Part shown: positions 1 to 64,000 of the stretch, piece after piece
How positions within the stretch are numbered: position 1 is the stretch's first letter
How the letters are laid out: each line of letters begins with the position of its first letter
DNA from: Caldalkalibacillus uzonensis
GTDB taxonomy: Bacteria > Bacillota > Bacilli > Caldalkalibacillales > Caldalkalibacillaceae
Direction: 5' to 3'
DNA length: 64,000 nucleotides
NCBI RefSeq assembly: GCF_030814135.1
Contig: NZ_JAUSUQ010000003.1
Location: 124,001 to 188,000, forward strand
Translations under genes and position numbers: made by a program
The notes under the pieces: generated by a model
Told to the model about the DNA's origin: nothing
Database searches by the model: none
What the model saw: the letters and a program-made list of their open reading frames with translations, nothing else

Positions 1-401
1 GTATCTTCCTCGATGTCCAGCATGGTCGTATCGGCGGTCAGGCCTGTCGGCAAATCAGTGGCTACGGCACTGGCCAAATCTTTGCCGGTAGGAGTCGCTC
101 CGTACAGTATCACTTCGGGTTTATGCTTCTGACAACAGTCCAACAAGGCGTACATATATGGTTCTGTCCGGTAATGCTCAAAAATAGGATCATCGTAAAC
201 ATAGACCGTATCAGCTCCATACTCAAATACGGTCTGCGACAAATGTTTGACTCTGTTTCCAATTAACACGCCAGCCAGTTCCACCCCCCGTTTGTCGGCT
301 AGTTGTCTTCCTGCGCCCAACAGCTCCAAAGAAACGGGGGCAATCACACCTTCTTGCTCTTCAATATAGACCCAAATCCCTTTGTAATCCTCAAAATTCA
401 T
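1..401 (-). CDS. etfA: Electron transfer flavoprotein alpha subunit, N-terminal part (cut by left edge)
   Basis: About 133 N-terminal residues are visible, starting MNFEDYKGIWVYIEEQ and running off the left edge. This matches the adenine-nucleotide-hydrolase-like N-terminal domain of EtfA. EtfA pairs with EtfB to pass electrons from flavin dehydrogenases to the quinone pool. The ATG overlaps the TGA stop of etfB (ATGA), so the two are translationally coupled. The FAD-binding C-terminal domain lies outside the window. The product is cytoplasmic. Identification rests on the partner gene and on the N-terminal sequence. Confidence 0.85.
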   Translation of the reverse strand, partial: MNFEDYKGIWVYIEEQEGVIAPVSLELLGAGRQLADKRGVELAGVLIGNRVKHLSQTVFEYGADTVYVYDDPIFEHYRTEPYMYALLDCCQKHKPEVILYGATPTGKDLASAVATDLPTGLTADTTMLDIEED

Positions 402-1228
402 TGCACTCCCCCCTTGCCTTGGAACAATTCTTTCTTTTCCAGCACAATGCCAATTAACTGCTTCACCTGCTCTTCCGGTATTCCTTCCAGCAGTTTTCCG
501 CCTTCTGGCTTGGGCGGGGCCCACACTTTGGCCACAATAGTAGGTGATCCTTTCAAGCCTAATTGTTTACGATCTACATCCTCCAGATCGTTCACGGACC
601 AAATATGGGGCTGGTAGCGGGCTGCTTTAATCATGTTGGGTAAAGGTGCAAAGGAAACTTCATTGATCTCTTTTTCAACGGCAAACAAGCAGGGCAGGGT
701 GGATTGTACTACTTCATACCCGTCTTCCAGTTTGCGGTGAACAATAGCGTAGCCTTGTTCCTTGTTGATTTCCACGATTTTTTTCACACTGGTAAGCGGT
801 GGAATATCCAAACGCCGGGCAATGCCTGGCCCCACCTGACCCGTATCCCCGTCAATGGTCATTTTGCCGCAAATGATCAGGTCAATGGGTTTGATTGTGG
901 CTATTTTGTTGAGCGCCTTGGTCAAGGCATAACTGGTGGCCAATGTATCTGCCCCGGCAAAGGCCCGGTCAGAAATCATATAGCCCTCATCTGCGCCCAG
1001 TTCAATACACTTCTTGATCGCTTTCACAGCTGGCGGTGGACCCATGGTTAGCACCGATACCGTCCCACCATACCTTTTTTTAAGTCTGACGGCTTCTTCC
1101 ACCGCATGGGCATCATACGGGTTCAAAATGGCAGGTGCACTGGCCCGGTCCATAGTATTAGTTTTGGGATTCATCTTAATCACTTTTGTGTCCGGAACCT
1201 GTTTGATACAGGCCACAACATGCAGCAT
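398..1228 (-). CDS. etfB: Electron transfer flavoprotein beta subunit
   Basis: This 276-residue protein has the usual EtfB length (about 255-280). It starts MLHVVACIKQVPDTKVIK and shows the family stretches NPYDAHAVEEAVRLK and GADTLATSYAL near residues 37-100. EtfB binds AMP and forms a soluble heterodimer with EtfA, accepting electrons from acyl-CoA or other flavin dehydrogenases. A good ribosome site (GAGGAG) precedes the ATG. No partner dehydrogenase is visible here; the electron donor may be encoded to the left of the window. A link to the neighbouring sugar-acid genes is not shown by the sequence. Confidence 0.93.
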   Translation of the reverse strand: MLHVVACIKQVPDTKVIKMNPKTNTMDRASAPAILNPYDAHAVEEAVRLKKRYGGTVSVLTMGPPPAVKAIKKCIELGADEGYMISDRAFAGADTLATSYALTKALNKIATIKPIDLIICGKMTIDGDTGQVGPGIARRLDIPPLTSVKKIVEINKEQGYAIVHRKLEDGYEVVQSTLPCLFAVEKEINEVSFAPLPNMIKAARYQPHIWSVNDLEDVDRKQLGLKGSPTIVAKVWAPPKPEGGKLLEGIPEEQVKQLIGIVLEKKELFQGKGGVQ

Positions 1229-1487
1229 ATCATCACTCTCCTCTCCTCAACGTCTTGTTCTGAATCAAGCTGAATCTCAATTTTATGTTAATTAATAATA
1301 TTTTAACACATCTAATCATTTTACAAAACCGGGTGAATCAGCGCGGATTGCACTACGTCAAGCTTATTGGTTTAATGGAGGCTAATCCGCACTGTTAAGG
1401 AAGTGTACATGAACAACTATAGGGCTAAGGGGAGAAAAACTAACGCATACTGGCGTGGTTTGTTAAGGGGATTAAATTTGCATTTTA

Positions 1488-2270
1488 CTAATCTCTTTGG
1501 TAACCCAATTCTGACGATATCTGGGCAGCGGCTTTTTTCATGCTATCGACCACTTCAGGGAGTACCTTGTTACTGAGACGCATTGTAGGACCTGAGATAC
1601 TAATGGCAGCTACGATGGAACCCGTATTATTGCGCACAGGAACAGCGATACACCGCAATCCAATCTCTAACTCTTCATCATCCATGCCATACCCTAACTC
1701 TCTTACGCGTCTAATTTCTTCCAATAATTCATCTGCATTCTTAATTGTATTCTTGGTATGCATAATATAGTTCTGGTTTTGAGCAATCTCCTTAAGCTCC
1801 CATTCCGGTTTTTCTGAAACTAAAACCTTTCCCACTGCCGTACAATAAATGGGAGCCCGTTTACTGATTCGAGAATACATGCCGATGGCCAGGTGGCCTT
1901 CAATTTTATCAATATAGATGGCTTCTCCACCCTCCAAAATCACTAGGTGGGTACTCTCACCGTATTTATTAGCAATTTTTTGTAAATGGGGATTAGCAAT
2001 TTTACGGAGATCTAGCGCGTGCAATACTCTGTCGCTCTTTTCCAAAAATTTAAGTCCAAGGCGATACTTTCCTGTTTCTGGATTTTGGGAAATATAACCA
2101 TGATAAGCAAGGGTACGTAACAAACCATGAACAGTACTTTTGTGCAAATTAAGCGTTTTGCTGATCTCTGTTAATTTTAATTCAGGCTGCTGATCAGTAA
2201 ATAAATCGAGAATTCGTAATGCCCGGTCAACTGCATTAATGAGTCCTTTTGTTTCTTTCACTTTAAACAC
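1488..2270 (-). CDS. IclR-family transcriptional regulator
   Basis: This is a 260-residue protein of normal IclR length. A winged helix-turn-helix sits near residues 25-55 (LTEISKTLNLHKSTVHGLL), followed by the IclR effector domain with GVGKVL-like and GLRCIAVPV-like blocks (here TAVGKVLVSE and GLRCIAVPVRN). IclR proteins of this kind (KdgR and relatives) control sugar-acid and aromatic-acid catabolism and bind small acids. It sits between etfBA and the aldehyde dehydrogenase. A 17-bp palindrome 93 bp upstream of its start also occurs before several catabolic genes in the window, which suggests it is autoregulated and regulates them. The regulatory link is an inference. Confidence 0.92.
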   Translation of the reverse strand: MFKVKETKGLINAVDRALRILDLFTDQQPELKLTEISKTLNLHKSTVHGLLRTLAYHGYISQNPETGKYRLGLKFLEKSDRVLHALDLRKIANPHLQKIANKYGESTHLVILEGGEAIYIDKIEGHLAIGMYSRISKRAPIYCTAVGKVLVSEKPEWELKEIAQNQNYIMHTKNTIKNADELLEEIRRVRELGYGMDDEELEIGLRCIAVPVRNNTGSIVAAISISGPTMRLSNKVLPEVVDSMKKAAAQISSELGYQRD

Positions 2271-2362
2271 CCTCTAACACTAAATAATATCCTTTTACAA
2301 GATCAAACAAACTAATGGCATACACATTTACGTCTTCATGTGTCAACTCAGTCAAATCATTT

Positions 2363-2379
2363 GTTTTACATTATAAAAC
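2363..2379. promoter_or_regulatory. Candidate IclR operator, copy 1 (upstream of the iclR-type gene)
   Basis: GTTTTACA-T-TATAAAAC is a near-perfect 17-bp palindrome. On the minus strand a TTGACA -35 candidate follows it closely. It matches the perfect palindrome at 13362 in 15 of 17 positions. Function is inferred from recurrence. Confidence 0.5.
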
Positions 2380-2458
2380 TATTGTACATCATTTGTGAAT
2401 TAGGAACAACCCAAAGTAAAAATCATTCCTAAATTACCAGTACGTCATATCCGATGTG

Positions 2459-2500
2459 AAAAAAGAGCCTCTCCGCGAACCCAATTCACGAAGAGGTCTT
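2459..2500 (-). terminator. Rho-independent terminator after the aldehyde dehydrogenase gene
   Basis: On the minus strand an imperfect stem (ACCTCTTCGTGAA pairing with TTCGCGGAGAGG, loop TTGGG) is followed by CTTTTTT. It lies about 40 bp past the stop of the dehydrogenase gene at 2542 and marks the end of that transcript before the separate IclR gene. Confidence 0.75.
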
Positions 2501-2541
2501 AAGAAGAGATGTCCTAGCTTTACCCTTGATTAATGATCATT

Positions 2542-3993
2542 CTAACGACAAATGGAAACAGTTTTAATGGAAGTGTAAAATTCAATGGCAGCACGCCCTT
2601 GTTCACGGGAATGTGAACTGGATTCCTTCATGCCGCCAAATGGCGCTTGGGGCTCCACGCCAGCTGTTTCACCATTGATACGAACCATACCGGCATCGAT
2701 TTCGTCTATAAATGACAGAGCTTTATTAACGTTAGTGGTAAACAGAGAAGCACTGAGTCCAAAACGGACGTCGTTAGCAATTTCAAAAGCTTCCTCTAAA
2801 CTGTCCACTGGAATAAGCACCAGGACCGGACCAAAGATCTCTTCCTGAGCAATTTCCGCTTTTGGAGAGACGCTTTCGAACACGGTTGGTTGTATAAAGT
2901 AACCGTTCTTGTACTGCTCACCTTCTGGCACTTCCCCGCCGAAAAGAATCTTGCCGCCTTCACTTTTGCCTTTTTCAATCATCGTGAGAATGGTATCAAG
3001 CTGGTTTTTGTTGGCTACAGGCCCCATCCAAACGCCATCTTGCAAACCGTCTCCAATGGTAATCTTTTGAACTTCATCAAGCAGTTTAGTTTTAAATTGC
3101 TCATAAATGTTGCGATGGATCAAAGCCCGGCTCGTTGCCGTACACTTCTGTCCCGTAGACTTCATGGCACCATTGATGACTTGTGTGACTGCCAAATCCA
3201 AATCACACTCTTCATCGACGATGGCAGGATTTTTCCCTCCCATTTCCAGCTGATATTTCACGCCCCGGGCAGCAGCAGTTTGGGCGATATAACGGCCCGT
3301 TGAGTTAGAACCAGTGAAGGAGATACCATGGATATCATTATGTTCAATAATGGCATTGCCCACACGAGATCCGCTTCCAGTGACAAAATTAAGCACTCCT
3401 TTTGGTAAGCCAGCCTGTGCGAAGACCTCAACCACTTTTGCTGCTGTTACTCCTGTGTCACTGGCTGGCTTAAAGACAACGGTATTGCCGTAAATGAGAG
3501 CAGGGGCAATCTTCCAAATCGGAATGGCCACTGGGAAGTTCCACGGGGTAATGATACCAACAACGCCCAAGGGGACGCGGGTTGTATAAATATGAGTTTT
3601 CCCATCCATTGACGGGATGACATCCCCTACTTTGCGCAAGCCTTCCCCAGCATAATAGCGCAACAGGTGAACACCACGCATCGTTTCTCCTCTTGCCTCT
3701 GGGAGCGTTTTTCCCATTTCCCGGGTCATGGTTTCGGCAATTTCTTCTAGGCGATTTTCCAAAATGTCAGCTGCTTTATACAAAATATTGCCTCGTTCGG
3801 CACCAGACATTTTTTTCCATGTTCTCTGAGCTGCTTTAGCCGCCTGAACAGCTTCTTGAACATCGTCTGCAGTTGAAGCTTGGATTTCCCCAACGACCTC
3901 ATTAACGTTAGCCGGGTTGATGCTCTTGATGGTTTGACCGGATGCAGAAGCTTTCCATTCTCCGTTGATGTAATTGAGATAAGTTTGTGTCAT
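2542..3993 (-). CDS. NAD(P)-dependent aldehyde dehydrogenase, likely 2,5-dioxopentanoate (alpha-ketoglutarate semialdehyde) dehydrogenase
   Basis: This is an ALDH-superfamily enzyme of about 483 residues. The general-base Glu is in QLEMGGKNP (about residue 250) and the catalytic Cys is in GQKCTATSR (about residue 285); the family stretches [13 protein letters not shown] and QEEIFGPVL are present. I chose the ATG at 3993 (MTQTYLNYI) because AAGGAG sits about 9 bases before it; an in-frame start 24 bases further up overlaps that site. The downstream partner on the other side is an FAH-family 2-keto-3-deoxy-sugar-acid dehydratase, whose product in Weimberg-type pathways is 2,5-dioxopentanoate. 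That pairing is why I favour this substrate; succinate semialdehyde or others are possible. Confidence 0.85.
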
Positions 3994-4036
3994 AAATACC
4001 CACTCCTTTTCCACCATTGTGATTTTTTATATGAAG

Positions 4037-4957
4037 TTAAGATTTTTGTACTCCTGTCCGTGTCGCCAGAGCAACAGGATTGGACAAGGTTCCCACACCG
4101 GACACCTCAATTTCGATGAGATCTCCTTCCTGCAGGGTAAATTCGTCAGGAGGAACAATACAAGTACCAGTTAAGAGAACTGTACCGTCGAAGACCTTAT
4201 TGTCCCGACAGAGATAGTCAATGAGATCATGAAATTTGCGCTTTAACTGGGAGGTATTAGCACTGCCTTCAAAGATGAGCTTTTCTTCTCTGTAAATACG
4301 ACACACAATGTCCATATTATAAGGGTTATCCACCGTCTCAGCTAAACGGATCGTCGGACCGAATGAGCATGAGTTGCGCCAAACTTTAGCTTGAGGCAGA
4401 TAGAGAGGATTTTCTCCTTCGATGTCACGGCTGCTCATGTCATTACCGGCAGTATATCCGATGATCTCACCTGATCCATTAATAACCAAACCGACCTCAG
4501 GTTCTGGCACTTGCCACTCTGAATCAGAACGGATGCAAACTGGTTGATGAGGGTGAACAGTCCGGGCTGACGTGGACTTGAAGAAAATTTCCGGACGTTC
4601 GGCTTCATAAACCTTATCGTAGAACGTAAGTCCTTCGGGCTTTTCTTTCATTTCTATATTTCTTGCATCCCGGCTCCGCTCGTATGTCACCCCGCAAGCC
4701 CACACTTCAGGTGCATCAACAGGAGTTAACAATTCAACGTTCTGCAGACGGTAAACTTTTGCCTGCTGCCTATAGTTTAATGAGGAAATCAATTGAGAAG
4801 GGGTCTGACCGACATTTTTGGCATGCTGAGCCAGGGTGACAATGTCCCGGCATGCTTCGGGATGAAGACTAGTGATCTCATAGATCTCTTCCCCTTCTAA
4901 GACACCCAAAACTGCTGTTCCTTGTTCATCTAAAAAGCGAACGATATTCATATTCAT
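4037..4957 (-). CDS. FAH-family 2-keto-3-deoxy-sugar-acid dehydratase (KdaD/XylX-like)
   Basis: A 306-residue fumarylacetoacetase-fold protein. The central block GVTYERSRDARN followed by FYDKVYEAERPEIFFK is typical of the KdaD/XylX branch that dehydrates 2-keto-3-deoxy-pentonates to 2,5-dioxopentanoate, rather than of C-C bond hydrolases. Metal ligands are probably in EPEVGLV (about residues 150-156) and the later Asp in GNDMSSRDIEGENP. It is immediately upstream of the aldehyde dehydrogenase in the same direction (gap about 43 bp), giving the last two Weimberg steps. A candidate operator lies 43 bp before the start. The exact sugar acid is not determined by the sequence. Confidence 0.8.
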   Translation of the reverse strand: MNMNIVRFLDEQGTAVLGVLEGEEIYEITSLHPEACRDIVTLAQHAKNVGQTPSQLISSLNYRQQAKVYRLQNVELLTPVDAPEVWACGVTYERSRDARNIEMKEKPEGLTFYDKVYEAERPEIFFKSTSARTVHPHQPVCIRSDSEWQVPEPEVGLVINGSGEIIGYTAGNDMSSRDIEGENPLYLPQAKVWRNSCSFGPTIRLAETVDNPYNMDIVCRIYREEKLIFEGSANTSQLKRKFHDLIDYLCRDNKVFDGTVLLTGTCIVPPDEFTLQEGDLIEIEVSGVGTLSNPVALATRTGVQKS

Positions 4958-4999
4958 CCTCCCTCTGAATAGGCCCTATACTGCCCATCACTCGTTGAT

Positions 5000-5016
5000 G
5001 TACGATAATATAAAAC
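5000..5016. promoter_or_regulatory. Candidate IclR operator, copy 2 (upstream of the FAH dehydratase)
   Basis: GTACGATA-A-TATAAAAC: the right half site is identical to the consensus, the left half is degenerate. It sits 43 bp upstream of the start at 4957 and would overlap a -10-like TATATTAT on the minus strand. Confidence 0.4.
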
Positions 5017-5152
5017 TCTGTTTTTATTTTTGTTCACATTTATTATAACATATTTTTTGAAAATGGCGTGTAATTAAAGCAACTTTTTCAATATTAATTC
5101 TCTTAACCGCATTTTACGGCTCAGCCATTATTATTGTACTGACAACTCGCCG

Positions 5153-5914
5153 TTATCTGGCCATTAAACCGCCGTCAACAATCATATTGCTTCCAGTGAC
5201 AAAAGAGGCCTCGTCTGAAGCGAGGAAACAGACCGCATTGGCAATCTCCTCAGGAGTGCCCATACGACCAATCGGTTGACGGGCTTCCATCGCTTTTCGT
5301 GCCGATTCGGGGTCAGGATTGTTGCTTAAAATCTTGCCAATCCATGGCGATTCTACCGTTCCTGGTGAAACGGCGACTGCCCGGATCCCTTTTTCGGCAT
5401 AATCAATGGCCACTGATTTAGTTAAGGCTATCACGGCCCCTTTAGAAGCACAATATACAGCCCGGTTATACACACCCACTTCACCAGCAACCGAGGCAAT
5501 ATTAACGATAACTCCTTTTCCTTGCTCTTCCATGATGGGAACCACAAACTTGCAGCCCAAAAAAACACCTCTTGCATTTACAGCCATGACCCGATCCCAA
5601 TCTTCAACGGTTGTTTCAGCCACTGGAGCTGCTACTCCAATACCGGCATTGTTCACCAAGATATCAATGCGGCCAAACTGGGATTTGGTCCAGGAGATTA
5701 GCCGCTCTATCTGTTTCTCTTGTGCGACATCAACCTGATAGGCCTTACTTTGAGGCGAAGTATCCTTAATAAGGGCATAGGTTTGCTCTGCCGCTTCCAA
5801 GTTAGCGTCAGCGATAACCACGTGGGCCCCTTCTTGAGCGAACCGAACGGCGATAGCCTGGCCGATACCAGATCCTGCTCCTGTAACAACAGAGACTTTA
5901 TCGGACAGCTTCAT
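5153..5914 (-). CDS. Short-chain dehydrogenase/reductase, sugar or sugar-acid type
   Basis: A 253-residue classical SDR. It has the cofactor motif TGAGSGIGQA (residues 11-20), NNAGIG, catalytic Ser in NIASVAG and YxxxK in YCASKGA (Tyr about 153). The stretch SPGTVESPW resembles the substrate loop of 2-keto-3-deoxy-L-fuconate dehydrogenases and related enzymes. An acidic residue after the glycine motif (VIADAN) suggests NAD rather than NADP. It lies between the KdaD-like gene and the TRAP genes on the same strand. A role in oxidising a sugar, aldonate or keto-deoxy acid fits the context, but the substrate is not proven. Confidence 0.85.
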   Translation of the reverse strand: MKLSDKVSVVTGAGSGIGQAIAVRFAQEGAHVVIADANLEAAEQTYALIKDTSPQSKAYQVDVAQEKQIERLISWTKSQFGRIDILVNNAGIGVAAPVAETTVEDWDRVMAVNARGVFLGCKFVVPIMEEQGKGVIVNIASVAGEVGVYNRAVYCASKGAVIALTKSVAIDYAEKGIRAVAVSPGTVESPWIGKILSNNPDPESARKAMEARQPIGRMGTPEEIANAVCFLASDEASFVTGSNMIVDGGLMAR

Positions 5915-5986
5915 TTTTTTTCACTCCCCATGTATATCTCTAATCCCAAGCATTCATCTGTACTAGTTTAATAGAATTAAATGGAC

Positions 5987-6012
5987 TAGGATGGAGAAAC
6001 CTCTCCACCCTA
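5987..6012 (-). terminator. Possible terminator or mRNA hairpin after dctP-1
   Basis: An 11-bp stem (TAGGATGGAGA with TCTCCACCCTA, one wobble pair on the minus strand) with a 4-base loop lies just past the stop at 6040. The following minus-strand run is only weakly T-rich, so it may be partial termination or transcript stabilisation. Confidence 0.45.
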
Positions 6013-6039
6013 CCCCTAAATCAATTCAATCGCATATGG

Positions 6040-7104
6040 TTAGCTATGCTTTTCGATCTCAGCCATAAATTCTTCAACGATGTCGCGGCTGATGTTATCA
6101 GCATGTTTGTCAATGACAGGCATAACCGCTTCCCGGAAACGTGCCCGTTCTTCATCACTGATTTCTGTAAAGGTCATCAATTCTTTCAGTTTTTCTTTAC
6201 TTTGTTCAGCCACTTCGCGGGTACGTTCACGATTAAACAGTCGGGCTTCAAGGGCAGTTTCCCGGATAAGCTCCTGTTGCTCAGGTGATAATGTATCCCA
6301 GATAGGTTTACTGAATAAGAATACGAAAGGTGTGTAGACATGGTTGGTGTCTGAAATGTAATCCTGTACTTCAGGATAACCTTCTAACTCAATCGTTGGA
6401 TAAGGATTTTCCTGGCCATCAACAGTACCTTGTTGCATGGCGGTAAACAATTCAGCAAAGGACATCGGAGTCGGGTTAGCCCCCAGTTCTGACCAGGCAT
6501 CTAAATGGATTTGATTTTCCATGGTACGGATAACTAAACCTTTAAGATCTTCTACTTTTTCAACAGGTCTAACACTGTTCGTCAGATTTCTGAATCCGTT
6601 TTCGTACCAAGCCAGACCGATTAGGTCCTGTTCCTCAAGCAGGGCGAGCATTTTATCTCCGAACGGACCGTCCAGTACAGCATCAGCCACTTCTTCTGAA
6701 GGAATCATGAAAGGCAGATCAAAGACCCCATACTCAGGAACGAAATTAACCAAAGGTGAAGTGGATGGGATAGTAATGGCTAAGTCTCCCATTTGGAGCA
6801 TCTCAGTGGCCACCCGGTCGTCCCCGATCTGAGCGGAATGGTACACTTCAACGACAAAATCATCGGTTTTTTCTTCTAGTAATTCTTTAAAATGGAGAGC
6901 AGATTCATAAAGTGGATGGTGGTTGTTAATCCCTAAACTGATCCTTAACACCATGGCATCGCCATTGCCACTTTCCTCTCCTTGGGATGCGTCACCATCG
7001 CTGCCGGTCCCTCCCGTATCCTCACTGGAGCCGCAAGCAGCCAGGACAGAGATCACCATGGTTAAGGACAATAACAAAAGCAGCCATTTCTTTTTTGTCA
7101 ACAC
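6040..7104 (-). CDS. dctP: TRAP transporter substrate-binding lipoprotein (DctP family)
   Basis: About 354 residues. An N-terminal signal with lipobox VLAAC (Cys about residue 24) is followed by an acidic Gly/Ser-rich linker, as in Gram-positive lipoproteins. The DctP fold shows LGINNHHPLYESALHFK, FRNLTNSVRPV with the substrate-carboxylate Arg in LVIRTMENQIH, and TVDGQENPYPTIE. GTG at 7104 has the better spacing (8) from GGGGG than the ATG at 7110. It is the last gene of the tandem TRAP block and probably serves the DctQ/DctM pair just upstream. The ligand is probably a small organic or sugar acid, judging from neighbours. Confidence 0.9.
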   Translation of the reverse strand: MLTKKKWLLLLLSLTMVISVLAACGSSEDTGGTGSDGDASQGEESGNGDAMVLRISLGINNHHPLYESALHFKELLEEKTDDFVVEVYHSAQIGDDRVATEMLQMGDLAITIPSTSPLVNFVPEYGVFDLPFMIPSEEVADAVLDGPFGDKMLALLEEQDLIGLAWYENGFRNLTNSVRPVEKVEDLKGLVIRTMENQIHLDAWSELGANPTPMSFAELFTAMQQGTVDGQENPYPTIELEGYPEVQDYISDTNHVYTPFVFLFSKPIWDTLSPEQQELIRETALEARLFNRERTREVAEQSKEKLKELMTFTEISDEERARFREAVMPVIDKHADNISRDIVEEFMAEIEKHS

Positions 7105-7263
7105 ATACATTTCCCCCTTTTATTGTTTTTTTAGATGACAGATTCAAGTTTCAAGAGTTGAAGAAAACTCCAACAAAACACACTGTACTAACCTTGACAT
7201 GTTTGTCTATTTATACGTCTTATACGTCTTTTCAGTCACCCCCTTTGCGGATCAGACATTTTT

Positions 7264-8544
7264 TTATTTTCCAAGGCTGACCAGAAAGAGGGATATATCC
7301 GGAAGATAAGTGATGAGTAGTAAACTTATCACCATGGCAATAAAGAACGGGATAACGGCCCTGGAAATAGTTAGTACAGGCAGACCTGATATTCCTTGTC
7401 CCACAAAGAGATTGACACCCAATGGAGGGGTGATAAAGCCAATGGCCAGGTTAACCACCATTATGATGCCAAAATGGACAGGATCAACGCCTAACTGCAC
7501 TGCAATGGGAGCAAGAATTGGCGTTAGTATAATAATGGCGGCAGATGTATCCATAAAGCAGCCAACCACCAAGAGCAACACATTGATAAATAAAAGGACG
7601 ATAATCGGATTTTCAGAAATACTCATAATCATATCGGCAACTTGATTCGGGATCTGCTCGACCGTCAACAGTCGTCCGAAAGTAGAGGCCACACCCACAA
7701 TAATCAGAATTGTGGCGGTTGTTAGCGCTGCCTCTCTAAATACCGCTGGCAAATCTTTTATTTTTAATTCTCGATGAAGCAACATACCGATTAAAAGGGA
7801 TGCTACCACAGCGATCACTGCTGCTTCGGTCGGGGTAAAAATACCTCCGTAGATTCCTCCCAAGATAAGCACAGGAATCATCAGAGCCCATTTGCCATTC
7901 CATAAAGCCTTAAAGAAATCTAAAATTGTAACCTTGTCTTGTCGGCCACGATAGCCTTTTTTCTTCGAGTAAATGTAAGCCCAGATCATCAGGGCAATCC
8001 CGATTAAAATACCGGGGATGATTCCCGCGATAAACAAATTTCCGATCGAAGTGGAAGAGGAGACACCGTATAAGACCATGGGAATACTGGGGGGTATAAT
8101 GACCCCGATAGACCCGGCTGCCGCCACTGTTGCAGTAGCAAACTTTTTGTCATAACCTTGTTGCACCATGGCCGGAATCATAATCCCACCAATGGCAGCG
8201 ACGGTAGCGGGCGAAGAACCTGATATGGCAGCAAAAAACATACAGGTCACGACTGTGGCCATGGCGAAGCCACCGGTGAAGCGCCCCACCATCACATTAG
8301 CCAAGTCAAAAAGTCGATTGGAAATACCGCCTTTGGACATGATTTCCCCCGCCAGAATAAAGAAGGGCACAGCCATTAAGGGGAATGAATCTGTTCCGGT
8401 GATCAAACCTTGCGCTAAAAAGCTGAGGGACATGGTACCGGAAAACATTAGTGTTATCATGGTGGAAAGTCCCAGGGCAATACCAACAGGAACCGTCAAG
8501 AGCAGCAAAATAAATAAGGTGCCAAAGAGAATCAGCGTGGTCAT
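7264..8544 (-). CDS. dctM: TRAP transporter large permease (DctM family)
   Basis: A 426-residue membrane protein with about 12 hydrophobic segments, the normal DctM length. Family blocks include AVPFFILAGEIMSKGG near residues 57-73, SGSSPATVAAIGG and IPPSIPMVLYG in the first half, and FTPTEAAVIA and NLAIGFITPPLGVNLF in the second half. DctM carries sodium-coupled transport of acids captured by DctP. It follows dctQ-1 with a 28-bp gap and precedes dctP-1. The ATG has a strong GGGAGGAG site. Confidence 0.93.
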   Translation of the reverse strand: MTTLILFGTLFILLLLTVPVGIALGLSTMITLMFSGTMSLSFLAQGLITGTDSFPLMAVPFFILAGEIMSKGGISNRLFDLANVMVGRFTGGFAMATVVTCMFFAAISGSSPATVAAIGGIMIPAMVQQGYDKKFATATVAAAGSIGVIIPPSIPMVLYGVSSSTSIGNLFIAGIIPGILIGIALMIWAYIYSKKKGYRGRQDKVTILDFFKALWNGKWALMIPVLILGGIYGGIFTPTEAAVIAVVASLLIGMLLHRELKIKDLPAVFREAALTTATILIIVGVASTFGRLLTVEQIPNQVADMIMSISENPIIVLLFINVLLLVVGCFMDTSAAIIILTPILAPIAVQLGVDPVHFGIIMVVNLAIGFITPPLGVNLFVGQGISGLPVLTISRAVIPFFIAMVISLLLITYLPDISLFLVSLGK

Positions 8545-8572
8545 CCTTCTCCTCCCTTAAACCTGTTTACAC

Positions 8573-9100
8573 TTAACTTTGTTTTATCTGTTCCTCAAAT
8601 TCTTCTTCTACGTCTTCCAGGTCCCCTGCCAGCAAACGTCTAAATTGTTTGATGAGATGTTGAATAAGACGAACCGAGGTTAATGCCATTCCAACCGGCC
8701 CTGCCGCATAAACATAACCCATGGGTAAACCCAGCCCCGCAGAGGTTTGGCCCCTGTCAAAAATATACATCATCACTTGATAGCCATAAAAAACCATAAA
8801 CACGGCAAAGAATAAAAACAGCATATTCGCTATAATATTGAGAATCACCTTTCCTCTGGCACTAAGTACCATAGACAATGCATCTACTGAAATGTGACGC
8901 TGTCGTTTAACTCCGTAACTGATGCCGATGTAGATCAGCCAGATAAACAAGTAGCGTGCCAGTTCTTCAGACCAGCGTGAGGAATCACCCATTACGTAAC
9001 GCATAAACACCTGATAAAAAACGATAACAACGGCAATGACACTTAAAAGGATCAACATATACTCTTCCAAATGTTCATCGAGCCAGCGCAAGACCTTCAC
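8573..9100 (-). CDS. dctQ: TRAP transporter small permease (DctQ family)
   Basis: About 175 residues with four hydrophobic segments and the family block RWSEELARYLFIWLIYIG (about residues 45-62). I prefer the GTG at 9100, which has AAGGGAAAG upstream; the longer reading from 9136 starts at a TTG with no ribosome site and overlaps a TATAAT-like sequence. The C-terminal tail is unusually acidic (GDLEDVEEEFEEQ). It forms the small membrane subunit with the dctM gene next to it. A cre-like site and a candidate IclR operator lie upstream. Confidence 0.9.
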   Translation of the reverse strand: MKVLRWLDEHLEEYMLILLSVIAVVIVFYQVFMRYVMGDSSRWSEELARYLFIWLIYIGISYGVKRQRHISVDALSMVLSARGKVILNIIANMLFLFFAVFMVFYGYQVMMYIFDRGQTSAGLGLPMGYVYAAGPVGMALTSVRLIQHLIKQFRRLLAGDLEDVEEEFEEQIKQS

Positions 9101-9160
9101 ATCGATCTTTCCCTTCAAAATAAGATCTTTAAGCAAGGAGATTATAAGCTCTTAAGGCTT

Positions 9161-9174
9161 CTAAAACGCTTACA
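9161..9174 (-). promoter_or_regulatory. cre-like site (CcpA) upstream of dctQ-1
   Basis: On the minus strand TGTAAGCGTTTTAG matches the cre consensus TGWAARCGYTWWCA in 12 of 14 positions. It would put the second TRAP unit under carbon catabolite control. Binding is inferred only. Confidence 0.35.
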
Positions 9175-9213
9175 GATAAATACGAGATAACCGAAAGACA
9201 GGAAGCAGAACAT

Positions 9214-9230
9214 GGTTTGTAATATAAAAC
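9214..9230. promoter_or_regulatory. Candidate IclR operator, copy 3 (upstream of dctQ-1)
   Basis: GGTTTGTA-A-TATAAAAC: the right half matches the 17-bp palindrome exactly, the left half in 6 of 8. It lies in the gap between the two TRAP systems. Confidence 0.4.
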
Positions 9231-9231
9231 A

Positions 9232-10512
9232 CTAACTCGTCATCAATTTAGGCAGCCACAAAACGAGATCAGGGAACAGAGTGATGATGAGCAACACCGC
9301 AATCAGCAACAGATAGAATGGAATAAGTTCCCGAATTAACTGCAAGATGCCGATGCCGCCTATCTTGGAGATCACAAACAGCACAATGCCAAACGGTGGA
9401 GTTAAAAGCCCGATCATCAAATTGAGAACCATAATGATCCCGAAATGAACAGGATCAATACCAAATTCATTAAGCAATGGCAATATGATGGGCGTGAGAA
9501 TTGTAATGGCTGCGATTGTCTCCATGAAGGCACCGACGATCAGTAAAAAGAGATTTAAGACCAAAAGTAAAATCAAGGCAGAATCAGCGAAAGAGGTAAA
9601 GAAGTCCAACACTTCCATCGGGATGCGCTGACGCATGATGACGTTTCCATAAATGGTAGCCATGGAAATAATAATGCCGATAATGGCACTATCCCGGGCA
9701 GTTTCACGCAACACCTGAACCAATGATTTCCATGTTAATTCCCGATAAACAATCCCGGCCAAAAAGAAGGCGTACAATACTGCTACGACTGCTGCCTCAG
9801 TGGGTGTAAAAATCCCTTTATAGATTCCTCCGATAATGATCACTGGTGTGAGCAAAGGCAGAAATGCCCGACGCAAAGCCCTGAAAAATACTGGCCACGT
9901 TGGACGTGCTTCACGGGGGAAATCCCGCTTCTTGGCAAAATAGGAAACAAGCAGCATCATGGCCACGCCCATTAACAAACCGGGAATCACACCAGCAAGA
10001 AACAAGGCCCCGACCGAAGCACCTGCAGCTACCCCGTAGATCACCATGGGCAAGCTGGGCGGAATAATCGGACCAATAGTGGATGAAGCAGCAGTAATAG
10101 CGGAAGAAAATCCCCGTCCATATCCTGCATCGCGCATCGCTTTAATCTCGATTTGCCCAAGACCAGCTGCATCCGAAACTGCGGTTCCAGACATTCCGGA
10201 AAAAATAACACTGCTGGTCACGTTAACGTGTCCCATACCTCCAGGGAGAAAACCCACGCATACTTTACAAAAATCAAAGATGCGATCAGTGATGCCTCCC
10301 GTATTCAGGAGTTTACCGGCAAGAAGGAAGAGGGGCACTGCCAGAATAACAAAGCTATTTATACCGCCCATTAAGCGCTGGGCCATATTGGCATATTGGA
10401 TATTGCCATCCATAAGCATCAGCACAAAAGAGGTAAAGCCCATGCTGAAAGCAACTGGCATTCCGATAAGAAACAAGACCAATAAAAGCCCGATAAAGAC
10501 TACAAGTACCAT
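9232..10512 (-). CDS. dctM: TRAP transporter large permease (DctM family), second system
   Basis: A 426-residue protein, the same length as the other DctM in the window and clearly a paralogue. It has AVPLFLLAGKLLNTGG, SGMSGTAVSDAAGLGQIE, IPPSLPMVIYG, FTPTEAAVVAV and LNLMIGLLTPPFGIVLF blocks and about 12 hydrophobic segments. It belongs with dctQ-2 and dctP-2 immediately upstream (gap to dctQ-2 about 24 bp). Two complete TRAP systems back to back suggest uptake of two related acids. Confidence 0.93.
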   Translation of the reverse strand: MVLVVFIGLLLVLFLIGMPVAFSMGFTSFVLMLMDGNIQYANMAQRLMGGINSFVILAVPLFLLAGKLLNTGGITDRIFDFCKVCVGFLPGGMGHVNVTSSVIFSGMSGTAVSDAAGLGQIEIKAMRDAGYGRGFSSAITAASSTIGPIIPPSLPMVIYGVAAGASVGALFLAGVIPGLLMGVAMMLLVSYFAKKRDFPREARPTWPVFFRALRRAFLPLLTPVIIIGGIYKGIFTPTEAAVVAVLYAFFLAGIVYRELTWKSLVQVLRETARDSAIIGIIISMATIYGNVIMRQRIPMEVLDFFTSFADSALILLLVLNLFLLIVGAFMETIAAITILTPIILPLLNEFGIDPVHFGIIMVLNLMIGLLTPPFGIVLFVISKIGGIGILQLIRELIPFYLLLIAVLLIITLFPDLVLWLPKLMTS

Positions 10513-10536
10513 TGGCTCAACCCTTTCTGAGATTGA

Positions 10537-11064
10537 TCACGATTTAGACACGGTAGAGGAAGAGGAATCATTTAATGAATTGTTGGAGGTGAAAAATGTT
10601 TCTTTAATGACCTCAATAACCCGTAACACGCTGTAGAAAATCATTAAAACCGATCCTAAAAACAGGGCCAAATAAACATAGGACATGCTTAACCAACGCA
10701 TGGTTGCCGACGAAACGTCAGTGCTGCTTTCCACCATGATCCAGCTTCCTTTAAGCAAAATACTAAGAAAAAAGATAATGGCTAGTTGAACAATAATGTG
10801 TACAGCTGCTCGCAACATGCGTGGAAGCCGTTCAACTAATATATCAATGGCGATATGGGACTTTTCCCTAATGGCAAGGGCAGCCCCGATATAAGTGAGA
10901 TAGATAAACATAAAGCGGGCCACTTCTTCTGTCCATGGCGCAGAGATCTGAAAGATATAACGAAAAGCCACTTGCAGGGTGATGGTGACTACAATGCCAA
11001 CTAACATCAGAACAATAAAGAAATCGATGGTCTTGTCAAGGAAACCGAGAATACGTTTCATCAT
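10537..11064 (-). CDS. dctQ: TRAP transporter small permease (DctQ family), second system
   Basis: About 175 residues from the ATG cluster at 11067-11061 (MMMKRILGFLDKTIDF). AAAGGGG lies about 8 bases before the middle ATG, and the longer open frame to 11127 would run into a stable hairpin. Four hydrophobic segments and PWTEEVARFMFIYLTYIGAAL (split over residues 48-68) are typical of DctQ. The C-terminal tail is Ser/Asn-rich (SNNSLNDSSSSTV). It is coupled to dctM-2 and follows dctP-2. Confidence 0.88.
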   Translation of the reverse strand: MMKRILGFLDKTIDFFIVLMLVGIVVTITLQVAFRYIFQISAPWTEEVARFMFIYLTYIGAALAIREKSHIAIDILVERLPRMLRAAVHIIVQLAIIFFLSILLKGSWIMVESSTDVSSATMRWLSMSYVYLALFLGSVLMIFYSVLRVIEVIKETFFTSNNSLNDSSSSTVSKS

Positions 11065-11120
11065 CATCCATGCCCCTTTGTCAGCTTCTTTCTTACTATT
11101 CTCAAAATGATATGGGAGCG

Positions 11121-11157
11121 ACCTCACACAAGCGGTTATGGGTGCTGTGTGTGAGGT
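11121..11157 (-). other. Intergenic hairpin between dctP-2 and dctQ-2
   Basis: ACCTCACACA pairs perfectly with TGTGTGAGGT across a 17-base loop, just after the dctP-2 stop. No T-run follows on the minus strand. Such hairpins behind binding-protein genes usually protect the upstream mRNA and raise the amount of binding protein over permease. A related hairpin follows dctP-3 at 38572. Confidence 0.55.
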
Positions 11158-11175
11158 CGGATTCTATACAGGTTT

Positions 11176-12213
11176 CTAGTCCAGGAGAGCGTTAATTTCT
11201 TCCAAAGATGTCACAGTCCAAGACTCTTGGAAGAAACGCTCCAATCCAGGTTGAGCCTGTTCAACAAACGCTTCTTTGTCTATTTCAACCACTTGCATAC
11301 CTGCCTCTTGCAACTCTTGATAGAATTGCTCGGCATCAGACACAGCCTCAGCATCGGCATAAGCCATTGCTTCTTCTGCTGCTTCTTGGATCAACTGCTG
11401 GTGTTCGGGGCTTAAGGAATCCCATAAATCTTTGTTCATCCACATAAAGGTTGCTTCATAGATATGGCCAGTGTTGATCAGATAGTCTTGAACTTCTTGT
11501 AATTTAAACGTATAAATTTGCTCGTACGGACCTTCAGACGCTTCCACAACCCCGGTTTGCAAAGCCCCGTATAATTCAGGCAAAGCAACAGGCGTTGGAG
11601 AGGCACCAATGGCTTCCCAGGACGCAATCCAGGCTTCAATTTCAGGCAAACGCAAGTTCAGGCCCTTTACATCATCGGGTGTTTCAATCGGTTTGTTAGC
11701 GGTCATATGGCGGGCACCGCGAATATTGGTTCCGATGATTTGCAAGCCGGCATCAGCCATTTCGGCAAACATCTGCTCTCCAAGGTCCCCGTATAAAGCA
11801 GCTTGCATATGCTCCATGCTTTGGAATAAGAACGGTGCTGTAAAGAACATGTATTCGGGAGCATACATATCAACACCTTGATATCCCCCTAGGACCATCT
11901 CCAGATCGCCGGCACGAACAGCTTCAAAGTTTTCTCGTTCAGTACCCAGAGCCCCGTTAGGGAAGAAATTAACTTCAATCTCTCCATTGGAACGCTCATT
12001 AACCAACTCGGCGAATTTGGCTGCCCCTTTGGCCGGAGCTGATTTTTCTTCATAAACACTAGCGATATCAATGCGAATCGTCTCTCCAGCAGGCGCGCTC
12101 TGTTCTTCCTCTTGCTCTGCTTCGCCATTTGAGCTTGTGCCAGAATCACCTCCGCAAGCTGCCAGAGCCAAAACCAGCACTAGCATACCGAAGATTAAAA
12201 ATGTTTTTTTCAT
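11176..12213 (-). CDS. dctP: TRAP transporter substrate-binding lipoprotein (DctP family), second system
   Basis: A 345-residue protein with a lipobox signal (LALAAC, Cys about residue 20) and an acidic linker. The DctP core includes EKSAPAKGAAKFAELVNE, GDLEMVLGGYQGVDMY, and the carboxylate-binding Arg region GLNLRLPEIEAW, then GVVEASEGPYEQIYTF. It is the first gene of the second TRAP operon (dctP-dctQ-dctM). A very similar copy lies at 38629-39660, without permease genes. The ligand is unknown; TRAP ligands are usually carboxylates such as sugar acids or hydroxy acids. Confidence 0.92.
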   Translation of the reverse strand: MKKTFLIFGMLVLVLALAACGGDSGTSSNGEAEQEEEQSAPAGETIRIDIASVYEEKSAPAKGAAKFAELVNERSNGEIEVNFFPNGALGTERENFEAVRAGDLEMVLGGYQGVDMYAPEYMFFTAPFLFQSMEHMQAALYGDLGEQMFAEMADAGLQIIGTNIRGARHMTANKPIETPDDVKGLNLRLPEIEAWIASWEAIGASPTPVALPELYGALQTGVVEASEGPYEQIYTFKLQEVQDYLINTGHIYEATFMWMNKDLWDSLSPEHQQLIQEAAEEAMAYADAEAVSDAEQFYQELQEAGMQVVEIDKEAFVEQAQPGLERFFQESWTVTSLEEINALLD

Positions 12214-12253
12214 CTTTTTTCCCCCTTTGATTTTTATAATTTTTATACTAGGA

Positions 12254-12279
12254 CGGAATGATGCTTAAGCCTCATTCCG
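12254..12279 (-). other. Hairpin between the 2-hydroxyacid dehydrogenase and dctP-2
   Basis: CGGAATGA pairs with TCATTCCG over a 10-base loop. There is no clear T-run on either side, so it is more likely an mRNA processing or attenuation element than a full terminator. Confidence 0.35.
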
Positions 12280-12309
12280 CTGTGAACCGAATGATGAGAT
12301 CATGTCCAC

Positions 12310-13299
12310 CTACTTTTTGAGTACATTTAGTACGTCTTTGTTGACCAAGTATGTCGGCGTTTGGCCTTGGAGCGCTTCCAAAACATTTCTGGCACACTTA
12401 CTGCGCATCTCATCCTCAGATTCTTCCGAGTACCAGGCTACATGGGGTGTTAATATCACATTATCCATTGTGAGTAAAGGATTGTCAGGCTGAATCGGTT
12501 CAATCTCGACTACGTCCAGCGCCGCACCGGCAATCTGCCCCGCTTGCAGGGCTTCAATCAAGTCTTGCTCATTGATGACCGGTCCCCTCGCCGTATTGAC
12601 AATCACAAGGTTTTTCTTAGCGAGTTTAAAGAGATCCTTGTTAATCAAGCCTTTTGTCTCGTCAGTTAATGGGATGTGAACAGAGACAAAATCCGCTTTT
12701 CTAAAAATCTCTTCCAATGAAGCTGGCTCAGCTTGAGCCTCGTGGATCACATCCTCCGGTACGTACGGATCGTACACGAGCACATTAAAGCCGATCGCGA
12801 TTAACTTTTTGACCAGACTGCGAGGAATCCGCCCAAACCCTAAAACACCGACAGTCTGAGTTTGGAAACGGTGAATGGGGATGCCTTTTTTAAAATCCCA
12901 AACCCCATTTTTCACATATTGGTTGAGAAGAACCACCTTCCTGGCCCAGCTCATCAACAGAGCCAGTGTATGATCAGACACTTCATCCATACAGTAATCA
13001 GGCACATTAGCCACGTAAATCCCTTTTTCCGTCGCCTTGGGAATGTCAATTGTATTAACACCAACTCCATAGCGGGAAATCACCTTACATTTTTCCAGCT
13101 GTTCAATAACTTTGGCTGAAATCGGAGCATATTGATTGATGATACCATCAGCATCTTTGGCGATCTCGATAACCTCGTCCTCTGTACGAGCTTGTCCCTT
13201 AACCAATTCCACATCAGGCAAGGCCTGGAGAACACGTTCTTCGTAGCGTAAATCGTAATACTCATAGTCAGTTACAACAACTTTCAATTTCTGTGTCAC
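12310..13299 (-). CDS. D-isomer-specific 2-hydroxyacid dehydrogenase
   Basis: A 329-residue protein of the D-2-hydroxyacid dehydrogenase family. The NAD motif is GVLGFGRIP (about residues 148-156), the catalytic Arg is in NTARGPVIN, the Glu in VVEIEPIQ and the His in TPHVAWYSEES. The IPHVA/TPHVAWYSEES end resembles C-terminal-binding-protein-like members of the family. The start is GTG with GGGGGATTAGGA upstream. It reads toward the TRAP genes and has both a perfect candidate IclR operator and a cre-like site upstream. It probably interconverts a 2-keto acid and a D-2-hydroxy acid; the substrate is unknown. Confidence 0.88.
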   Translation of the reverse strand: MTQKLKVVVTDYEYYDLRYEERVLQALPDVELVKGQARTEDEVIEIAKDADGIINQYAPISAKVIEQLEKCKVISRYGVGVNTIDIPKATEKGIYVANVPDYCMDEVSDHTLALLMSWARKVVLLNQYVKNGVWDFKKGIPIHRFQTQTVGVLGFGRIPRSLVKKLIAIGFNVLVYDPYVPEDVIHEAQAEPASLEEIFRKADFVSVHIPLTDETKGLINKDLFKLAKKNLVIVNTARGPVINEQDLIEALQAGQIAGAALDVVEIEPIQPDNPLLTMDNVILTPHVAWYSEESEDEMRSKCARNVLEALQGQTPTYLVNKDVLNVLKK

Positions 13300-13325
13300 T
13301 TCCTAATCCCCCCACTTTGAACTGA

Positions 13326-13339
13326 CTTAAGCGTTTACA
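13326..13339 (+). promoter_or_regulatory. cre-like site upstream of the 2-hydroxyacid dehydrogenase
   Basis: CTTAAGCGTTTACA matches the cre consensus TGWAARCGYTWWCA in 12 of 14 positions and lies 27-40 bp before the GTG start. The pairing with an operator-like palindrome further up repeats the arrangement seen before dctQ-1. Confidence 0.35.
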
Positions 13340-13361
13340 AGAGACGATAATAATAGATTAT

Positions 13362-13378
13362 GTTTTATAATATAAAAC
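13362..13378. promoter_or_regulatory. Candidate IclR operator, copy 4 (perfect palindrome)
   Basis: GTTTTATA-A-TATAAAAC is a perfect 17-bp palindrome and the best copy of the motif. It lies 63 bp upstream of the 2-hydroxyacid dehydrogenase start. Confidence 0.55.
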
Positions 13379-13445
13379 TCATTTCTCTATATAAGAATTA
13401 TACACGAACAAAAATATAAAGTAAATAAAAATTTCAGATAACATA

Positions 13446-14789
13446 TTAGAGCAAGGCCCAAGCGACTATACTCCCCGTCCCGCCAAACAAAAACGCAAAA
13501 GTCAAGTTCCACACCATGATCTTATAGGGGTTTTCCTTGAGCAAATTGCCGGTCAAGATCACAGAGACATTGAACGGCCCCGCCATTACTGTTGCTAAAC
13601 TGGACGTAATCAGCACAAGGCCAATGCTAACCGGGTTCATCCACATCAATAGTGGCTGCACCATTTCACCGACCAACCCCATTGTCACCAGAGGATGAAA
13701 TCCAATCAAGGCCAGACCCAGGAACATCACTTGGATGGTCACGAACAAGAAAATCGGCTGCCCTGCTAAAAAGATAAAGGGTGCTTGTAAATAATCGATC
13801 CATTGGGAATCCCTTAAGGCACCGATAAACAAACCCATACTGAGAAAGAGAAGAACATAACTGTGGAGAGTAGAGACTCTCTCTCGCCACTGCTTCAAAC
13901 TATAAATAAAAAAAGTACGCAGCCGCCCAATCATAAAAGCCCAAACAAACGAAAAAGGTACAATGACCAATGATACAGATAACAGAAAGTTAAGCTGAAA
14001 CAACTGTTTGACAACAGTGACACAAACAATAAACAGAGCCAAATAACACATTAACAACCCTATGCGTCGATAAACAGACCAATCCAGTTTTTCTCTTGTC
14101 TGTTCCATATGATCATGTATCCGCCAGGCTCGAAAACGTAAATAACCGAGGCCTCCGTCGATCACAAGCAAGGTGAGGGCAATCAATAACAGCCATGGCA
14201 GAAAGGTGAGATAGCCAGTGCCTGTTATATCAACGGTAATAGCCACTAGTACTTCCATGGGACTCCAGGCAAGGCACAAGGCATATCCTCTTAGCATAGA
14301 GCTGCTGATAAAAAGATGTGCAAGTCGTTCTGGCAGCGATCTTAAGTGTTTGGTCAACACACCATAGACAAGGGGGAGCATGGCGATATTCAAAAAGGAG
14401 CCCAGCAAAAAGCTGGCGCTTAACCCTCGTCCATATAGTTGGCCAAAATGCTGCACATGCGCTTTCAACAGCTTACTGACCGATTGATCATAACGTCCCG
14501 TTATGATCATACTGTTAATAAACGGCAGAACATAGAACAACACCAAAATGACAGCAAATGAGGTTAACAGCAGGGGTAATTCATGCAATGTCCCGCCGTT
14601 CGACAAGAAAAGACCGCTCCCTGCCGCACAAAAAATCACACTGCTCACTTGAAAGAGACGCTCCGCTTGTCTAAACGCCATAACTAAGGCAAGCAGGGCG
14701 AGCAAGCCGGTCACATATTCCAGCGCTGCATTTTGGACAAAAGTATTCACGACAAAGCACCAAACGAGTAAACTGAGCACGATGAACAT
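13446..14789 (-). CDS. Polytopic membrane protein, probable transporter of unknown substrate
   Basis: A 447-residue, strongly hydrophobic protein with about 11-12 predicted membrane segments. I do not recognise a precise family. The overall pattern (two similar halves, an internal loop rich in Arg near residues 220-240, Gly/Asn/Pro-rich hydrophobic turns such as MAGPFNVSVILTGN near the C-terminus) resembles ion-transporter-superfamily permeases (DctM/CitM/GntP-like). The gene starts 4 bp after the EamA transporter stop, so they are cotranscribed, at the downstream end of the sugar-acid operon. An organic-acid permease role is the simplest guess. Confidence 0.6.
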   Translation of the reverse strand: MFIVLSLLVWCFVVNTFVQNAALEYVTGLLALLALVMAFRQAERLFQVSSVIFCAAGSGLFLSNGGTLHELPLLLTSFAVILVLFYVLPFINSMIITGRYDQSVSKLLKAHVQHFGQLYGRGLSASFLLGSFLNIAMLPLVYGVLTKHLRSLPERLAHLFISSSMLRGYALCLAWSPMEVLVAITVDITGTGYLTFLPWLLLIALTLLVIDGGLGYLRFRAWRIHDHMEQTREKLDWSVYRRIGLLMCYLALFIVCVTVVKQLFQLNFLLSVSLVIVPFSFVWAFMIGRLRTFFIYSLKQWRERVSTLHSYVLLFLSMGLFIGALRDSQWIDYLQAPFIFLAGQPIFLFVTIQVMFLGLALIGFHPLVTMGLVGEMVQPLLMWMNPVSIGLVLITSSLATVMAGPFNVSVILTGNLLKENPYKIMVWNLTFAFLFGGTGSIVAWALL

Positions 14790-14792
14790 GGT

Positions 14793-15713
14793 TTACAAGG
14801 CGCCTTTCTGTTGATGATTCACTGGAGCAGGAGGTCCCTTCTTCTCTGCTCCTGTCTGCTTGCGGTTGACAATCCAAATTCCTGCCAGAACCAACCCAAT
14901 ACCGACCAACGTATCAACCGCGAGGGTTTCCCCTAGAAACACCCACCCGGATAACGTTCCTATCACCGGAACCAGCAAAAGGGAGATGGAGGATTGTCCC
15001 GCCCCCCCTGAGGAAAGGATATGCGACCACAGAAAATAGGCCAGCGCGGAGGCAATCATTCCAGCAAAAATCAAGCAAAACACAGCCATACCGTTCCAGC
15101 TAGCCATCGGTTCAGACTCAATGGTGAAGGTGAACAAAAATAAAACAATGGTCCCCACCACCATTTGGTAGGCGGTCAACTGAATTTGATTCCGACCGTT
15201 AAGCACTTTTTTGATGATCAGGCTAGCCGTGGCCCAGGAGACAGCAGCGATGAGACAAAGAGTTTGAACCACAAACACCGTTCCTGTCCATTCCAGAGCC
15301 CAGGGATTGACATCGAGGACCAGAAACAGTCCCCCAAATCCAATGCCAAGACCCAACAGGTGAAACCTTGTCATTTGTTCGCCAGGAATAAAAAAGTGGG
15401 CCATCATGGTTAGCCAAAAAGGCATCGTAAAGGCCAAAATGGAAGCAATTCCTATTTCAACAAATTGCAAGGCAGACTGGGTGATGGCAAACACGCAACT
15501 GATCTGCAGAACTCCGCATAAAGCGTACCATTTCCAGTCTTCTTTTTTGGGCAGTGGAATTTTACGGATCAGACAAAACAAAAGTAAAACGGCTGAGCCG
15601 AGCATGAAGCGGAGAGCTGAAAACATAAGCGGAGAAAAATAATAGAGGGCCGTGCTCATCACTACCCAGTTTGTTCCCCAAATCGTACATAATAAAATCA
15701 TTTTCCAATTCAC
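14793..15713 (-). CDS. EamA/DMT-family transporter
   Basis: About 306 residues with ten hydrophobic segments forming two EamA repeats (first from about WGTNWVVMSTALYYF, second from about WATASLIIKKVL). The C-terminus is basic (NRKQTGAEKKG). Members export or import metabolites such as amino acids or sugars. The open frame extends to 15788, but that part overlaps a terminator-like hairpin, so the true start is probably GTG at 15713 or ATG at 15701. It is coupled to the downstream membrane-protein gene. The substrate cannot be told from sequence. Confidence 0.8.
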   Translation of the reverse strand: MNWKMILLCTIWGTNWVVMSTALYYFSPLMFSALRFMLGSAVLLLFCLIRKIPLPKKEDWKWYALCGVLQISCVFAITQSALQFVEIGIASILAFTMPFWLTMMAHFFIPGEQMTRFHLLGLGIGFGGLFLVLDVNPWALEWTGTVFVVQTLCLIAAVSWATASLIIKKVLNGRNQIQLTAYQMVVGTIVLFLFTFTIESEPMASWNGMAVFCLIFAGMIASALAYFLWSHILSSGGAGQSSISLLLVPVIGTLSGWVFLGETLAVDTLVGIGLVLAGIWIVNRKQTGAEKKGPPAPVNHQQKGAL

Positions 15714-15759
15714 ATGATCACCACATTTCTTTGCAAGTAAGAAAAGGGGCTTAAATCTG

Positions 15760-15788
15760 AAAAAAGTGATGGAGGCATGCTCCATCAC
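15760..15788 (-). terminator. Rho-independent terminator after the FAH hydrolase gene
   Basis: GTGATGGAG pairs with CTCCATCAC over a 5-base loop, followed on the minus strand by TTTTTT. It lies about 40 bp past the stop at 15828 and separates the catabolic operon from the EamA transporter, or lets partial read-through into it. Confidence 0.75.
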
Positions 15789-15827
15789 ACGTGTCTTGTT
15801 CTAGCACAACCCTGCCCATATCAGGAA

Positions 15828-16769
15828 TTATTGATTCCCTTTAACAACGTTGCGCAGTTTTCCAATCTTTTCTACCTCAACGATAACTTCATCTCCATCT
15901 TTCAAAAAGACTTGAGGTTCACGGGACATCCCCACTCCCGGAGGCGTACCAGTGGCAATGACATCCCCAGGTTCAAAGGTCATGGATTGAGAGAGATAGG
16001 ATAAGATATAGGGTATGTTAAAGATCAAATTTTTCGTATTTGAATCTTGCATTGTTTCTCCATTGAGATGCAGCTTAATGTCCAGTTGGTGGGGATCTTC
16101 AATTTCGTCTTTCGTCACCAGCACTGGTCCCATCGGAGCAAATGAATCGGGGGATTTACCTCTGACCCATTGCCCATCTCCCAGCTGAATGTCCCGGGCA
16201 CTGACATCGTTGATAATGGTATAACCGGCAATATACGCCATGGCTTCGCTTTCGCTCACTTGTTTTGCTTTCTTGCCTATCACAAACGCCAGTTCCGCTT
16301 CATAGTCTACCTGATCTGAGTTAGGAGGCAGCAGAATAGCATCATCGGGCCCAACGACAGCGTTAGCGTACTTGGAAAAAATCACAGGGGATTTGGGAAT
16401 ATCCATTCCTGTCTCCTCACAGTGGTCCACATAGTTTAAACCGACACAAACCAGTTTTCCAGGCCGGGGAATCGGGGCTTTTAATTTCACTTCGTCTACG
16501 GCGTAAATCAATCGTTCCCCGTTCAAGCCTGAACCTGGGGACCCTAAAGCGTAATCCATTGCTTTTTTGGCTTCGGCAAGAGCAGCTTCCCCTCGTTCCA
16601 AGAAGGTGAGCATCTCAGAGGGAACCATGGCCTGCGCAACAAGTACTGGGCTTGCTTCACCTTTATCGGCCAACAAGGCCGTATAGGCAGCGTTCAGGTC
16701 CACCACTTGTTGATCAACTAAGGCACCCACACGAGTAAGACCATTAAATGAAAAAGTGACTAGCTTCAT
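15828..16769 (-). CDS. Fumarylacetoacetate hydrolase family protein (FAHD-type)
   Basis: About 313 residues from ATG 16769, which has TTAGGAGG upstream. Conserved blocks are CVGLNYVDHCEETG, KSPVIFSKYANAVVGP, VDYEAELAFVIGK (metal-binding Glu residues), NDVSARDIQ and ATGTPPGVGMSREP near the C-terminus. This branch includes 2,4-diketo-3-deoxy-sugar-acid hydrolases, oxaloacetate decarboxylases and acylpyruvases. In this operon of sugar-acid dehydratases and dehydrogenases, a hydrolase of a 2,4-diketo sugar acid is plausible. The second FAH protein in the window (4037-4957) is from a different branch. Confidence 0.85.
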   Translation of the reverse strand: MKLVTFSFNGLTRVGALVDQQVVDLNAAYTALLADKGEASPVLVAQAMVPSEMLTFLERGEAALAEAKKAMDYALGSPGSGLNGERLIYAVDEVKLKAPIPRPGKLVCVGLNYVDHCEETGMDIPKSPVIFSKYANAVVGPDDAILLPPNSDQVDYEAELAFVIGKKAKQVSESEAMAYIAGYTIINDVSARDIQLGDGQWVRGKSPDSFAPMGPVLVTKDEIEDPHQLDIKLHLNGETMQDSNTKNLIFNIPYILSYLSQSMTFEPGDVIATGTPPGVGMSREPQVFLKDGDEVIVEVEKIGKLRNVVKGNQ

Positions 16770-16810
16770 AGCGAATAACCTCCTAATATGTTCCAATCTT
16801 TTCGTTGATC

Positions 16811-17794
16811 TCAGGATAAGATAAGATCTTTTAATTCTGGTACAACGTAGCAGGAAGAATCACCTTGTAACGCCTTAACCAGGTTTTCTGCAGCCACCCT
16901 GGCCATATCCCGGCGCGTTTGATGGGTTGCAGAACCAATGTGGGGAACAGTCACCACGTTGGGCAAAGCAAGCAAAGGATGATCCGGCGGGATTGGCTCT
17001 TGCTGAAAGACGTCCAAACCAGCCCCTCGTATCCGTCCGCTTTGTAAAGCACGGACTAGCGCCTGTTCATCCACTGTCTGACCTCTAGACGCATTGATGA
17101 AAATGGCTTCTTCCTTCATTAACTGAAATTGATCGTCCCCAATCAGCTGAACTGTCTGCGGGGTTAAGGGAGTAAGCAGTACGATAAAGTCTGACTGGCG
17201 CAAAAGGGTCTCCAAAGAGACATAGGTGACGCCTAAGCGCTCTTCTATTTCCGGTTTCTGGCGGCGGTTATAATAGAGTACCTCCATATCAAAGCCTAAC
17301 TTGGCTCGTTTGGCCACCTTTTCTCCGATACGACCCATGCCGATGATACCGAGAGTACGATGATGAACGTCAATACCAAATAAGTTCTCGTTATCACCCT
17401 TTTTCCATTTCCCTTCTTTCACATAACGATCCAGTTCCGCTATGCGCCGGGCACTGCTTAAGATAAGGGCAAAAACCAGATCGGCTACAGTATCATCTAA
17501 CACGTATGGGGTATGGGTACCTAGCACTTTTCTTTTACGCATGGCACCTATATCAAAGTTGTTATAACCGACGGAGATGGTGCTAATCACTCTCAGATGA
17601 GGCGCATGAGCCAACAACTCCTCATCCACCTTAAGGCCATGCAGCAGGAGGCCCTCTGCATCTCTTACCTCCTCGAGGAGCTTGCCACGGGGAATAGGCT
17701 CAGACCGATCCCATTTGCGGTACTGGCAGTGTTGACCAATATAGGCCTCAATGTCAGCCGGAATAGGATTGGCAATAAACACATTAGGCTTCAT
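16811..17794 (-). CDS. 2-hydroxyacid dehydrogenase (GhrB/2-ketogluconate reductase-like)
   Basis: A 327-residue D-2-hydroxyacid dehydrogenase. NAD(P) motif [16 protein letters not shown] (about residues 150-165) is followed by YYNRRQKPE; the Arg after the fold (NRR) suggests NADPH preference. Catalytic residues are Arg in NASRGQTVD, Glu in FQQEPIP and His in VPHIGSAT. Such enzymes reduce glyoxylate, hydroxypyruvate or 2-ketogluconate. The gene sits 41 bp before the FAH gene in the leftward operon. A role in reducing a 2-keto sugar acid or glyoxylate is likely. Confidence 0.88.
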
Positions 17795-17851
17795 AATACC
17801 CTCCTTCTATGAACCAAAACAGAAAACCGGTTTCAATACTTTTTTGGCAAT

Positions 17852-18805
17852 TCATCTGTTATCCCCCTGGCGCACGCTCACTTGGGGAATGCCTAAATCA
17901 CTCGCTCCCAGCTTCGATGTTTTTGCTTCAGGATAATAACGTTCAATGATTTGTATGCCTAAGGCAGCTCGACGAACCCGCTCCCGGCACAGCTGAATAT
18001 TGGTTGCTTCCCAATGGAGCCCAGATGGATATACATCAGGATGATTACGCAAACCAAATTTGATATAAACAGGAGCTAATATACGGATCAACTCCGGTAT
18101 TTCATAGTGACGGATGAACCCGCCAAAGTTGTCAGGCACTTCAACATAAAGGTCAATGGGAATATCAATTGCCTGGCGGATGGCTGCCAGCTTGGGAAGG
18201 GTCAACGCCGTGGGCACGTTAAACGTGTCAGCACCCAGGTCCTGTATTATTTTCACAGACACAGGATTGGCAGCGGCTAACTGCACAGAAACTTTGACCA
18301 CAAAATCCTTAGGCAGCAACCCTTTTTCTTTCATTTTCTTAGTCAAATAGAGCAGCCCTTCATCAGCGACTAACGCCCCTCTGAGACCCAGGCTGGCCCC
18401 TCTCTTTAAATCTTCCATGGCATAGACCAACTGATCTGCCCCTTCATGTCTTAAAGCAATAGAAGATCCTGCTTTGGTGAAGGGTTGGGCACTGATATCC
18501 CAGGTTCCTCTCGGGCCCACAAACAAGCTGAGCTCCATGCCCCGCTCAGCGCACATCCGGTTCATCTCTACAATTTCGTCATCAGTCAAGAGCATAATGC
18601 CGCTTCCTTGGGACACACGGTGTACGGTAATTCCATGGCGGTCGATTTCTTCCAGTGTGGCCTCCAAGGCACGAGGGCCTTCAACGCTGGGCAGTTCAAT
18701 CCGATATTGGGCCCCATCAGGAAAGCGTTTCTCTGAGTCAGGAAGTTCGTATAAATCCCGCTCCGGAAAACCCAGTGAGCGAAGGAAGGCTCTTGATTCC
18801 TGCAT
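17852..18805 (-). CDS. TIM-barrel protein resembling the U32-peptidase family, function unknown
   Basis: About 317 residues. The sequence has barrel-like repeats (IRQAIDIPIDLYVEVPDNFGG, APVYIKFGLRNHPDVYPSG) and a block FVVKVSVQLAAANPVSVKIIQDLGADTFNVP similar to U32-like proteins. I see no recognised protease motif. I chose ATG 18805 because AAGGGATG precedes it; a GTG at 18832 lacks a ribosome site. It lies between the YjhG-type dehydratase and the GhrB-like dehydrogenase in the same operon, so a metabolic (sugar-acid) role is more likely than proteolysis. A single conserved His-Glu pair near HWEATNIQL may matter. Confidence 0.5.
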   Translation of the reverse strand: MQESRAFLRSLGFPERDLYELPDSEKRFPDGAQYRIELPSVEGPRALEATLEEIDRHGITVHRVSQGSGIMLLTDDEIVEMNRMCAERGMELSLFVGPRGTWDISAQPFTKAGSSIALRHEGADQLVYAMEDLKRGASLGLRGALVADEGLLYLTKKMKEKGLLPKDFVVKVSVQLAAANPVSVKIIQDLGADTFNVPTALTLPKLAAIRQAIDIPIDLYVEVPDNFGGFIRHYEIPELIRILAPVYIKFGLRNHPDVYPSGLHWEATNIQLCRERVRRAALGIQIIERYYPEAKTSKLGASDLGIPQVSVRQGDNR

Positions 18806-18856
18806 CCTGTTCACATCCCTTTCTTGGTTCACCTTAGTTCATTGATTCAGTTTGGT

Positions 18857-21052
18857 TTAAGTCACTTTTATTGAACGATTTGCTTTTCTTTTGTAAGGAA
18901 TGTCAGCATCCATTTTGACTACTAAGGGTACAACACCATGGGCCGCATCAGTACATCCAGCTAGACGGTTGCCTGGTGCCACCTCTTTCTGGCGCCGTCT
19001 CATACGTTGCTTACGTTCTTCACCTAACTGGGCTCGTTCAGTTTCCAAGTCGCCCTGATACAATTCAACCTGTCCCTCTTGGAACTTTTCTGCGTCGAGC
19101 AGTTCAATCCGTTTAGCCCGGAAACGCAGGAGCAGCAAATCTCCTTCTTGCAGGTAGAGGATTCCTCCTCCTTGGTACGCCTCCGGTGTCATATGACCGA
19201 TAGCTGCACCGTAGGAGACACCGGAGTAGCGTCCATCGCTAATCAATGTAGCCAGTTTCTGTAATTGCCGGTTGGCATTAATGTGCTGCATGGGTGTAAA
19301 CATCTCAGGCATACCGTATGCCTCCGGACCTTGTCCGGCAATGATCACTGCAATTTTTAAAATCTCTTCCTGCACCATACGCTTGAAGAGAGAATCATAG
19401 TCTAAGTTTTGTGCGTTTTGGAACGTCTCCGGCTGATTATGGGCCCACATCTTAAGCAGATGCTCGTGGGCGAAAGTTTTCTTCTGACGAAGGTCATCCA
19501 ACAGGTTGACATTCAAAAGCTGGGCATTGGCCTCATCTTCGTTTTCAAAATAAAGGACAAATGAGACCTTTTCATCAAATTTATCCAGTTGGTGAGTGGG
19601 CATGCCGCTGATCTTGACAACAGCGCTCTCAAAGAAGTTTCCTTCGAGGACATCCACCCCGCTAAACGGGCGTCTCGGTTTGCTGAGAATGATGGGGTTA
19701 TCCTTCACATTGTCAGCGCTTAAGCCCTTTGTATCCGCCAAGCGCTCGGCCCAAGTCTGTCCGGTTACGGTCATGGCATCAGTATCCATGGGAACGCCAT
19801 TATTGAGCAACTCGTAAAAGAGTGTTTCCATTCCCCGAATGAGGCCTGAACAACATTGCTGGGCCAGAACGAAAATGTCTCGCCCCTCGGTCAGGCTATA
19901 ATCAAACAGGTCCGGAATGGGATATTCCTGCTGAATGTCCCGGACATCCCACAGACTAAAGTCATAACCGGCATATAACATAGCTCCAACGATATGCATC
20001 ATCAGATTGCTGGAACCGCCACCGGCACTGTGAATACGAACAGCATTGGCTATGTTAGCCTTGAGCAGCTCTGTTACACTGCACTCCGGACGGTTAATAA
20101 TTCCAAACAGTGATTCGATCGCCGGATTCAATTGTTCCTGGGTAGGCGGCTCTGTCAATAATTCAAGATTAGGGTGAACAAGACCAAAGCCAGCAGTGAT
20201 ATCCCTAGAGCTGTTTCCGGTACCATGAAAAGCACAGATCCCGCCAGCAGCATCACAAGTGTTAACCGCCAATCGCTTTTCAAAATCTTTATGTTGCTCC
20301 GGGGTGATTACCCCTTTTTCAACAGCTCGCAGAAAAACCCCTTGAAAAGCAGTGTTTGAGGAACATTGTAAGATAAAGCTGGAGGCATCCAGAAGATCGT
20401 CAGCGATCTCCGGGTAGCCCATTTTCCGGGCACGCTCTGCCACCTCATGCAACTCGCTCATGAGATCCGCCGGGATTTCTCCTCCTTTAAGCACGTGCGA
20501 AGGAGCAAAGGTGGCAAACAGAGGCGCTTCTCCTCTAATGCGCCGTGTCCGGTCGACCATGGCCAATCCGCTCAACACACCGAGCGGCTGTTTATCACAG
20601 CCTTGAATGACAAAAGCACCATGATAAGAATGGGCTTCCATCTGGTTGGCCACGACTTCAGCGATGGCATTACGGCTTTGGAGAGAATAGCTCATGCCCA
20701 TGTTGCTCTGAGCTGTTCCATCACACAGGACAGGTGTGCTGAAATAAAACGGAACGCCACCCTCTAGCCAGATCTTAAGCGCCGCCCGGGAGACCGTATA
20801 CTGATCCAATATGTGAGCAGGGTGATCGGCAGATCCACCGATAATCGCAATCCGTGGGCAATTTTCTTCCAACCGGTCATAAATTTCCTCCAAAGTCCAA
20901 CCAGGCTGGATATGCTTTGCTTCTTCTCCCAACCATTGCTTCGCTTGATCCAGAAGCCCTGCCACCGTAATCGGCTCATTAGCCTTGCCTTGAACATTTT
21001 CTTTATAAGGATTGACCGGGCTATTGACCCGAGGCCTGTATGGCTTACTCAC
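18857..21052 (-). CDS. IlvD/EDD-family aldonate dehydratase, YjhG/YagF (xylonate dehydratase) type
   Basis: About 731 residues, longer than the roughly 655 of E. coli YjhG. It is an iron-sulfur dehydratase: ligand blocks CDGTAQSNMGMSYSL (about residue 130), QGCDKQPLGVLSG (about 200) and CDAAGGICAFHGTGNSS (about 300) are visible, as is ISDGRYSGVSYGAAIGHMTPEA near the C-terminus. The reading frame opens at 21145, but GTG 21052 has AGGGAGGAG six bases upstream and does not overlap the preceding gene, so I take it as start. The expected reaction is D-xylonate (or another aldonate) to 2-keto-3-deoxy acid, feeding the FAH dehydratase at 4037. Confidence 0.85.
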   Translation of the reverse strand: MSKPYRPRVNSPVNPYKENVQGKANEPITVAGLLDQAKQWLGEEAKHIQPGWTLEEIYDRLEENCPRIAIIGGSADHPAHILDQYTVSRAALKIWLEGGVPFYFSTPVLCDGTAQSNMGMSYSLQSRNAIAEVVANQMEAHSYHGAFVIQGCDKQPLGVLSGLAMVDRTRRIRGEAPLFATFAPSHVLKGGEIPADLMSELHEVAERARKMGYPEIADDLLDASSFILQCSSNTAFQGVFLRAVEKGVITPEQHKDFEKRLAVNTCDAAGGICAFHGTGNSSRDITAGFGLVHPNLELLTEPPTQEQLNPAIESLFGIINRPECSVTELLKANIANAVRIHSAGGGSSNLMMHIVGAMLYAGYDFSLWDVRDIQQEYPIPDLFDYSLTEGRDIFVLAQQCCSGLIRGMETLFYELLNNGVPMDTDAMTVTGQTWAERLADTKGLSADNVKDNPIILSKPRRPFSGVDVLEGNFFESAVVKISGMPTHQLDKFDEKVSFVLYFENEDEANAQLLNVNLLDDLRQKKTFAHEHLLKMWAHNQPETFQNAQNLDYDSLFKRMVQEEILKIAVIIAGQGPEAYGMPEMFTPMQHINANRQLQKLATLISDGRYSGVSYGAAIGHMTPEAYQGGGILYLQEGDLLLLRFRAKRIELLDAEKFQEGQVELYQGDLETERAQLGEERKQRMRRRQKEVAPGNRLAGCTDAAHGVVPLVVKMDADIPYKRKANRSIKVT

Positions 21053-21089
21053 AACTTTCTCCTCCCTTTGCATTATCCTTGTGACAAGT

Positions 21090-22043
21090 CTAGAAGCTGG
21101 GTAAGACACGATGGATGGCAAATTCCGAAAAACCAAGTTCTTCATTCTTAGTCGCTTTGCCGTTGGTTACGTTCCCGATATCAGACAAAATCATCTGACC
21201 GATCTCAGGGATGGTATGCGTCTTTTCCAGGATACCGCTGGCGTCTATATCCAGCTCTTCCCCCATGATGGACATCAGTTCGGGGTCACCGCACACTTTA
21301 ATGACTGGAGAGATGGGAGAGCCAACAGGATTCCCTTCTCCCGTTGCATAAAGAATTAAGCTGGCTCCCCCAGCAATCATCCCGGTAATACCTTCCGCAT
21401 CACTGGTGCCGCCGGCCATCAAGTACTGTCCTTGTTCTCTCGGCTGCTCACCGTACCTTAGTTGGCCATCAATCGTCAGCGTTTCCATTTCTTTTGTGCG
21501 GAGGACGATAGCCCCTTGTTCAGCCAAACGAGCACTGGCCCATTCTACCGCCGGCATCGCCGCTCTTTGGGTTGATGTCGTCTCGTCACCATATTGAATA
21601 CCTATACTTAGCTGATTCCAAGCAATATCTTGTCGAGGCTGTGTGTCAGCGATTGCTTTTAACTTCTTCGCCAACTGAACCCCTTGTTCAATTGTTTTGA
21701 CCGTTCCCCCAGCTTCCTGAATCACCAGCGTTTCCACCGGCTTTCCGGACTTTTCTATCTCTTGGGCCAGACCGTATGGATCAACACTCTCACACCCCAA
21801 ACCAACGACCAGAACGGCTGCCACATTAGGATTCATTCCGAATCCTGCCAACGTCCGCTTGGTCTGCTGAACATCATCCCCTACCTGGGCACAACCGGCC
21901 TGGTTGGCCAGGGTAACTGCCCCCTTCACCTGGGCCGCAATCTGCTCACAGGTTTCCGATGAACACAGGACGGACGGCAGGATAAGAACATGATTCCGTA
22001 TCCCCGCGCGACCATCCGGCCTAACGTATCCTTTTACCATCAT
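21090..22043 (-). CDS. UxaA-family dehydratase paralogue with altered catalytic motif
   Basis: About 317 residues, shorter than the UxaA-type protein at 24253 (382). Both share KGYVRPDGRAGIRNHVL-like starts, NPNVAAVLVVGLG, EITGMIAGGA-like and GNPVGSPISPVIKVCGDPE blocks. However the motif read IGIECGGSDTTSG in the paralogue is IGIQYGDETTSTQ here, and the region GNIRGGLTTIEEKS is missing. The cysteine and Asp lost are in the iron-binding/active-site motif of the family. It may be a regulatory or structural subunit, or act on a different substrate. ATG 22043 has GGGGGA at good spacing. It is followed by the YjhG-type dehydratase. Confidence 0.75.
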   Translation of the reverse strand: MMVKGYVRPDGRAGIRNHVLILPSVLCSSETCEQIAAQVKGAVTLANQAGCAQVGDDVQQTKRTLAGFGMNPNVAAVLVVGLGCESVDPYGLAQEIEKSGKPVETLVIQEAGGTVKTIEQGVQLAKKLKAIADTQPRQDIAWNQLSIGIQYGDETTSTQRAAMPAVEWASARLAEQGAIVLRTKEMETLTIDGQLRYGEQPREQGQYLMAGGTSDAEGITGMIAGGASLILYATGEGNPVGSPISPVIKVCGDPELMSIMGEELDIDASGILEKTHTIPEIGQMILSDIGNVTNGKATKNEELGFSEFAIHRVLPSF

Positions 22044-22086
22044 AGACGTTCCCCCAACTCTCATGGTCTAATCAAGTCATATCTGT

Positions 22087-23373
22087 CTAATCTAGCAAAT
22101 ATCCTTGTTCATCAAAGCGCATTTCTCCAGGCTCAGAGAGAATGGTGATCTTGTCCTGGCTGCGAATTTCATGCAGATAAGCCTCTGAAAGATAGATCTC
22201 ATTCAATTCCAGGGTATTTTTAATTCGGACGATCTTAGCCCGTTCCGGTGTTACCCGGTTACAGGTTTTGAGGGCCACGATAATCGCTTCTTTATCGTTG
22301 TTCATGATAAGCGGCAGCTTAGCCCCTTCCAGCACGGTTGAAGTAATGCAATTCGCATAGGTATAACTGAAATCGATTTTGTTCACACAGTGCAGCGTGG
22401 TCACGTCAGCCATACCAATACCAGTGGCATTGCCATGGGTTTTCTCTGTCAAATCCAGCACGACCACTTTTTGTATCGGCGGAGCGGAAAAGCCGGGAAG
22501 TTTAGATCCGGGCCGGCCTGTGATGTTAGGGTCCATGCCTGAACCGCTAATGTTTTTACCAATTTCATCCACAATTAAAACATCGATTTCTGAAACCAGT
22601 AACTTAGGCATATTTTGCTTAGCTTCAATCAGCAGTGATTTTTCCCGTTCAACAATATCCTCAGCAGGAATCACTTCCAGTTTGGCTGTTTCATCATAGG
22701 CGTTTTCAACAATCCCGATCCCAAAAGCGACAGGGGCCTTTTCAAGAATGGCTTTTCCCGTTTTGGGAATGAGGTCATGGAATTGATCAAATCCATAAGA
22801 ATGAAGGGTAGTAGCCCCTTTATGCTTACCCAGACCGATACCGAGCATCTTAAGCAGTCCGCTCTCAAAATCCCCTTTAAAATCAGTATGGGGCTTAATG
22901 CGATTGACCACCACAATCAAATCGGCCTGTGAGGCCTCCTTATCCAGATAGACAGGCATGCCGTTATCCAACTTGGTCAATTCGACCACATCCATCGAGG
23001 AAATGACCGGAACACCCATCGTTTTCTCGTCGATGCCATAGTCAGCTAAAATCTTAGCCTGGCCTTGAGCGGTTGCACCCCCGTGGCTGCCCATGGCCGG
23101 AACAATAAACGGCTCCGCTCCCCAGGCTTTTAGTTGAGTGATGGTGCTTTTGACAATCGCAGCCAGATTAGCAATCCCACGACTGCCTGCTGCAACCGCC
23201 ACCCGCTTCCCCTGGAAAACATCTGGCACCAATTTGGCCTGCATTTGCTTGACCACTTCACCTTCGATATCTTCCAACCTATCAGCATTAAAGTGCTGTT
23301 TCACCCTCATCATCTTCGGCAAGTCGATCTCATAACCGCCTGCCAGCGGTACATTTACCCGTTCCAAAATCAT
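22087..23373 (-). CDS. LarA-family nickel-pincer racemase/epimerase homologue (DUF2088)
   Basis: About 428 residues from ATG 23373 (GGAGG seven bases upstream). It has the LarA N-terminal domain: AAGSRGIANL (about 61-70), PAMGSHGGAT with His about 97, NRIKPHTDFKGDFESGLLKMLGIGLGKHKGA with His about 162 and Lys about 175-185, and a later His in TLHSYGF. LarA carries a covalently bound nickel-pincer nucleotide on a lysine in this region and racemises lactate; homologues epimerise other 2-hydroxy acids. The location in a sugar-acid operon suggests C2 epimerisation of an aldonate or similar. The cofactor genes larB, larC and larE are elsewhere in the window. The substrate is an inference. Confidence 0.8.
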   Translation of the reverse strand: MILERVNVPLAGGYEIDLPKMMRVKQHFNADRLEDIEGEVVKQMQAKLVPDVFQGKRVAVAAGSRGIANLAAIVKSTITQLKAWGAEPFIVPAMGSHGGATAQGQAKILADYGIDEKTMGVPVISSMDVVELTKLDNGMPVYLDKEASQADLIVVVNRIKPHTDFKGDFESGLLKMLGIGLGKHKGATTLHSYGFDQFHDLIPKTGKAILEKAPVAFGIGIVENAYDETAKLEVIPAEDIVEREKSLLIEAKQNMPKLLVSEIDVLIVDEIGKNISGSGMDPNITGRPGSKLPGFSAPPIQKVVVLDLTEKTHGNATGIGMADVTTLHCVNKIDFSYTYANCITSTVLEGAKLPLIMNNDKEAIIVALKTCNRVTPERAKIVRIKNTLELNEIYLSEAYLHEIRSQDKITILSEPGEMRFDEQGYLLD

Positions 23374-23400
23374 TGTCATTCCTCCACCTTATCTATTTCC

Positions 23401-24159
23401 CTAGTCCATCAACTGCCCGCCGTTCACTTCGATGATTTCCCCTGTTAAATAGTCTGCATAATCGGAGGCCAGGAACAAGATAGCACCCACGGTATCTTGC
23501 GGTGTTCCGGCGCGGCCGAGCGGGATGGTGCTCACCATTTTTTTAAAGACTTCAGGAGCAGTAAACTGCTCGTGAAAAGGTGTATCTATAATCCCAGGTG
23601 CTACACCGTTAACAAGAATATTGTATTCGGCCAAATCTTTGGCTAAAGCGCGGGTTAGAGTGCTGACCCCTCCCTTTGAAGTGGCGTAAGCAATGCTGCC
23701 GAGTCCGCCACCGTTACGTGCTGCCACAGAGGTGGTATTGATCACCTTCGCCTTAGGCTGGGCTTGCAATAACGGCAATGCATATTTGGTAACCAGATAC
23801 ACCGAGGTTAAATTAACATCGATCACCCGCTGCCACAGTTCTTCATCTAACTCGTTCAGCCGCGCCCGTTTAATCATTGAACCCGCATTATTGACTAATA
23901 CATCCAAACGTCCAAACGCTTCCTCGACCTCGCCCACCATTTTCTTCACCTGCTCCCGGTCTGCCACATCCCCTTGCACGAGCAGGGCACGCCGTCCTTG
24001 TTGTTCAATCTCTTGTACCAGCTCCTGGGCCGGCTTCACACTCCGATTGGCATGAACAATCACATCTGCACCATGCTCTGCAAAAGCTAAGGCAGCAGCC
24101 CGACCAATCCCCGTACTGCTCCCTGTCACCCAAACCACTTTTCCCTCAAACTGATACAC
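23401..24159 (-). CDS. Short-chain dehydrogenase/reductase
   Basis: About 252 residues from GTG 24159 (GGGAG ten bases upstream; the frame extends to 24195 without a ribosome site). It has TGSSTGIGRAAA, NNAGSMI, Ser in NTTSVAARN and YxxxK in YATSKGG. After the glycine motif comes VIVHANRSV; the absence of an acidic residue plus Asn-Arg suggests NADP(H). It lies between the UxaA-type dehydratase and the LarA homologue, with 27 bp to the latter. It may oxidise or reduce a sugar or sugar acid in the same pathway. Confidence 0.83.
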   Translation of the reverse strand: MYQFEGKVVWVTGSSTGIGRAAALAFAEHGADVIVHANRSVKPAQELVQEIEQQGRRALLVQGDVADREQVKKMVGEVEEAFGRLDVLVNNAGSMIKRARLNELDEELWQRVIDVNLTSVYLVTKYALPLLQAQPKAKVINTTSVAARNGGGLGSIAYATSKGGVSTLTRALAKDLAEYNILVNGVAPGIIDTPFHEQFTAPEVFKKMVSTIPLGRAGTPQDTVGAILFLASDYADYLTGEIIEVNGGQLMD

Positions 24160-24252
24160 CCTTGGCCATCTCCCTTCTTTTTTCCATCCTCTCAAACTTT
24201 CACCTTACCTGCATGAAAAAGGTTTAACTGACCACGATCCGGCAACAGAGAA

Positions 24253-25401
24253 TCAAATGACTCGGTTAATGGCAAATTCCGTAAAGCCATGTTGCTCCGA
24301 CTTAGTGAAGCGGCCATTAGCCACCTCAACAATGAGATCAAAAATAGATTTGCCTACCTCATCAATCGTCTTTTCTCCTTCGATAATTTTGGACGCATCC
24401 ACATCGATGTTATCGATCATCCTCTTCACTGTTTGAGGATTGCCGCAAACCTTGATCACAGGACAAATCGGTGAGCCGACCGGTGTTCCTCTTCCAGTAG
24501 TAAAAATAATGATCTGGGCACCACCGGCAATCATCCCTGTAACTGATTCAATGTCATAGCCCGGAGAATCCATCAGATAATGACCTGGACTCACAGGTGC
24601 TTCAGCATATTTTAAAACCCCCTGTATGGGAGCAAGACCAGATTTGTATATCGCTCCTAGTGATTTTTCCTCTATGGTGGTCAAACCACCCCGAATATTT
24701 CCAGGACTGGGCTGTGCTCCCCTAAAGTCGACACCGGAGCGCTTTAAGTTTTCTTCATAACGGTAGACGGTCTCTAAAATCTGTTTTCCAACTTCAGGAC
24801 TGGCCGCATTGCGGGCCAGGATATGCTCTGCTCCGATCAGTTCCGGGGTTTCAGATAGAAAAGTGGTTCCCCCTTGTTCCACCAGGAGATCAGAAGCAAC
24901 CCCTGCCGCAGGATTGGCTGCCAACCCGGAAGTGGTATCGGATCCACCACATTCAATCCCGATCATCAAGTTTTCCACACCGACCTCTTCTGTTTGCATA
25001 CGGTCAGCTTCCTGTTTTAATTCCTTCAGCACCTCAATGCCTTTTTTAATGGTCTTGGCCACTCCTCCTTCTTCCTTAATGATCAAAACTTCTGCCCGTT
25101 TCCCTGTCTGACGTATCTCTTCAGCCAGTTGGGCCGCATTAATGTCCTCTCCCCCCAGACCAACCACCAAGACGGCAGCTACGTTAGGATGGGTGCCAAA
25201 CCCCTTTAAAGTTCGCCACACTTGGTCAAAGTCTTCTTGGGCCAAAGTCCGGCCTACCTGGTTAGAGAGAGAAACAGCCTCTTCTGCACCTTTAGCTATG
25301 TACTTAGCTGTTTCAGTACTGGCAATGGTCGTTGGTAAAACAAGAAGATGATTACGGATTCCCACTCGTCCATCCGAACGAACATACCCTTTAAATTTCA
25401 T
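24253..25401 (-). CDS. UxaA-family dehydratase, large (catalytic) subunit
   Basis: A 382-residue protein matching the C-terminal catalytic domain of altronate dehydratase and the large subunits of split enzymes (SuyB-like, galactarate dehydratase-like). It has YVRSDGRVGIRNHLLVLPT at the start, MIGIECGGSDTTSGLAANPA (about residues 150-170), and GRGTPVGSPICPVIKVCGNP toward the end; the cysteines probably bind iron. The small SAF-domain subunit is encoded 36 bp upstream. A sugar acid (altronate, galactarate, fuconate) or sulfolactate is the possible substrate; the neighbours favour a sugar acid. Confidence 0.88.
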   Translation of the reverse strand: MKFKGYVRSDGRVGIRNHLLVLPTTIASTETAKYIAKGAEEAVSLSNQVGRTLAQEDFDQVWRTLKGFGTHPNVAAVLVVGLGGEDINAAQLAEEIRQTGKRAEVLIIKEEGGVAKTIKKGIEVLKELKQEADRMQTEEVGVENLMIGIECGGSDTTSGLAANPAAGVASDLLVEQGGTTFLSETPELIGAEHILARNAASPEVGKQILETVYRYEENLKRSGVDFRGAQPSPGNIRGGLTTIEEKSLGAIYKSGLAPIQGVLKYAEAPVSPGHYLMDSPGYDIESVTGMIAGGAQIIIFTTGRGTPVGSPICPVIKVCGNPQTVKRMIDNIDVDASKIIEGEKTIDEVGKSIFDLIVEVANGRFTKSEQHGFTEFAINRVI

Positions 25402-25437
25402 TTGTCATCGTCTCCTATTCCATCATTAATCTATTGA

Positions 25438-25743
25438 TCAAGCCCCTTGTGCTGTCCCTTTGCCTCTCACGCTATCGACGTTGTGGATATGAACATGTTC
25501 CCCGCAATGGATATCTTGGGTGGCAATGCCGATCTCTTCCCCGTACTTGATTACCGAAGCCCCTTTTGGAATGTCAAGCAGCGCAAATTTGTGTCCAAAA
25601 GGAATGTCATCTAACAGATCAACCTCTGCCATCTCTCCCTGGTTGATCTTAACCCGTCCCTTCTCACCTTTGCTTAAATCACGAACAGCTGTGGCAACAT
25701 TGTCGTTATCTTTCATCTTGACAGCATTCGCTTTATTTGACAC
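25438..25743 (-). CDS. SAF-domain small subunit of UxaA-type dehydratase
   Basis: A 101-residue protein from GTG 25743 (GAGGAGGAG upstream). It matches the SAF domain that forms the N-terminal part of fused UxaA proteins: IPFGHKFALLDIPKGASVIKYGE-like block near residues 50-70, then GIATQDIHCGEHVHIHN with the His/Cys residues expected near the active site. It is first in a leftward operon and partners the large subunit at 24253. Two-gene splits of UxaA are known in other bacteria. Confidence 0.88.
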   Translation of the reverse strand: MSNKANAVKMKDNDNVATAVRDLSKGEKGRVKINQGEMAEVDLLDDIPFGHKFALLDIPKGASVIKYGEEIGIATQDIHCGEHVHIHNVDSVRGKGTAQGA

Positions 25744-25893
25744 GAACTTCTCCTCCTCTTTGTCGTGGTCGTATTATAGGCTGATAGGGCTCCCTTCCCT
25801 CCTCGAACCAAGTTCCTCCATTTAAGTTAAATTGCCCAACCAAACCGGTTTTTATTGATTTTATTCATAGTTTTCACTCTTTTCTTAGTATAT

Positions 25894-25922
25894 AGGATAC
25901 CATTATGCGTACGTTTTGTCAA
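25894..25922 (-). promoter_or_regulatory. Sigma-A-type promoter of the UxaA operon
   Basis: On the minus strand TTGACA (25922-25917), a 17-base spacer and TATCCT (25899-25894) form a good vegetative promoter. The candidate IclR operator lies seven bases upstream of the -35, a position fitting an activator. The transcript would have a leader of about 140 bases. Confidence 0.6.
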
Positions 25923-25928
25923 AACATA

Positions 25929-25945
25929 GTTTTATATTATTGAAC
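25929..25945. promoter_or_regulatory. Candidate IclR operator, copy 5 (UxaA operon)
   Basis: GTTTTATA-T-TATTGAAC: the left half is identical to the perfect copy at 13362, the right half matches 6 of 8. It is placed directly upstream of a TTGACA -35 box. Confidence 0.5.
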
Positions 25946-25959
25946 AATTTAACCATAAC

Positions 25960-25984
25960 AAAAACCCAGCCTTGAAAGGCCAGG
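25960..25984 (-). terminator. Rho-independent terminator after the SMP-30 gene
   Basis: On the minus strand CCTGGCC pairs with GGCTGGG (with wobbles) over a 6-base loop, followed by TTTTTG. It ends the region-2 transcript and insulates the UxaA operon promoter. Confidence 0.75.
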
Positions 25985-26023
25985 TTGCACCGCTACTGAA
26001 TGGATGTAACAACAGTGAGAATC

Positions 26024-26896
26024 TTAGCCCTTAAATGGATAAGTAGGCAAGCCTTTCACTTTCGTTTTAACGCAGAAAAGCCCTCCTGCATAAGGTTGCT
26101 TTAAGCGTTCTTCATCGCTTAGTCCTACTCTGGCTGTTGTAATATATAAATGGTCTAAATCATCACCTCCAAAAACACATGACGTCACCTTAGCGACGGG
26201 CAAATGGATGGTGTCTAATAAATCACCTGTCATGGGATTCCAGCGGGTCACTTTATACCCACCCCAATGAGCGACCCAGATCATGCCTTCAGTGTCCGTT
26301 GTCATTCCATCCGGAACGCCGGCGCCGTCTGGTATTCTCACCACAACTCTTTTATTTTTTAGTTCTCCTGAGTCAAGATCAAAATCAAAGGCGACGACCT
26401 CTTTTGTCGGAGTATCAACATAATAGAAAATTTGGTTATCTGGTGACCATGAGATACCATTAGAGATGCTTACATGATTTAACACTCTGTTTACCTTATT
26501 AGTCTCGAGACAGTATAATGATCCTTGCTCTGGGAATTCCTTCTTATGCATGGTTCCTGCCCAAAAACGCCCCATTGCATCACATTTACCGTCATTAAAT
26601 CGATTTTCAGGCAAGTGACTTTCGGGGTCAGCAATCGGGCATAATTGCCGCGTGTCAAAATCAAACGTAAAAAACCCATTTTCCGTTACCATCACAAGCC
26701 CGCCTGATTCCCGTGGTACGACGGCGCTTACAAGCTGGCCAATTTCCAGGGATGTATTTTCATTACGGTTCGGATCATAGATATGGACCTTTTTTTGATC
26801 AATATCAACCCAATAGAGACGTTTCTTTTTCACATCCCAGGAAGGTCCTTCACCAAGGGTGGCCTTGGCATCAAAAACAAGTTCGGCCTGCACCAA
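26024..26896 (-). CDS. SMP-30/gluconolactonase/LRE family lactonase
   Basis: A 290-residue six-bladed propeller lactonase. Metal-binding residues of the family are visible: Glu in LGEGPSWD (about 16), Asn in VSNGISWSPDN (about 146) and Asp in VPDGMTTD (about 200). RFNDGKCDAMGRFWAGTM is also typical. It hydrolyses sugar lactones made by sugar dehydrogenases, and would supply aldonate to the dehydratases. The start is TTG 26896 or the GTG next to it, behind AAGGAGGAG. It is last in the leftward series from region 2, followed by a terminator. Confidence 0.9.
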   Translation of the reverse strand: MVQAELVFDAKATLGEGPSWDVKKKRLYWVDIDQKKVHIYDPNRNENTSLEIGQLVSAVVPRESGGLVMVTENGFFTFDFDTRQLCPIADPESHLPENRFNDGKCDAMGRFWAGTMHKKEFPEQGSLYCLETNKVNRVLNHVSISNGISWSPDNQIFYYVDTPTKEVVAFDFDLDSGELKNKRVVVRIPDGAGVPDGMTTDTEGMIWVAHWGGYKVTRWNPMTGDLLDTIHLPVAKVTSCVFGGDDLDHLYITTARVGLSDEERLKQPYAGGLFCVKTKVKGLPTYPFKG

Positions 26897-26980
26897 CCGC
26901 TCTCCTCCTTTTAGTGTAGGGGTTCCTTTATTAAAATATTCAAGACAACTAAAAACCCATGCCCTTCAGACGCTCAGTTT

Positions 26981-27442
26981 CTACTCAATTTCAACAATCA
27001 TTTCAATTTCCACCGGGGTATCAAATGGAAGTTCATTAGCCGAAATTGCGGATCTGGCATGTTTACCCCGTTCCCCAAAAATTTCTTCCAACAACTCGGA
27101 AGCTCCATTGATGACATATGGTTGCTCAACAAACCCTTCTGCGGAATTGACAAATCCCAGTAATTTAACCACTTGTTTGATCCGATCTAGATCACCTATG
27201 TGTTCTTTTAAAACGGCTAATAGATTAATCATGGTTTGTCTGGCTGCATCATAGCCCTCTTCTACAGTGAGATCTTTCCCTACTTTTCCTTTATATTTCA
27301 ATACCCCGTTAACCCTGCAATCTTGGCCTGAGGTGTAGACGAGATTTCCCACTGTCCTCGCAGGCACATACTCTGCAGCAGGTCTTGGTGCCTCAGGCAA
27401 ATTAATCCCTAATCTTTTTAATTTCTCTTCGATTTTGGACAT
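26981..27442 (-). CDS. RidA/YjgF-family protein
   Basis: 153 residues from ATG 27442, which has AAAAGGAG upstream; the open frame continues much further but that part overlaps the ROK gene and has no start signal. Family features are GNLVYTSGQDCRVNG, GYDAARQTMINLLAVL and the C-terminal VEIEMIVEIE. RidA proteins deaminate reactive enamines/imines or act on related keto-enamine compounds. The length (153) and PARTVGNLVYTSGQ fit the longer YjgF subgroup. Association with a PLP-type enzyme gene in the same cluster (33384) fits imine clearance. Confidence 0.85.
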   Translation of the reverse strand: MSKIEEKLKRLGINLPEAPRPAAEYVPARTVGNLVYTSGQDCRVNGVLKYKGKVGKDLTVEEGYDAARQTMINLLAVLKEHIGDLDRIKQVVKLLGFVNSAEGFVEQPYVINGASELLEEIFGERGKHARSAISANELPFDTPVEIEMIVEIE

Positions 27443-27530
27443 CAGAAACACTCCTTTTTCATTGTATGCTTGGATCAAAAAGGAATTCCAATAGATGAAA
27501 AGACAAATAAGTTTTTTCAAAGGGTTAGGA

Positions 27531-28757
27531 TTAACTGTTGAACAGACACTCCGGGTTTTCAAATAGTTCTTTGAGAACAAGGGCCCCTGCTCCCATGATG
27601 TTGGCATTACGACCTAATTTTGAAAATTTTAGGTTTACCCGAGCAGCTGGAATAGGAAGCGCACGCATGTGCATCTCATAACGAATATGTTCCAGTAATC
27701 GTTCACCTAAGCATGACATTTCTCCATGTATGATCACCAATTCAGGATTGAATGTGTTCACCAGATTAGCAATACCAATTCCCAAATAGGTTCCAAGATC
27801 ATAGATCGCGATCTGTTCAACAACAGGATCACCGTTTTCAACCGCTTTTGCAATTAACGGAAGTGTCAAGTCTTCAGCTGAATCAACCATTTGTTTTAAC
27901 CATGTTGTTTGGTTCATATTTTCGGATACCTGTTTTAATAAGGCATCTGATGAAGCATAAGTTTCCCAACACCCTCGATTTCCACATCGACATTTAGGAC
28001 CATTGAAGTTAAGCGTGGTGTGTCCAATCTCACCAAAACTATCATCAATTCCTCTCATCATTTGGTTATCGATAATCACACCCGCACCAATTCCACCATC
28101 GGTCATTAAAGAGATTATTGTTTGGGCTTCATCCTGACCAAACCATTTTTCAGCTAAACTTAAATTTTTACATTCGTTGTCAACCCAGACTGGCTTATTA
28201 AATCGTTCTGATAACAAATCTCCTAAATTTACATTATTTAGGATGCTAAAATTGGAAGCATCACGAATGGTTCCTGTCTTTGTTTCTACAAGCCCCGGGC
28301 TTCCGACTCCAATCCCTAAGACCGGAATCTTCAAGTCCTCTGCTTTCTTGATCAACTCACCAACTTGAAGCGTCAACTTATGGAGTAACTGCTCCTTACT
28401 TTCATCACGCCTATTTCGTTCTTGTATCCGAAATAAAATGCTAGCGGATAAATCAATCAATGCCATATCCAACAGTTCAATCCCGAGATGTACTGCTATA
28501 ATGCTTTTTCCGCGCGGATGGAAAGCAATAATTTTCGGACGTTTACCACCGAGTTCGGTTGAACTCCCTGTTCCGTCAACTTTTAAATAACCTTCTTCGA
28601 TTAGCTCATCAACTAACGAGGAGGCGGTTGGGGTACTGATTCCAAGATCTTTAGCAATCTGTGGTTTCGTGGTTCTTATACGGCATCTGACGTATTCCAA
28701 AATACTGATTTTATGTGTGAGTTTTACGTCGATTTTTTTATTAGTGTTGAGCAACAA
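27531..28757 (-). CDS. ROK-family transcriptional regulator (NagC/XylR type)
   Basis: A 408-residue repressor-type ROK protein. N-terminal winged helix near residues 17-55 (RIRTTKPQIAKDLGISTPTAS), then the ROK sugar-kinase-like domain with GIGVGSPGLVETKTG and a zinc motif GPKCRCGNRGCWETYAS (about 255-272). ROK repressors are released by sugars or sugar phosphates. The start is TTG 28757 with a GGGGGGAAGG site. It is embedded in the ceramidase/aldolase operon and is the likely local regulator. Confidence 0.88.
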   Translation of the reverse strand: MLLNTNKKIDVKLTHKISILEYVRCRIRTTKPQIAKDLGISTPTASSLVDELIEEGYLKVDGTGSSTELGGKRPKIIAFHPRGKSIIAVHLGIELLDMALIDLSASILFRIQERNRRDESKEQLLHKLTLQVGELIKKAEDLKIPVLGIGVGSPGLVETKTGTIRDASNFSILNNVNLGDLLSERFNKPVWVDNECKNLSLAEKWFGQDEAQTIISLMTDGGIGAGVIIDNQMMRGIDDSFGEIGHTTLNFNGPKCRCGNRGCWETYASSDALLKQVSENMNQTTWLKQMVDSAEDLTLPLIAKAVENGDPVVEQIAIYDLGTYLGIGIANLVNTFNPELVIIHGEMSCLGERLLEHIRYEMHMRALPIPAARVNLKFSKLGRNANIMGAGALVLKELFENPECLFNS

Positions 28758-28801
28758 CCTTCCCCCCAGTTACATCAATTTCCTTATCTGTAACTCCGAC
28801 A

Positions 28802-29455
28802 TTATAAAATATTATACTTTTTATATGCCTCTACAATGCCCATTCCCTGTTGAAGTGCTTTACGCATAGCGTTTTCTCCATCCACTTTTTTTAATACTCT
28901 TTCAAACACTTGGGCTGCACAAGTTTGAGGAACAACGACAATTCCATCATGATCAGCAACAATGATATCGCCTGGAAACACCTTAACACCGCCGCATTCA
29001 ATGGGGACTTGATAGTTAATCACGTCAGTTCTCCCTTTTGAATCATGGGGATGAAATCCTCTTGTAAAGGTTGGAAATCCCATTTCAATAATCTTTCGGC
29101 TATCCCTGGTAAATCCGTCAATGATGGCCCCTCTTGATCCCTTGACCATTGCCGCAGTGCTTAGCAGCTCTCCCCAAAAGCCGCTGCTTGTTGAGCCGTT
29201 TGTGGTTGCCACTACAATATCCCCTTCATTTAATGCATCAACCGCTTCTAGTTCTTTTTTATAAGGGTGTTCTGGAATCTCGTAAACATCAGTAGCAAGA
29301 ATAGTAAAAGCTCTCCCTATCACACTAAATGAAGGGTCAATGGGACGGATATGGTGTTCCATCACTTGCGCACGTAGGCCCAGATCATCTAATATGTCAG
29401 CTGTTACGGCAGTATATACTTTTTGTTCTAATTGCCCAAAGTCATATTTCATCAT
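28802..29455 (-). CDS. RraA-like aldolase (HMG aldolase/oxaloacetate decarboxylase family)
   Basis: A 217-residue RraA-fold protein. Active-site features are GSTSSGFWGELLSTAA (about 96-111), IDGFTRDSRKI with the Arg-Asp pair (about 122-132) and VADHDGIVVVP (about 180). The family includes 4-hydroxy-4-methyl-2-oxoglutarate aldolase and 4-carboxy-4-hydroxy-2-oxoadipate aldolase; other members are uncharacterised sugar-acid aldolases. In this operon a retro-aldol cleavage of a keto acid to pyruvate is plausible. Confidence 0.82.
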   Translation of the reverse strand: MMKYDFGQLEQKVYTAVTADILDDLGLRAQVMEHHIRPIDPSFSVIGRAFTILATDVYEIPEHPYKKELEAVDALNEGDIVVATTNGSTSSGFWGELLSTAAMVKGSRGAIIDGFTRDSRKIIEMGFPTFTRGFHPHDSKGRTDVINYQVPIECGGVKVFPGDIIVADHDGIVVVPQTCAAQVFERVLKKVDGENAMRKALQQGMGIVEAYKKYNIL

Positions 29456-29575
29456 CTATCACCCCTTGTGTGTACCGTTTTTAACTTTAGCTATAACAGA
29501 AGGGAAAGGATGGTAAGAGGAGACAATGTCCTCCTACAATGTTTAAAAATGACCATTTTAAAAAATATCCTGTTG

Positions 29576-30859
29576 TTACTCAGCCTTCTTTTGTAATTCA
29601 TCGAGAGCCTCTTGTGCTGATTTCTGCCCTAGTAAGATTTCTTGCACAGCATTAATCGTCTCCAGGCGCAACTCTGTAAATTTTGGATCGGTCAGAGGAT
29701 AGAATTTAGCCAAAGGTAACTGCTCAATAAACTGGGCATTTAATTCATCCTTCTGGGCCATCATTTCTCCAGTCGTTTTTGTTGCAGGTAACATCCCTTC
29801 AGCATTCATGAAGGCTTCATAACGCTGATCTTCATAGAAAAAGTCTAAAAACCGTCCTATTGCTTCTGGATGTTGGGTAGACTTGAATACCATCAGAAAA
29901 TCCTGAACGCCAAGATTGAAAGGCTCTTTCCCTTCGTTGATTGGAATAGGGGCAACACCGTAGTTTAAATCCGGGAATTCAGCCGCCAAAACAGTCGGTA
30001 AGAAATTGGCTGTAATCATCATCCCCACTTGCCCAGCTCCGAACACTTTCTGTAATTCATCACGATTGATAGCGGTTGGCTCAGGGTTTGTCACTTGATC
30101 TTCCCGGACCAATTGGTACAAGAACTCCATTGCTTCAACATTTTCAGACGAATTCAAAACCCACTGTTCCCCATCTTTCCAGTCCCCACCATTCCCCCAG
30201 ATGAAATAAGAGAAGTATGCCTGACCTTCTAATGTGGTCATAGGGACACCAAATCCATCAATTCCTGTCTTTTCTTTTATGGTCTTTGCTGTTTGACGCA
30301 ATTCTTCCCATGTTACCGGAGGTTCTGTTATCCCTGCCTGTTCAAACAAGTCTTTATTATAGTATAAGCCGCGTATGGACGCGAGGAACGGGATTGCATA
30401 TTGGGTACCATCAACGGCCCCAGCCTCATAAAATGAATCATAAAACTTATTCTTGAGCTCAGGAGAAATAGCCTCCTCAATCGGTAGCAAAAGATCGTCC
30501 TCAACAAAGGCTGCAAAATGATTAAGGTTTAATATATCAGGGGTTTGATTGGTTGCCACCATCGTATTCACTCTTTGCTCCAATACATCCCACCCAATAA
30601 CATCAAGTTTCACTTTGATATCCGGATTTTCAGACTCAAACTCCTCAATGAGCTGTCTTAAAAATGGCTCTGTCGCATGACTGTACTGAGCAGCAACAAA
30701 ATGAATTTCTACCTGTTCAGAACTTCCTGTTGCTTCCCCACTATCTGATTCAACACCCCCTTCACCCTCCGAACCTGTACTCTGGAAACAACCTGCCATC
30801 ATTGATACAATAAACAGGAGAGCAAAGAACAGCCAGAAAAATCTTCTCTTTTTCATCAT
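29576..30859 (-). CDS. ABC transporter sugar-binding lipoprotein (family 1, MalE-like)
   Basis: About 427 residues from ATG 30859 (GGGGGATTTAGG upstream; the frame extends 48 bases further without support). Signal peptide with lipobox (MMAGC, Cys about 24), an acidic Ser/Gly linker, then a CUT1-type solute-binding fold: FVAAQYSHATEPFLRQLIEEFE, PDILNLNHFAAF, AGAVDGTQYAIPFLASIRGLYYNKDLFEQAG and GQVGMMITANF. It is downstream of the two permease genes in the same strand. The gene set has no ATPase, so a shared MsmX-type ATPase is expected. Confidence 0.9.
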   Translation of the reverse strand: MMKKRRFFWLFFALLFIVSMMAGCFQSTGSEGEGGVESDSGEATGSSEQVEIHFVAAQYSHATEPFLRQLIEEFESENPDIKVKLDVIGWDVLEQRVNTMVATNQTPDILNLNHFAAFVEDDLLLPIEEAISPELKNKFYDSFYEAGAVDGTQYAIPFLASIRGLYYNKDLFEQAGITEPPVTWEELRQTAKTIKEKTGIDGFGVPMTTLEGQAYFSYFIWGNGGDWKDGEQWVLNSSENVEAMEFLYQLVREDQVTNPEPTAINRDELQKVFGAGQVGMMITANFLPTVLAAEFPDLNYGVAPIPINEGKEPFNLGVQDFLMVFKSTQHPEAIGRFLDFFYEDQRYEAFMNAEGMLPATKTTGEMMAQKDELNAQFIEQLPLAKFYPLTDPKFTELRLETINAVQEILLGQKSAQEALDELQKKAE

Positions 30860-30929
30860 CCTAAATCCCCCTTTAAAAATTGATTTAAGAACAGTCGGTA
30901 CTATCACATCCTAGTTTCTTGACCTAAAA

Positions 30930-32264
30930 TCAACAATCACCCCCTCTAAGCAGATGGAGCATACTGAGTGCTTTTTCTACGACAATCTTTCCGGCATGAG
31001 GGGCTAATTGACTGGTCCGTGCCGTTCTAACTTCGTATCCTCCCTGCTCAAAAGCTTCTTCAGTTGGAACATAGCCGATATAATCATTGGCCAATCCAAA
31101 AACCATTGTATGTTTATATGGTGATCTCTCCTTAATGGCTAGTCCTTGTTCCACAAAAAATTCGCCAGGAAGACAAACAATGGCTGTATCACCAAGATGC
31201 ACTGCTTGCAGTTCTGTTGTGACCTTACTTTTGTTTTCTTTAAAGAGCAGGATAATCTCTTTGGCATAAACTTCGTCCGGTACTCCATCTAATAATGACG
31301 GAATTTTCCCCTTGGTTTTGTGGAACAGGGAAAGAGCGTCATTGAACTCTTTACCTGTAATTGATCTTCTAGGCAGATCAATCTTAACTGAACAAACATT
31401 TATATCATTACTGATAAAATATTGGGAATCATTAAATACTTTTAATACCTTTTTATATAAGGCATAGCCTATGCGATCTGCCTCATCAAAAGATCTCGTC
31501 TGATTGGGATTTTTGATGTCGATATGGTTAATATTTCCTTCTGCACCATTAGCAAAAAGGACCACAAGATCGTGACGGAGTTCCTTCTGCAAAGCTTCCG
31601 TTAAACGATGAATATAATCACGTGAAAACAACCAATCTTTCCCGACTAATACAGCGGGATGAAGTGTAAAGTTGATTAACATGGCTCTTATCGAATCATG
31701 ACGATCATGTACTGTTAAAACATATAGCTCCGGATCAATCGGCCCGGCCACACGATCCACCTCTCTGGGATCGATATCTTCCCAGTTCATCCGTAATATC
31801 CCATCTTTCATGATCAGACGACGATTAAAACTTAAAGCATACTCAACGCCTTTACCGAGTCTCAACTGGGCAGGCCACGTATTCTGCTTACATTCGTGGA
31901 CTCCCTGGACTACTTTATCCTCTAGAATTTTTAAATACGATTGGACAAGAGGGTGGTATCCATCCTTAAAAGCTTCCATGACATCGGGACCTGAGTGCGT
32001 ATGAGTGGCAAACAGAATAATATGCTCTTTAGGTATACGGTGAATGGAATGGATACGATCCTTGATAGCCTTACCAAACGCACGATGGATACCAATAATG
32101 TCCAGTCCAACAAACAGGAGTTCATTTTGGGAATTGTTAAAGTATAATATATTGGCATAGAGAGGGTCATGAATACCGCGAGATATATTGTCTTCCCTGA
32201 TATTCCCCCCTATAGGGGTTCCTAGGTCAGGTGTAATGTCAATACTGACACATCCCGCAATCAC
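30930..32264 (-). CDS. Neutral/alkaline ceramidase-like hydrolase (N-terminal domain family)
   Basis: A 444-residue protein from GTG 32264 with AAAGGAGGTG upstream. It matches the neutral/alkaline non-lysosomal ceramidase N-terminal family: GCVSIDITPDLGTPIGG at the start, ATHTHSGPDVMEAF (zinc His residues, about 88-100), NFTLHPAVLVGKDWLFSRDY (His about 198) and FANGAEGNINHID. It lacks a signal peptide and the C-terminal ceramidase domain, so the substrate is probably a small amide or ester in the cytoplasm and not ceramide. It overlaps the DUF4432 gene by 26 bp. Confidence 0.75.
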   Translation of the reverse strand: MIAGCVSIDITPDLGTPIGGNIREDNISRGIHDPLYANILYFNNSQNELLFVGLDIIGIHRAFGKAIKDRIHSIHRIPKEHIILFATHTHSGPDVMEAFKDGYHPLVQSYLKILEDKVVQGVHECKQNTWPAQLRLGKGVEYALSFNRRLIMKDGILRMNWEDIDPREVDRVAGPIDPELYVLTVHDRHDSIRAMLINFTLHPAVLVGKDWLFSRDYIHRLTEALQKELRHDLVVLFANGAEGNINHIDIKNPNQTRSFDEADRIGYALYKKVLKVFNDSQYFISNDINVCSVKIDLPRRSITGKEFNDALSLFHKTKGKIPSLLDGVPDEVYAKEIILLFKENKSKVTTELQAVHLGDTAIVCLPGEFFVEQGLAIKERSPYKHTMVFGLANDYIGYVPTEEAFEQGGYEVRTARTSQLAPHAGKIVVEKALSMLHLLRGGDC

Positions 32265-33387
32265 GATTGTTCACCTCCTTTTTTGTGGCAAAGATAACCG
32301 TTCCAGATGAATTGATGCTTTTAACATCTGAGTCAGCTTCATAAATAATAACGTTCAGCTTTTTTTGGACACTGCTGCCCTTTCTGATCAATTCTGCTGT
32401 ACCATTGATAACTGAACCGTTTAATCCCCTTTCCTCCTTTCCGGGAAGACTGGTAAAGGGTTCAACAGCCAGTGTATACGCATTCCCATACCAAGGGTAT
32501 TCCATACTGCCGCCAAACTCTTGCCATATCCAGACAAAAGGGAAATCTTTTGCATCCCAAACCATGCCAATACCAATCCCTTGCTCCATATTTGTTAACG
32601 CAAACCATCCCTCTGTGAACTGAGTGGCATACAGCATATCTGCTGTCTTGGCTTCCTTTCCAGGGATCAATCGTAAATCAACTTTCTTCCCGTAGCGGTC
32701 CACTGCGTATGGCCATTTAAATGTTTGATTTGGTAAAAATCGGCTATTCTGACTGTACAACACTGGATGAGTCATGACCAAACACGCTGGCAAATCTAAA
32801 CGACAATAAGAATTTAGAAAGGGTGCTCCAAAGCTGGGATGGTGTCCCCACATATAGTACAAATCAATTTGACCGTAGTTGGTTATCTTTTCATCAATAT
32901 AAATCACGGGTTTTCCAGCTTTTATAGAAACGATTTTTTCCAAAACAAATGGTGTTCGAAGTGTTCTAACTGTAAATTTGACTTCGACACAATCGGGGTC
33001 GTCTTTTAAAACTTCATAATCCCAGATATTTGTTGCGACTTCGCCATGAAACCCTAAGAGGGCTCCTTTATATAATGACGGACCGCCTCCGGCTGGAAAG
33101 ATTTCCTGCCATCCTCCGTGAAAATGATCGAAAAAAGCCCCTTCCGGTTGTTCAATGGAAGAAAGATGATTGGGATGGCGGGTCCCAAGAGGTGCACGCC
33201 ACAAGAAATCTATATCTTTGGGTTTGTATAAAAGTTCAAACACATCAGTTCCTTTATCTAACATAAAAGATAGGCGTATTAACTCGTTCTGCATCACGAT
33301 GGTGCGTATCCCTTTATATGTGCTCCAGCGGTCGATCCTACAGCCATAGTTCCGCTCAGTAACATAAAATCTGCTAGGTATGTTCAT
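32239..33387 (-). CDS. DUF4432/aldose-1-epimerase-like protein
   Basis: A 382-residue protein. The galactose-mutarotase-like fold is suggested by LSFMLDKGTDVFELLYKPKDIDFLW, GFHGEVATNIWDYE (His), YYMWGHHPSFGAPFL and VEPFTSLPG. Members of this group bind or epimerise sugars at the anomeric centre; function is mostly unknown. It is cotranscribed and overlaps the ceramidase-like gene, and is preceded by a 4-bp overlap with the PLP-enzyme gene. A sugar or glycoside substrate for the operon is suggested. Confidence 0.7.
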   Translation of the reverse strand: MNIPSRFYVTERNYGCRIDRWSTYKGIRTIVMQNELIRLSFMLDKGTDVFELLYKPKDIDFLWRAPLGTRHPNHLSSIEQPEGAFFDHFHGGWQEIFPAGGGPSLYKGALLGFHGEVATNIWDYEVLKDDPDCVEVKFTVRTLRTPFVLEKIVSIKAGKPVIYIDEKITNYGQIDLYYMWGHHPSFGAPFLNSYCRLDLPACLVMTHPVLYSQNSRFLPNQTFKWPYAVDRYGKKVDLRLIPGKEAKTADMLYATQFTEGWFALTNMEQGIGIGMVWDAKDFPFVWIWQEFGGSMEYPWYGNAYTLAVEPFTSLPGKEERGLNGSVINGTAELIRKGSSVQKKLNVIIYEADSDVKSINSSGTVIFATKKEVNNRDCGMCQY

Positions 33388-34475
33388 TTGTTTTTCCCTC
33401 TTGCTTCTATTTTTATCGTTTCGATTACCTTGTTGTTTTTGATCAGGATGAATTCATCAGCCAAATTGACAACCGGGCAGACATGATTAGGAATGATTTT
33501 AAGCACATCCCCGATTTTATAGGCGTGAGGATGTGTTAATTGCACAATTCCATGTTCTTCCGATAGCCAAGTAATCCACACTCCAGATGAATGACGGATG
33601 AGACCGTATCCCTGTGTAAGCTTCCCTTTATCAGAAGTTAATGTTTTGGAACCCGCATCCACGATAAATCGATCTGGTGCAGGGGTACTGACGACCGTAG
33701 CATATACACTTAAGGCGCACTCTGTTTCCTCCACGAGGCCCATCTGCAGAAGTGTGGCATCATTAAAGACATATGTACCCGGTCTCATTTCGGTCACCCC
33801 TGCTATTTGTATAGGGTTTAGCGCTGTTGGAGTTGAACCCACACTTACTTCTCGAATATCAAGACCCAAAATCTTCCTGACTCTTTCTTTCAGTTGAACT
33901 AATATGTTTCCTTCTTGTTGACTGAACTTTTGCAATTCTTGGGATGTTTCGGCCTGATATGCATAACCCCCATGCGTCATCAACCCTGCGATTTCAATAT
34001 ACGGCAAATCCTTTAACTCGCAGATTAGACGTAACGTTTCATCTCCTGGATCACGTCCACATCGCTTCAATCCTGTATCGACTTCAACATAGACAGGAAT
34101 CTTTTTCCCCAGTTTTTCGCCAACAGCGGAAATTCCTTTTCCAACCTCTACACTATCGAGAGCCACTGTGACATCTGTATGGCGCGCCAATCGGGCCAAG
34201 CGATCCAATTTGTTCTTCCCCACGATAGGATAGGCGATGAGAATGTCTGTGATACCATGCTGCCGCATGACCTCTGCCTCTCCCAATTTAGCTACTGTGA
34301 TCCCGGTTGCTCCCATCTCCAATTGTTTTAAGGCGATGTAAGGAGATTTGTGTGTTTTTGTGTGTGGCCGAAGTTTCACTCCTTTCGCTTTGGCCAAGTC
34401 GGCCATTTTTTTCAAGTTATGCTCAAGAGCGGCTGCATCAACAACAAGTGAAGGAGTATCAATTAATTCCATCAT
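33384..34475 (-). CDS. D-threonine aldolase/D-serine dehydratase-like PLP enzyme (alanine racemase fold)
   Basis: About 363 residues from ATG 34475 (AGAGGAG upstream). The PLP Lys is in LRPHTKTHKS (about residue 43-46), a typical D-threonine aldolase / D-3-hydroxyaspartate aldolase motif, and the metal pair His/Cys is in PNHVCPVVNLAD near the C-terminus. Such enzymes cleave D-beta-hydroxy amino acids into glycine and an aldehyde. In the same operon are an M20 deacylase and a RidA protein, so a beta-hydroxy amino compound may be an intermediate. Confidence 0.85.
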   Translation of the reverse strand: MMELIDTPSLVVDAAALEHNLKKMADLAKAKGVKLRPHTKTHKSPYIALKQLEMGATGITVAKLGEAEVMRQHGITDILIAYPIVGKNKLDRLARLARHTDVTVALDSVEVGKGISAVGEKLGKKIPVYVEVDTGLKRCGRDPGDETLRLICELKDLPYIEIAGLMTHGGYAYQAETSQELQKFSQQEGNILVQLKERVRKILGLDIREVSVGSTPTALNPIQIAGVTEMRPGTYVFNDATLLQMGLVEETECALSVYATVVSTPAPDRFIVDAGSKTLTSDKGKLTQGYGLIRHSSGVWITWLSEEHGIVQLTHPHAYKIGDVLKIIPNHVCPVVNLADEFILIKNNKVIETIKIEARGKNK

Positions 34476-34500
34476 TTGTTCAACTCCTCTACCATTTCTA

Positions 34501-35337
34501 TTAATCTTTAACTCCACCAGCCGTTAAACCGCTGACCAAATACTTCTCGATTGCCAGGAACAGAATAATCACCGGGATGGTTGCCACCAGTGAAGTAGCA
34601 AACAGGTATTGCCACTGCACATCATATTTACCAAAAAAAGCATATATCCCAACAGTTAGCGGACGGGAGACATCTGACGAGATAATGGTCAAGGCTACAA
34701 CAAACTCATTCCAAGCCATGATAAAAACAAAGATCACTGTTGTGATAATCCCCGGCGTGGCCAAGGGGAGAACAATCTTGACCAGCGTTTTCAGCTTTGA
34801 ACAACCGTCTATCCAAGCCGCCTGTTCCAACTCCCGGGGAATGGTTGAAAAATACCCCGTCAGCAGCCATATGGCAAAAGCCTGGGTAAAGGCGGCATTA
34901 ACAAGGACCAGACCCCATATAGAATCCATCAACCCTAACCATTGGATCACTCGAAACAAACCCACAAGTAAAACAATGGGTGAAAACATTTGGGTAATTA
35001 AGACGAGATACATATAAGCACGCTTACCAACAAACTGCCTCCGAGATAATACATAAGCGGCTGGTATGGCACAAAACAGGGTTAACAATGTTGAACCAGT
35101 TGCGATTAAGATTGTATTCCAAATATATGTTGACAAAGGAATAACCGTCCAAATCTCTAAAAAGTTACTCACTGTCCATTCTCTAGGGAAAAACGTAGGC
35201 GGAATCGAATAGACCTCAGATCTGCTTTTCAGTGCAGTGACAAGCATAACGACGTAAGGAAACAGTAAGACCACGACCAAAAAGTAGGCCGCCAATAACG
35301 TCAATCCTTTTTGTATTCTAGATGGATGAACCATCAA
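34501..35337 (-). CDS. ABC sugar transporter permease (MalG-like)
   Basis: A 278-residue CUT1 permease with about six membrane segments. The EAA loop is EQAAWIDGCSKLKTLVKIVLPLATPG (about residues 180-205) in the MalG pattern, and the C-terminus reads LTAGGVKD. It overlaps the partner permease by 4 bp. The start is TTG or the adjacent ATG behind AAGGAGGG. It works with the permease at 35334 and the binding protein at 29576; no ATPase gene is present locally. Confidence 0.93.
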   Translation of the reverse strand: MMVHPSRIQKGLTLLAAYFLVVVLLFPYVVMLVTALKSRSEVYSIPPTFFPREWTVSNFLEIWTVIPLSTYIWNTILIATGSTLLTLFCAIPAAYVLSRRQFVGKRAYMYLVLITQMFSPIVLLVGLFRVIQWLGLMDSIWGLVLVNAAFTQAFAIWLLTGYFSTIPRELEQAAWIDGCSKLKTLVKIVLPLATPGIITTVIFVFIMAWNEFVVALTIISSDVSRPLTVGIYAFFGKYDVQWQYLFATSLVATIPVIILFLAIEKYLVSGLTAGGVKD

Positions 35338-36275
35338 CGTTCCCTCCTTAACACGATGGAAACATAAACAATAGTAAAGGCAAGTAATAATAAAAAGCTT
35401 ATCACTGACACCGCTGCCGCCTCACCCATCTTGTTCGTTTGAAAGGCCAGTTTGTACAAATAGGTGATCACGGTATCTGTTTGATTGACAGGATCTCCTT
35501 GTGTAATCGTCCATATGATGGGAAAGGAATTAAAGACGTAAATGGTGTTGAGAACAACACTAACGGTGAGTGGTTGTTTTATTAAAGGCAGAGTAATAAA
35601 GAAGAACCTCTTCCAACCATCCGCTCCATCAATACTGGCGGCCTCATATAAGTCATTGCTGATGGTTTGCAATCCAGATAAAATAACAAATGAAGTAAAA
35701 GGTAAGGTAACAAAAATACCGACCCATATCATGAGCGGGAAAGATAAAGAAGGGGATGCCAACCAGTAAATATTTTCGTTAATCAAATTAAACTTGGACA
35801 GTAGATAGTTCAGTGTTCCATAGTTGTAATCAAGGATCCATTTCCAAATTGCAGACGTAATAATTAATGATACAGCCCATGGGACGATTAATGCTGCTCT
35901 GACTAATCGGCGCCCTATAAATTTTTGATTTAGTAAGATAGCTATTCCCAAGGATAAAATAGTACTGAACCCGACGACTGCCACTGTCCATATCAAGGTA
36001 TTTTTCAGAACCATATAAAAAGTAGGCTTAGAAGAAACAGCCACATAATTTTCAAATCCGGTAATCTCGTGCCTGACACCCGCCAAGCTAACTCTAGAAA
36101 AAGAAGTGATAAACAATTCTACGATGGGGATAAAAGTGACAATGAACATTAAAATTAAACTAGGTAGCAGCCATAAATAAGGATGAGTAACTATATCCTC
36201 CCATGTCATCTTCCTTGGTTTTATCTTCAAGTCTCTGGTGAGTTTTTTTAAGGCAGGCACTTTATCTATTTCCAT
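35334..36275 (-). CDS. ABC sugar transporter permease (MalF-like)
   Basis: A 313-residue permease with about six membrane segments. The EAA motif is LYEAASIDGADGWKRFFFITLPL (about 225-247, split here into EAASIDGADGWKRF). The long cytoplasmic N-terminus (about 30 residues, basic) is usual for this subunit. It overlaps the MalG-like gene (ATGA type). It follows the M20 gene in the same operon. Confidence 0.93.
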   Translation of the reverse strand: MEIDKVPALKKLTRDLKIKPRKMTWEDIVTHPYLWLLPSLILMFIVTFIPIVELFITSFSRVSLAGVRHEITGFENYVAVSSKPTFYMVLKNTLIWTVAVVGFSTILSLGIAILLNQKFIGRRLVRAALIVPWAVSLIITSAIWKWILDYNYGTLNYLLSKFNLINENIYWLASPSLSFPLMIWVGIFVTLPFTSFVILSGLQTISNDLYEAASIDGADGWKRFFFITLPLIKQPLTVSVVLNTIYVFNSFPIIWTITQGDPVNQTDTVITYLYKLAFQTNKMGEAAAVSVISFLLLLAFTIVYVSIVLRRER

Positions 36276-36328
36276 CAGATACCCTCCGGTTATACTAGTG
36301 ATTCATTGTCATGTTATCGTCTTCTCTC

Positions 36329-37612
36329 TTACTTGCTCACGCCGCACCACTCAATCATTGTTAAGGCATACATTTTGACTAAATTAAGGAAATCATCAAC
36401 GAAGATATATTCATCAGGGGCATGGGCATTAGCCCCTTTTGGGCCCCAGATCAAAGCCGGAGTATCACTATAGACATTAAACATAAACGAATCGCAAGCA
36501 AAAGGAGCACCGTGTACCGGAAGCCCGTCTTTATAAAAACTCAGTGAAATTCTTTTGGTTATAGAGATAATCTCATGATCCTCGGGTATACCGGACCCAG
36601 GCAGATACCGAATCAATTTCTCTATCGTCGGCTTGACATGTTTCAAAATTTCATCTTGCTCCGCCCTCTTTTTATAAAATTCTGTAAAATCTTGATAGAG
36701 GTCTTCTTCTGTTGTCTCTGGATAGCACTGAATCCATACATCGATCACACAAGAACTGGGCACCCGATCACATAGAGGCAAATGAACCGGACCTGCTTTC
36801 ACCCCCTGGACATAGGCCGGAAGATTGGGACCGTCGGCAAAATACTTATTGGTTGACCTTTTTTTCCCGTGGTACTTCTCATAATCTCTAAATATGTTTA
36901 AAAATCGACTTCCGGCAAATACAGGATTTTCAAGCCTTTCCCCACTAAACGATCTCCCCGGCCGTCCCTTGTAGGTGATTCTATACATACTTCCTCCCTG
37001 ATTAACCGGACAAATGGAAAGATTACTCGGTTCTGGAATAATAGCAATATCCGCCTTGTATCCCCGCAAACGGCAGGCTAGCGTGCCATTGGCTCCCCCA
37101 TATTCTTCATCCACCACTGATTCGATGGTGACATCACCTTTCAGTTGAATGCCTAAGTCAGACAGGGCTTTCAGGGCCATCATGGCGGCCACCAGCCCAC
37201 CCTTCATATCAAAAACACCTAGACCGTATTGCTTCCCATCTTTGACAATGCCTGAAAAAGGGTCGACCGTCCAAGGGTCATCCCCCACCGGAACCGTATC
37301 CACATGTCCCGAAAATAGTATGGATCGTCCTCCTCCAGCCCCTGGCTTTTTTCCTACAACATTAGGCCTGTTCTTATAATGACGATTTCCCAAGTAAGCA
37401 GGATGTTCTTCTAGACCGGGGACATCTGTTGGCAAAAACATATCCACCACGCACCCGAGATCTTTTAATTTGGCATAGACAACATCCTGAACTTTTTTCT
37501 CATCTCCGTACGGGTAACGGTTTTCACTTGGAATAGAGACTAATTCCTTGTTAAGATTTAAAATCTCCTCACGATGTTTGTCCACCCACTGACTAATTTC
37601 ATCAATCAACAT
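36329..37612 (-). CDS. M20-family metallopeptidase/deacylase (ArgE/DapE-like)
   Basis: About 427 residues from ATG 37612 (TGGGAGGAAGG upstream; the open frame extends into the SDR gene but those residues are spurious). Zinc-site residues: His and Asp in FSGHVDTVPVGDDPW (about 98-112), Asp in GVFDMKGGLVAAM, Glu-Glu in VVDEEYGGANGT, and His near the C-terminus in ANAHAPDEY. The family removes acyl or carbamoyl groups from amino acids or dipeptides. It is the second gene of the operon and probably deacylates an N-acyl amino compound. Confidence 0.88.
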   Translation of the reverse strand: MLIDEISQWVDKHREEILNLNKELVSIPSENRYPYGDEKKVQDVVYAKLKDLGCVVDMFLPTDVPGLEEHPAYLGNRHYKNRPNVVGKKPGAGGGRSILFSGHVDTVPVGDDPWTVDPFSGIVKDGKQYGLGVFDMKGGLVAAMMALKALSDLGIQLKGDVTIESVVDEEYGGANGTLACRLRGYKADIAIIPEPSNLSICPVNQGGSMYRITYKGRPGRSFSGERLENPVFAGSRFLNIFRDYEKYHGKKRSTNKYFADGPNLPAYVQGVKAGPVHLPLCDRVPSSCVIDVWIQCYPETTEEDLYQDFTEFYKKRAEQDEILKHVKPTIEKLIRYLPGSGIPEDHEIISITKRISLSFYKDGLPVHGAPFACDSFMFNVYSDTPALIWGPKGANAHAPDEYIFVDDFLNLVKMYALTMIEWCGVSK

Positions 37613-37631
37613 GACCTTCCTCCCACATGAT

Positions 37632-38381
37632 TTATTCTTGACAAAGCTGTCCTCCATCGACCACCAATTCTGTCCCAGTGATGAATGAAGCCTCATCAGA
37701 AGCGAGAAAACAAAAAGCATTCGCCACCTCTTCAACCTTTCCATATCGATTGAGAGGAATCTTGGATGTGTAATTCTTTACCGTTTCTTCCGACATTCCG
37801 CCTTCAAGAGCCAACTCAGTCAATATAAATCCTGGGCATACGGAATTAACACGGATATTATAGGGTGCCAATTCAATTGCCATTGTTTTCCCTAACAAAA
37901 TAACCCCTGCTTTGCTGGCATTATAGTGAGCCAATCCTGCTTCCCCTAAGATCCCGTTACTCGAAGCCATGTGAACGATCACTCCCGACTTTTGCTCTTT
38001 CATCTCTCGAGCCACAACCTGTGAACATAAGAAAACACCAGTTAAATTAACATTTAGGGTGTCGTTCCAATTTTTATCCGTCGTTTCTAAGAAAAGTTCA
38101 AAGCGGGCAATTCCGGCATTATTTGCTAAAATATCAATCCGTCCAAATCGTTCTTTTGTAAACGAAACAAGTTGTTCAACATCTTGTCTCTGTGTAACGT
38201 CGGTTAGAATACTATAGACTTCTCCGAAGGAAGATAATTCCTTTTTTGATTCAGTTAACCATTCTTCGTTTATGTCACAAATCACTACTTTAGCCCCCTC
38301 TTGCAAAAACTTTTTGGCAATTGCTTTTCCTATCCCTCTCCCAGCACCAGTTACAATCGCACTTTTATTTTGTAAACGCAT
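37632..38381 (-). CDS. Short-chain dehydrogenase/reductase
   Basis: A 249-residue classical SDR. TGAGRGIGKAIA (11-22), an acidic residue after beta-2 (VVICDIN) favouring NAD, NNAGIA, HMASSNG with the Ser, and YNASKAG for Tyr/Lys. It is the first gene in the region-2 leftward series, with ATG preceded by GGAGG. The substrate is unknown; together with the other genes it would oxidise a hydroxyl of a sugar or amino-sugar derivative. Confidence 0.85.
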   Translation of the reverse strand: MRLQNKSAIVTGAGRGIGKAIAKKFLQEGAKVVICDINEEWLTESKKELSSFGEVYSILTDVTQRQDVEQLVSFTKERFGRIDILANNAGIARFELFLETTDKNWNDTLNVNLTGVFLCSQVVAREMKEQKSGVIVHMASSNGILGEAGLAHYNASKAGVILLGKTMAIELAPYNIRVNSVCPGFILTELALEGGMSEETVKNYTSKIPLNRYGKVEEVANAFCFLASDEASFITGTELVVDGGQLCQE

Positions 38382-38571
38382 AGATCCACCTCCAACAAGT
38401 TTGTTAATTAAATTGATTTTCTAACTAGATTATACAAACCCTCATATAATTAGGTCAATATAATTTTTAAAATATTAATATTTTTCTTTTATATTAAGAC
38501 GTGCTTAACCCTTGATCAACTCAATGTGGTATGCGATTCTCCAACAGTGTTAAAGTTAACATTGTAACAGC

Positions 38572-38608
38572 CCCACACACAAAGACTTATGTAAACACTG
38601 TGTGTGAG
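38572..38608 (-). other. Hairpin after dctP-3
   Basis: CACACACA pairs with TGTGTGTG over about an 18-base loop, right past the dctP-3 stop. It resembles the hairpin after dctP-2 (11121), indicating that the duplicated unit included the 3' flank. Here no permease gene follows. Confidence 0.5.
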
Positions 38609-38628
38609 GCCAGGTTTCACAGATATTC

Positions 38629-39660
38629 CTATTCAAGAAGAGCGTCAATTTCTTCCAAAGATGTTACAGTCCAAGATTCTTGGAAGAAGCGCTCCAATCC
38701 AGGACGTGCCTTTTCAATAAATGCTTCCTTGTCTACTTCAACAGCTTGCATACCTGCTTCTAGCATCTCATGATAGAATTGATCAGCATCAGATACTGCT
38801 TCGGCATCGGCATAAGCCATCGCTTCTTCCGCTGCTTCTTGGATCAACTGCTGGTGTTCGGGGCTTAAGGAATCCCATAAATCCTTGTTCATCCACATAA
38901 AGGCGGCTTCGTAAACATGGCCGGTATTGATTAAATAGTCTTGTACTTCATGCAAATTAAACGTATAGATCTGTTCGTATGGACCTTCAGACGCTTCCAC
39001 AACCCCGGTTTGCAAGGCTCCGTATAATTCAGGCAAAGCAACAGGTGTTGGCGAGGCACCGATCGCTTCCCAGGCCGCAACCCAAGCTTCAATTTCCGGC
39101 ATACGCAAGTTCAGGCCCTTGACATCATCAGGGGTTTCAATCGGTTTGTTAGCTGTCATATGACGTGGACCACGCATAATGGTCCCGATGATTTGGAATC
39201 CGGCATCAGCCATTTTGGCAAACATCTGCTCTCCAAGGTCCCCGTAAAAAGCGGCTTGCATATGCTCCATGCTCTGGAATAAGAACGGTGCTGTAAAGAA
39301 CATGTATTCGGGAGCATACATATCTACTCCTGTATATCCTTCCAAAACCATCTCCAGGTCTCCTGATCGAACTGCTTCATAGTTTTCCCGTGCTGAACCC
39401 AGGGACCCATTGGGGAAAAAGTTAACTTCAATCTCACCATTGGCACGTTCGTTAACTAGCTCAGCAAATTTGGCTGCCCCTTTGGCTGGAGCTGATTTTT
39501 CGTCAAAAACAGTAGCTATGTCAATACTAATTGTCTCTCCAGCAGGAGCGCTTTGCTCACCCTCTTGCTCTGCTTCGACATTTGTCCCAGTGTCAGAGTT
39601 GCTGCCACAGGCTGCCAAAATTAACACAAGAATACAGAATAAAGAAAATAGTCTTTTCAT
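38629..39660 (-). CDS. dctP: TRAP substrate-binding lipoprotein (DctP), orphan copy of dctP-2
   Basis: A 343-residue lipoprotein (LILAAC lipobox, Cys about 18) nearly identical along most of its length to the protein at 11176 (shared stretches include EYMFFTAPFLFQSMEHMQAA and SPTPVALPELYGALQTGVVE). Differences cluster in small substitutions (for example GGYQGVDMY to EGYTGVDMY). No DctQ or DctM gene is adjacent. It lies downstream of glcF and may feed the permeases at 9-11 kb with another ligand, such as glycolate or lactate. Confidence 0.92.
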   Translation of the reverse strand: MKRLFSLFCILVLILAACGSNSDTGTNVEAEQEGEQSAPAGETISIDIATVFDEKSAPAKGAAKFAELVNERANGEIEVNFFPNGSLGSARENYEAVRSGDLEMVLEGYTGVDMYAPEYMFFTAPFLFQSMEHMQAAFYGDLGEQMFAKMADAGFQIIGTIMRGPRHMTANKPIETPDDVKGLNLRMPEIEAWVAAWEAIGASPTPVALPELYGALQTGVVEASEGPYEQIYTFNLHEVQDYLINTGHVYEAAFMWMNKDLWDSLSPEHQQLIQEAAEEAMAYADAEAVSDADQFYHEMLEAGMQAVEVDKEAFIEKARPGLERFFQESWTVTSLEEIDALLE

Positions 39661-39761
39661 TTTTTATCCTCCTCGTATTTTGTAAAATTAATGAGTGCAG
39701 AGTTGATGCCAGGCATCACTCCGCTATTACACTGAAGATGACAAAAATGCTGTCTTGTTAT

Positions 39762-41054
39762 TTACAATAATTCCGCCGATTCAGCTAACAATTCTGCTAG
39801 ATGAACAACCCGTACCCGTTCACTAAGTCCTTCACGTTGCACCCCTAGCTTCATCTGTAAGAGACAGCCTGGGTTTGTCGTAACTATAGTGGTCGCTGTG
39901 GTTTCTTTTACTGTCTCCATCTTAACATCGAGAATCTCCATCGATTCCTTGTAGTTTAATACATTGTAAATCCCTGCAGACCCACAGCACATGTCGGGGT
40001 TGGCCATTTCCCGGAACGTCACTCCTGGTATTCGCTTAATTAAGTCCAGCGGCTCCGTCGTTACCTTCTGTACATTGGTCATATGGCAGGATCGCTGGTA
40101 CGTGATAATTTCGTTAACCGGCTTGGTCAGCGGCAGTTCACACTGTGCGAGCACCTGGCTTATATCACGAGTCTTGGCCACAAACGCTTTCGCCCGTTCT
40201 TCCCATTGTGGATCGTCGTGGAAAAGATGGTCGTACTCCACCAGCATCCCCCCGCAGCCACCTGCGTTGTTAACGATAAAGTCCACGTCCAGTCGTTCAA
40301 AAGCCTCTATGTTTCGCTTTGCAAGTATTTTTGCATCATCTAATCGCCCGGCATGGGCGTGCAACGCACCGCAGCAGGTTTGCTCACCAATGACGTGAAC
40401 CTCACATCCGGCAAGGGCAAGCAACTCCATTGACAGCCGGTTAATCTTTTCAAATATAGCATCCATAATGCAACCGGTAAAAAAAGCGACTTTCCATTGG
40501 AGAGTATTCGCTATCGGTGGCTTAAACAGACGCGGCCGTTTGCGCCTCTTTAGGGGAGAACTCACTTTAGGCAATACTGCTTCGAAGGCCCGAAGATTAT
40601 CTGATAGAACATGGTTTAATTTCCCTTTATGAACCATTGCCTGTACTCCGGATGCTTGATACAACCAGATCACATCTGTTAAAAGCTGCAATTTTTTGGG
40701 ACTGGGAAAGATGTTTTGAAACATCTTGTCCTCTATCCAGCGCAACGGTGTGGATGTACGGTTTCCCTTATATTCCGCCAACACTCCCCGTGCGTCCTCT
40801 AAGATTTTGCCATACTGCACCCCAGACGGACAAGCTGTCTCGCAGGCACGACAACCCAGGCAAAGATCAAGCGGCTCTTCGAGTTCATCCAACGAAAGAT
40901 GTCCCTCCGCCGCCATCTGTACTAGATTGATCCGGCCGCGTGGAGAATGGGTCTCCCTTTTCATGGTCAGGTAGGTGGGGCAGGCGGGCAAGCAGTAGCC
41001 ACACTGCACACATTGGACGGTTTCGTCGTAAGGCAACGTTTTACGCTTGTTCAT
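39762..41054 (-). CDS. glcF: Glycolate/lactate oxidase iron-sulfur subunit GlcF-like
   Basis: A 430-residue protein. Two 4Fe-4S ferredoxin-type sites: CVQCGYCLPACPTY (about 15-28) and CLGCRACETACPSG (about 68-81), then two CCG domains with CCGALHAH (about 217) and CCGSAG (about 345). It transfers electrons from the FAD subunit GlcD to the membrane quinone pool. It is 7 bp downstream of glcD. GlcE is absent, as in many Firmicutes that use a two-subunit form. Confidence 0.9.
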   Translation of the reverse strand: MNKRKTLPYDETVQCVQCGYCLPACPTYLTMKRETHSPRGRINLVQMAAEGHLSLDELEEPLDLCLGCRACETACPSGVQYGKILEDARGVLAEYKGNRTSTPLRWIEDKMFQNIFPSPKKLQLLTDVIWLYQASGVQAMVHKGKLNHVLSDNLRAFEAVLPKVSSPLKRRKRPRLFKPPIANTLQWKVAFFTGCIMDAIFEKINRLSMELLALAGCEVHVIGEQTCCGALHAHAGRLDDAKILAKRNIEAFERLDVDFIVNNAGGCGGMLVEYDHLFHDDPQWEERAKAFVAKTRDISQVLAQCELPLTKPVNEIITYQRSCHMTNVQKVTTEPLDLIKRIPGVTFREMANPDMCCGSAGIYNVLNYKESMEILDVKMETVKETTATTIVTTNPGCLLQMKLGVQREGLSERVRVVHLAELLAESAELL

Positions 41055-41061
41055 CTGCTCA

Positions 41062-42495
41062 CTACCCTTCCGTTAAGTTGAGTCGTTGCCCAGGCTTAGG
41101 AAAAATCTTGCCCGGATTCATAATGTTCTTTGGATCCCAACTCTCCTTGATACGCTGCATCATCTCAAGCCCTGCCTTGCCCAATTCCATCTCCATAAAC
41201 GGTGCCTTCATGTTGCCGATGCCGTGCTCTCCAGACAGCGTGCCTCCCAACTCAATCGCCGCTTCAAAAATCTCCGCAACTGCCTGCTCAACGCGCTTCA
41301 TCTCGTCCTTGTCCCGCTTGTCGGCCACAATATTGGGATGCAAATTACCATCACCTGCATGCCCGAACACCACCAGATTAACGTTGTATTTTTCTCGGAT
41401 TTTTTTTAAACGAGCAAACATTGCTGGGATCTGGCTGCGCGGAACGGTGGCATCCTCGGAAATTTTGGTCGGCTTAACTCTCGTAATCGCAGGAGAGACC
41501 ATTTTGCGAGCCTTCCACAGATTAGCCCGCTCCGACTCGCTAGTGGCAATTTTTACGCTGCGAGCTCCAACCGCTTCGCAAAGTTTTGCTGCTTCCCGAA
41601 TTTCCTCCTCCACGGCACGGGCATGGCCATCCACTTCAATCAGAATGATTGCTTCGGCATCGACGGGAAGTCCGCTAGGCTGGTACGATTCCACCGCTCG
41701 GATGCAGGTTTGATCCATAATCTCCATCTTGGCCGGTAATATTCCTGAAGTAAGTACTTTGGAGATTGCTTCTCCTGAGGTGACGATGTCGTCGAAAATG
41801 GCCATCAGCGCAGCTGTTGCCTGTGGTTTGGGAATCAGCCGCAAAATCGCTTCCGTGATGATACCAAGTGTGCCTTCAGAGCCGACGATCAGCTTAGTCA
41901 GGTCATAGCCAGTCACATTTTTCACCGTACGTCCGCCGGTGCGGATGATCTCCCCCTGCGGCGTCACCACTTCTAAGCCCAATACGTAATCCTTGGTCAC
42001 CCCGTACTTCAAGCCACGTGGCCCACCGGAATTCTCCGCCAGATTGCCGCCGATGGTGGAGACATGCGAACTGCTTGGGTCGGGTGGATATATCAGTCCT
42101 GCCTGCTCAGCTGCTGCATGAATGTCAGCCGTTAAGACTCCCGGAGAGACAATTGCAATCAAATCGTCGGGGACCACTTCCAGCTTCTTGTTCATGTGCG
42201 ACAGGTCCAGCACGATGCCGCCTTCGACGGGCAACGGCCCTCCGGACAGTGAAGTGGACTGGCCGCGTGGATAGACAGGAATCGTTTCCTCGTAGGCCAG
42301 CTTAACGACTGCAGCCACCTCCTGTGCGGTCGTCGGCTGTATCACCAGTTCTGGGAGAAAGACACCGAACGACGCATCGTAAGAATAGCCAATCAAGTCC
42401 TGCTTCTCCGTCAGAATCCGCTTATCGTCTGAGATAATACCTCTGACCTGCTGTAAAATTTCCTCATCAACTTTTCTGTAGGCCAATACATTCAC
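41062..42495 (-). CDS. glcD: FAD-linked 2-hydroxyacid oxidase GlcD-like
   Basis: A 477-residue VAO-type flavoprotein. FAD-binding PYPRGQSTSLSGG-like block (VYPRGQSTSLSGGPLPVEGG) near residue 70-90, VSTIGGNLAENSGGPRGLKYG near 145-165, GSEGTLGIITEAILRL, and the C-terminal FGHAGDGNLHPNI (metal His) and GTLSGEHGIG. It oxidises glycolate or D-lactate. The start may be GTG 42495; the ribosome site is weak. With glcF it forms a dehydrogenase feeding electrons to quinones. Confidence 0.9.
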   Translation of the reverse strand: MNVLAYRKVDEEILQQVRGIISDDKRILTEKQDLIGYSYDASFGVFLPELVIQPTTAQEVAAVVKLAYEETIPVYPRGQSTSLSGGPLPVEGGIVLDLSHMNKKLEVVPDDLIAIVSPGVLTADIHAAAEQAGLIYPPDPSSSHVSTIGGNLAENSGGPRGLKYGVTKDYVLGLEVVTPQGEIIRTGGRTVKNVTGYDLTKLIVGSEGTLGIITEAILRLIPKPQATAALMAIFDDIVTSGEAISKVLTSGILPAKMEIMDQTCIRAVESYQPSGLPVDAEAIILIEVDGHARAVEEEIREAAKLCEAVGARSVKIATSESERANLWKARKMVSPAITRVKPTKISEDATVPRSQIPAMFARLKKIREKYNVNLVVFGHAGDGNLHPNIVADKRDKDEMKRVEQAVAEIFEAAIELGGTLSGEHGIGNMKAPFMEMELGKAGLEMMQRIKESWDPKNIMNPGKIFPKPGQRLNLTEG

Positions 42496-42573
42496 CCTCT
42501 TACAGGTTAATCTGAGGGACAGAATTTGTCATCCAAAATACCGCTTGGTCCTGTACTTACCACTGTTCGGTTC

Positions 42574-43743
42574 TTACAACACTCCGTGATAAGCGTTTTC
42601 AATAATTTGTCTAACATCGCTTTCACTAGTGAGCCTGGGGTTTGCAAACACATTTCCACTCCTCATGGTGTCTCTGATCATCTGCGGCAAATAATCCAAT
42701 GAAACCCCCAAATCCTTGATATTGTCTGGGATGTTTAAGGATTTATTCATTGTTACGATTGCTTCAATGGCTTTCCTTCCTGCCTCAGTCACTGGCAAAC
42801 CGCTCACATCTTCCCCTAATGCAACGGCGATCTCCTTGTATTGATCAGGACAAGCCGGCAGGTTATATGCCATGACATATGGTAATAATGCAGCATTGGC
42901 AATACCATGAGGGATATTAAAAATACCACCGAGCGTATGTGAAATGGCATGTACATTTCCTAAACGTGACTGGGCAAAGGCCATCCCTGCCATGCAGGAT
43001 GCCACAAGCATTTCCCCTCTGCTATCCATATCTGTACCTACAAAATAAGCTTTATTTATGTTCTCACCAATTATTTTTACTGCGTTTATCGCTAAAGCTT
43101 GACTGACAGGATTTGAAAATTTAGAAGTATAAGACTCTATGGCGTGTGTAAGTGCATCCATTCCAGTAGCAGCTGTAATCGAAGGCGGTAAACCTAGTGT
43201 AAGTTCAGGATCTAAGATTGCTAGCTTAGGATATAGATGCGGACTGATAATGGCTGCTTTAAACAATGTCTTCTCGTTTGTAATGATGGTAGCTGGGGTC
43301 GCTTCACTTCCTGTTCCAGCTGTAGTCGGGATGGCAACAATCGGAAGAGGGGGATGAGGTAATTTGTTCACCCCTTCGTAATCGAGAATACTGCCGCTAT
43401 TATTCACGAGCGCAGCAATAGCCTTTGCTGTATCAATACTGCTGCCCCCACCAACCGCTAGTACGATGTCGCAATTCCCTTTTTGCAAATAACGCAAACC
43501 ATTTTCCACTATCTGATTAGTGGGGTTCGGGTCCACTTCATCAAAAATGTCATAGGCAATACCCTGTTCGTTCAAAGACATTTCAATCGGATCCAGGATC
43601 TTTGCTTTTCTGACACCAGCGTCAGTTACAATGAGGACTTTTTGCTTAACATACGGCTTTAACAATTCCCCCGTTTTTTTCGCTAGTCCTCGTCCATACT
43701 CCATTTGTGTCGGCATAAAAAATTTGTACCCATCCAATGCCAT
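42574..43743 (-). CDS. Iron-dependent alcohol dehydrogenase (FucO-like)
   Basis: A 389-residue type III alcohol dehydrogenase. NAD-binding GGGSSIDTAK (about 96-105), TTAGTGSEAT, and metal ligands in GMDALTHAIESY (Asp/His about 193-197) and HAISHTLGGIFNIPHG (His about 262 and 276). Such enzymes include lactaldehyde reductase FucO and butanol dehydrogenases. ATG 43743 follows the stop of the broken GntR gene directly. With nearby oxidative fucose-type genes, lactaldehyde is a possible substrate. Confidence 0.88.
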   Translation of the reverse strand: MALDGYKFFMPTQMEYGRGLAKKTGELLKPYVKQKVLIVTDAGVRKAKILDPIEMSLNEQGIAYDIFDEVDPNPTNQIVENGLRYLQKGNCDIVLAVGGGSSIDTAKAIAALVNNSGSILDYEGVNKLPHPPLPIVAIPTTAGTGSEATPATIITNEKTLFKAAIISPHLYPKLAILDPELTLGLPPSITAATGMDALTHAIESYTSKFSNPVSQALAINAVKIIGENINKAYFVGTDMDSRGEMLVASCMAGMAFAQSRLGNVHAISHTLGGIFNIPHGIANAALLPYVMAYNLPACPDQYKEIAVALGEDVSGLPVTEAGRKAIEAIVTMNKSLNIPDNIKDLGVSLDYLPQMIRDTMRSGNVFANPRLTSESDVRQIIENAYHGVL

Positions 43744-44332
43744 TCACTCCTTTTCTTCCATTTGATTTAGTTGATGTTTAATATTGCTAATATGATTTTC
43801 CATTGCTGTCCGTGCCATTTCTGCGTCAGCGGTCAGTATGGCTTCATAAATTAAGCGATGTTCGCCCAACACTTCTTCGGTTTTTCCTGGAATTTTAAGT
43901 GCATCGATCCTTGCTTCATACACCCCGCTAATAAGCGGTATCGGATATTAATTTAAACGTGTTGATCATCATAGAATTATGGCTGGCCTCAATCACAGCA
44001 GAGTGAAAGGCAAAATCCTCTTTTACAGCCAGTTCATGACGGTTTATTGAATGTTCCATTTGATCTAAGGCTGCTTTGATCCGTCGCAGATCTTCTTCTG
44101 TTCTGCGTTGGGCCGCATAAAAGGAAGCATAGCTTTCGATACCTTGACGCAGTTCTAATAATTCAAAAATGTCTGCTTTCCCTTCATGGAAAATGGAGTC
44201 GAATAAGACAAATAACTGGTCTTGGTCATTGTTATTCAAAAAGATACCAATACCAGGTTTAACAGTAACAATTCCTCTCTCCGCGAGTACACTGATCGCT
44301 TCGCGGACCGCACCTCTGGAAACAGAAAACAT
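43744..44332 (-). pseudogene. FadR/GntR-family regulator, truncated and frameshifted
   Basis: One frame (to about 43928) reads SRGAVREAISVLAERG, the end of the GntR helix-turn-helix, then an FCD domain with FHSAVIEASHNSMM. It hits TAG after SDTAY. The continuation is in the +1 frame (GVYEARIDALKIPGK, then GEHRLIYEAILTADAE and a TGA that abuts the ADH start). Upstream in the same frame KERNLANMF continues the HTH, but a TAA is reached about 27 codons earlier with no start, so the N-terminus is lost. A small hairpin (CCGCTAATAAGCGG) sits at the frameshift. It is probably a relic, unless the shift is a sequencing error. Confidence 0.75.
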
Positions 44333-44420
44333 GTTTGCTAAATTTCTCTCTTTTTTAAATTGGTGTAATATTGGTCTGCTGATGAACCCAGGAGCTTCGG
44401 ACGCCTTTTTTTAGAATACA

Positions 44421-44443
44421 GGCACTGCCCTTATGACAGTGCC
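44421..44443 (-). terminator. Hairpin after the enolase-superfamily gene, possible terminator
   Basis: GGCACTG pairs with CAGTGCC over a 9-base loop, 17 bases past the stop at 44460. It is not followed by a T-run on the minus strand, so intrinsic termination is doubtful. Confidence 0.35.
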
Positions 44444-44459
44444 CGTTTGCGATGAAATG

Positions 44460-45617
44460 TTACTTCCTAAAAATGGGCTGTTCATATCTTTCAATGACTT
44501 CCCTATTGACGTCTACGCCAATCCCCGGCTTTTGCGGAATTGGTACTTTTCCATCCTGCATAGAAATTGAATGATAAATTAAATCCCCTCTGAATGGATG
44601 GGCTGATTGATCATATTCTAGCATGGGCTCGATAGGATTTAAGGATAATGGAGTTGGAGGTAAGGAAGCTATAAATTGCAGTGAAGCTGCAAGCCCAATT
44701 CCCGAACCCCATACATGGGGTATTAACATCGTATTCCAAGCTTGAGCCATGGCAGCTATTTTCTTGCACTCGGTAAATCCACCGGAAGACATTAAATCTG
44801 GTTGCAATATATCAAGCGCTCCATTTGCTATCCAATGCCTATAACCCGTTTTTCCGAATAGATTTTCTCCAGCTGCAATATATGTAGAAGATAAATTTCT
44901 CAGTTGTTTATACCCTTCGATATCTTCAGGAGCAAGAGGTTCTTCAAAAAAATGAATATTTAAAGATTGACACTCATTTAAAATCCGCCTAGCAGCTGGG
45001 AGGTTATAGGCACAGTTTGCATCCATCATAATTTTTATTTGATCACCCACAGCTTCACGAATAGCACTCACAAAGCTAATATCCTCTTCTACACCAAAGC
45101 CTATTTTCAACTTAATTGCTTTAAATCCTTTTGATATATGCTCTTTTGCTTCCTCAATTCCGCTTTCGGGATATTTTTTTCCTTTATATCTATAAAAGCC
45201 AGTTGCATAGGGAGTAACTTCTGACCGGAAACTTCCTCCAATCAGTTTCGATATTGGTTTATTCAAAGCTCTTCCAATCACGTCCCAAAGGGCAATATCA
45301 ACACCACTAATGGCATTGACAGCTGCACCCGACTGTCCAAAAGGACGAGAACGATTATACATTTCCTCCCAAAGTACTTCTACATCGAATGGGTCTCTGC
45401 CTATTAAAATGGGTTTATAGCAAAACTCAATAAATGATGCAGCAATCTCAGGGGGTTGTAATCCATGACACAAAGACTCTCCCCATCCAACAACTCCCTC
45501 ATCGGTGATTATTTCCACGATTAATGAGCTGCGTTTTTCCACCCATCCTTGAGAAAAAGAAAACTTTTCATCTAACGGTGTAGATAATACATGCGGAATA
45601 ACATTAACAATCTTCAA
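44460..45617 (-). CDS. Mandelate racemase/muconate lactonizing enzyme family protein (sugar-acid dehydratase or cycloisomerase)
   Basis: A 385-residue enolase-superfamily enzyme. Catalytic Lys pair in IKLKIGFG (about 168-172), metal ligands Asp in MMDANCAYN (about 199), Glu in FFEEPLAPED (about 226) and Glu in AAGENLFG (about 250), and the His in IPHVWGSGIGLAAS (about 302). HVWGSG is seen in galactarolactone cycloisomerase-like and related members. It is likely to act on a sugar acid or its lactone. Located beside the broken GntR gene; the nickel-cofactor genes lie upstream. Confidence 0.82.
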   Translation of the reverse strand: MKIVNVIPHVLSTPLDEKFSFSQGWVEKRSSLIVEIITDEGVVGWGESLCHGLQPPEIAASFIEFCYKPILIGRDPFDVEVLWEEMYNRSRPFGQSGAAVNAISGVDIALWDVIGRALNKPISKLIGGSFRSEVTPYATGFYRYKGKKYPESGIEEAKEHISKGFKAIKLKIGFGVEEDISFVSAIREAVGDQIKIMMDANCAYNLPAARRILNECQSLNIHFFEEPLAPEDIEGYKQLRNLSSTYIAAGENLFGKTGYRHWIANGALDILQPDLMSSGGFTECKKIAAMAQAWNTMLIPHVWGSGIGLAASLQFIASLPPTPLSLNPIEPMLEYDQSAHPFRGDLIYHSISMQDGKVPIPQKPGIGVDVNREVIERYEQPIFRK

Positions 45618-45727
45618 AATAATTCACTCCTAAATGATAATGATGTAGCAGAGTAGGAAACTGAAATTTACTGACGACCTTAAGACCGCCATGTTTTCTT
45701 CAGTTTCCCTTCACTTACAACATCACC

Positions 45728-46207
45728 TTAGTCATTTAAAATTTTCCACACAGCTTGGTATACTGCTTTAACAGGCACGCCTGCCTTCTCTGCAATCTGC
45801 CGACAATCTTCAAACTCGGGACTTTCTTGAACCACTTGATTCCCCAACAAGGCCTGTTTAACCGATACAGGGCCCCATTTAGTTTCGACTGTTTTGAACT
45901 TCCGGCCCAAACGATGCACAGTCCACGGGGAGTAACGAATGCCAAAAGTCGTTGTTTCGGTAAAGATCAAACGTTTCACTTTATCCAGCAAATGTTTAGA
46001 CAAGAGAACGGATAATAAGACAGCAGGCCTGTTTTTTTTCATATAAATTGGCGTGTAGTAAACATCATTCACTCCTATCGCCAGCAGTCTGTCCATTAAC
46101 TCTCCCAACCATTCAGCAGGCATGTCATCCAAGTTTACTTCTATTTTGATCATGTCGGAGTCAATATGCTCACGCTCGTGATTAAACGGTTGTTTTGATC
46201 TATTCAT
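45728..46207 (-). CDS. larC2: LarC C-terminal part as a separate gene (LarC2)
   Basis: A 159-residue protein matching the C-terminal domain of the nickel insertion protein LarC: IEVNLDDMPAEWLGELMDRLL, TPIYMKKNRPAVLLSVL and ETTTFGIRYSPWTVHRLGRKF. In the known lactobacillus system the two LarC parts are encoded in frame-shifted succession and joined by ribosomal frameshifting. Here this part is on the minus strand, 4 bp overlapping larE, while larC1 is on the plus strand beyond larB. LarC inserts nickel into the pincer nucleotide in a CTP-dependent step. The two proteins must associate in trans. Confidence 0.88.
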   Translation of the reverse strand: MNRSKQPFNHEREHIDSDMIKIEVNLDDMPAEWLGELMDRLLAIGVNDVYYTPIYMKKNRPAVLLSVLLSKHLLDKVKRLIFTETTTFGIRYSPWTVHRLGRKFKTVETKWGPVSVKQALLGNQVVQESPEFEDCRQIAEKAGVPVKAVYQAVWKILND

Positions 46208-47004
46208 TTTGTTAACACCTTGTTCATACTACCACTTTTATATCCTTTTAAATCTAAAGTAATAAACTTATATCCGATCTGTTCCAACTGGTTATAAATG
46301 TGGTCTCTGTTTGTTAAGATCGTATCCATATCTCCCGGTTCTACCTCTATCCTAGCCAGATCCCCGTGATGACGGACACGTACCTGGCGGATACCTAAGC
46401 TGCGAATTACCTGTTCAGCCTGTTCAACCTTGGAAAGCTTTTGCACTGTAATCATCTCTCCGTAAGCAATGCGGGAGGACAGGCAGGCAAAAGAAGGCTT
46501 ATCCCAGGTTTCTAAGCCCATTTGTTTGGACAGTGCCCTGATCTCATCTTTGTACAAACCGGCTTCCTGCAGTGGGCCCCTCACACCCGATTCTTGGGCT
46601 GCTTTAGTACCCGGACGGTATTCACTTAAATCATCGGCAATAAGACCATAGACAATATGGTTCAATCCATACTTTTTGCGCAAAGGTTCCAATTCCTCAA
46701 ACAGCCCTTTTTTGCAGAAGTAACAACGATTTTTATTGTTCTCCTTATACCCGGGAATCTCCAGTTCAGACGTGGAAATCACCACATGGCGTGCCCCGAT
46801 TTTGGCTGCCAGCCGCTTTGCCTCCTCCAACTCTGAAGAAGGATATGTCTCCGAATCGGCTGTCACAGCTAGGACATGGTCATAACCAAGGGTGTCCACT
46901 GCAACCTTGAGTAAAAAGGTACTGTCTACCCCTCCCGAGAAGGCAACAAGCACACTTTTCATGTCGGAGAGTATACCTTTAAGTTTGAGCAGTTTATTCT
47001 CCAT
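46204..47004 (-). CDS. larE: ATP-dependent sacrificial sulfur transferase LarE
   Basis: A 266-residue PP-loop protein. ATP site AFSGGVDSTFLLK (residues 21-33), NRCYFCKKGLF (about 93-103), and the Cys in KPSFACLSSRIAYGE (about 177), which corresponds to the sulfur-donating Cys of LarE. No C-terminal CxxC is seen, so a 4Fe-4S-dependent version is less likely. LarE converts the carboxylates of the LarB product to thiocarboxylates for the nickel-pincer cofactor. It overlaps larC2 by 4 bp and is divergent from larB. Confidence 0.92.
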   Translation of the reverse strand: MENKLLKLKGILSDMKSVLVAFSGGVDSTFLLKVAVDTLGYDHVLAVTADSETYPSSELEEAKRLAAKIGARHVVISTSELEIPGYKENNKNRCYFCKKGLFEELEPLRKKYGLNHIVYGLIADDLSEYRPGTKAAQESGVRGPLQEAGLYKDEIRALSKQMGLETWDKPSFACLSSRIAYGEMITVQKLSKVEQAEQVIRSLGIRQVRVRHHGDLARIEVEPGDMDTILTNRDHIYNQLEQIGYKFITLDLKGYKSGSMNKVLTK

Positions 47005-47099
47005 ATTATCCCTCTCTAGTTACGTTTAATCATGTTTTCTCCTATTTTAACAGAATCTTTTTAAATTGACACTGCGTGGTCTTAGGATTTTGAAGCAAC

Positions 47100-47128
47100 T
47101 GGTCAGCAGCAAGGGGGTTTGTTAGAAT
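47100..47128 (+). promoter_or_regulatory. Promoter candidate for larB-larC1
   Basis: TGGTCA, a 17-base spacer and TAGAAT form a fair sigma-A promoter 30 bp before the larB start. GAGGGAGAG is the ribosome site. The opposite-strand larE promoter must lie in the same roughly 150-bp gap. Confidence 0.4.
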
Positions 47129-47157
47129 AAAACTAAAACAACAAGAGGGAGAGTAAC

Positions 47158-47907
47158 ATGCCAGATCAATTAAAACATCTGTTGCACCAAGTCGCAGCGG
47201 GAGACCTCAGTCCAGAGATGGCCTATGAACAGTTGAAAAGCTACGAAGATCTAGGTTTTGCCAAGGTGGATTATCACCGGGTGCGGCGTAAAGGATTTCC
47301 TGAAGTGATTTTTGGTTCAGGGAAAACAGCAGATCAAATCGTCGAACTTTTTAAACGTTTAATGACCCAACATAAGATCATTTTAGCCACACGGGTCTCA
47401 AAGGATAAAGCAGCCGCTGTCAGGCAGTCACTACCTGAATTGAGCTATGATCACACTGCTCGAATTCTTTATTATGCAGACAAGCCCTTGGAACCGCGAA
47501 CGAAAGGGGCCATCGGTATTCTTTGTGCCGGTACAGCGGATCTGCCCGTAGCCGAAGAGGCGGCATTAACCGCCTTGGCTATGGGCAATCGTGTCAAACG
47601 CTTTTATGACGTAGGCGTAGCAGGCATTCACCGCTTGTTCCACCATTTGGAGCAAATCAAACAGTGCCGCGTGTTGATCGTGATTGCCGGGATGGAAGGA
47701 GCCCTTCCCAGCGTAGTTGGCGGTTTGGTCCACCAGCCTGTCATTGCTGTTCCCACTAGCGTGGGTTACGGGGCACATTTTAATGGACTGGCACCGCTCT
47801 TAACCATGCTCAATTCTTGTTCTTCCGGGGTGACAGTGGTCAATATTGATAATGGTTTTGGTGCAGCCTACTCAGCATCGCTTATTAATCAACTTGGGGA
47901 GGAATAA
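47158..47907 (+). CDS. larB: Nickel-pincer cofactor biosynthesis protein LarB
   Basis: A 249-residue AIR-carboxylase-like protein. The C-terminal half (about 120-240) is PurE-like: [47 protein letters not shown] and VPTSVGYG. LarB carboxylates and hydrolyses nicotinic acid adenine dinucleotide, the first cofactor step. It is the first plus-strand gene and is followed by larC1 after 6 bp. Confidence 0.93.
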
Positions 47908-47913
47908 CATATC

Positions 47914-48651
47914 ATGTCTACGATCTTGTACCTTGACTGCAGCTTGTCCGGTATTAGCGGAGATATGACTTTAGGTGCTTTGGCCGATTTAGGTGCGGAC
48001 TTAGAACTTATTGAACAACAGCTGCAATCGTTTCCTATTGAGCCATTTAAATTAGAGCGGAAAGGTGTGCTTAAAAAAGGCATCTACAGCCAAAAGGTAG
48101 ATGTTGTGGTTGATCCTGACACCCCTCCTGCTCATCACCGCCATTACAGCACGATTAAAAAAATGATCGAGGAGTCCCAAATCTCGGATCGGGCCAAACA
48201 GCTGGCCATAAGGATTTTTGAACCCATCGCTCAGGCTGAAGCGAAAATTCACAACACAAGTGTCGACAAAGTACACTTCCACGAGGTTGGCGCTGTTGAT
48301 TCGATCGTGGACATTGTTGGGGTGGCAATTGCCCTTGATCAACTTGAGATTAACCAGGTGTTCAGTTCCCCTGTTGTAGTGGGCTCGGGCTCCATTCACA
48401 TTGATCACGGCCGTTATCCGGTCCCGGCGCCGGCTACACTGGAAATTCTGCGAGGTGTGCCTATCTTAGAGTCTGATCTAAATGGCGAACTCACTACTCC
48501 CACAGGGGCGGCTATAATTAAAGGATTGAGCACCTCGTTCGGCCCCATGCCAAGCATGACTGTCACCCAGATCGGCTATGGGGCAGGTACAAAAGATTTC
48601 GAAGGCCATCCTAATGTACTAAGAGCTGTAATAGGTGAACGAGTTGAGTAA
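47914..48651 (+). CDS. larC1: LarC N-terminal part as a separate gene (LarC1)
   Basis: A 245-residue protein matching the N-terminal domain of LarC: LDCSLSGISGDMTLGALADLG, VHFHEVGAVDSIVDIVG (His-rich, about 119-135), SSPVVVGSGSIHIDHGRYPVPAPATLEIL and GELTTPTGAAI. It stops at PNVLRAVIGERVE, precisely where fused LarC would enter its C-terminal domain; no C-terminal domain follows in any frame and a terminator starts within 20 bp. The missing half is larC2 on the other strand. Confidence 0.93.
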   Translation: MSTILYLDCSLSGISGDMTLGALADLGADLELIEQQLQSFPIEPFKLERKGVLKKGIYSQKVDVVVDPDTPPAHHRHYSTIKKMIEESQISDRAKQLAIRIFEPIAQAEAKIHNTSVDKVHFHEVGAVDSIVDIVGVAIALDQLEINQVFSSPVVVGSGSIHIDHGRYPVPAPATLEILRGVPILESDLNGELTTPTGAAIIKGLSTSFGPMPSMTVTQIGYGAGTKDFEGHPNVLRAVIGERVE

Positions 48652-48668
48652 ATTAAGAACAAAGACTT

Positions 48669-48710
48669 AAAAGCAGGGGGAACTCTTTCAAAAGCACCCC
48701 CTGCTTTTTT
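48669..48710 (+). terminator. Rho-independent terminator of larB-larC1
   Basis: AAAAGCAGGGGG pairs with CCCCCTGCTTTT across a 16-base loop and ends in a TTTTTT run. It shows that larC1 ends here as a gene. Confidence 0.88.
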
Positions 48711-48817
48711 CGTCCTAGGGACAATAGGATTGCCTGTAGGAGTCCCACATCCGGTTTTAAAACACTCCCGTTGATAGAGCAAGTGTTCTGCCCCGATGAT
48801 TGTACTAATCGAAAAAA

Positions 48818-49651
48818 TTAGGATAGTTTGTAAAAGCGCATCGCATTCTGACCAAAAATTTTGTCTGCTTCCTTAGCCGATAAGGAGGCAGGCAAATTTG
48901 CTGCCAAGGCCTGATATACTTCTTCATACTGTCCAGCCAGCAAGCAGACTGGCCAGTCGCTTCCAAACATCACTCTTTCCACTCCAAACACCTCTAAGGC
49001 ATGGGACACATAGGGACGGAGATCATCCGGGGCCCACTTCTGGTGATCGGCCTCTGTGATCATCCCTGATAACTTGCACATCACATTGGGATAATTCGCT
49101 ATTTCTGCAAGATGTTCCTGCCATGGATGCATCTCCTGCTTGGCAATGTTCGGTTTAGCCAGATGGTCAATAACCGCTCGCAAGCGAGGAAAACGTTGAA
49201 GTAAGGCCTTGATTACAGGAAGATGCCTTGGATAGATGAGCAAGTCAATAGGAAAATCGTTTTCTACTAACCGACTGATATTTTCGACCACCTGCGGACG
49301 CAGGATCCATTTATCATCAGCTAAATCCTGGAGCATTGGACGGATCCCAACAAATCCTTGCCGTTGTCTATAGCGGTCAAAATCTTGGGGAAATGTTTCT
49401 GACTCTAAGTCCAACCAGCCAACCACTCCAGCGATAAAGTCTGTTTCAGCGTACAAGCTAAGTAGAAATTCTGTCTCTTCGACAGTCGATGTGGCTTGAA
49501 CCACAATGGTCTTCTCTATCCCACAGCGTTCCAAATGGGATTTTAAATCCTGCGGTAAAAAATCTCGGTAGATCTCTTCAAGTTCAGGCGTTAACCAAAA
49601 GTAATCACCACGTTCCAGCTTCCAAAAGTGTTGATGAGCATCTATTCGCAT
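48818..49651 (-). CDS. Amidohydrolase-2 family lactonase, L-fuconolactonase-like
   Basis: A 277-residue TIM-barrel hydrolase. The N-terminal MRIDAHQHFWKLERGDYFWL and later VVGWLDLESETF, FVGIRPMLQD, AVIDHLAKPNI and MFGSDWPVCLL are typical of L-fucono- or L-rhamnono-1,5-lactonases in the amidohydrolase superfamily. It is divergent from the LacI regulator, with an operator-like site between them. A FucU mutarotase and an SDR 5 kb away complete the first steps of oxidative fucose breakdown. Confidence 0.87.
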   Translation of the reverse strand: MRIDAHQHFWKLERGDYFWLTPELEEIYRDFLPQDLKSHLERCGIEKTIVVQATSTVEETEFLLSLYAETDFIAGVVGWLDLESETFPQDFDRYRQRQGFVGIRPMLQDLADDKWILRPQVVENISRLVENDFPIDLLIYPRHLPVIKALLQRFPRLRAVIDHLAKPNIAKQEMHPWQEHLAEIANYPNVMCKLSGMITEADHQKWAPDDLRPYVSHALEVFGVERVMFGSDWPVCLLAGQYEEVYQALAANLPASLSAKEADKIFGQNAMRFYKLS

Positions 49652-49693
49652 CCCTTACACTCCCTTATGCGTTGATGTTATAATAAGGTTATA

Positions 49694-49707
49694 TGATACC
49701 GGTAACT
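49694..49707. promoter_or_regulatory. LacI-type operator, copy 1 (between lactonase and regulator)
   Basis: TGATACCGGTAACT matches the TGTTATCGRTAACA pattern in 11 of 14. It lies in the gap between the divergent genes, near a TATAAT-like sequence usable by either gene. Confidence 0.45.
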
Positions 49708-49752
49708 TTTTAAATGTTCAAAATTTAATGCGGTGAAAGGAAGAACCTAGAG

Positions 49753-50748
49753 ATGGTAACAATTTACGATATTGCTAAAAAAGCCAATGTGTCACCCATG
49801 ACGGTCTCCCGGGTGATTAATAATTCTGGAAACATCTCTGAGAAAACGAGAAAAAAAGTTGAAAAGGTCATTCGTGAAATGAATTATATCCCCAATTCTG
49901 CGGCTCGCAGCCTTATCTCAAAGGAAACAAAAATTTTAGCTTTGCTTATCACCGACATCACCAACCCTTTTTTCACAAAAGTAGCCCGTGGAGCAGAGGA
50001 TAAAGCACTGGAAAAGGGTTATCGTTTAATATTAAGCAATAGCGATGAGAATCTATACAAAGAAACTGATTACTTTAAAACATTTATTTCCACCCCTGTG
50101 GACGGGATCATCTTTGCCCCAACTGGAGATGAATCAAAGAAGAACATTCAGTTGTTAAATGATCACCAAATTCCCTTTGTGCTAGTGGATCGGGAAATTC
50201 CGGGCATCCAATGCGACCAAGTATTAGGCGACAATCACAGTGGCAGCCGGCAACTCCTCGACTATTTATACCAGAAAGGCCACCGGAAGATAGCTTTAAT
50301 CAATGGACCGGCAACCGTCTCCACCGCAAGGGAACGCCAGAAAGCGTATATGGAATTTATGAGGGAACACAGTTTAGTGATCCACCCTGAATGGATTTTA
50401 GAGACCAATTACAAACAAGGAGGGGCCATTACCGCGGTCGAAACTTTGCTTTCCCTTCCTAATAAGGATAAACCTACGGCCATTTTTGCAGCCAACAACT
50501 TTATTGCTATTGATGCCATCAATACATTAAAGAAATACAACTACGATCCTCCCCATGATATTGATATTGTCTGTTTTGATGATTTAGAATCCTATTCGTG
50601 GTTCCCCCCTTTTCTAACGGTAGCTGTACAACCAGCTTATGATTTCGGCTATACTGCCACTCAGTTACTGATTGAACGCATTGAAAAAAAGTCACCGACA
50701 ACAGAACGGAAAGTGATCCTGACTCCTAAAATAGTATATCGAAACTGA
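49753..50748 (+). CDS. LacI-family transcriptional regulator
   Basis: A 331-residue LacI/GalR protein. N-terminal HTH and hinge: MVTIYDIAKKANVSPMTVSRV then NYIPNSAARSL (residues 1-60). The ligand domain is periplasmic-binding-like with ITDITNPFFTKVARGAED, DGIIFAPTG, LVDREIP and FAANNFIAIDAI. It faces the fuconolactonase gene and is convergent with the sugar ABC genes. The palindromes at 54929 and 55849 before the FucU and SDR genes are likely further targets. The inducer is probably a sugar. Confidence 0.9.
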   Translation: MVTIYDIAKKANVSPMTVSRVINNSGNISEKTRKKVEKVIREMNYIPNSAARSLISKETKILALLITDITNPFFTKVARGAEDKALEKGYRLILSNSDENLYKETDYFKTFISTPVDGIIFAPTGDESKKNIQLLNDHQIPFVLVDREIPGIQCDQVLGDNHSGSRQLLDYLYQKGHRKIALINGPATVSTARERQKAYMEFMREHSLVIHPEWILETNYKQGGAITAVETLLSLPNKDKPTAIFAANNFIAIDAINTLKKYNYDPPHDIDIVCFDDLESYSWFPPFLTVAVQPAYDFGYTATQLLIERIEKKSPTTERKVILTPKIVYRN

Positions 50749-50785
50749 AATAATATCCTTCTATTTGAACAAAATAAGGTGGAAA

Positions 50786-50808
50786 GGTTAGCCAAAGCAC
50801 GGCTAACC
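50786..50808. terminator. Bidirectional hairpin terminator between the LacI gene and the ABC binding-protein gene
   Basis: GGTTAGCC pairs with GGCTAACC over a 7-base loop between two convergent genes. T-richness follows weakly on both strands (TTTCC on minus), so it probably serves both. Confidence 0.55.
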
Positions 50809-50847
50809 TATTCATGTATGTTTCACCTTTTCTGTTTAAAGAATGTT

Positions 50848-51837
50848 TTAGTCATATAGAACCGCTTGTATCTCTTCCGAATCAATGTTGTCCTTATCAT
50901 ACCAGAAGAAACCGGTATCGATTGTTTCTGGTACACTTTCACCACTAATGACCTGCACCGCAGCCTTGACCGTCTCATATCCTATGCCGATCGGGTTTTG
51001 AGTAATGGCTCCTGCCATAATACCACTTTTGATCCCCTCGATCTGCTGTTTCCCCGAGTCATAACCAATAATGACTATCTCTCCTTCTTTGTTCAGCTCA
51101 CGAACTGCATTGACAATACCGATCGCAGATCCTTCATTGGCACCGAAGAAGCCGTCAAGATCTGGATGGGCTTGTAAGATCGCTTTGGCCAAATCAGTTG
51201 ATCTGAGATGGTCCCCGCCTCCATATTGGATATCAATGATCTCAATATCGGGATATTGTTCATTAATCCGATTGACAAAACCATCACGACGGTCAACGCC
51301 CGTGCGGCTAGTTTGGTCATGAACAATCAAAGCTACTTTCCCTTTATTGCCAATCAGCTCAGCCATTTTATCTGCCGCCAGAGCTGATGCGGCGATATTA
51401 TCTGTGGCCGCCGTTGCTAGTGGAATGTCACTGTCTACACCAGAATCAAAAGCAATAACAGGAATATTGTTGTCACGTGCCCGTTCCAGAAGCGGCAGGG
51501 CCGACTGGCTGTCCAGCGCTGCAAACCCAATGGCATCCGGATTTCGGTCAAGAGCAGCCTGAAGCATTTCAATTTGTTTGTCCACTTGGGACTCAGTTTC
51601 AGGCCCTTCAAATGTAATTTCAACGTCAAATTCTTCTGCAGCCTGTTCAGCCCCCAACCTGACTGCTTGCCAAAATTGATGTTGAAACCCTTTTGAGATT
51701 AAGGGAATGTACAGTTTTCCATCATCATCTCCCCCATTTGAAACGCCTTGTTGCTCATCAGCTGGAGAAGACGAACAAGCGGTCAAAAGAGAAGTGAACA
51801 CCAACATCAAAGCAAGAAAAACTATCCCATTTTTCAC
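50848..51837 (-). CDS. Sugar ABC transporter substrate-binding lipoprotein (RbsB-like)
   Basis: About 329 residues from GTG 51837 (AAAGGAG upstream; the open frame goes 84 bases higher without support). Lipobox LLTAC, then a type I periplasmic-binding fold: LYIPLISKGFQHQFWQAVRLGAE, ETESQVDKQIEMLQAALDRNPDAI split around residue 70-95, VIAFDSGVD and FGANEGSAIGIVNA. It is the last gene of a leftward rbsA-rbsC-rbsB-type set. By context it may bind fucose or a related 6-deoxy sugar. Confidence 0.9.
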   Translation of the reverse strand: MKNGIVFLALMLVFTSLLTACSSSPADEQQGVSNGGDDDGKLYIPLISKGFQHQFWQAVRLGAEQAAEEFDVEITFEGPETESQVDKQIEMLQAALDRNPDAIGFAALDSQSALPLLERARDNNIPVIAFDSGVDSDIPLATAATDNIAASALAADKMAELIGNKGKVALIVHDQTSRTGVDRRDGFVNRINEQYPDIEIIDIQYGGGDHLRSTDLAKAILQAHPDLDGFFGANEGSAIGIVNAVRELNKEGEIVIIGYDSGKQQIEGIKSGIMAGAITQNPIGIGYETVKAAVQVISGESVPETIDTGFFWYDKDNIDSEEIQAVLYD

Positions 51838-51907
51838 ACTCAATCTCTCCTTTTTAATATAAATTTTTATTAATAAGTTGTAACCCCTTATAGAAAACAA
51901 CCTTCCC

Positions 51908-52912
51908 TTACTTTTTGCCACGCCTTAAAATATCCGCATAGACCGCTAGGATGACCACAACCCCCACCACCACGGTTTGCCACTCTTGAGGAACAGAAAG
52001 AATGCGCAAACCGTTGGTCAGGACACTCATAATCAATGCCCCTATCACTGTGCCCAGGATGGTTCCCTTTCCACCGCTGAGGGACGTTCCACCAATGACC
52101 ACTGCGGCAATCGCTTCTAATTCATATCCCATACCTAGTCCCGGTTGGGCAGAATTTAACCTGGAGGCCATGAGTACGCCAGCCACTCCTGTAAAAATGC
52201 CGGTTATGGTGTAAATAGTCATCTTCCAAAAATCCACGTTCACCCCTGAAAGGCGAGTCGCTTCTTCATTACTCCCCAAGGCAAAGTTATATCTCCCTAT
52301 AATCGTCTTAGACAGAATAACAGCTGCCAAAATGGCCATGCCGAAATAGATTAAAATGGCATTGGGCACCTCAAATCCTGGGATGATGTAGGACGTTATT
52401 GATCCTAGCGCAATTGAGGAAAATTCCGGATTGTCATTAAAATAGATTGGCTTTGTTCCAGAGATCACGAGTGCCAAGCCCTTGGCGATCATCATCATTG
52501 CCAGTGTGGCAATGAAGGGAGGAATTTTCATCTTGGCCACAGCAAATCCGCTTAACAATCCGCACAGGGCTCCGGTCAAAATCCCACCCAATATACCGAT
52601 GGGTGTTGGCAATCCCCAAAATGTGATAAACACGCCAGTCATGACTGAACATAAGGTCATGACTGTCCCGACAGATAAGTCGATACCTCCAGTAATGATA
52701 ACAAACGTAGCCCCTAAAGCTAGAATGCCGATTACTGCTGCTGATAATAGGATACCGACGATATTGGAAAAGTGTAGAAAATTACTCGAGGCCAAGGAAA
52801 AAAAGATGACAAGTATGATTAAACTAGCAAAAGCCAATACCTGCTGTAATGCACTCGATTTAATAGGGACTTTCTTTCTCAACGCAGCGAACTTGTCCGT
52901 TTCCAATTTCAT
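51908..52912 (-). CDS. Sugar ABC transporter permease (RbsC-like)
   Basis: A 334-residue permease with about 8-10 membrane segments. Family blocks: GGIDLSVGTVMTL (about 95-107), GLLSGFAVAKMKIPPFIATL and AVVIGGTSLSGGKGTILGTVIGALI (about 265-289). It overlaps no neighbour: 32 bp after rbsA and 70 bp before rbsB. Confidence 0.93.
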   Translation of the reverse strand: MKLETDKFAALRKKVPIKSSALQQVLAFASLIILVIFFSLASSNFLHFSNIVGILLSAAVIGILALGATFVIITGGIDLSVGTVMTLCSVMTGVFITFWGLPTPIGILGGILTGALCGLLSGFAVAKMKIPPFIATLAMMMIAKGLALVISGTKPIYFNDNPEFSSIALGSITSYIIPGFEVPNAILIYFGMAILAAVILSKTIIGRYNFALGSNEEATRLSGVNVDFWKMTIYTITGIFTGVAGVLMASRLNSAQPGLGMGYELEAIAAVVIGGTSLSGGKGTILGTVIGALIMSVLTNGLRILSVPQEWQTVVVGVVVILAVYADILRRGKK

Positions 52913-52944
52913 GATCGTTCCCCCATTGTTTGAAAGGTCTTCAA

Positions 52945-54447
52945 TTATGCCAATCGTTTGACAGCGTAATTCATAATAGTCTCTTGGGTCACATTTTCAT
53001 TCTTAAGTTCACCGGTAATCCTTCCTTCACACATGACAATTATACGGTGACTCATAAGTAAAATCTCGGTCAATTCTGACGAAATCATAATGATGGACTT
53101 CCCTTGTTTAGCCAGCTTGTTTAACAAATTATAAATCTCACGTTTGGCTCCCACATCAATGCCACGGGTCGGTTCATCAAATATTAAAATATCACAGTCA
53201 CGGACCAACCATTTCCCTATAACCACCTTCTGTTGATTACCCCCTGAAAGAAACTTCACCTGCTGATGGATACTGGGGGTCTTCACTTTTAAGTCCTCAA
53301 CAATATCCGTAGAGACACGGTCAATGTGGTTATCATTCATCCATCCTCCTGCCCACATGAACTTTCGATAAGAAGGAAGAGCAATATTAGTTTTGACATC
53401 CATTTCGGTGAGCAGTCCAAACTGTTTTCGGTCTTCAGAAAGATATCCTATCCCATGTTTTACCGCATCATGGGTACTATTAATTACAACTTTCTGTCCA
53501 TGGATATAAATGTCCCCTGAGTCAATCGGGTCTGCACCAAAAATGGCACGGGCCACCTCTGTGCGACCAGCTCCCATTAATCCTGCAAATCCTAAAATCT
53601 CTCCTTTATTGAGGTAAAAAGAGATATCTTTAAGAATGGACCCCCGGTTGAGATGTTTCACTTCAAGCACCTTTTCATTGCTAACCCTCTCGATTTTGGG
53701 TTTGAACGAATATTTAATTTCCCGTCCCACCATCATGGCCACAATCTCGTCAATCGACACCTCTTGAGTGTTAACGGTATCAACATAGCACCCATCTCGC
53801 ATGACCGTAATTCGATCCGTGATCCGCTTTAGTTCATCCATGCGGTGAGAGATATAGATAATACCCACCCCGTTATCCCGCAACTGGTGAATGATCTTAA
53901 ACAGGTCTTCAATTTCATTTTCTGTCAACGCTGCTGTTGGCTCATCCATGATTAACACTTCAGCATCAAAGGAGAGCGCCTTCGCAATTTCAACCATCTG
54001 TTGCTTGGCCACGGTAAGTTCGGAGACCAAGGTGTTCAGGTCCAAATTCAGATTCAAACGTTCAAACATCAAACTGGCCATTTCATTCTGTCTTTTTTCA
54101 TCCAGGAATAACTGAAACCTTTTCCTTGGTTCTCTGCCAATAAAAATATTTTGAGCCACTGTCAAATCAGGCATAAGATTTAATTCTTGGTGAATCATAC
54201 TGATACCCAGATTTTGTGCTGTTTTTGTATTTGGAATATCAATCTCCTTCCCCTTAAAAAAAATGGTGCCTGCATCCTTCTGGTAAATACCGGTCAGAAT
54301 TTTCATGAGAGTAGACTTGCCTGCCCCATTTTCACCAACAAGAGCATGAACCTCCCCTTTCTTTAACTCGAATCGTGCTTTAGAAAGGGCTTGGACCCCT
54401 GGGAAACGCTTATCAATATCCTCCATTCGCAAAAGAACCTCACTCAC
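52945..54447 (-). CDS. Sugar ABC transporter ATPase (RbsA-like)
   Basis: A 500-residue protein with two ABC domains. First: Walker A GENGAGKSTLMKIL (about 36-49), Walker B VLIMDEPTAAL. Second: degenerate Walker A GLMGAGRTEVARAIF (about 286-300), signature LSGGNQQKVVIGKWL and Walker B LIFDEPTRGIDVG. This pattern is normal for RbsA/XylG/MglA proteins. It follows the FucU gene by 21 bp. Confidence 0.94.
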   Translation of the reverse strand: MSEVLLRMEDIDKRFPGVQALSKARFELKKGEVHALVGENGAGKSTLMKILTGIYQKDAGTIFFKGKEIDIPNTKTAQNLGISMIHQELNLMPDLTVAQNIFIGREPRKRFQLFLDEKRQNEMASLMFERLNLNLDLNTLVSELTVAKQQMVEIAKALSFDAEVLIMDEPTAALTENEIEDLFKIIHQLRDNGVGIIYISHRMDELKRITDRITVMRDGCYVDTVNTQEVSIDEIVAMMVGREIKYSFKPKIERVSNEKVLEVKHLNRGSILKDISFYLNKGEILGFAGLMGAGRTEVARAIFGADPIDSGDIYIHGQKVVINSTHDAVKHGIGYLSEDRKQFGLLTEMDVKTNIALPSYRKFMWAGGWMNDNHIDRVSTDIVEDLKVKTPSIHQQVKFLSGGNQQKVVIGKWLVRDCDILIFDEPTRGIDVGAKREIYNLLNKLAKQGKSIIMISSELTEILLMSHRIIVMCEGRITGELKNENVTQETIMNYAVKRLA

Positions 54448-54468
54448 TTTATCACCTGCTTTTTCCGC

Positions 54469-54897
54469 TTATTTGATTACTCCTTTTTTTAGAATGATAT
54501 TGCCATATAAAGCGCTTTCACTTGTGGCCACAATGGCATAGGCTGATTTAGCTCTTCCATAGAACTCAAACCTGTCCACCATCTCAAACTGAGTACCTTG
54601 GCCAGCATGCTTATTTATGATTGAGCGATACTGTTCCCATATCAAAGGCGAATGAGGATCACCTGGTACTACCTGCATTAACGCCACCGGCTTTTCCACA
54701 TAAGTATCAAGGGGAAAAAAGGTAAGGATGGCTTCCAACAGTTCAGGTATGTTATGGCCATCAGAACGGATTAACCGGCGGGCGAGACTGGCAGATGGAA
54801 AATTTCCATCTGCCAGTACAATTTCATCACCGTGTCCCATCTCCATAAGTATCTTCATTAATTCTGGAGAAAGAATAGCAGGGATCCCTTTGAGCAT
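54469..54897 (-). CDS. fucU: L-fucose mutarotase (FucU) / RbsD family
   Basis: A 142-residue protein of FucU length (about 140; RbsD is 131-139). It starts MLKGIPAILSPELMKILMEMGHGDEIVLADGNFPS, with the conserved Gly-His-Gly-Asp and Asp residues, and ends FEFYGRAKSAYAIVATSESALYGNIILKKGVIK, where the Tyr and GNIILKKG are closer to FucU than to RbsD. It interconverts sugar anomers after uptake. It leads the transporter operon and a LacI-type palindrome lies 32 bp upstream. Fucose is the likely but unproved sugar. Confidence 0.85.
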   Translation of the reverse strand: MLKGIPAILSPELMKILMEMGHGDEIVLADGNFPSASLARRLIRSDGHNIPELLEAILTFFPLDTYVEKPVALMQVVPGDPHSPLIWEQYRSIINKHAGQGTQFEMVDRFEFYGRAKSAYAIVATSESALYGNIILKKGVIK

Positions 54898-54928
54898 GGA
54901 TAGCTTTCCCCCATTCCTATCATTCTAT

Positions 54929-54942
54929 TGTTATCGATAACA
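54929..54942. promoter_or_regulatory. LacI-type operator, copy 2 (before fucU)
   Basis: TGTTATCGATAACA is a perfect 14-bp palindrome centred on CG, the form typical of LacI-family operators. It is 32 bp upstream of the fucU start. Confidence 0.7.
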
Positions 54943-54985
54943 TTTTTTTAGTTTAATTGTATCAGATTCATATTTAAGCGGTCAA

Positions 54986-55828
54986 TTATATTTTAGTATT
55001 ATTCATATTTTTTTGATAATAGTCAGTTGAATGATTAAAATATTCCCACTCCGGCTTTATTCCAGCTCCATAACCTAACGTAGCGCCCCCCTCCACTGGC
55101 AGTGCGACCCCTGTAACAAAAGAAGCTTCTTCACTAGCAAGAAATAAGGCAGCTCTTGCAATTTCTTCAGTAGAAGCGGTACGACCTAACATGTGGGACA
55201 AATCTTGCTCCAAGCGGGCTTTCTCTGGATCATGCTGTGTTTCAAACCAGCTTTCCAGAAGGGGGGTTTTCACTCCTGCCGGACAAATGGCATTGACACG
55301 AACATTAAACGGAGCATAATCAATGGCTGCTGCTTTGGTCAAGGCAATCACAGCCCCTTTGCTGGCTGAGTAGGCCGCATTACTCCGCTGCCCAATGACT
55401 CCTGTCATCGAAGCCATATTAATGATATTACCCTGTGTTTGCTTAAGGTGAGGAATGGCATATTTAATCGTTAAGTAGATGCTTTTGATATTAACATCAA
55501 ATAAACGATTCCATTCAGCCGTTTCGATTTCCTCTAAACGTTTAGGGAGGATGATTCCCGCATTATTAAACAAAATATCGAGCTGTTTAAATGTGGTAAT
55601 GGTATTTTCAATCAGCGAGCAAACATGAGACTCGTTTGAGACATCACAGTGAACAGCGATTGAATCCTGATTGTCTTCTCTGATCTTCTCTGCGATGGCC
55701 TCTGCTTTTTCCATGTTGATGTCAGCGACGACCACCTTAGCTCCTTCTTGGGCAAATAAGCGAGCACTTGCCTCTCCGATCCCGCTTGCTCCACCCGTGA
55801 CAATGACGACTTTATCTTTTAAGCGCAT
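54986..55828 (-). CDS. Short-chain dehydrogenase, candidate L-fucose dehydrogenase
   Basis: A 280-residue SDR, slightly longer than usual because of a C-terminal extension (EWEYFNHSTDYYQKN). TGGASGIGEASA (11-22), acidic residue after beta-2 (VVVADIN, NAD type), NNAGIIL, NMASMTG with Ser, YSASKGA for Tyr/Lys. CPAGVKTPLLESWF is a lid insert seen in sugar dehydrogenases. The gene is preceded by a LacI-type palindrome at 55849 and lies next to fucU; sugar to lactone oxidation is the likely role. Confidence 0.82.
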   Translation of the reverse strand: MRLKDKVVIVTGGASGIGEASARLFAQEGAKVVVADINMEKAEAIAEKIREDNQDSIAVHCDVSNESHVCSLIENTITTFKQLDILFNNAGIILPKRLEEIETAEWNRLFDVNIKSIYLTIKYAIPHLKQTQGNIINMASMTGVIGQRSNAAYSASKGAVIALTKAAAIDYAPFNVRVNAICPAGVKTPLLESWFETQHDPEKARLEQDLSHMLGRTASTEEIARAALFLASEEASFVTGVALPVEGGATLGYGAGIKPEWEYFNHSTDYYQKNMNNTKI

Positions 55829-55848
55829 CGTATGATATAACCTCCTTT

Positions 55849-55868
55849 AATTGTTATCGGTAACAATT
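55849..55868. promoter_or_regulatory. LacI-type operator, copy 3 (before the SDR)
   Basis: AATTGTTATCGGTAACAATT is a 20-bp palindrome with one mismatch, 21 bp upstream of the SDR start. It shares the TGTTATCG-TAACA core with the copy at 54929. Confidence 0.7.
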
Positions 55869-55882
55869 ATACAATAAATAAA

Positions 55883-55908
55883 CCGTGCAGAACACTCACT
55901 CTGCACGG
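55883..55908 (-). terminator. Rho-independent terminator after gcvH
   Basis: CCGTGCAGA pairs with TCTGCACGG over an 8-base loop. On the minus strand it is followed by TTTATTTATT. It lies 17 bp past the gcvH stop. Confidence 0.72.
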
Positions 55909-55924
55909 CAATTTTAATCATCTA

Positions 55925-56311
55925 TTAGTCATTTTCGGTGACCATTTTTTCATATTCTTCAGCGGACATGAGCTTATCCAGTTCACTGGTATCTGACATT
56001 TCCACGACAATCATCCACCCATCACCATATGGATCAGAGTTGACCAGTTCCGGTTCATCTTCCAGGCTTTCGTTGACTTCTAATACTTTTCCGCTCACAG
56101 GTGCATATAACTCCGAAACCGTTTTAACAGATTCTACACTGCCAAAAGGAGAATCCTGTTCCACTTCATCATCCACTTCGGGCAGTTCTACAAAAACAAT
56201 ATCACCTAATTCAGATTGAGCAAAATCAGTAATTCCTATGTATGCCTTGTTGCCTTCCACGCGAACCCACTCGTGCTCTTCGCTGTATTTCAATTCCTTA
56301 GGTAGGTTCAT
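55925..56311 (-). CDS. gcvH: Glycine cleavage system H protein
   Basis: A 128-residue GcvH of usual length. The lipoyl-attachment Lys lies in [18 protein letters not shown] (about residue 64). [21 protein letters not shown] is the usual start. It carries the aminomethyl group in the glycine cleavage complex and is also used in lipoate distribution. It is 35 bp downstream of the yusI-like gene, an arrangement seen in Bacillus. Confidence 0.95.
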
Positions 56312-56346
56312 TCCTCACACCTCCATGTGTATTTGCTTTCATCATA

Positions 56347-56709
56347 CTATGTTCCCCAAGTCTCTGCAAATGTTTTCTCCTGAAAGCCAATGGTCACCTT
56401 GTTACCATCTGTCACTATGGGCCGTTTAAGCAGCTTCCCGTTTGAAGACAGAAGTTCCAGTTGTTCCTCTTCGTTCATGCCAGGTAAGTTTTCTTTCAGG
56501 TTTAATTCTTTGTACACTGTACCCCGTGTATTAAAAAATTTGTTTAGTGATTCTCCCGATTGCTGCCACAGCTTGCGCAGCGTTTCCTTGTCCGGGGGAT
56601 CGTTGACAATATGCACCACATGCAAATCATAGCCATGATCTTCAAGCCAAGCCTTGGCTTTACGGCACGATGTTCATTGGGGATAGTGATATATCGTTAC
56701 TTTAGGCAT
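56347..56709 (-). CDS. yusI: ArsC/Spx-family protein (YusI-like) with in-frame TGA at the active-site cysteine codon
   Basis: If TGA at 56676-56674 is read through, the gene encodes 120 residues, the length of YusI-type proteins (about 118). The start reads MPKVTIYHYPQ, then TGA (codon 12), then TSCRKAKAWLEDHGYDL. YusI has YPKCGTCRKA here, so the TGA replaces the first, catalytic Cys of CxxC. The rest of the protein (FFNTRGTVYKELNLKENLPG, LLKRPIVTDGNKVTIGF) is fully conserved. ATG 56709 has GGAGGATCTTG upstream. Read as a separate open frame it would start at TTG 56625, without a ribosome site. Candidates: a selenoprotein (UxxC), a recent nonsense mutation, or a sequencing error. Confidence 0.7.
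56644..56660 (-). other. SECIS-like hairpin downstream of the TGA codon
   Basis: On the minus strand a 7-bp perfect stem (AAGCCAA with TTGGCTT) carries a 3-base loop GGC. The first loop base lies 21 nt after the TGA. Bacterial SECIS elements are usually a short stem just downstream of UGA with a G at the start of the apical loop within roughly 16-37 nt. The match is suggestive but the sequence also encodes conserved residues KAKAWLE, so chance is possible. Confidence 0.4.
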
Positions 56710-56797
56710 CAAGATCCTCCTTTACCAATCGTCCAGTTTACTTTATATAGCCTGTCCAAGTTGAGCCAGTACCAATCAGACACGTTAACCACTCACT

Positions 56798-57379
56798 CTA
56801 CTCCTTGTTACGTCGACGGGAAAACACATTGGCACTGCGTACATACTCCACATCTTTATGCCCAGCCCGGTGGTTGATCACCCTGGCCAAGGCAAAGAAA
56901 TAATCGGACAAGCGGTTCAAATATTTCTGCACCCAAGGATTGATCTTTTCTTTTTCAGCCAATCGCACCGTCTGGCGTTCCGCCCGCCGGATGACCGTTC
57001 TGGCCACATGCAAATAGGCCGCTGCTTTGGTTCCACCCGGGAGAATAAACCGCTCCAGTTCTGGTGCCTCGGCCACATAGGCATCGATGCGCTCCTCCAA
57101 AAAGGTGACCATCTCTTCCGTCACTTTAAATGGATATTTCCGCTCCGCACCTTCTTTTTTGCTTAAGTCACTGCCGCAGTCAAACAACTCATGCTGAATT
57201 TTCTCCAGCTCCTCTCTGATCTGGCGCTCCTCTTCTGGCAGATGGGCAATCGCCACACCCACAAAGCTGTTGGCTTCGTCTACCGTGCCATAAGCTTCCA
57301 CTTTTGCACTGGCCTTGGATACACGGCCACCTACAATACTGGTTTGGCCCTCATCCCCTGTACGCGTATAAATTTTCAT
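56798..57379 (-). CDS. pduO: ATP:cob(I)alamin adenosyltransferase (PduO type)
   Basis: A 193-residue PduO-family protein. N-terminal TRTGDEGQTSIVGGRVSK (5-22, ATP binding), VEAYGTVDEANSFVG (28-42), RTVIRRAERQTVRL (about 131-144) and LNRLSDYFFALAR (about 156-168). It makes adenosylcobalamin from cob(I)alamin. Its start overlaps the PHP phosphatase stop by 4 bp. It fits the cobalamin salvage genes upstream. Confidence 0.94.
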   Translation of the reverse strand: MKIYTRTGDEGQTSIVGGRVSKASAKVEAYGTVDEANSFVGVAIAHLPEEERQIREELEKIQHELFDCGSDLSKKEGAERKYPFKVTEEMVTFLEERIDAYVAEAPELERFILPGGTKAAAYLHVARTVIRRAERQTVRLAEKEKINPWVQKYLNRLSDYFFALARVINHRAGHKDVEYVRSANVFSRRRNKE

Positions 57380-58221
57380 CGTTTCGTTCCCCTTTCATTC
57401 GGTTTACGAGTTTCTCCCACAGAAATGAAACGTGGCTGCCCTTCCCGATAAACGGTGATATACTTGAAACCGACTTCTACCAACAAGTGATAGGCCTGTT
57501 CAAAGTGGTGGGCAATATGTGCCTGATGATGCGCATCGGAACCGATAGTGATAATTTCGCCACCCAGCTGGCGGTAAAGTTTGATGACCGGCAGCTCAGG
57601 CAAGGCACAGTTCAGTTTATAACGATAACCAGACATATTGATTTCAATGCCCCGCCCTGTGTTAATCAGCTCTTTCAGCGTCTCAGCAATGAGGTGATCG
57701 TAGCGCCGCCAATCGATACAGGTATGATCCGCTTTCAAGTAGTGCACATAACGTTTGATCAGATCCAGATGACCTAGCACATGAAAATAGGGGTTATCCC
57801 GCACACAGTGGTACACAGTCTCAAAATAGAGATGCAAGGCTTGATCTAATTGTTTACCTTTAAAATAGTCACCGTTGTGCAGATCCAAGTCATCAGCAAT
57901 ATGGACGGAACCAATGATAAAGTCAAACTGATGGTCCCGGACAAACTGTTCATTCCTACTTTTTACCGAGGGATGTAAGCCAATCTCCACTGCCTTTAAG
58001 ATATGCAGATGGTCTCCAAACCGCTTTCTCAGCTCATCCACTGTGCGGGCATAATCATGATAATCGAATTCAAAGGTCAACGGACAATTGGGATAAAAAT
58101 AATCCAAATGTTCAGTAAAGGCGATTTCAGTCACTCCCTTGTCAATGGCCGCTTGACAGGCCACATCCATTGGGAGTTTGGAGTCAGCTGAAAATGAGGT
58201 ATGCACGTGGTAATCAAACAT
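57376..58221 (-). CDS. PHP-domain phosphatase (histidinol-phosphatase HisJ-like)
   Basis: About 281 residues from ATG 58221 (AAAGGAAG upstream). PHP metal residues: YHVHTSFSADSK (3-14), FTEHLDYFYP (about 40), KAVEIGLHPS (about 90), IGSVHIADDLDLHNGDYF (about 115-132) and TIGSDAHHQAH near the C-terminus. HisJ-type proteins dephosphorylate L-histidinol phosphate; the subgroup also has other phosphoesterase activities. It lies between the cobalamin genes and pduO. Confidence 0.85.
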   Translation of the reverse strand: MFDYHVHTSFSADSKLPMDVACQAAIDKGVTEIAFTEHLDYFYPNCPLTFEFDYHDYARTVDELRKRFGDHLHILKAVEIGLHPSVKSRNEQFVRDHQFDFIIGSVHIADDLDLHNGDYFKGKQLDQALHLYFETVYHCVRDNPYFHVLGHLDLIKRYVHYLKADHTCIDWRRYDHLIAETLKELINTGRGIEINMSGYRYKLNCALPELPVIKLYRQLGGEIITIGSDAHHQAHIAHHFEQAYHLLVEVGFKYITVYREGQPRFISVGETRKPNERGTKR

Positions 58222-58306
58222 GGCACTTTCTTCCTTTACATCTGGCATTTTTTATACTTATACAACAGCATAGCTGAAAATCCCGCTCAGGAAAAGAGGG
58301 CTCTGA

Positions 58307-58756
58307 TCATTTCAGTTTTTTCCCCAGTCCGTGCCAGATGTAATACACATGATCGCTTAGCGACGACCCTTGCTGGACAAGCCAGCCGTTTAAATCACGC
58401 CACGTTCTTTCTAGCGCTGACAAAGGTACAATGCCCCGCCCCATTTCCAACATGATCAGAAACACAACACTATTCTCATCGCTTTGACGCCTTTGTGCTT
58501 CTGACTGGCGCACCTGTCCCAATAAAGTGTTAAACTGAGACAATATATGTTCCGCATCCCTTCCTTGTTCCAGTTCCTGCTTAATCCACTCCTCAAAGCC
58601 TTCCATGACTAACACGGTATGAGCCTGCCACCTTTTCGACCAGTCCTGCCAACTATGTCCCTGATAGGCAGAGATCCAGCTCAGCTGTTGACCTGTTGTT
58701 TGTGTCCTGACAAAAGCGCGCTTCCCTGAGAAGGCACCTCCCACGATGCAGTACAT
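58307..58756 (-). CDS. CobU-like protein lacking the guanylylation motif
   Basis: About 149 residues from ATG 58756. P-loop-like GGAFSGKRAFV (near residues 6-16) and a C-terminal block FLIMLEMGRGIVPLSALERTWRDLNGWLVQQG that matches the CobU pattern EVGWGIVP...RDxxG. It lacks the RIxxH segment that carries the guanylylated His in CobU (present at 60089-60622 as RIERHRRQR). It overlaps cobC by about 76 bp. It may be a regulatory or structural partner, or a nucleotide kinase; I cannot assign an exact role. Confidence 0.6.
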   Translation of the reverse strand: MYCIVGGAFSGKRAFVRTQTTGQQLSWISAYQGHSWQDWSKRWQAHTVLVMEGFEEWIKQELEQGRDAEHILSQFNTLLGQVRQSEAQRRQSDENSVVFLIMLEMGRGIVPLSALERTWRDLNGWLVQQGSSLSDHVYYIWHGLGKKLK

Positions 58757-59337
58757 GCCCATCCCCTTTCAGTCCGAGTCAATTCCAGCACATAAGCTTG
58801 CCCCATATTGATGGGACTTTGCCACATGGAGGCCCTCACCCCCCATGTATATAACAGGTAGCGTATCACACCACCATGAGTCATCGTTAAAATACGTGCC
58901 GGTAGATTCTCCGGCCTTAACACCTCTCTCAGCCACTCACTTACCCGCTGCCTAAATTGACCCATTGACTCTCCACCAGGCGGGGCTGTTGTTTCCAAGT
59001 TCCTTAACCACGCCTGATAAAGCGGATCATGTTCCAGCTCCTGATGGGTCCTGCCTTCCCAGACACCGAAGTGGTATTCTCGCAAACGGTGATCATAGCT
59101 GGCAATCTTGGCCAGTTCCGGGTTCAAATCATGCAGCGTTTGCCGGCAGCGGGTCAGATCACTGCAATATACCCGGCTGAAGCTGAGTGCGGCCAACTGT
59201 GAGCGGAGACCGTCGAACAGATGCCACTCCTCAGGCAGACAGGGGACATCCGTGTGGCCATAGTAGCGTCCTTCCCTGTTCCACTCTGTCAGCCCATGAC
59301 GAACCAGATACAGATGAACAGACTGAATAGTCCCCAT
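58681..59337 (-). CDS. cobC: Histidine phosphatase family, likely alpha-ribazole phosphatase CobC
   Basis: A 218-residue phosphatase. LVRHGLTEWNREGRYYGHTDVP (about 12-33) holds the phosphohistidine and RHG. Further SRVYCSDLTRCRQTL, REYHFGVWEGRTHQELEHDP and TMTHGGVIRYLL (second His about 174). Context between cobS and CobU-like genes favours CobC, removing phosphate from alpha-ribazole phosphate or adenosylcobalamin phosphate. It overlaps both neighbours. Confidence 0.85.
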   Translation of the reverse strand: MGTIQSVHLYLVRHGLTEWNREGRYYGHTDVPCLPEEWHLFDGLRSQLAALSFSRVYCSDLTRCRQTLHDLNPELAKIASYDHRLREYHFGVWEGRTHQELEHDPLYQAWLRNLETTAPPGGESMGQFRQRVSEWLREVLRPENLPARILTMTHGGVIRYLLYTWGVRASMWQSPINMGQAYVLELTRTERGWACTASWEVPSQGSALLSGHKQQVNS

Positions 59338-60092
59338 AATTCGCCCCCCTCAATTGCTGCCCCTAACAGATCTCCGTTAATCCCGCCAAATTGAGCCTGG
59401 CTCCACCGCATCCAAACCAGCAAAAACAAAAGATGATTGACATAGAGCAGAATCAGCCACGGTTCCAGGACAATAGTGAGTGCAAGGGGGAAACCCCCCC
59501 AGGCAAGATCCCGCTTCCCCAAGGAGCGGTGCCACACCCAGGCCAATCCTTCCTGTCTAAACGGCCGAAGCCAACCGAGGCAGACCAGCACACCCCAGCG
59601 GGAGATACCGAGCACCCCCACTAGAATCAACATCAGCAGGGCTGTCTGCTCCTGCTTCAGCATAACCTCAACAATGGCGAACAGAAAAACAGCTTTCCAC
59701 ATCAGCAACAAAACCAAGCTAATGATCCCGAAACTGCCCACATGGGGGTCTTTCATAATGGCGATTTTTTTTTCTAATGGGGCCCGAGAGCCGACAGCAT
59801 CGGCCACATCCATCCATCCGTCCAGGTGCAGGCCGCCGGTTAGAATGATCCAGGCTGAGAGCACAACAAGGGTGAGCATCCACACCGGCACAAACGGAGC
59901 AAGCAAGAAGACCAGACTGCCAAGGAAAACACCCAGCACCATACCGACCAAGGGGTAGGCCCTTAGGGCCCAGCTTAAAGTTTCAGGCTGCCATTCCGGA
60001 CGGAAGGGCAGAGGCAGCGTGGTTAAAAATTGAAAGGCGATGGCCACTCCGCCACCCATCTCCTTCATGTTCCGTCTCCAGTTCCTGCTCAT
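59289..60092 (-). CDS. cobS: Adenosylcobinamide-GDP ribazoletransferase CobS
   Basis: About 267 residues with 6-7 membrane segments. FQFLTTLPLP near the N-terminus (about 18-27) and LTGGLHLDGWMDVADAVGSRAPLEKKIAIMKDPHVGSFG (about 85-120, the Asp-rich catalytic block) are diagnostic. ATG 60092 overlaps the TGA of cobU (ATGA) and has AAAGGAG upstream. It joins the lower ligand to the cobinamide backbone at the membrane. Confidence 0.94.
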   Translation of the reverse strand: MSRNWRRNMKEMGGGVAIAFQFLTTLPLPFRPEWQPETLSWALRAYPLVGMVLGVFLGSLVFLLAPFVPVWMLTLVVLSAWIILTGGLHLDGWMDVADAVGSRAPLEKKIAIMKDPHVGSFGIISLVLLLMWKAVFLFAIVEVMLKQEQTALLMLILVGVLGISRWGVLVCLGWLRPFRQEGLAWVWHRSLGKRDLAWGGFPLALTIVLEPWLILLYVNHLLFLLVWMRWSQAQFGGINGDLLGAAIEGGELWGLFSLFICIWFVMG

Positions 60093-60622
60093 GCCCGATC
60101 TCCTTTCCACATCACCCCTTGCCCGGCAATGACCTGAACGGCTTGGTCAGCCTCGGCCACGCACAGCCGATGAACCTGTTCCAAAGCATAGATATAACGT
60201 CTCACTTCACGGTCAACTGGAGGAACCCCTTCATTAACATCATTGGACACCAGAACCAGTGACAATTGCCTCTTCTCGGCTGTGGCCAGCATCCGCCTGG
60301 CCGCAGTCAAAATTTCCTCCACTGAAAGGACGTCTTCAAATAACAAATGGCTAAGCCAGATGGTCAGGCAATCGACCAAGACGATGCTTCCTTCCTGACA
60401 CAGGTTTATGACCTTATCCACTTCCTTTGCTTCTTCTATTGTCTGCCATCGTCCCGAACGCTGGCGGCGGTGCCGCTCAATGCGCTCTGCCATTTCAGAG
60501 TCAAGCGGTTGGGCTGTGGCAACATAGACAAGTGGTGTGCCCTTTTTTGCTAACTGCAAACAGAGGGACTCGGCATAGCTGCTTTTTCCCGAACGGGCGC
60601 CTCCTGAAACAAACATAATCAT
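60089..60622 (-). CDS. cobU: Bifunctional adenosylcobinamide kinase/guanylyltransferase CobU
   Basis: A 177-residue protein of CobU length. P-loop GGARSGKSSYAE (6-17), RIERHRRQRSGRWQTIEE with the guanylylated His (about 48-65), LVDCLTIWLSHLL (about 79-91) and VLVSNDVNEGVPP (about 120-132). It phosphorylates and then guanylylates adenosylcobinamide. It sits between cobD and cobS, overlapping the latter. Confidence 0.94.
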   Translation of the reverse strand: MIMFVSGGARSGKSSYAESLCLQLAKKGTPLVYVATAQPLDSEMAERIERHRRQRSGRWQTIEEAKEVDKVINLCQEGSIVLVDCLTIWLSHLLFEDVLSVEEILTAARRMLATAEKRQLSLVLVSNDVNEGVPPVDREVRRYIYALEQVHRLCVAEADQAVQVIAGQGVMWKGDRA

Positions 60623-60628
60623 CTTGGT

Positions 60629-61738
60629 TCACCATCTTTGTTCAGTCCACTCGGCAAGGGCTGCTACCAATTTCTCATTTTCCTCTCGAGAGCGGACGGC
60701 AAAACGGAGCCACTCCCCGTCCAACCCTTTGAAGGTATGCGTGTGACGGGGCACAATGCCTTTGCCTAACAAGAAGGCAAGCAACGCCTCAGCTTCGCTC
60801 ACTGCTTGCTCTTTGCTCCACCTTTCAGACCTGCCATCGCGCAGTAAATAGAAATTGGCCGTGAACGGTGAGGTTTCAAATTTTAAGCCAGTTAAGGCTG
60901 TTCTTAAAAATTGGGTTTCAGCCAACAGCCAGTCACGGGTCCGTGCTACAAACGTCTGATCAGCCACCAAGTGTGGAATTAAGGCGGCCGCTAAAGCATT
61001 GACACTCCAGGGCATTTGTTTGGCGGCCAGCTCCTCAATGACCGCTTCGTCAGCCAAGATATATCCCAGCCGCAAGCCTGGAATGGTGAACATTTTTGTC
61101 AGGGAGCGCAGTAAGATCAAGTGGGGCGCCTCTTTTAGCCATGGTGTGAGGGAGTCCGCTTGTGGCAAAAAATCGACAAACGCCTCATCAACCACCACAT
61201 AACATCCATGACGCCGGGCTGCTGACAAGATGCTGCGGATTGTGTCAGCATCAAGCAGTGTGCCTGTTGGATTATTAGGCTGGGCCAAAAAAATGACATC
61301 AACATCACTAAGATGAGCCACGATCTCCCCCAGGGGCCACTCAAAACGGGGAGGATGAGAGAGAAACAAAGGCGTAATCTGAAGCCCATGTTGCTGGCAA
61401 GCCCGCTCATACTCCCCAAAGGTAGGATGGACAATCAGGGCCCGCTTGTTCCGTAACCAATGGGCTACGAGAAAAATCGCTTCTGCTCCTCCGTTGGTTA
61501 ACAGCACCTTTTCAGACGGCAGGCCTTCTGCCTGGGCGATCGCTTGGCGCGGTTCCTCATAGTTTGGATCCGGATAACGTCTGATCTGCTTTAACGCGGA
61601 AAAGATGAGCTCCTGGATATAATCCGGAGGGCCCAACGGGTTCAAATTGGCACTAAAATCTAACACCGATTGGGGACGAGACTGATGAAACATGTTCCAC
61701 ATTTGTTCAGGTTGCCCGCCATGACTTGGCCACTGCAC
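60629..61738 (-). CDS. cobD: Threonine-phosphate decarboxylase CobD-like aminotransferase
   Basis: About 369 residues. Class I/II fold: LDFSANLNPLGPP (about 27-39), NGGAEAIFLVA, AQPNNPTGTLLD and CYVVVDEAFVDFLP; the PLP Lys is in LRSLTKMFTIPGLRLGY (about 230). CobD makes (R)-1-aminopropan-2-ol phosphate for the nucleotide loop. The start is probably GTG 61738, six bases after AAGGGGGG; ATG 61744 abuts that site and an upstream start would overlap cbiB. HisC is an alternative reading but the neighbours favour CobD. Confidence 0.88.
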   Translation of the reverse strand: MQWPSHGGQPEQMWNMFHQSRPQSVLDFSANLNPLGPPDYIQELIFSALKQIRRYPDPNYEEPRQAIAQAEGLPSEKVLLTNGGAEAIFLVAHWLRNKRALIVHPTFGEYERACQQHGLQITPLFLSHPPRFEWPLGEIVAHLSDVDVIFLAQPNNPTGTLLDADTIRSILSAARRHGCYVVVDEAFVDFLPQADSLTPWLKEAPHLILLRSLTKMFTIPGLRLGYILADEAVIEELAAKQMPWSVNALAAALIPHLVADQTFVARTRDWLLAETQFLRTALTGLKFETSPFTANFYLLRDGRSERWSKEQAVSEAEALLAFLLGKGIVPRHTHTFKGLDGEWLRFAVRSREENEKLVAALAEWTEQRW

Positions 61739-61751
61739 ACACATCCCCCCT

Positions 61752-62747
61752 TCACTCAACGTATAAACTCAGCCAACCCCACAGGCAAAGGGCTAGGAGA
61801 AGGACAGCGCTGAAAATCAGCCATGTTCCGTGCATCAGCCGCACACTGCGTCTGATATCTTCCGCCTCAAGCGGCCGGAGGTTATCCCCCAAGGTGGGAC
61901 GCCGGGAAGGAACCCCCTGATAATAATTGATTCCGCCCAGTTGAACCCCTAAGAGAGCAGCCATCATTGCCTCCGGCCAGCCGCTATTTGGGCTGGGGTG
62001 TTTAGGAGCATCCCGGAAAGTAATGTGCCACACCTTGCTTTTGACAAGACTGACACGGCCCATCTGTGCTGCTAACCACAGAGCAACAACCGTGAAACGG
62101 GCCGGAAGCCAATTAAGCACATCATCCATTCGTGCAGATGCCCAGCCAAACGCTTTGTAACGCTCATTCCGGTAACCCACCATAGCATCCAAGGTGTTGA
62201 CGGCCCGGTACACCATGGCCAAGGGAGCCCCGCCAATCAGGGTCCAAAACAAAGGAGCCGTAATCGCATCCACGCTGTTTTCAGCCACCGTTTCCACCGC
62301 TCCTCTGGCAACCTCTCCCTTGTTTAAGTGGTCTGTATCCCGTCCTACAATTTCGCCCAGCTTGTCACGGGCTGTTTCCAACTGCCCTGCTTGGAGGGGA
62401 CGGTAAACCTCCATCGCTGCTTGATGCAAACTTTTAATGGCAATGCTGGTCCAGATCAACCCTATTTCCACTAACATCCCCACTCCTGTATGGAGGCGGT
62501 AAGCTCCCCATACTGCCAACCAGCTTAGTCCTCCAACCACAACCACTACTGTAGTCAACAATCCAATTCCCTTTAACCTGCGGTTTGTTCCCCTGTTCCA
62601 CTTCCCTTCCAAAACAGCAATAAAGCTGCCCAGCCAACGCACAGGATGGGGTAAGCGGCGAGGATCACCAACGAGAAGATCAAGAGCTATCGCTCCTGAA
62701 AGGATAATCAGCAAATGGATCCAAGCTGGTGTCAGTCCCGCCAACAT
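61752..62747 (-). CDS. cbiB: Adenosylcobinamide-phosphate synthase CbiB/CobD
   Basis: A 331-residue membrane protein with about 5-6 hydrophobic segments. DLLVGDPRRLPHPVRWLGSFI (about 22-42) is diagnostic, as are IVGRDTDHLNKGEVARGAVETVAENSVDAITAPLFW (about 128-163, in part) and FRDAPKHPSPNSGWPEAMMA (about 250-269). It attaches aminopropanol phosphate to the corrin. It is next to the BtuD-CbiZ fusion gene. Confidence 0.94.
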   Translation of the reverse strand: MLAGLTPAWIHLLIILSGAIALDLLVGDPRRLPHPVRWLGSFIAVLEGKWNRGTNRRLKGIGLLTTVVVVVGGLSWLAVWGAYRLHTGVGMLVEIGLIWTSIAIKSLHQAAMEVYRPLQAGQLETARDKLGEIVGRDTDHLNKGEVARGAVETVAENSVDAITAPLFWTLIGGAPLAMVYRAVNTLDAMVGYRNERYKAFGWASARMDDVLNWLPARFTVVALWLAAQMGRVSLVKSKVWHITFRDAPKHPSPNSGWPEAMMAALLGVQLGGINYYQGVPSRRPTLGDNLRPLEAEDIRRSVRLMHGTWLIFSAVLLLALCLWGWLSLYVE

Positions 62748-62756
62748 CTATACAAT

Positions 62757-64000
62757 CTAACCTCTTTCTGCAGAAGTTACCCCAAGCCGGCGCCAGTACT
62801 TCTGAATCGCTTGTAGTGTTGCCTGGTAAACCAGCTGGCCCAGGGCTTTGCCCAGTACGGTGGCCGATCCGGCATACGGTGTTTTCTTACCGCGCTGGGT
62901 AGCCGCAATCACCACACTGTCTGTGGAGGTGCCAGTGGCTAGAGTGCCAGTAGCCTTATCTTTCACCTGTAAAGTGGCAAGGGCCTTTGCCTTGGCTTCT
63001 GTCGCCGTCATCACCGCATTGACAAACGCACCGTCGGTCAGGTGGCCATCAATAAACACCATCGTGTTGATCGTGCCAATTTGTCTGAGCGTCTGCAGGT
63101 CATGGTTTTGGGAAATATCAACGGCATTGCCTGTTCCGGCCGTGACCACGGCCAGCAGTTGAAAAGGGGCTTCTTCCCGCTCCAAGAGGACGTAATCTTC
63201 CAGATCAACCGCTGTCATCATGCCAATCGCCTGCTGAACAGGAATGGATCGCTCTTCTAGCCAGCGCTTTACATCTGACTCAGGGTTGGAACAGTTATAG
63301 TGCTTGGGAACGTGGAAATTACAAAAATGAGCCGCCCAACTGATTCCGCTCCCCCACACACTGTTAGCCATCACTTTTAATGGATGGTCAAAACACAAAT
63401 AAAGCAGCTTTTCGTCCTGGGTTAAGCGGTACCCTGCTAACAGGGAAGGAGATGCTTGGCCCTGCTCCTCTTTTGGCGTCAGCATAAATTGTGGCTTATC
63501 CAGCTGGGGATGGGCCTGGGCATTGACCCGCACCCGGTAGATGTCTTCAATACGGTCCTCGTCTTTGAGGAGATGAACATCATTGACCACTTGCAGATAA
63601 CCATCTTTCATCAAGCCCAACCGATCCGCATACAAAGCAGCTACATTAATGTCGTGCAAAATAGCAAATACGGTTAAGGCTTTGCTGCGCTGCCACTCTT
63701 TGAGCATGTTCAGCAAGTTAAAGGTATGCTTTAAATCCAGGTGATTGGTTGGTTCGTCCAGGAACAGAAGCTGAGGCTCCTGGGCCAATGCTTTGGCCAG
63801 CAGCACCCGCTGTTTTTCCCCACCGCTCAACAAGCGAAACGGCTGCTTGCGATAGTGGGCCACATGGGTGGCTTCCATGGCCTCTGTGATCACCCGTTCA
63901 TCTTCAGCCGACAGCCAATTGAACAAACCATGCTGATGGGGGTAGCGTCCCAGGGCCACAATTTCTTCCACTGTAAAATCAAAGGACACGTGCTCTTCTT
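62757..64000 (-). CDS. Cobalamin ABC ATPase (BtuD-like) fused to adenosylcobinamide amidohydrolase (CbiZ), cut by right edge
   Basis: At least 414 residues are visible and the frame runs on past the right edge. The ATPase part starts in mid-domain: VEEIVALGRYPHQHGLF, signature LLSGGEKQRVLLAKALA, Walker B LLFLDEPTNHLDLKHT and ILHDINVAALYADRLGLM; the Walker A motif lies outside. From about residue 170 the protein is CbiZ: AIGMMTAVDLEDYVL, VVTAGTGNAVDIS, TINTMVFIDGHLTDGAFVNAVMTATEAKAKAL and a C-terminal GSATVLGKALGQLVYQA. CbiZ opens adenosylcobinamide for salvage. The fusion couples uptake and remodelling. A cobalamin riboswitch may lie further right. Confidence 0.9.
   Translation of the reverse strand, partial: EEHVSFDFTVEEIVALGRYPHQHGLFNWLSAEDERVITEAMEATHVAHYRKQPFRLLSGGEKQRVLLAKALAQEPQLLFLDEPTNHLDLKHTFNLLNMLKEWQRSKALTVFAILHDINVAALYADRLGLMKDGYLQVVNDVHLLKDEDRIEDIYRVRVNAQAHPQLDKPQFMLTPKEEQGQASPSLLAGYRLTQDEKLLYLCFDHPLKVMANSVWGSGISWAAHFCNFHVPKHYNCSNPESDVKRWLEERSIPVQQAIGMMTAVDLEDYVLLEREEAPFQLLAVVTAGTGNAVDISQNHDLQTLRQIGTINTMVFIDGHLTDGAFVNAVMTATEAKAKALATLQVKDKATGTLATGTSTDSVVIAATQRGKKTPYAGSATVLGKALGQLVYQATLQAIQKYWRRLGVTSAERG

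Follow-up and report, generated by a model that had tools for sequence, protein, structure and literature searches.

A group 22 LarA homologue within a sugar-acid dehydratase operon of Caldalkalibacillus uzonensis: a predicted sugar-acid C2-epimerase

The LarAH gene and its operon

The window, the whole stretch of 64,000 nucleotides of Caldalkalibacillus uzonensis analysed here (contig NZ_JAUSUQ010000003.1, positions 124,001 to 188,000), carries an uninterrupted minus-strand open reading frame of 428 amino acids at 22087-23373, designated LarAH. The plus strand holds no comparable frame over these positions. An alternative ATG, with GGAGG ahead of it, lies two codons upstream at 23379.

LarAH is part of a minus-strand unit whose genes are separated by tens of bases or overlap. 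In the order of transcription, the open reading frame list gives at the head of the unit a UxaA1-like SAF-type small subunit of UxaA/GarD dehydratases (25438-25743, 101 aa; TIGR03248 over residues 3-78, 43 bits). It is followed by a UxaA-type protein of 382 aa, chain A (24253-25401; PF20629, 339 bits), and by a short-chain dehydrogenase/reductase (SDR; 23401-24195; adh_short_C2, 216 bits), possibly a 2-keto-3-deoxy-sugar-acid 4-dehydrogenase by analogy with known pathways. Downstream of LarAH come a short UxaA-type protein of 324 aa, chain B (21090-22064; GD_AH_second, 149 bits; GD_AH_C only from position 113), and an IlvD/Edd-family dehydratase with long insertions (18857-21145; PF00920, 106 bits; PF24877, 91 bits). 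The unit continues with a 326-aa protein (17852-18832) that has a weak Peptidase_U32 match (PF01136, 27.7 bits) and no NCBIfam match, a GhrB-like D-2-hydroxyacid dehydrogenase (16811-17794; NF011938, 386 bits, under the cut-off of 492) and an FAH-family hydrolase (15828-16796), whose best match, 2,4-didehydro-3-deoxy-L-rhamnonate hydrolase (NF053535), scores 246 bits against a cut-off of 500.

The IlvD/Edd protein measures 762 aa in its longest reading frame, and its true start is probably downstream of the start of that frame. It has about 150 extra residues spread across several insertions, and its best family scores are far under all cut-offs; the three Fe-S cysteines appear retained in the alignment.

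Further along the minus strand lie two TRAP transporters, an alpha-ketoglutaric semialdehyde dehydrogenase (2542-4017; NF042993, 830 bits, cut-off 770) and, on the same strand, a distant AraD1-like FAH protein (4037-4957; NF040903, 61 bits, cut-off 340). Ahead of the SAF gene, a consensus scan places a terminator-like hairpin (25986-25963) and an extended -10 promoter-like site (25922-25894), both on the minus strand. A second terminator-like hairpin follows just past the FAH gene (15788-15766). All of these are consensus matches only, and their total counts are near those in shuffled sequence.

An earlier note on this DNA placed LarAH between an SDR and two UxaA/YjhG-type genes. The SDR on one side and the UxaA-type gene followed by the IlvD/Edd gene on the other, all on the same strand, bear this out. 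The IlvD/Edd protein comes nearest to a YjhG but reaches just 107 bits against the YjhG cut-off of 808, the adjoining UxaA gene is a shortened, half-degenerate paralogue, and the second UxaA gene and the SAF subunit upstream of the SDR had been missed.

Taken by family, the unit combines UxaA- and IlvD-type dehydratases, an SDR (assigned by family only) and an FAH hydrolase that scores about half its family cut-off. In this it resembles, by analogy, the known Route III sugar-acid pathway, in which a UxaA-family dehydratase acts with an SDR and an FAH hydrolase (PMC6336799, PMC11199699). The D-arabinonate dehydratase (UxaA/GarD) cluster of Herbaspirillum huttiense likewise brings these three families together in one pathway. 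As far as the accessible part of its description goes, it differs from the window in having one UxaA chain only, which retains all four conserved cysteines, and no LarA homologue.

Family, fold and conserved residues

LarAH scores 567 bits (cut-off 400) with the NCBIfam model NF052515, "nickel pincer cofactor-dependent isomerase, group 22", the match covering model positions 1-390 of 392. The malate-racemase models score 19-28 bits, the Pfam Lar_N match is weak (30 bits), and NF033504, the model for group 1 LarA lactate racemase, is absent among its NCBIfam matches. The group number is presumably taken from the classification by Desguin et al. 2020 (PMC7583248) into 25 LarA groups; the assay table of that paper includes no group 22 protein. 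The text of a 2024 follow-up on the LarA groups makes no mention of group 22, and the open-access literature searched yielded nothing tying lactate racemase to altronate dehydratase, sugar acids or glucuronate isomerase. LarAH is a real and probably functional member of a LarA group that has a name but is uncharacterised; the novelty lies in the assignment of function, not in kind.

A search of PDB sequences with LarAH or with its 43-row homologue profile found no LarA, so fold comparison and profile-profile comparison were used instead. An AlphaFold2 model built from the 43-row alignment (pLDDT 95.2) matched LarA-family structures with Z 19.7-21.9 over about 300-330 residues, at 13-16% sequence identity, and the next fold reached only 6.5. 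The structures matched were LarA, the Isosphaera enzyme, Mar2, the Thermotoga protein 4nar and a single-His LarA. The model thus predicts the two-domain LarA fold for LarAH.

Profile-profile alignment (probability 97.7, E 9e-12) of the LarAH family with a set of 31 canonical LarA proteins equates R65, H97, H162, K175 and H191 of LarAH with R75, H108, H174, K184 and H200 of LarA; the LarA numbering is that of Desguin et al. (PMC7583248), carried over by motif. All five residues are invariant in the 43 aligned homologues and equally in 11 others taken from named records. The Lys and His cofactor residues, whose loss would have spoken against the earlier proposal, are therefore all in place (K175, H97, H162 and H191). 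For the Asp through which LarA touches the cofactor ribose, the alignment shows no clear counterpart, and in the C-terminal domain, including the K298 position, residue-by-residue alignment with LarA is unreliable.

The loop after H162 reads T-D-F in LarAH (T163/D164), as against F-F in LarA (F175/F176) and E-V in GntE. Homologues have T, A or S followed by D, A, S, G, N or T at these positions, with a register uncertain by one residue. Two assignments were rejected on this and related grounds: lactate racemase (group 1), as LarAH lacks both the NF033504 match and the F-F loop, and GntE (groups 19/20), as it lacks E/V at the F175/F176 positions and its family scores differ.

LarA has the same fold as LarAH (Z about 20) and the same cofactor and catalytic residues, and differs in sequence (about 16% identity), in the loop and in the absence of the sugar-acid context. 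GntE, the D-gluconate 2-epimerase of Thermotoga maritima and Corynebacterium glutamicum, has the same fold and NPN residues and inverts C2 of a hexonate within a sugar-acid pathway, the type of reaction predicted for LarAH. It belongs to other NCBIfam groups; the LarAH unit of the window differs in containing dehydratases and Route III-type genes. LarA homologues with His174 replaced by Asn, for which a carbohydrate role is suspected, are equally close in fold (Z about 21); LarAH differs from them in retaining H162.

Complementary dehydratase chains

Four conserved cysteines are proposed iron ligands of UxaA/GarD enzymes, Cys134, Cys173, Cys208 and Cys276 in D-arabinonate dehydratase (PMC6336799). 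All four occur in 46 of 54 aligned UxaA rows, a few of these rows being repeats of one gene. The two chains of the LarAH unit divide this set between them. Chain A has lost the N-half cysteines and has only the fourth, in the motif CGGSD (pattern ARG/C); chain B keeps just the first three, has lost the CGGSD motif (pattern CCC/Y) and lacks the GN..GGLTTIEEKSLG segment. The cysteines of both chains were equated with the numbered residues of D-arabinonate dehydratase by pattern, not by alignment.

Pairs of this kind, with one and three cysteines, are found outside the window. Chain A is 51% identical to a Halostagnicola chain, and the complementary pair, its two genes side by side and again accompanied by a SAF gene, occurs in both Halostagnicola and Haladaptatus. 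In a further genome, G158, chain B of a pair of the same type stands beside larC1-larB-larC2 and a group 22 LarAH. The coordinates of the pairs are 8989-11716 in locus L209, 8989-11563 in L210 and 139-1038 in L105 together with L201, alongside 24253-25401 and 21090-22064 (both minus strand) in the window. These patterns tentatively suggest that LarAH works with a heteromeric UxaA-type dehydratase, in which chains A and B might share one four-cysteine iron site, with the SAF subunit added, in an arrangement kept from a bacterium to haloarchaea; on balance this reading is somewhat doubtful. Chain A proteins without the N-half cysteines also occur with no short partner found, in genome G092 and at another locus of the same genome as the window (C2:164948), which makes the shared iron site a conjecture and complementary chains no general rule.

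Sulfolactate sulfo-lyase, a UxaA relative reported without these cysteines in the same source (PMC6336799), was also considered for chain A. The accompanying SDR, IlvD, FAH and ketoglutarate-semialdehyde genes would favour sugar acids.

Cofactor genes and canonical LarA

The NPN cofactor genes lie about 22-26 kb from LarAH, in agreement with the earlier observation that LarAH is not beside larBCE. They comprise larC2 (45728-46207, minus strand), larE (46204-47004, minus strand), larB (47158-47907, plus strand) and larC1 (47914-48651, plus strand). All four are well over the cut-offs of their curated families (the set NF052512, TIGR00268, NF033503 and TIGR00299), so that the pathway is complete in the window, as had been stated.

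The further claim that these genes support a working LarAH proved unspecific. The genome also encodes a canonical LarA (contig C11; 567 bits against NF033504) and two more group 22 proteins, and larBCE in the window is therefore no proof that LarAH is loaded with the cofactor; in addition, 28 of 86 group 22 genomes in the phylum sample are without LarB.

Co-occurrence was assessed in 398 genomes of the phylum of the window, using lists of matches over cut-off that were compiled by hand. Group 22 is over cut-off in 85 of them, and 86 group 22 genomes enter the lists. LarB is over cut-off in 41 of 55 genomes with both group 22 and canonical LarA, 17 of 31 with group 22 only, 90 of 144 with canonical LarA only and 69 of 168 with neither. 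The difference between group-22-only genomes and those with neither is not significant (p=0.17), and LarB co-occurrence thus failed as proof of NPN dependence. Twenty-seven of the 28 LarB-less group 22 genomes, single-contig genomes among them, also have no LarE over cut-off. The NPN ligands are invariant in LarB-less genomes too, for which uptake of the cofactor or of a precursor is proposed, as a guess from sequence. LarA-family genes without LarB, and LarB without either type of LarA, would fit sharing or uptake of the cofactor.

Genomic context of group 22

The co-occurrence with dehydratase genes that the earlier note pointed to recurs elsewhere. Forty group 22 loci, drawn from 34 genomes of this phylum including that of the window, were compared with 40 control windows placed at round coordinates in the same genome set regardless of gene content. 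A UxaA or IlvD/Edd gene lies near 14/40 group 22 loci and 1/40 controls (p=3e-4), a comparison that may slightly favour the test loci because the search profiles were seeded with the window proteins and their matches. The same sample gives 18/40 against 1/40 for TRAP DctM, 14/40 against 1/40 for SDR, 9/40 against 1/40 for GlcD, 10/40 against 3/40 for GlcF and 1/40 against 0/40 for LarB. At many group 22 loci a dehydratase is missing, while GlcD/GlcF or TRAP genes are present.

In the tree, LarAH of the window falls in a set of nine members (support 94, not starred). Three of these loci carry IlvD/Edd genes (L049, L052 and L053), one of which (L053) also has a KDG-type kinase and a KDPG aldolase; a further member (L058) has a DGOK kinase and an aldolase.

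As LarA groups go, group 22 is a large one, and in Bacillota, Alphaproteobacteria, Actinomycetota and haloarchaea its genes stand mostly among those of sugar-acid catabolism. Annotated records show the order IlvD/Edd-Ldh-DHDPS-UxaA-LarAH-(gene)-larB-larC in Loktanella, larB-IlvD/Edd-LarAH in Roseicitreum, whose cluster also has larC and a LarE-like gene, UxaA-LarAH-LarC in Sulfitobacter and Pseudosulfitobacter, and LarAH-SAF-UxaA in Sporomusa. In Marinovum, TRAP-LarAH stands beside KDPG aldolase, DGOK, RraA-like and dehydrogenase genes, and next to these are what are probably lar cofactor genes. In haloarchaea, an FAH gene adjoins the group 22 gene.

Two plasmid loci point to candidate substrates. 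In Paenibacillus cellulositrophicus the cluster reads uxaC-LarAH-SDR-larE-larB-larC1-larC2, beside a ROK gene and about 6 kb from zwf and gndA. It fits mannonate/gluconate interconversion and is a candidate for a compact glucuronate-to-gluconate route via NPN epimerisation; GntE enzymes epimerise D-mannonate and D-gluconate with NPN (PMC7583248). In Rubrobacter indicoceani, the order four-carbon acid-sugar kinase-PdxA-LarAH makes the group 22 protein a candidate D-threonate/D-erythronate 2-epimerase.

Proposed function and alternatives

LarAH is probably an NPN-dependent sugar-acid 2-epimerase that feeds the dehydratase of its operon, with a C4-C6 aldonate as the probable substrate; the neighbouring genes are what suggest an aldonate. 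This reading draws on family, fold, residues, gene order and recurring contexts, from which the reaction, the substrate and the order of steps are inferred, the roles of individual residues being carried over from LarA by analogy. C2 epimerisation before dehydration, as the earlier note had suggested, remains the best fit to the LarA fold, the cofactor residues and the mostly sugar-acid contexts of the orthologues. Points that count against it are the loop residues unlike those of GntE, the many group 22 loci with GlcD/GlcF or TRAP genes in place of a dehydratase, and the carriers that have no LarB.

In the proposed mechanism, H97 or H162 would act as the base that deprotonates the C2 hydroxyl of the sugar acid, and the C2 hydrogen would pass as a hydride to the pincer cofactor. 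The cofactor would be tethered by K175, with its nickel ligated by H191 and its phosphate or the carboxylate held by R65. Return of the hydride to the opposite face would invert C2, and a sugar acid whose C2 configuration had been the wrong one would thereby become acceptable to the UxaA- or IlvD/Edd-type dehydratase. Since an aldonate loses its C2 stereocentre on dehydration, a C2-epimerase ahead of the dehydratase would let both epimers converge on the same 2-keto-3-deoxy acid. Such an arrangement would be chemically economical and fits the contexts. The SDR and the FAH hydrolase would then oxidise this acid and cleave it, as in Route III, to give pyruvate together with a small 2-hydroxy acid, and the 2-hydroxyacid dehydrogenase would use the latter.

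The release of such an acid gives rise to the main rival explanation, which is unlikely: LarAH might racemise a small 2-hydroxy acid (glycerate, lactate or similar) at the end of the pathway, where D-2-hydroxyacid dehydrogenases or GlcD/GlcF would oxidise both enantiomers. The D-2-hydroxyacid dehydrogenase and FAH genes within the unit, the GlcD and GlcF genes near group 22 loci and the FAH genes adjoining haloarchaeal group 22 genes all agree with a product-side role. However, LarAH of the window sits between dehydratase genes and not beside the hydrolase, and close relatives are found with a KDG(al) kinase and KDPG-type aldolase, or with uxaC and an SDR; these routes free no 2-hydroxy acid, which argues against racemisation of the product as the general role of the group. 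Context itself calls for some caution, as it is not always helpful in assigning the activity of LarA homologues (PMC7583248).

Two other explanations depart from the chemistry of the sugar-acid 2-epimerase. It is improbable that LarAH uses NPN without epimerising, for instance in hydride-mediated redox chemistry on a keto acid or sugar acid; group 22 stands far in sequence from the LarA structures, and other hydride reactions are allowed for groups without the catalytic residues (PMC7583248), but both catalytic histidines, needed for inversion in two directions, are invariant in LarAH. Least probable of all is that LarAH dispenses with NPN, or lacks activity in many of its carriers, with larBCE of the window serving the canonical LarA only. 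The canonical gene on contig C11, the lack of LarB enrichment in group-22-only genomes and the scarcity of LarE in LarB-less carriers are consistent with this. Against it stand the cofactor ligands, conserved even in LarB-less genomes, and the clustering of larB/C/E with group 22 genes in Loktanella, Roseicitreum, Paenibacillus and Marinovum (by annotation) and, in part, in G158. Genomes with canonical LarA only are also without LarB in 54 of 144 cases, and cofactor uptake might be a general reason.

If LarAH is a sugar-acid 2-epimerase, NPN chemistry would be a common bacterial means of funnelling C2-epimeric sugar acids into one dehydratase. The contexts gathered here replace the bare label "isomerase, group 22" by testable predictions specific to each locus: mannonate/gluconate in Paenibacillus, threonate/erythronate in Rubrobacter and the dehydratase substrate in the window.

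A search for related loci in genome contigs gave one relative only. The two further group 22 genes of the genome lie at 302018-303181 of contig C2 and 8535-9701 of contig C20. One of them adjoins a 2-hydroxyacid dehydrogenase and an FAH gene, the other an SAF-size gene and UxaA genes.

Follow-up and report, generated by a model that had tools for sequence, protein, structure and literature searches.

Within the window, the 64,000-nucleotide stretch of DNA that was analysed, a short gene of the ArsC/Spx family lies on the minus strand between a cobalamin adenosyltransferase gene and gcvH. The features of the locus are as follows:

56347..56709, minus strand: yusI-type gene (ArsC/Spx family), 120 amino acids with the TGA read through, stop codon TAG
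56674..56676, minus strand: in-frame TGA at codon 12, predicted selenocysteine (motif U-T-S-C)
56644..56660, minus strand: predicted SECIS stem-loop AAGCCAA-GGC-TTGGCTT, loop at nucleotides 21-23 past the TGA
56716..56723, minus strand: Shine-Dalgarno sequence AAAGGAGG, 5' of the ATG at 56709
55925..56311, minus strand: gcvH (glycine cleavage H protein), 35 nt 3' of yusI
56798..57379, minus strand: PduO-type cobalamin adenosyltransferase (ATR) gene, 5' of yusI

Translation of 56347-56709 on the minus strand begins MPKVTIYHYPQ*TSCRKAKAWLED..., the asterisk marking the sole internal stop, the TGA at codon 12; up to the TAG the product reads MPKVTIYHYPQ*TSCRKAKAWLEDHGYDLHVVHIVNDPPDKETLRKLWQQSGESLNKFFNTRGTVYKELNLKENLPGMNEEEQLELLSSNGKLLKRPIVTDGNKVTIGFQEKTFAETWGT. 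This TGA occupies the position of the first Cys of the CxxCRKA motif, and with the TGA read as Cys the frame matches Pfam ArsC (PF03960) at 7.8e-24. The translation bears out the initial annotation, which had described a TGA at the catalytic-Cys codon of an otherwise open yusI-like frame, and the ribosome site claimed before its ATG is present upstream. All five compared genomes of the order share the arrangement ATR-yusI-gcvH, and the yusI-gcvH pair is retained both in the order and in many Cys-bearing relatives, with a gap before gcvH that is often 50-100 nt. A divergent gcvH-like frame lies 3' of the TGA form in genome G008. Standard annotation would reduce genes of this kind to an 11-residue peptide and a truncated gene.

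The window protein falls among YusI-type proteins in trees and belongs to the YusI subfamily by TIGR01617 (arsC_related, Spx/MgsR), whose cut-off it exceeds (103.2 bits against 75.05). Bacillus subtilis YusI and Clostridioides difficile OseR share this subfamily with it, by similarity and tree, as well as the yusI-gcvH pair, but carry Cys in place of Sec and have no SECIS hairpin. The nearest solved structure, the putative arsenate reductase 2m46, aligns over residues 4-118 (E 9e-28) and is likewise a Cys form. Spx and MgsR have the fold, the CxxC and the RPI motif in common with the window protein, which stays below the cut-off of the Spx model (76 bits against 123), has Ser at the position of Gly52 and lacks the Spx C-terminal part. 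Selenoproteins of the ArsC family are already known, namely UxxS reductases and the UxxC ArsC-like proteins of NF041106 (PMC1088965, PMC2398784, PMC13188914). The selenoprotein modelled by NF041106 (ArsC_rel_Se_1) shares with the window protein the ArsC family, a UxxC active site and Sec at the first Cys, but the window protein reaches only 37.4 bits against a cut-off of 85 and goes with YusI (TIGR01617). The UxxS arsenate reductase (TIGR00014, glutaredoxin-type) has the same fold with Sec at the same position; it differs in its UGSS motif, in its marine Acidimicrobiales and Verrucomicrobiales loci and in its distant branch, and its model scores the window protein at 69.1 bits, below a cut-off of 106. 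An "arsenate reductase 2" (cd03032) from an ocean survey (PMC2398784), which also has UxxC, is a possible relative. The YusI subfamily is absent from a 2026 table of 119 selenoprotein families (PMC13188914), and no YusI or Spx selenoprotein was found in the literature searched, which covered a minority of the subscription journals. That literature describes neither a YusI-type Sec form from Bacillota nor the two types of SECIS that go with it nor a fossil element (see below); the form adds a selenoprotein subfamily for the Bacillota.

The machinery for selenocysteine insertion is complete in the window's genome (G000; 3.88 Mb, 53 contigs). ARAGORN confirms a tRNA-Sec gene (selC) with anticodon TCA at C5:143908-144000, and selB lies about 1 kb from it; selA is found at C5:210742-212106 (590 bits) and selD at C9:182097-183026, where the expected SelD motif contains an in-frame TGA. 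All four genes for which a search had been suggested at the outset are therefore present. Genome G022, one of the further carriers of a TGA form, has two selD genes, both with an in-frame TGA (G022:C34:224586-225515 and 206824-207738). Selenoproteins had initially been described as uncommon in Bacillales; this does not hold here, where the Sec trait is not rare and SelB exceeds its cut-off in 35 of the 101 genomes sampled from the class. Among genomes bearing the TGA form SelB is over cut-off without exception (22/22, comprising seven from the 101-genome sample and 15 others). Given the frequency of 35/101, its presence in seven of seven sampled TGA carriers would arise by chance with a probability of about 4e-4, a value uncorrected for kinship.

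Five genomes of the order (G000-G004) allow a closer comparison. G001, of the same genus, has a TGA form with 87% protein identity to G000, and G002, from another family and genus, has one with 61% identity; selA, selB and selD are all over cut-off in these three genomes. At the same codon G003 has TGT and G004 has TGC, and in neither of these two genomes does selA, selB or selD reach its cut-off. The G000 and G001 genes have diverged almost to saturation at silent sites (dS about 0.8-1.0), whereas dN downstream of the TGA is about 0.05, giving a dN/dS near 0.06. Such a low dN despite nearly saturated silent sites indicates that the TGA-bearing gene is under purifying selection over its full length, both before and after the TGA. 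The hairpin core has the same codons in G000 and G001, and even in G002. Most likely Sec is ancestral in this order and was replaced by Cys upon loss of selA and selB.

The comparison was extended to 399 genomes of the class, searched with a motif pattern that leaves silent positions open and so returns TGA and Cys forms alike. Across the Bacillota 22 TGA forms of the protein family were found, 10 in the class and 12 elsewhere in the phylum. The recurrence in relatives proposed initially as a check is thus seen in a congener, in another genus and, beyond G001 and G002, at the same codon in 19 further Bacillota genomes. TGA hits of the pattern in G447 and G530 were set aside as chance, as neither frame matches the family and neither genome has SelB. 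In trees the window protein is nested among Cys-type YusI proteins from Bacilli, and one Bacilli family (G037, G137, G148, and G169) has Sec forms on a branch of their own. The Sec forms do not make up one clade, and at least six Sec/Cys changes are needed on the tree. The AU test rejects a single origin of all Sec forms (p 0.00014), on a tree limited by long branches and 120 columns. Four Sec forms (G022, G042, G625, and G675) have lost the second motif Cys and read UxxV or UxxA, which suggests that Sec works there without that resolving Cys. Of the UxxV/UxxA proteins (loci L097, L098, L169, and L173), three lack Cys entirely over the aligned length.

Bacterial SECIS elements are hairpins within the coding region, with an apical loop 16-37 nt after the TGA and a G in the first two loop bases. 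The 7-bp hairpin that had been reported with a GGC loop 21 nt after the TGA is present as described, and its triloop at nucleotides 21-23 fits this geometry. Taken as a single sequence the hairpin was discarded as evidence, being too weak: 2258 of 20000 random synonymous codings of the peptide equal it (11%), and its folding z-score is -0.64. Its significance comes instead from conservation, since within the class the core GCCAAGnCTTGGCT is present in all 10 TGA forms and in 1 of 115 Cys forms among the matches listed (Fisher p = 6e-14, with 0.4% per sequence expected by chance). Three of the 12 TGA forms beyond the class have the same hairpin and nine have another type, the best form of which is GCGAAAGC-GTG-GCTTTCGC, with one compensatory G-C/A-U pair. 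The pairs of the first type hardly vary, so that the signal there is constancy at silent sites and not covariation. A search of Rfam with the hairpin region gave no match. The sole carrier of GCCAAGnCTTGGCT among the 115 listed Cys forms is G004, whose Cys-type yusI (L182; G004:C106:177862-177893) keeps the exact SECIS hairpin in a genome without selA or selB; in G003 the hairpin is lost. As G004 is sel-less and belongs to the order of the window's genome, the likeliest reading of its hairpin is a fossil SECIS, probably left behind after a change of TGA to TGC, although with one sequence chance is possible. With three Sec and two Cys species, and one likely hairpin fossil, the order offers a compact case of Sec/Cys exchange.

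Taken together, complete machinery, a TGA and hairpin kept in relatives, and Cys where the machinery is lost make it almost certain that the TGA is read as Sec. The computational basis, namely the machinery, the conserved TGA, the constrained hairpin and selection on both sides of the codon, strongly supports this reading, and the proposal of selenocysteine made initially gains from the sel genes, the recurrent TGA and the consistent presence of SelB in TGA carriers. We therefore consider the gene, with a probability of about 0.93, to encode a selenoprotein of the YusI branch with SelB-dependent Sec at codon 12. SelB carrying Sec-tRNA-Sec would bind the hairpin that lies shortly after the TGA, and selenocysteine would be inserted at codon 12. 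The predicted product is a small thioredoxin-fold protein of the ArsC/Spx family with a U12-x-x-C15 active site, in which Sec would act as the nucleophile and Cys15, the sole Cys, would resolve the selenenylsulfide.

Family membership and neighbouring genes suggest that the product is a Sec-containing thiol/selenol redoxin. It may perhaps serve the lipoyl H protein encoded by the adjacent gcvH, to which the link is positional only. A different role for the Sec-containing protein, that of a redox-sensing regulator like OseR or Spx and not a catalyst, is possible but doubtful. Gly52 of Spx touches RNA polymerase, and selenocysteine normally serves catalysis. The Ser at this position and the missing Spx C-terminal part in the window protein, like the use of Sec itself, argue against regulation; the score over the cut-off of TIGR01617, a Spx/MgsR model, argues for it, as does the report that OseR of C. 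difficile, a member of the YusI subfamily, is an oxygen-responsive repressor (PMC11481553). The same study finds YusI proteins in general to be without Gly52, a further point against a Spx-like regulator, and describes their mode of action as unknown (PMC11481553). The expenditure of selenium on the first Cys implies that YusI probably uses that residue for chemistry, and the Sec form offers a handle on YusI function.

Readings without Sec fare far worse. A Cys-type yusI that has recently become a pseudogene, through the single nonsense change raised as an alternative at the outset, would need only the one base that separates TGA from TGC or TGT; it is nonetheless very improbable, being contradicted by the same TGA in 22 genomes of several families, by SelB in every TGA carrier and by the purifying selection (dN/dS near 0.06) after the TGA. 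Insertion of Trp or Cys by a non-Sec suppressor is scarcely credible, given that the Sec machinery is present, that UGA replaces Cys in company with a hairpin that Cys forms lack, and that TGA is an ordinary stop elsewhere, closing 15 of the 49 long open frames in the window. A sequencing or assembly error, conceivable in a draft genome of 53 contigs, is ruled out by independent assemblies of other species with the same TGA and hairpin.

A scan for TGA-interrupted frames covered 1.27 Mb of G000, about a third of the genome, and recovered SelD and YusI together with a disulfide reductase and a peroxiredoxin. The former is an FAD disulfide reductase similar to dihydrolipoyl dehydrogenase and MerA (G000:C1:280195-281580, minus strand; L214:192-1583, minus strand), in which TGA stands for the second Cys of GGTCLNWGC (GGTCLNWG-TGA-MPKK). 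This TGA and a downstream hairpin are conserved in G002, G037, G137, G148, and G169 at 50-55% identity, and this kind of reductase is absent from the 2026 table of 119 families (PMC13188914). The latter is an AhpC-type peroxiredoxin (G000:C9:48395-48934, plus strand; L234:8305-8937) with TGA at the peroxidatic Cys (FTFV-U-PTE), and five other genomes (G137, G148, G169, G487, and G695) share this TGA; in G137 about 3 kb separate the TGA peroxiredoxin from the TGA reductase. Together with SelD, these genes make it unlikely that Sec decoding in G000 is limited to one gene. Formate dehydrogenase was considered as the main Sec client and rejected, as no TGA interrupts the matched part of the best TIGR01591-like hits in the order. 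Some Bacilli might, as a tentative proposal, possess a connected Sec redox module made up of the CLNWG-U reductase, the peroxiredoxin and the YusI/Spx-type redoxin, with repeated Sec/Cys exchange in the redoxin and at least one fossil SECIS. A glycosyltransferase gene (L239:10466-11518, minus strand), whose best match, NF038229, is below cut-off, has an in-frame TGA near codon 48, for which a Sec gene, a pseudogene, and an error are all candidate explanations.
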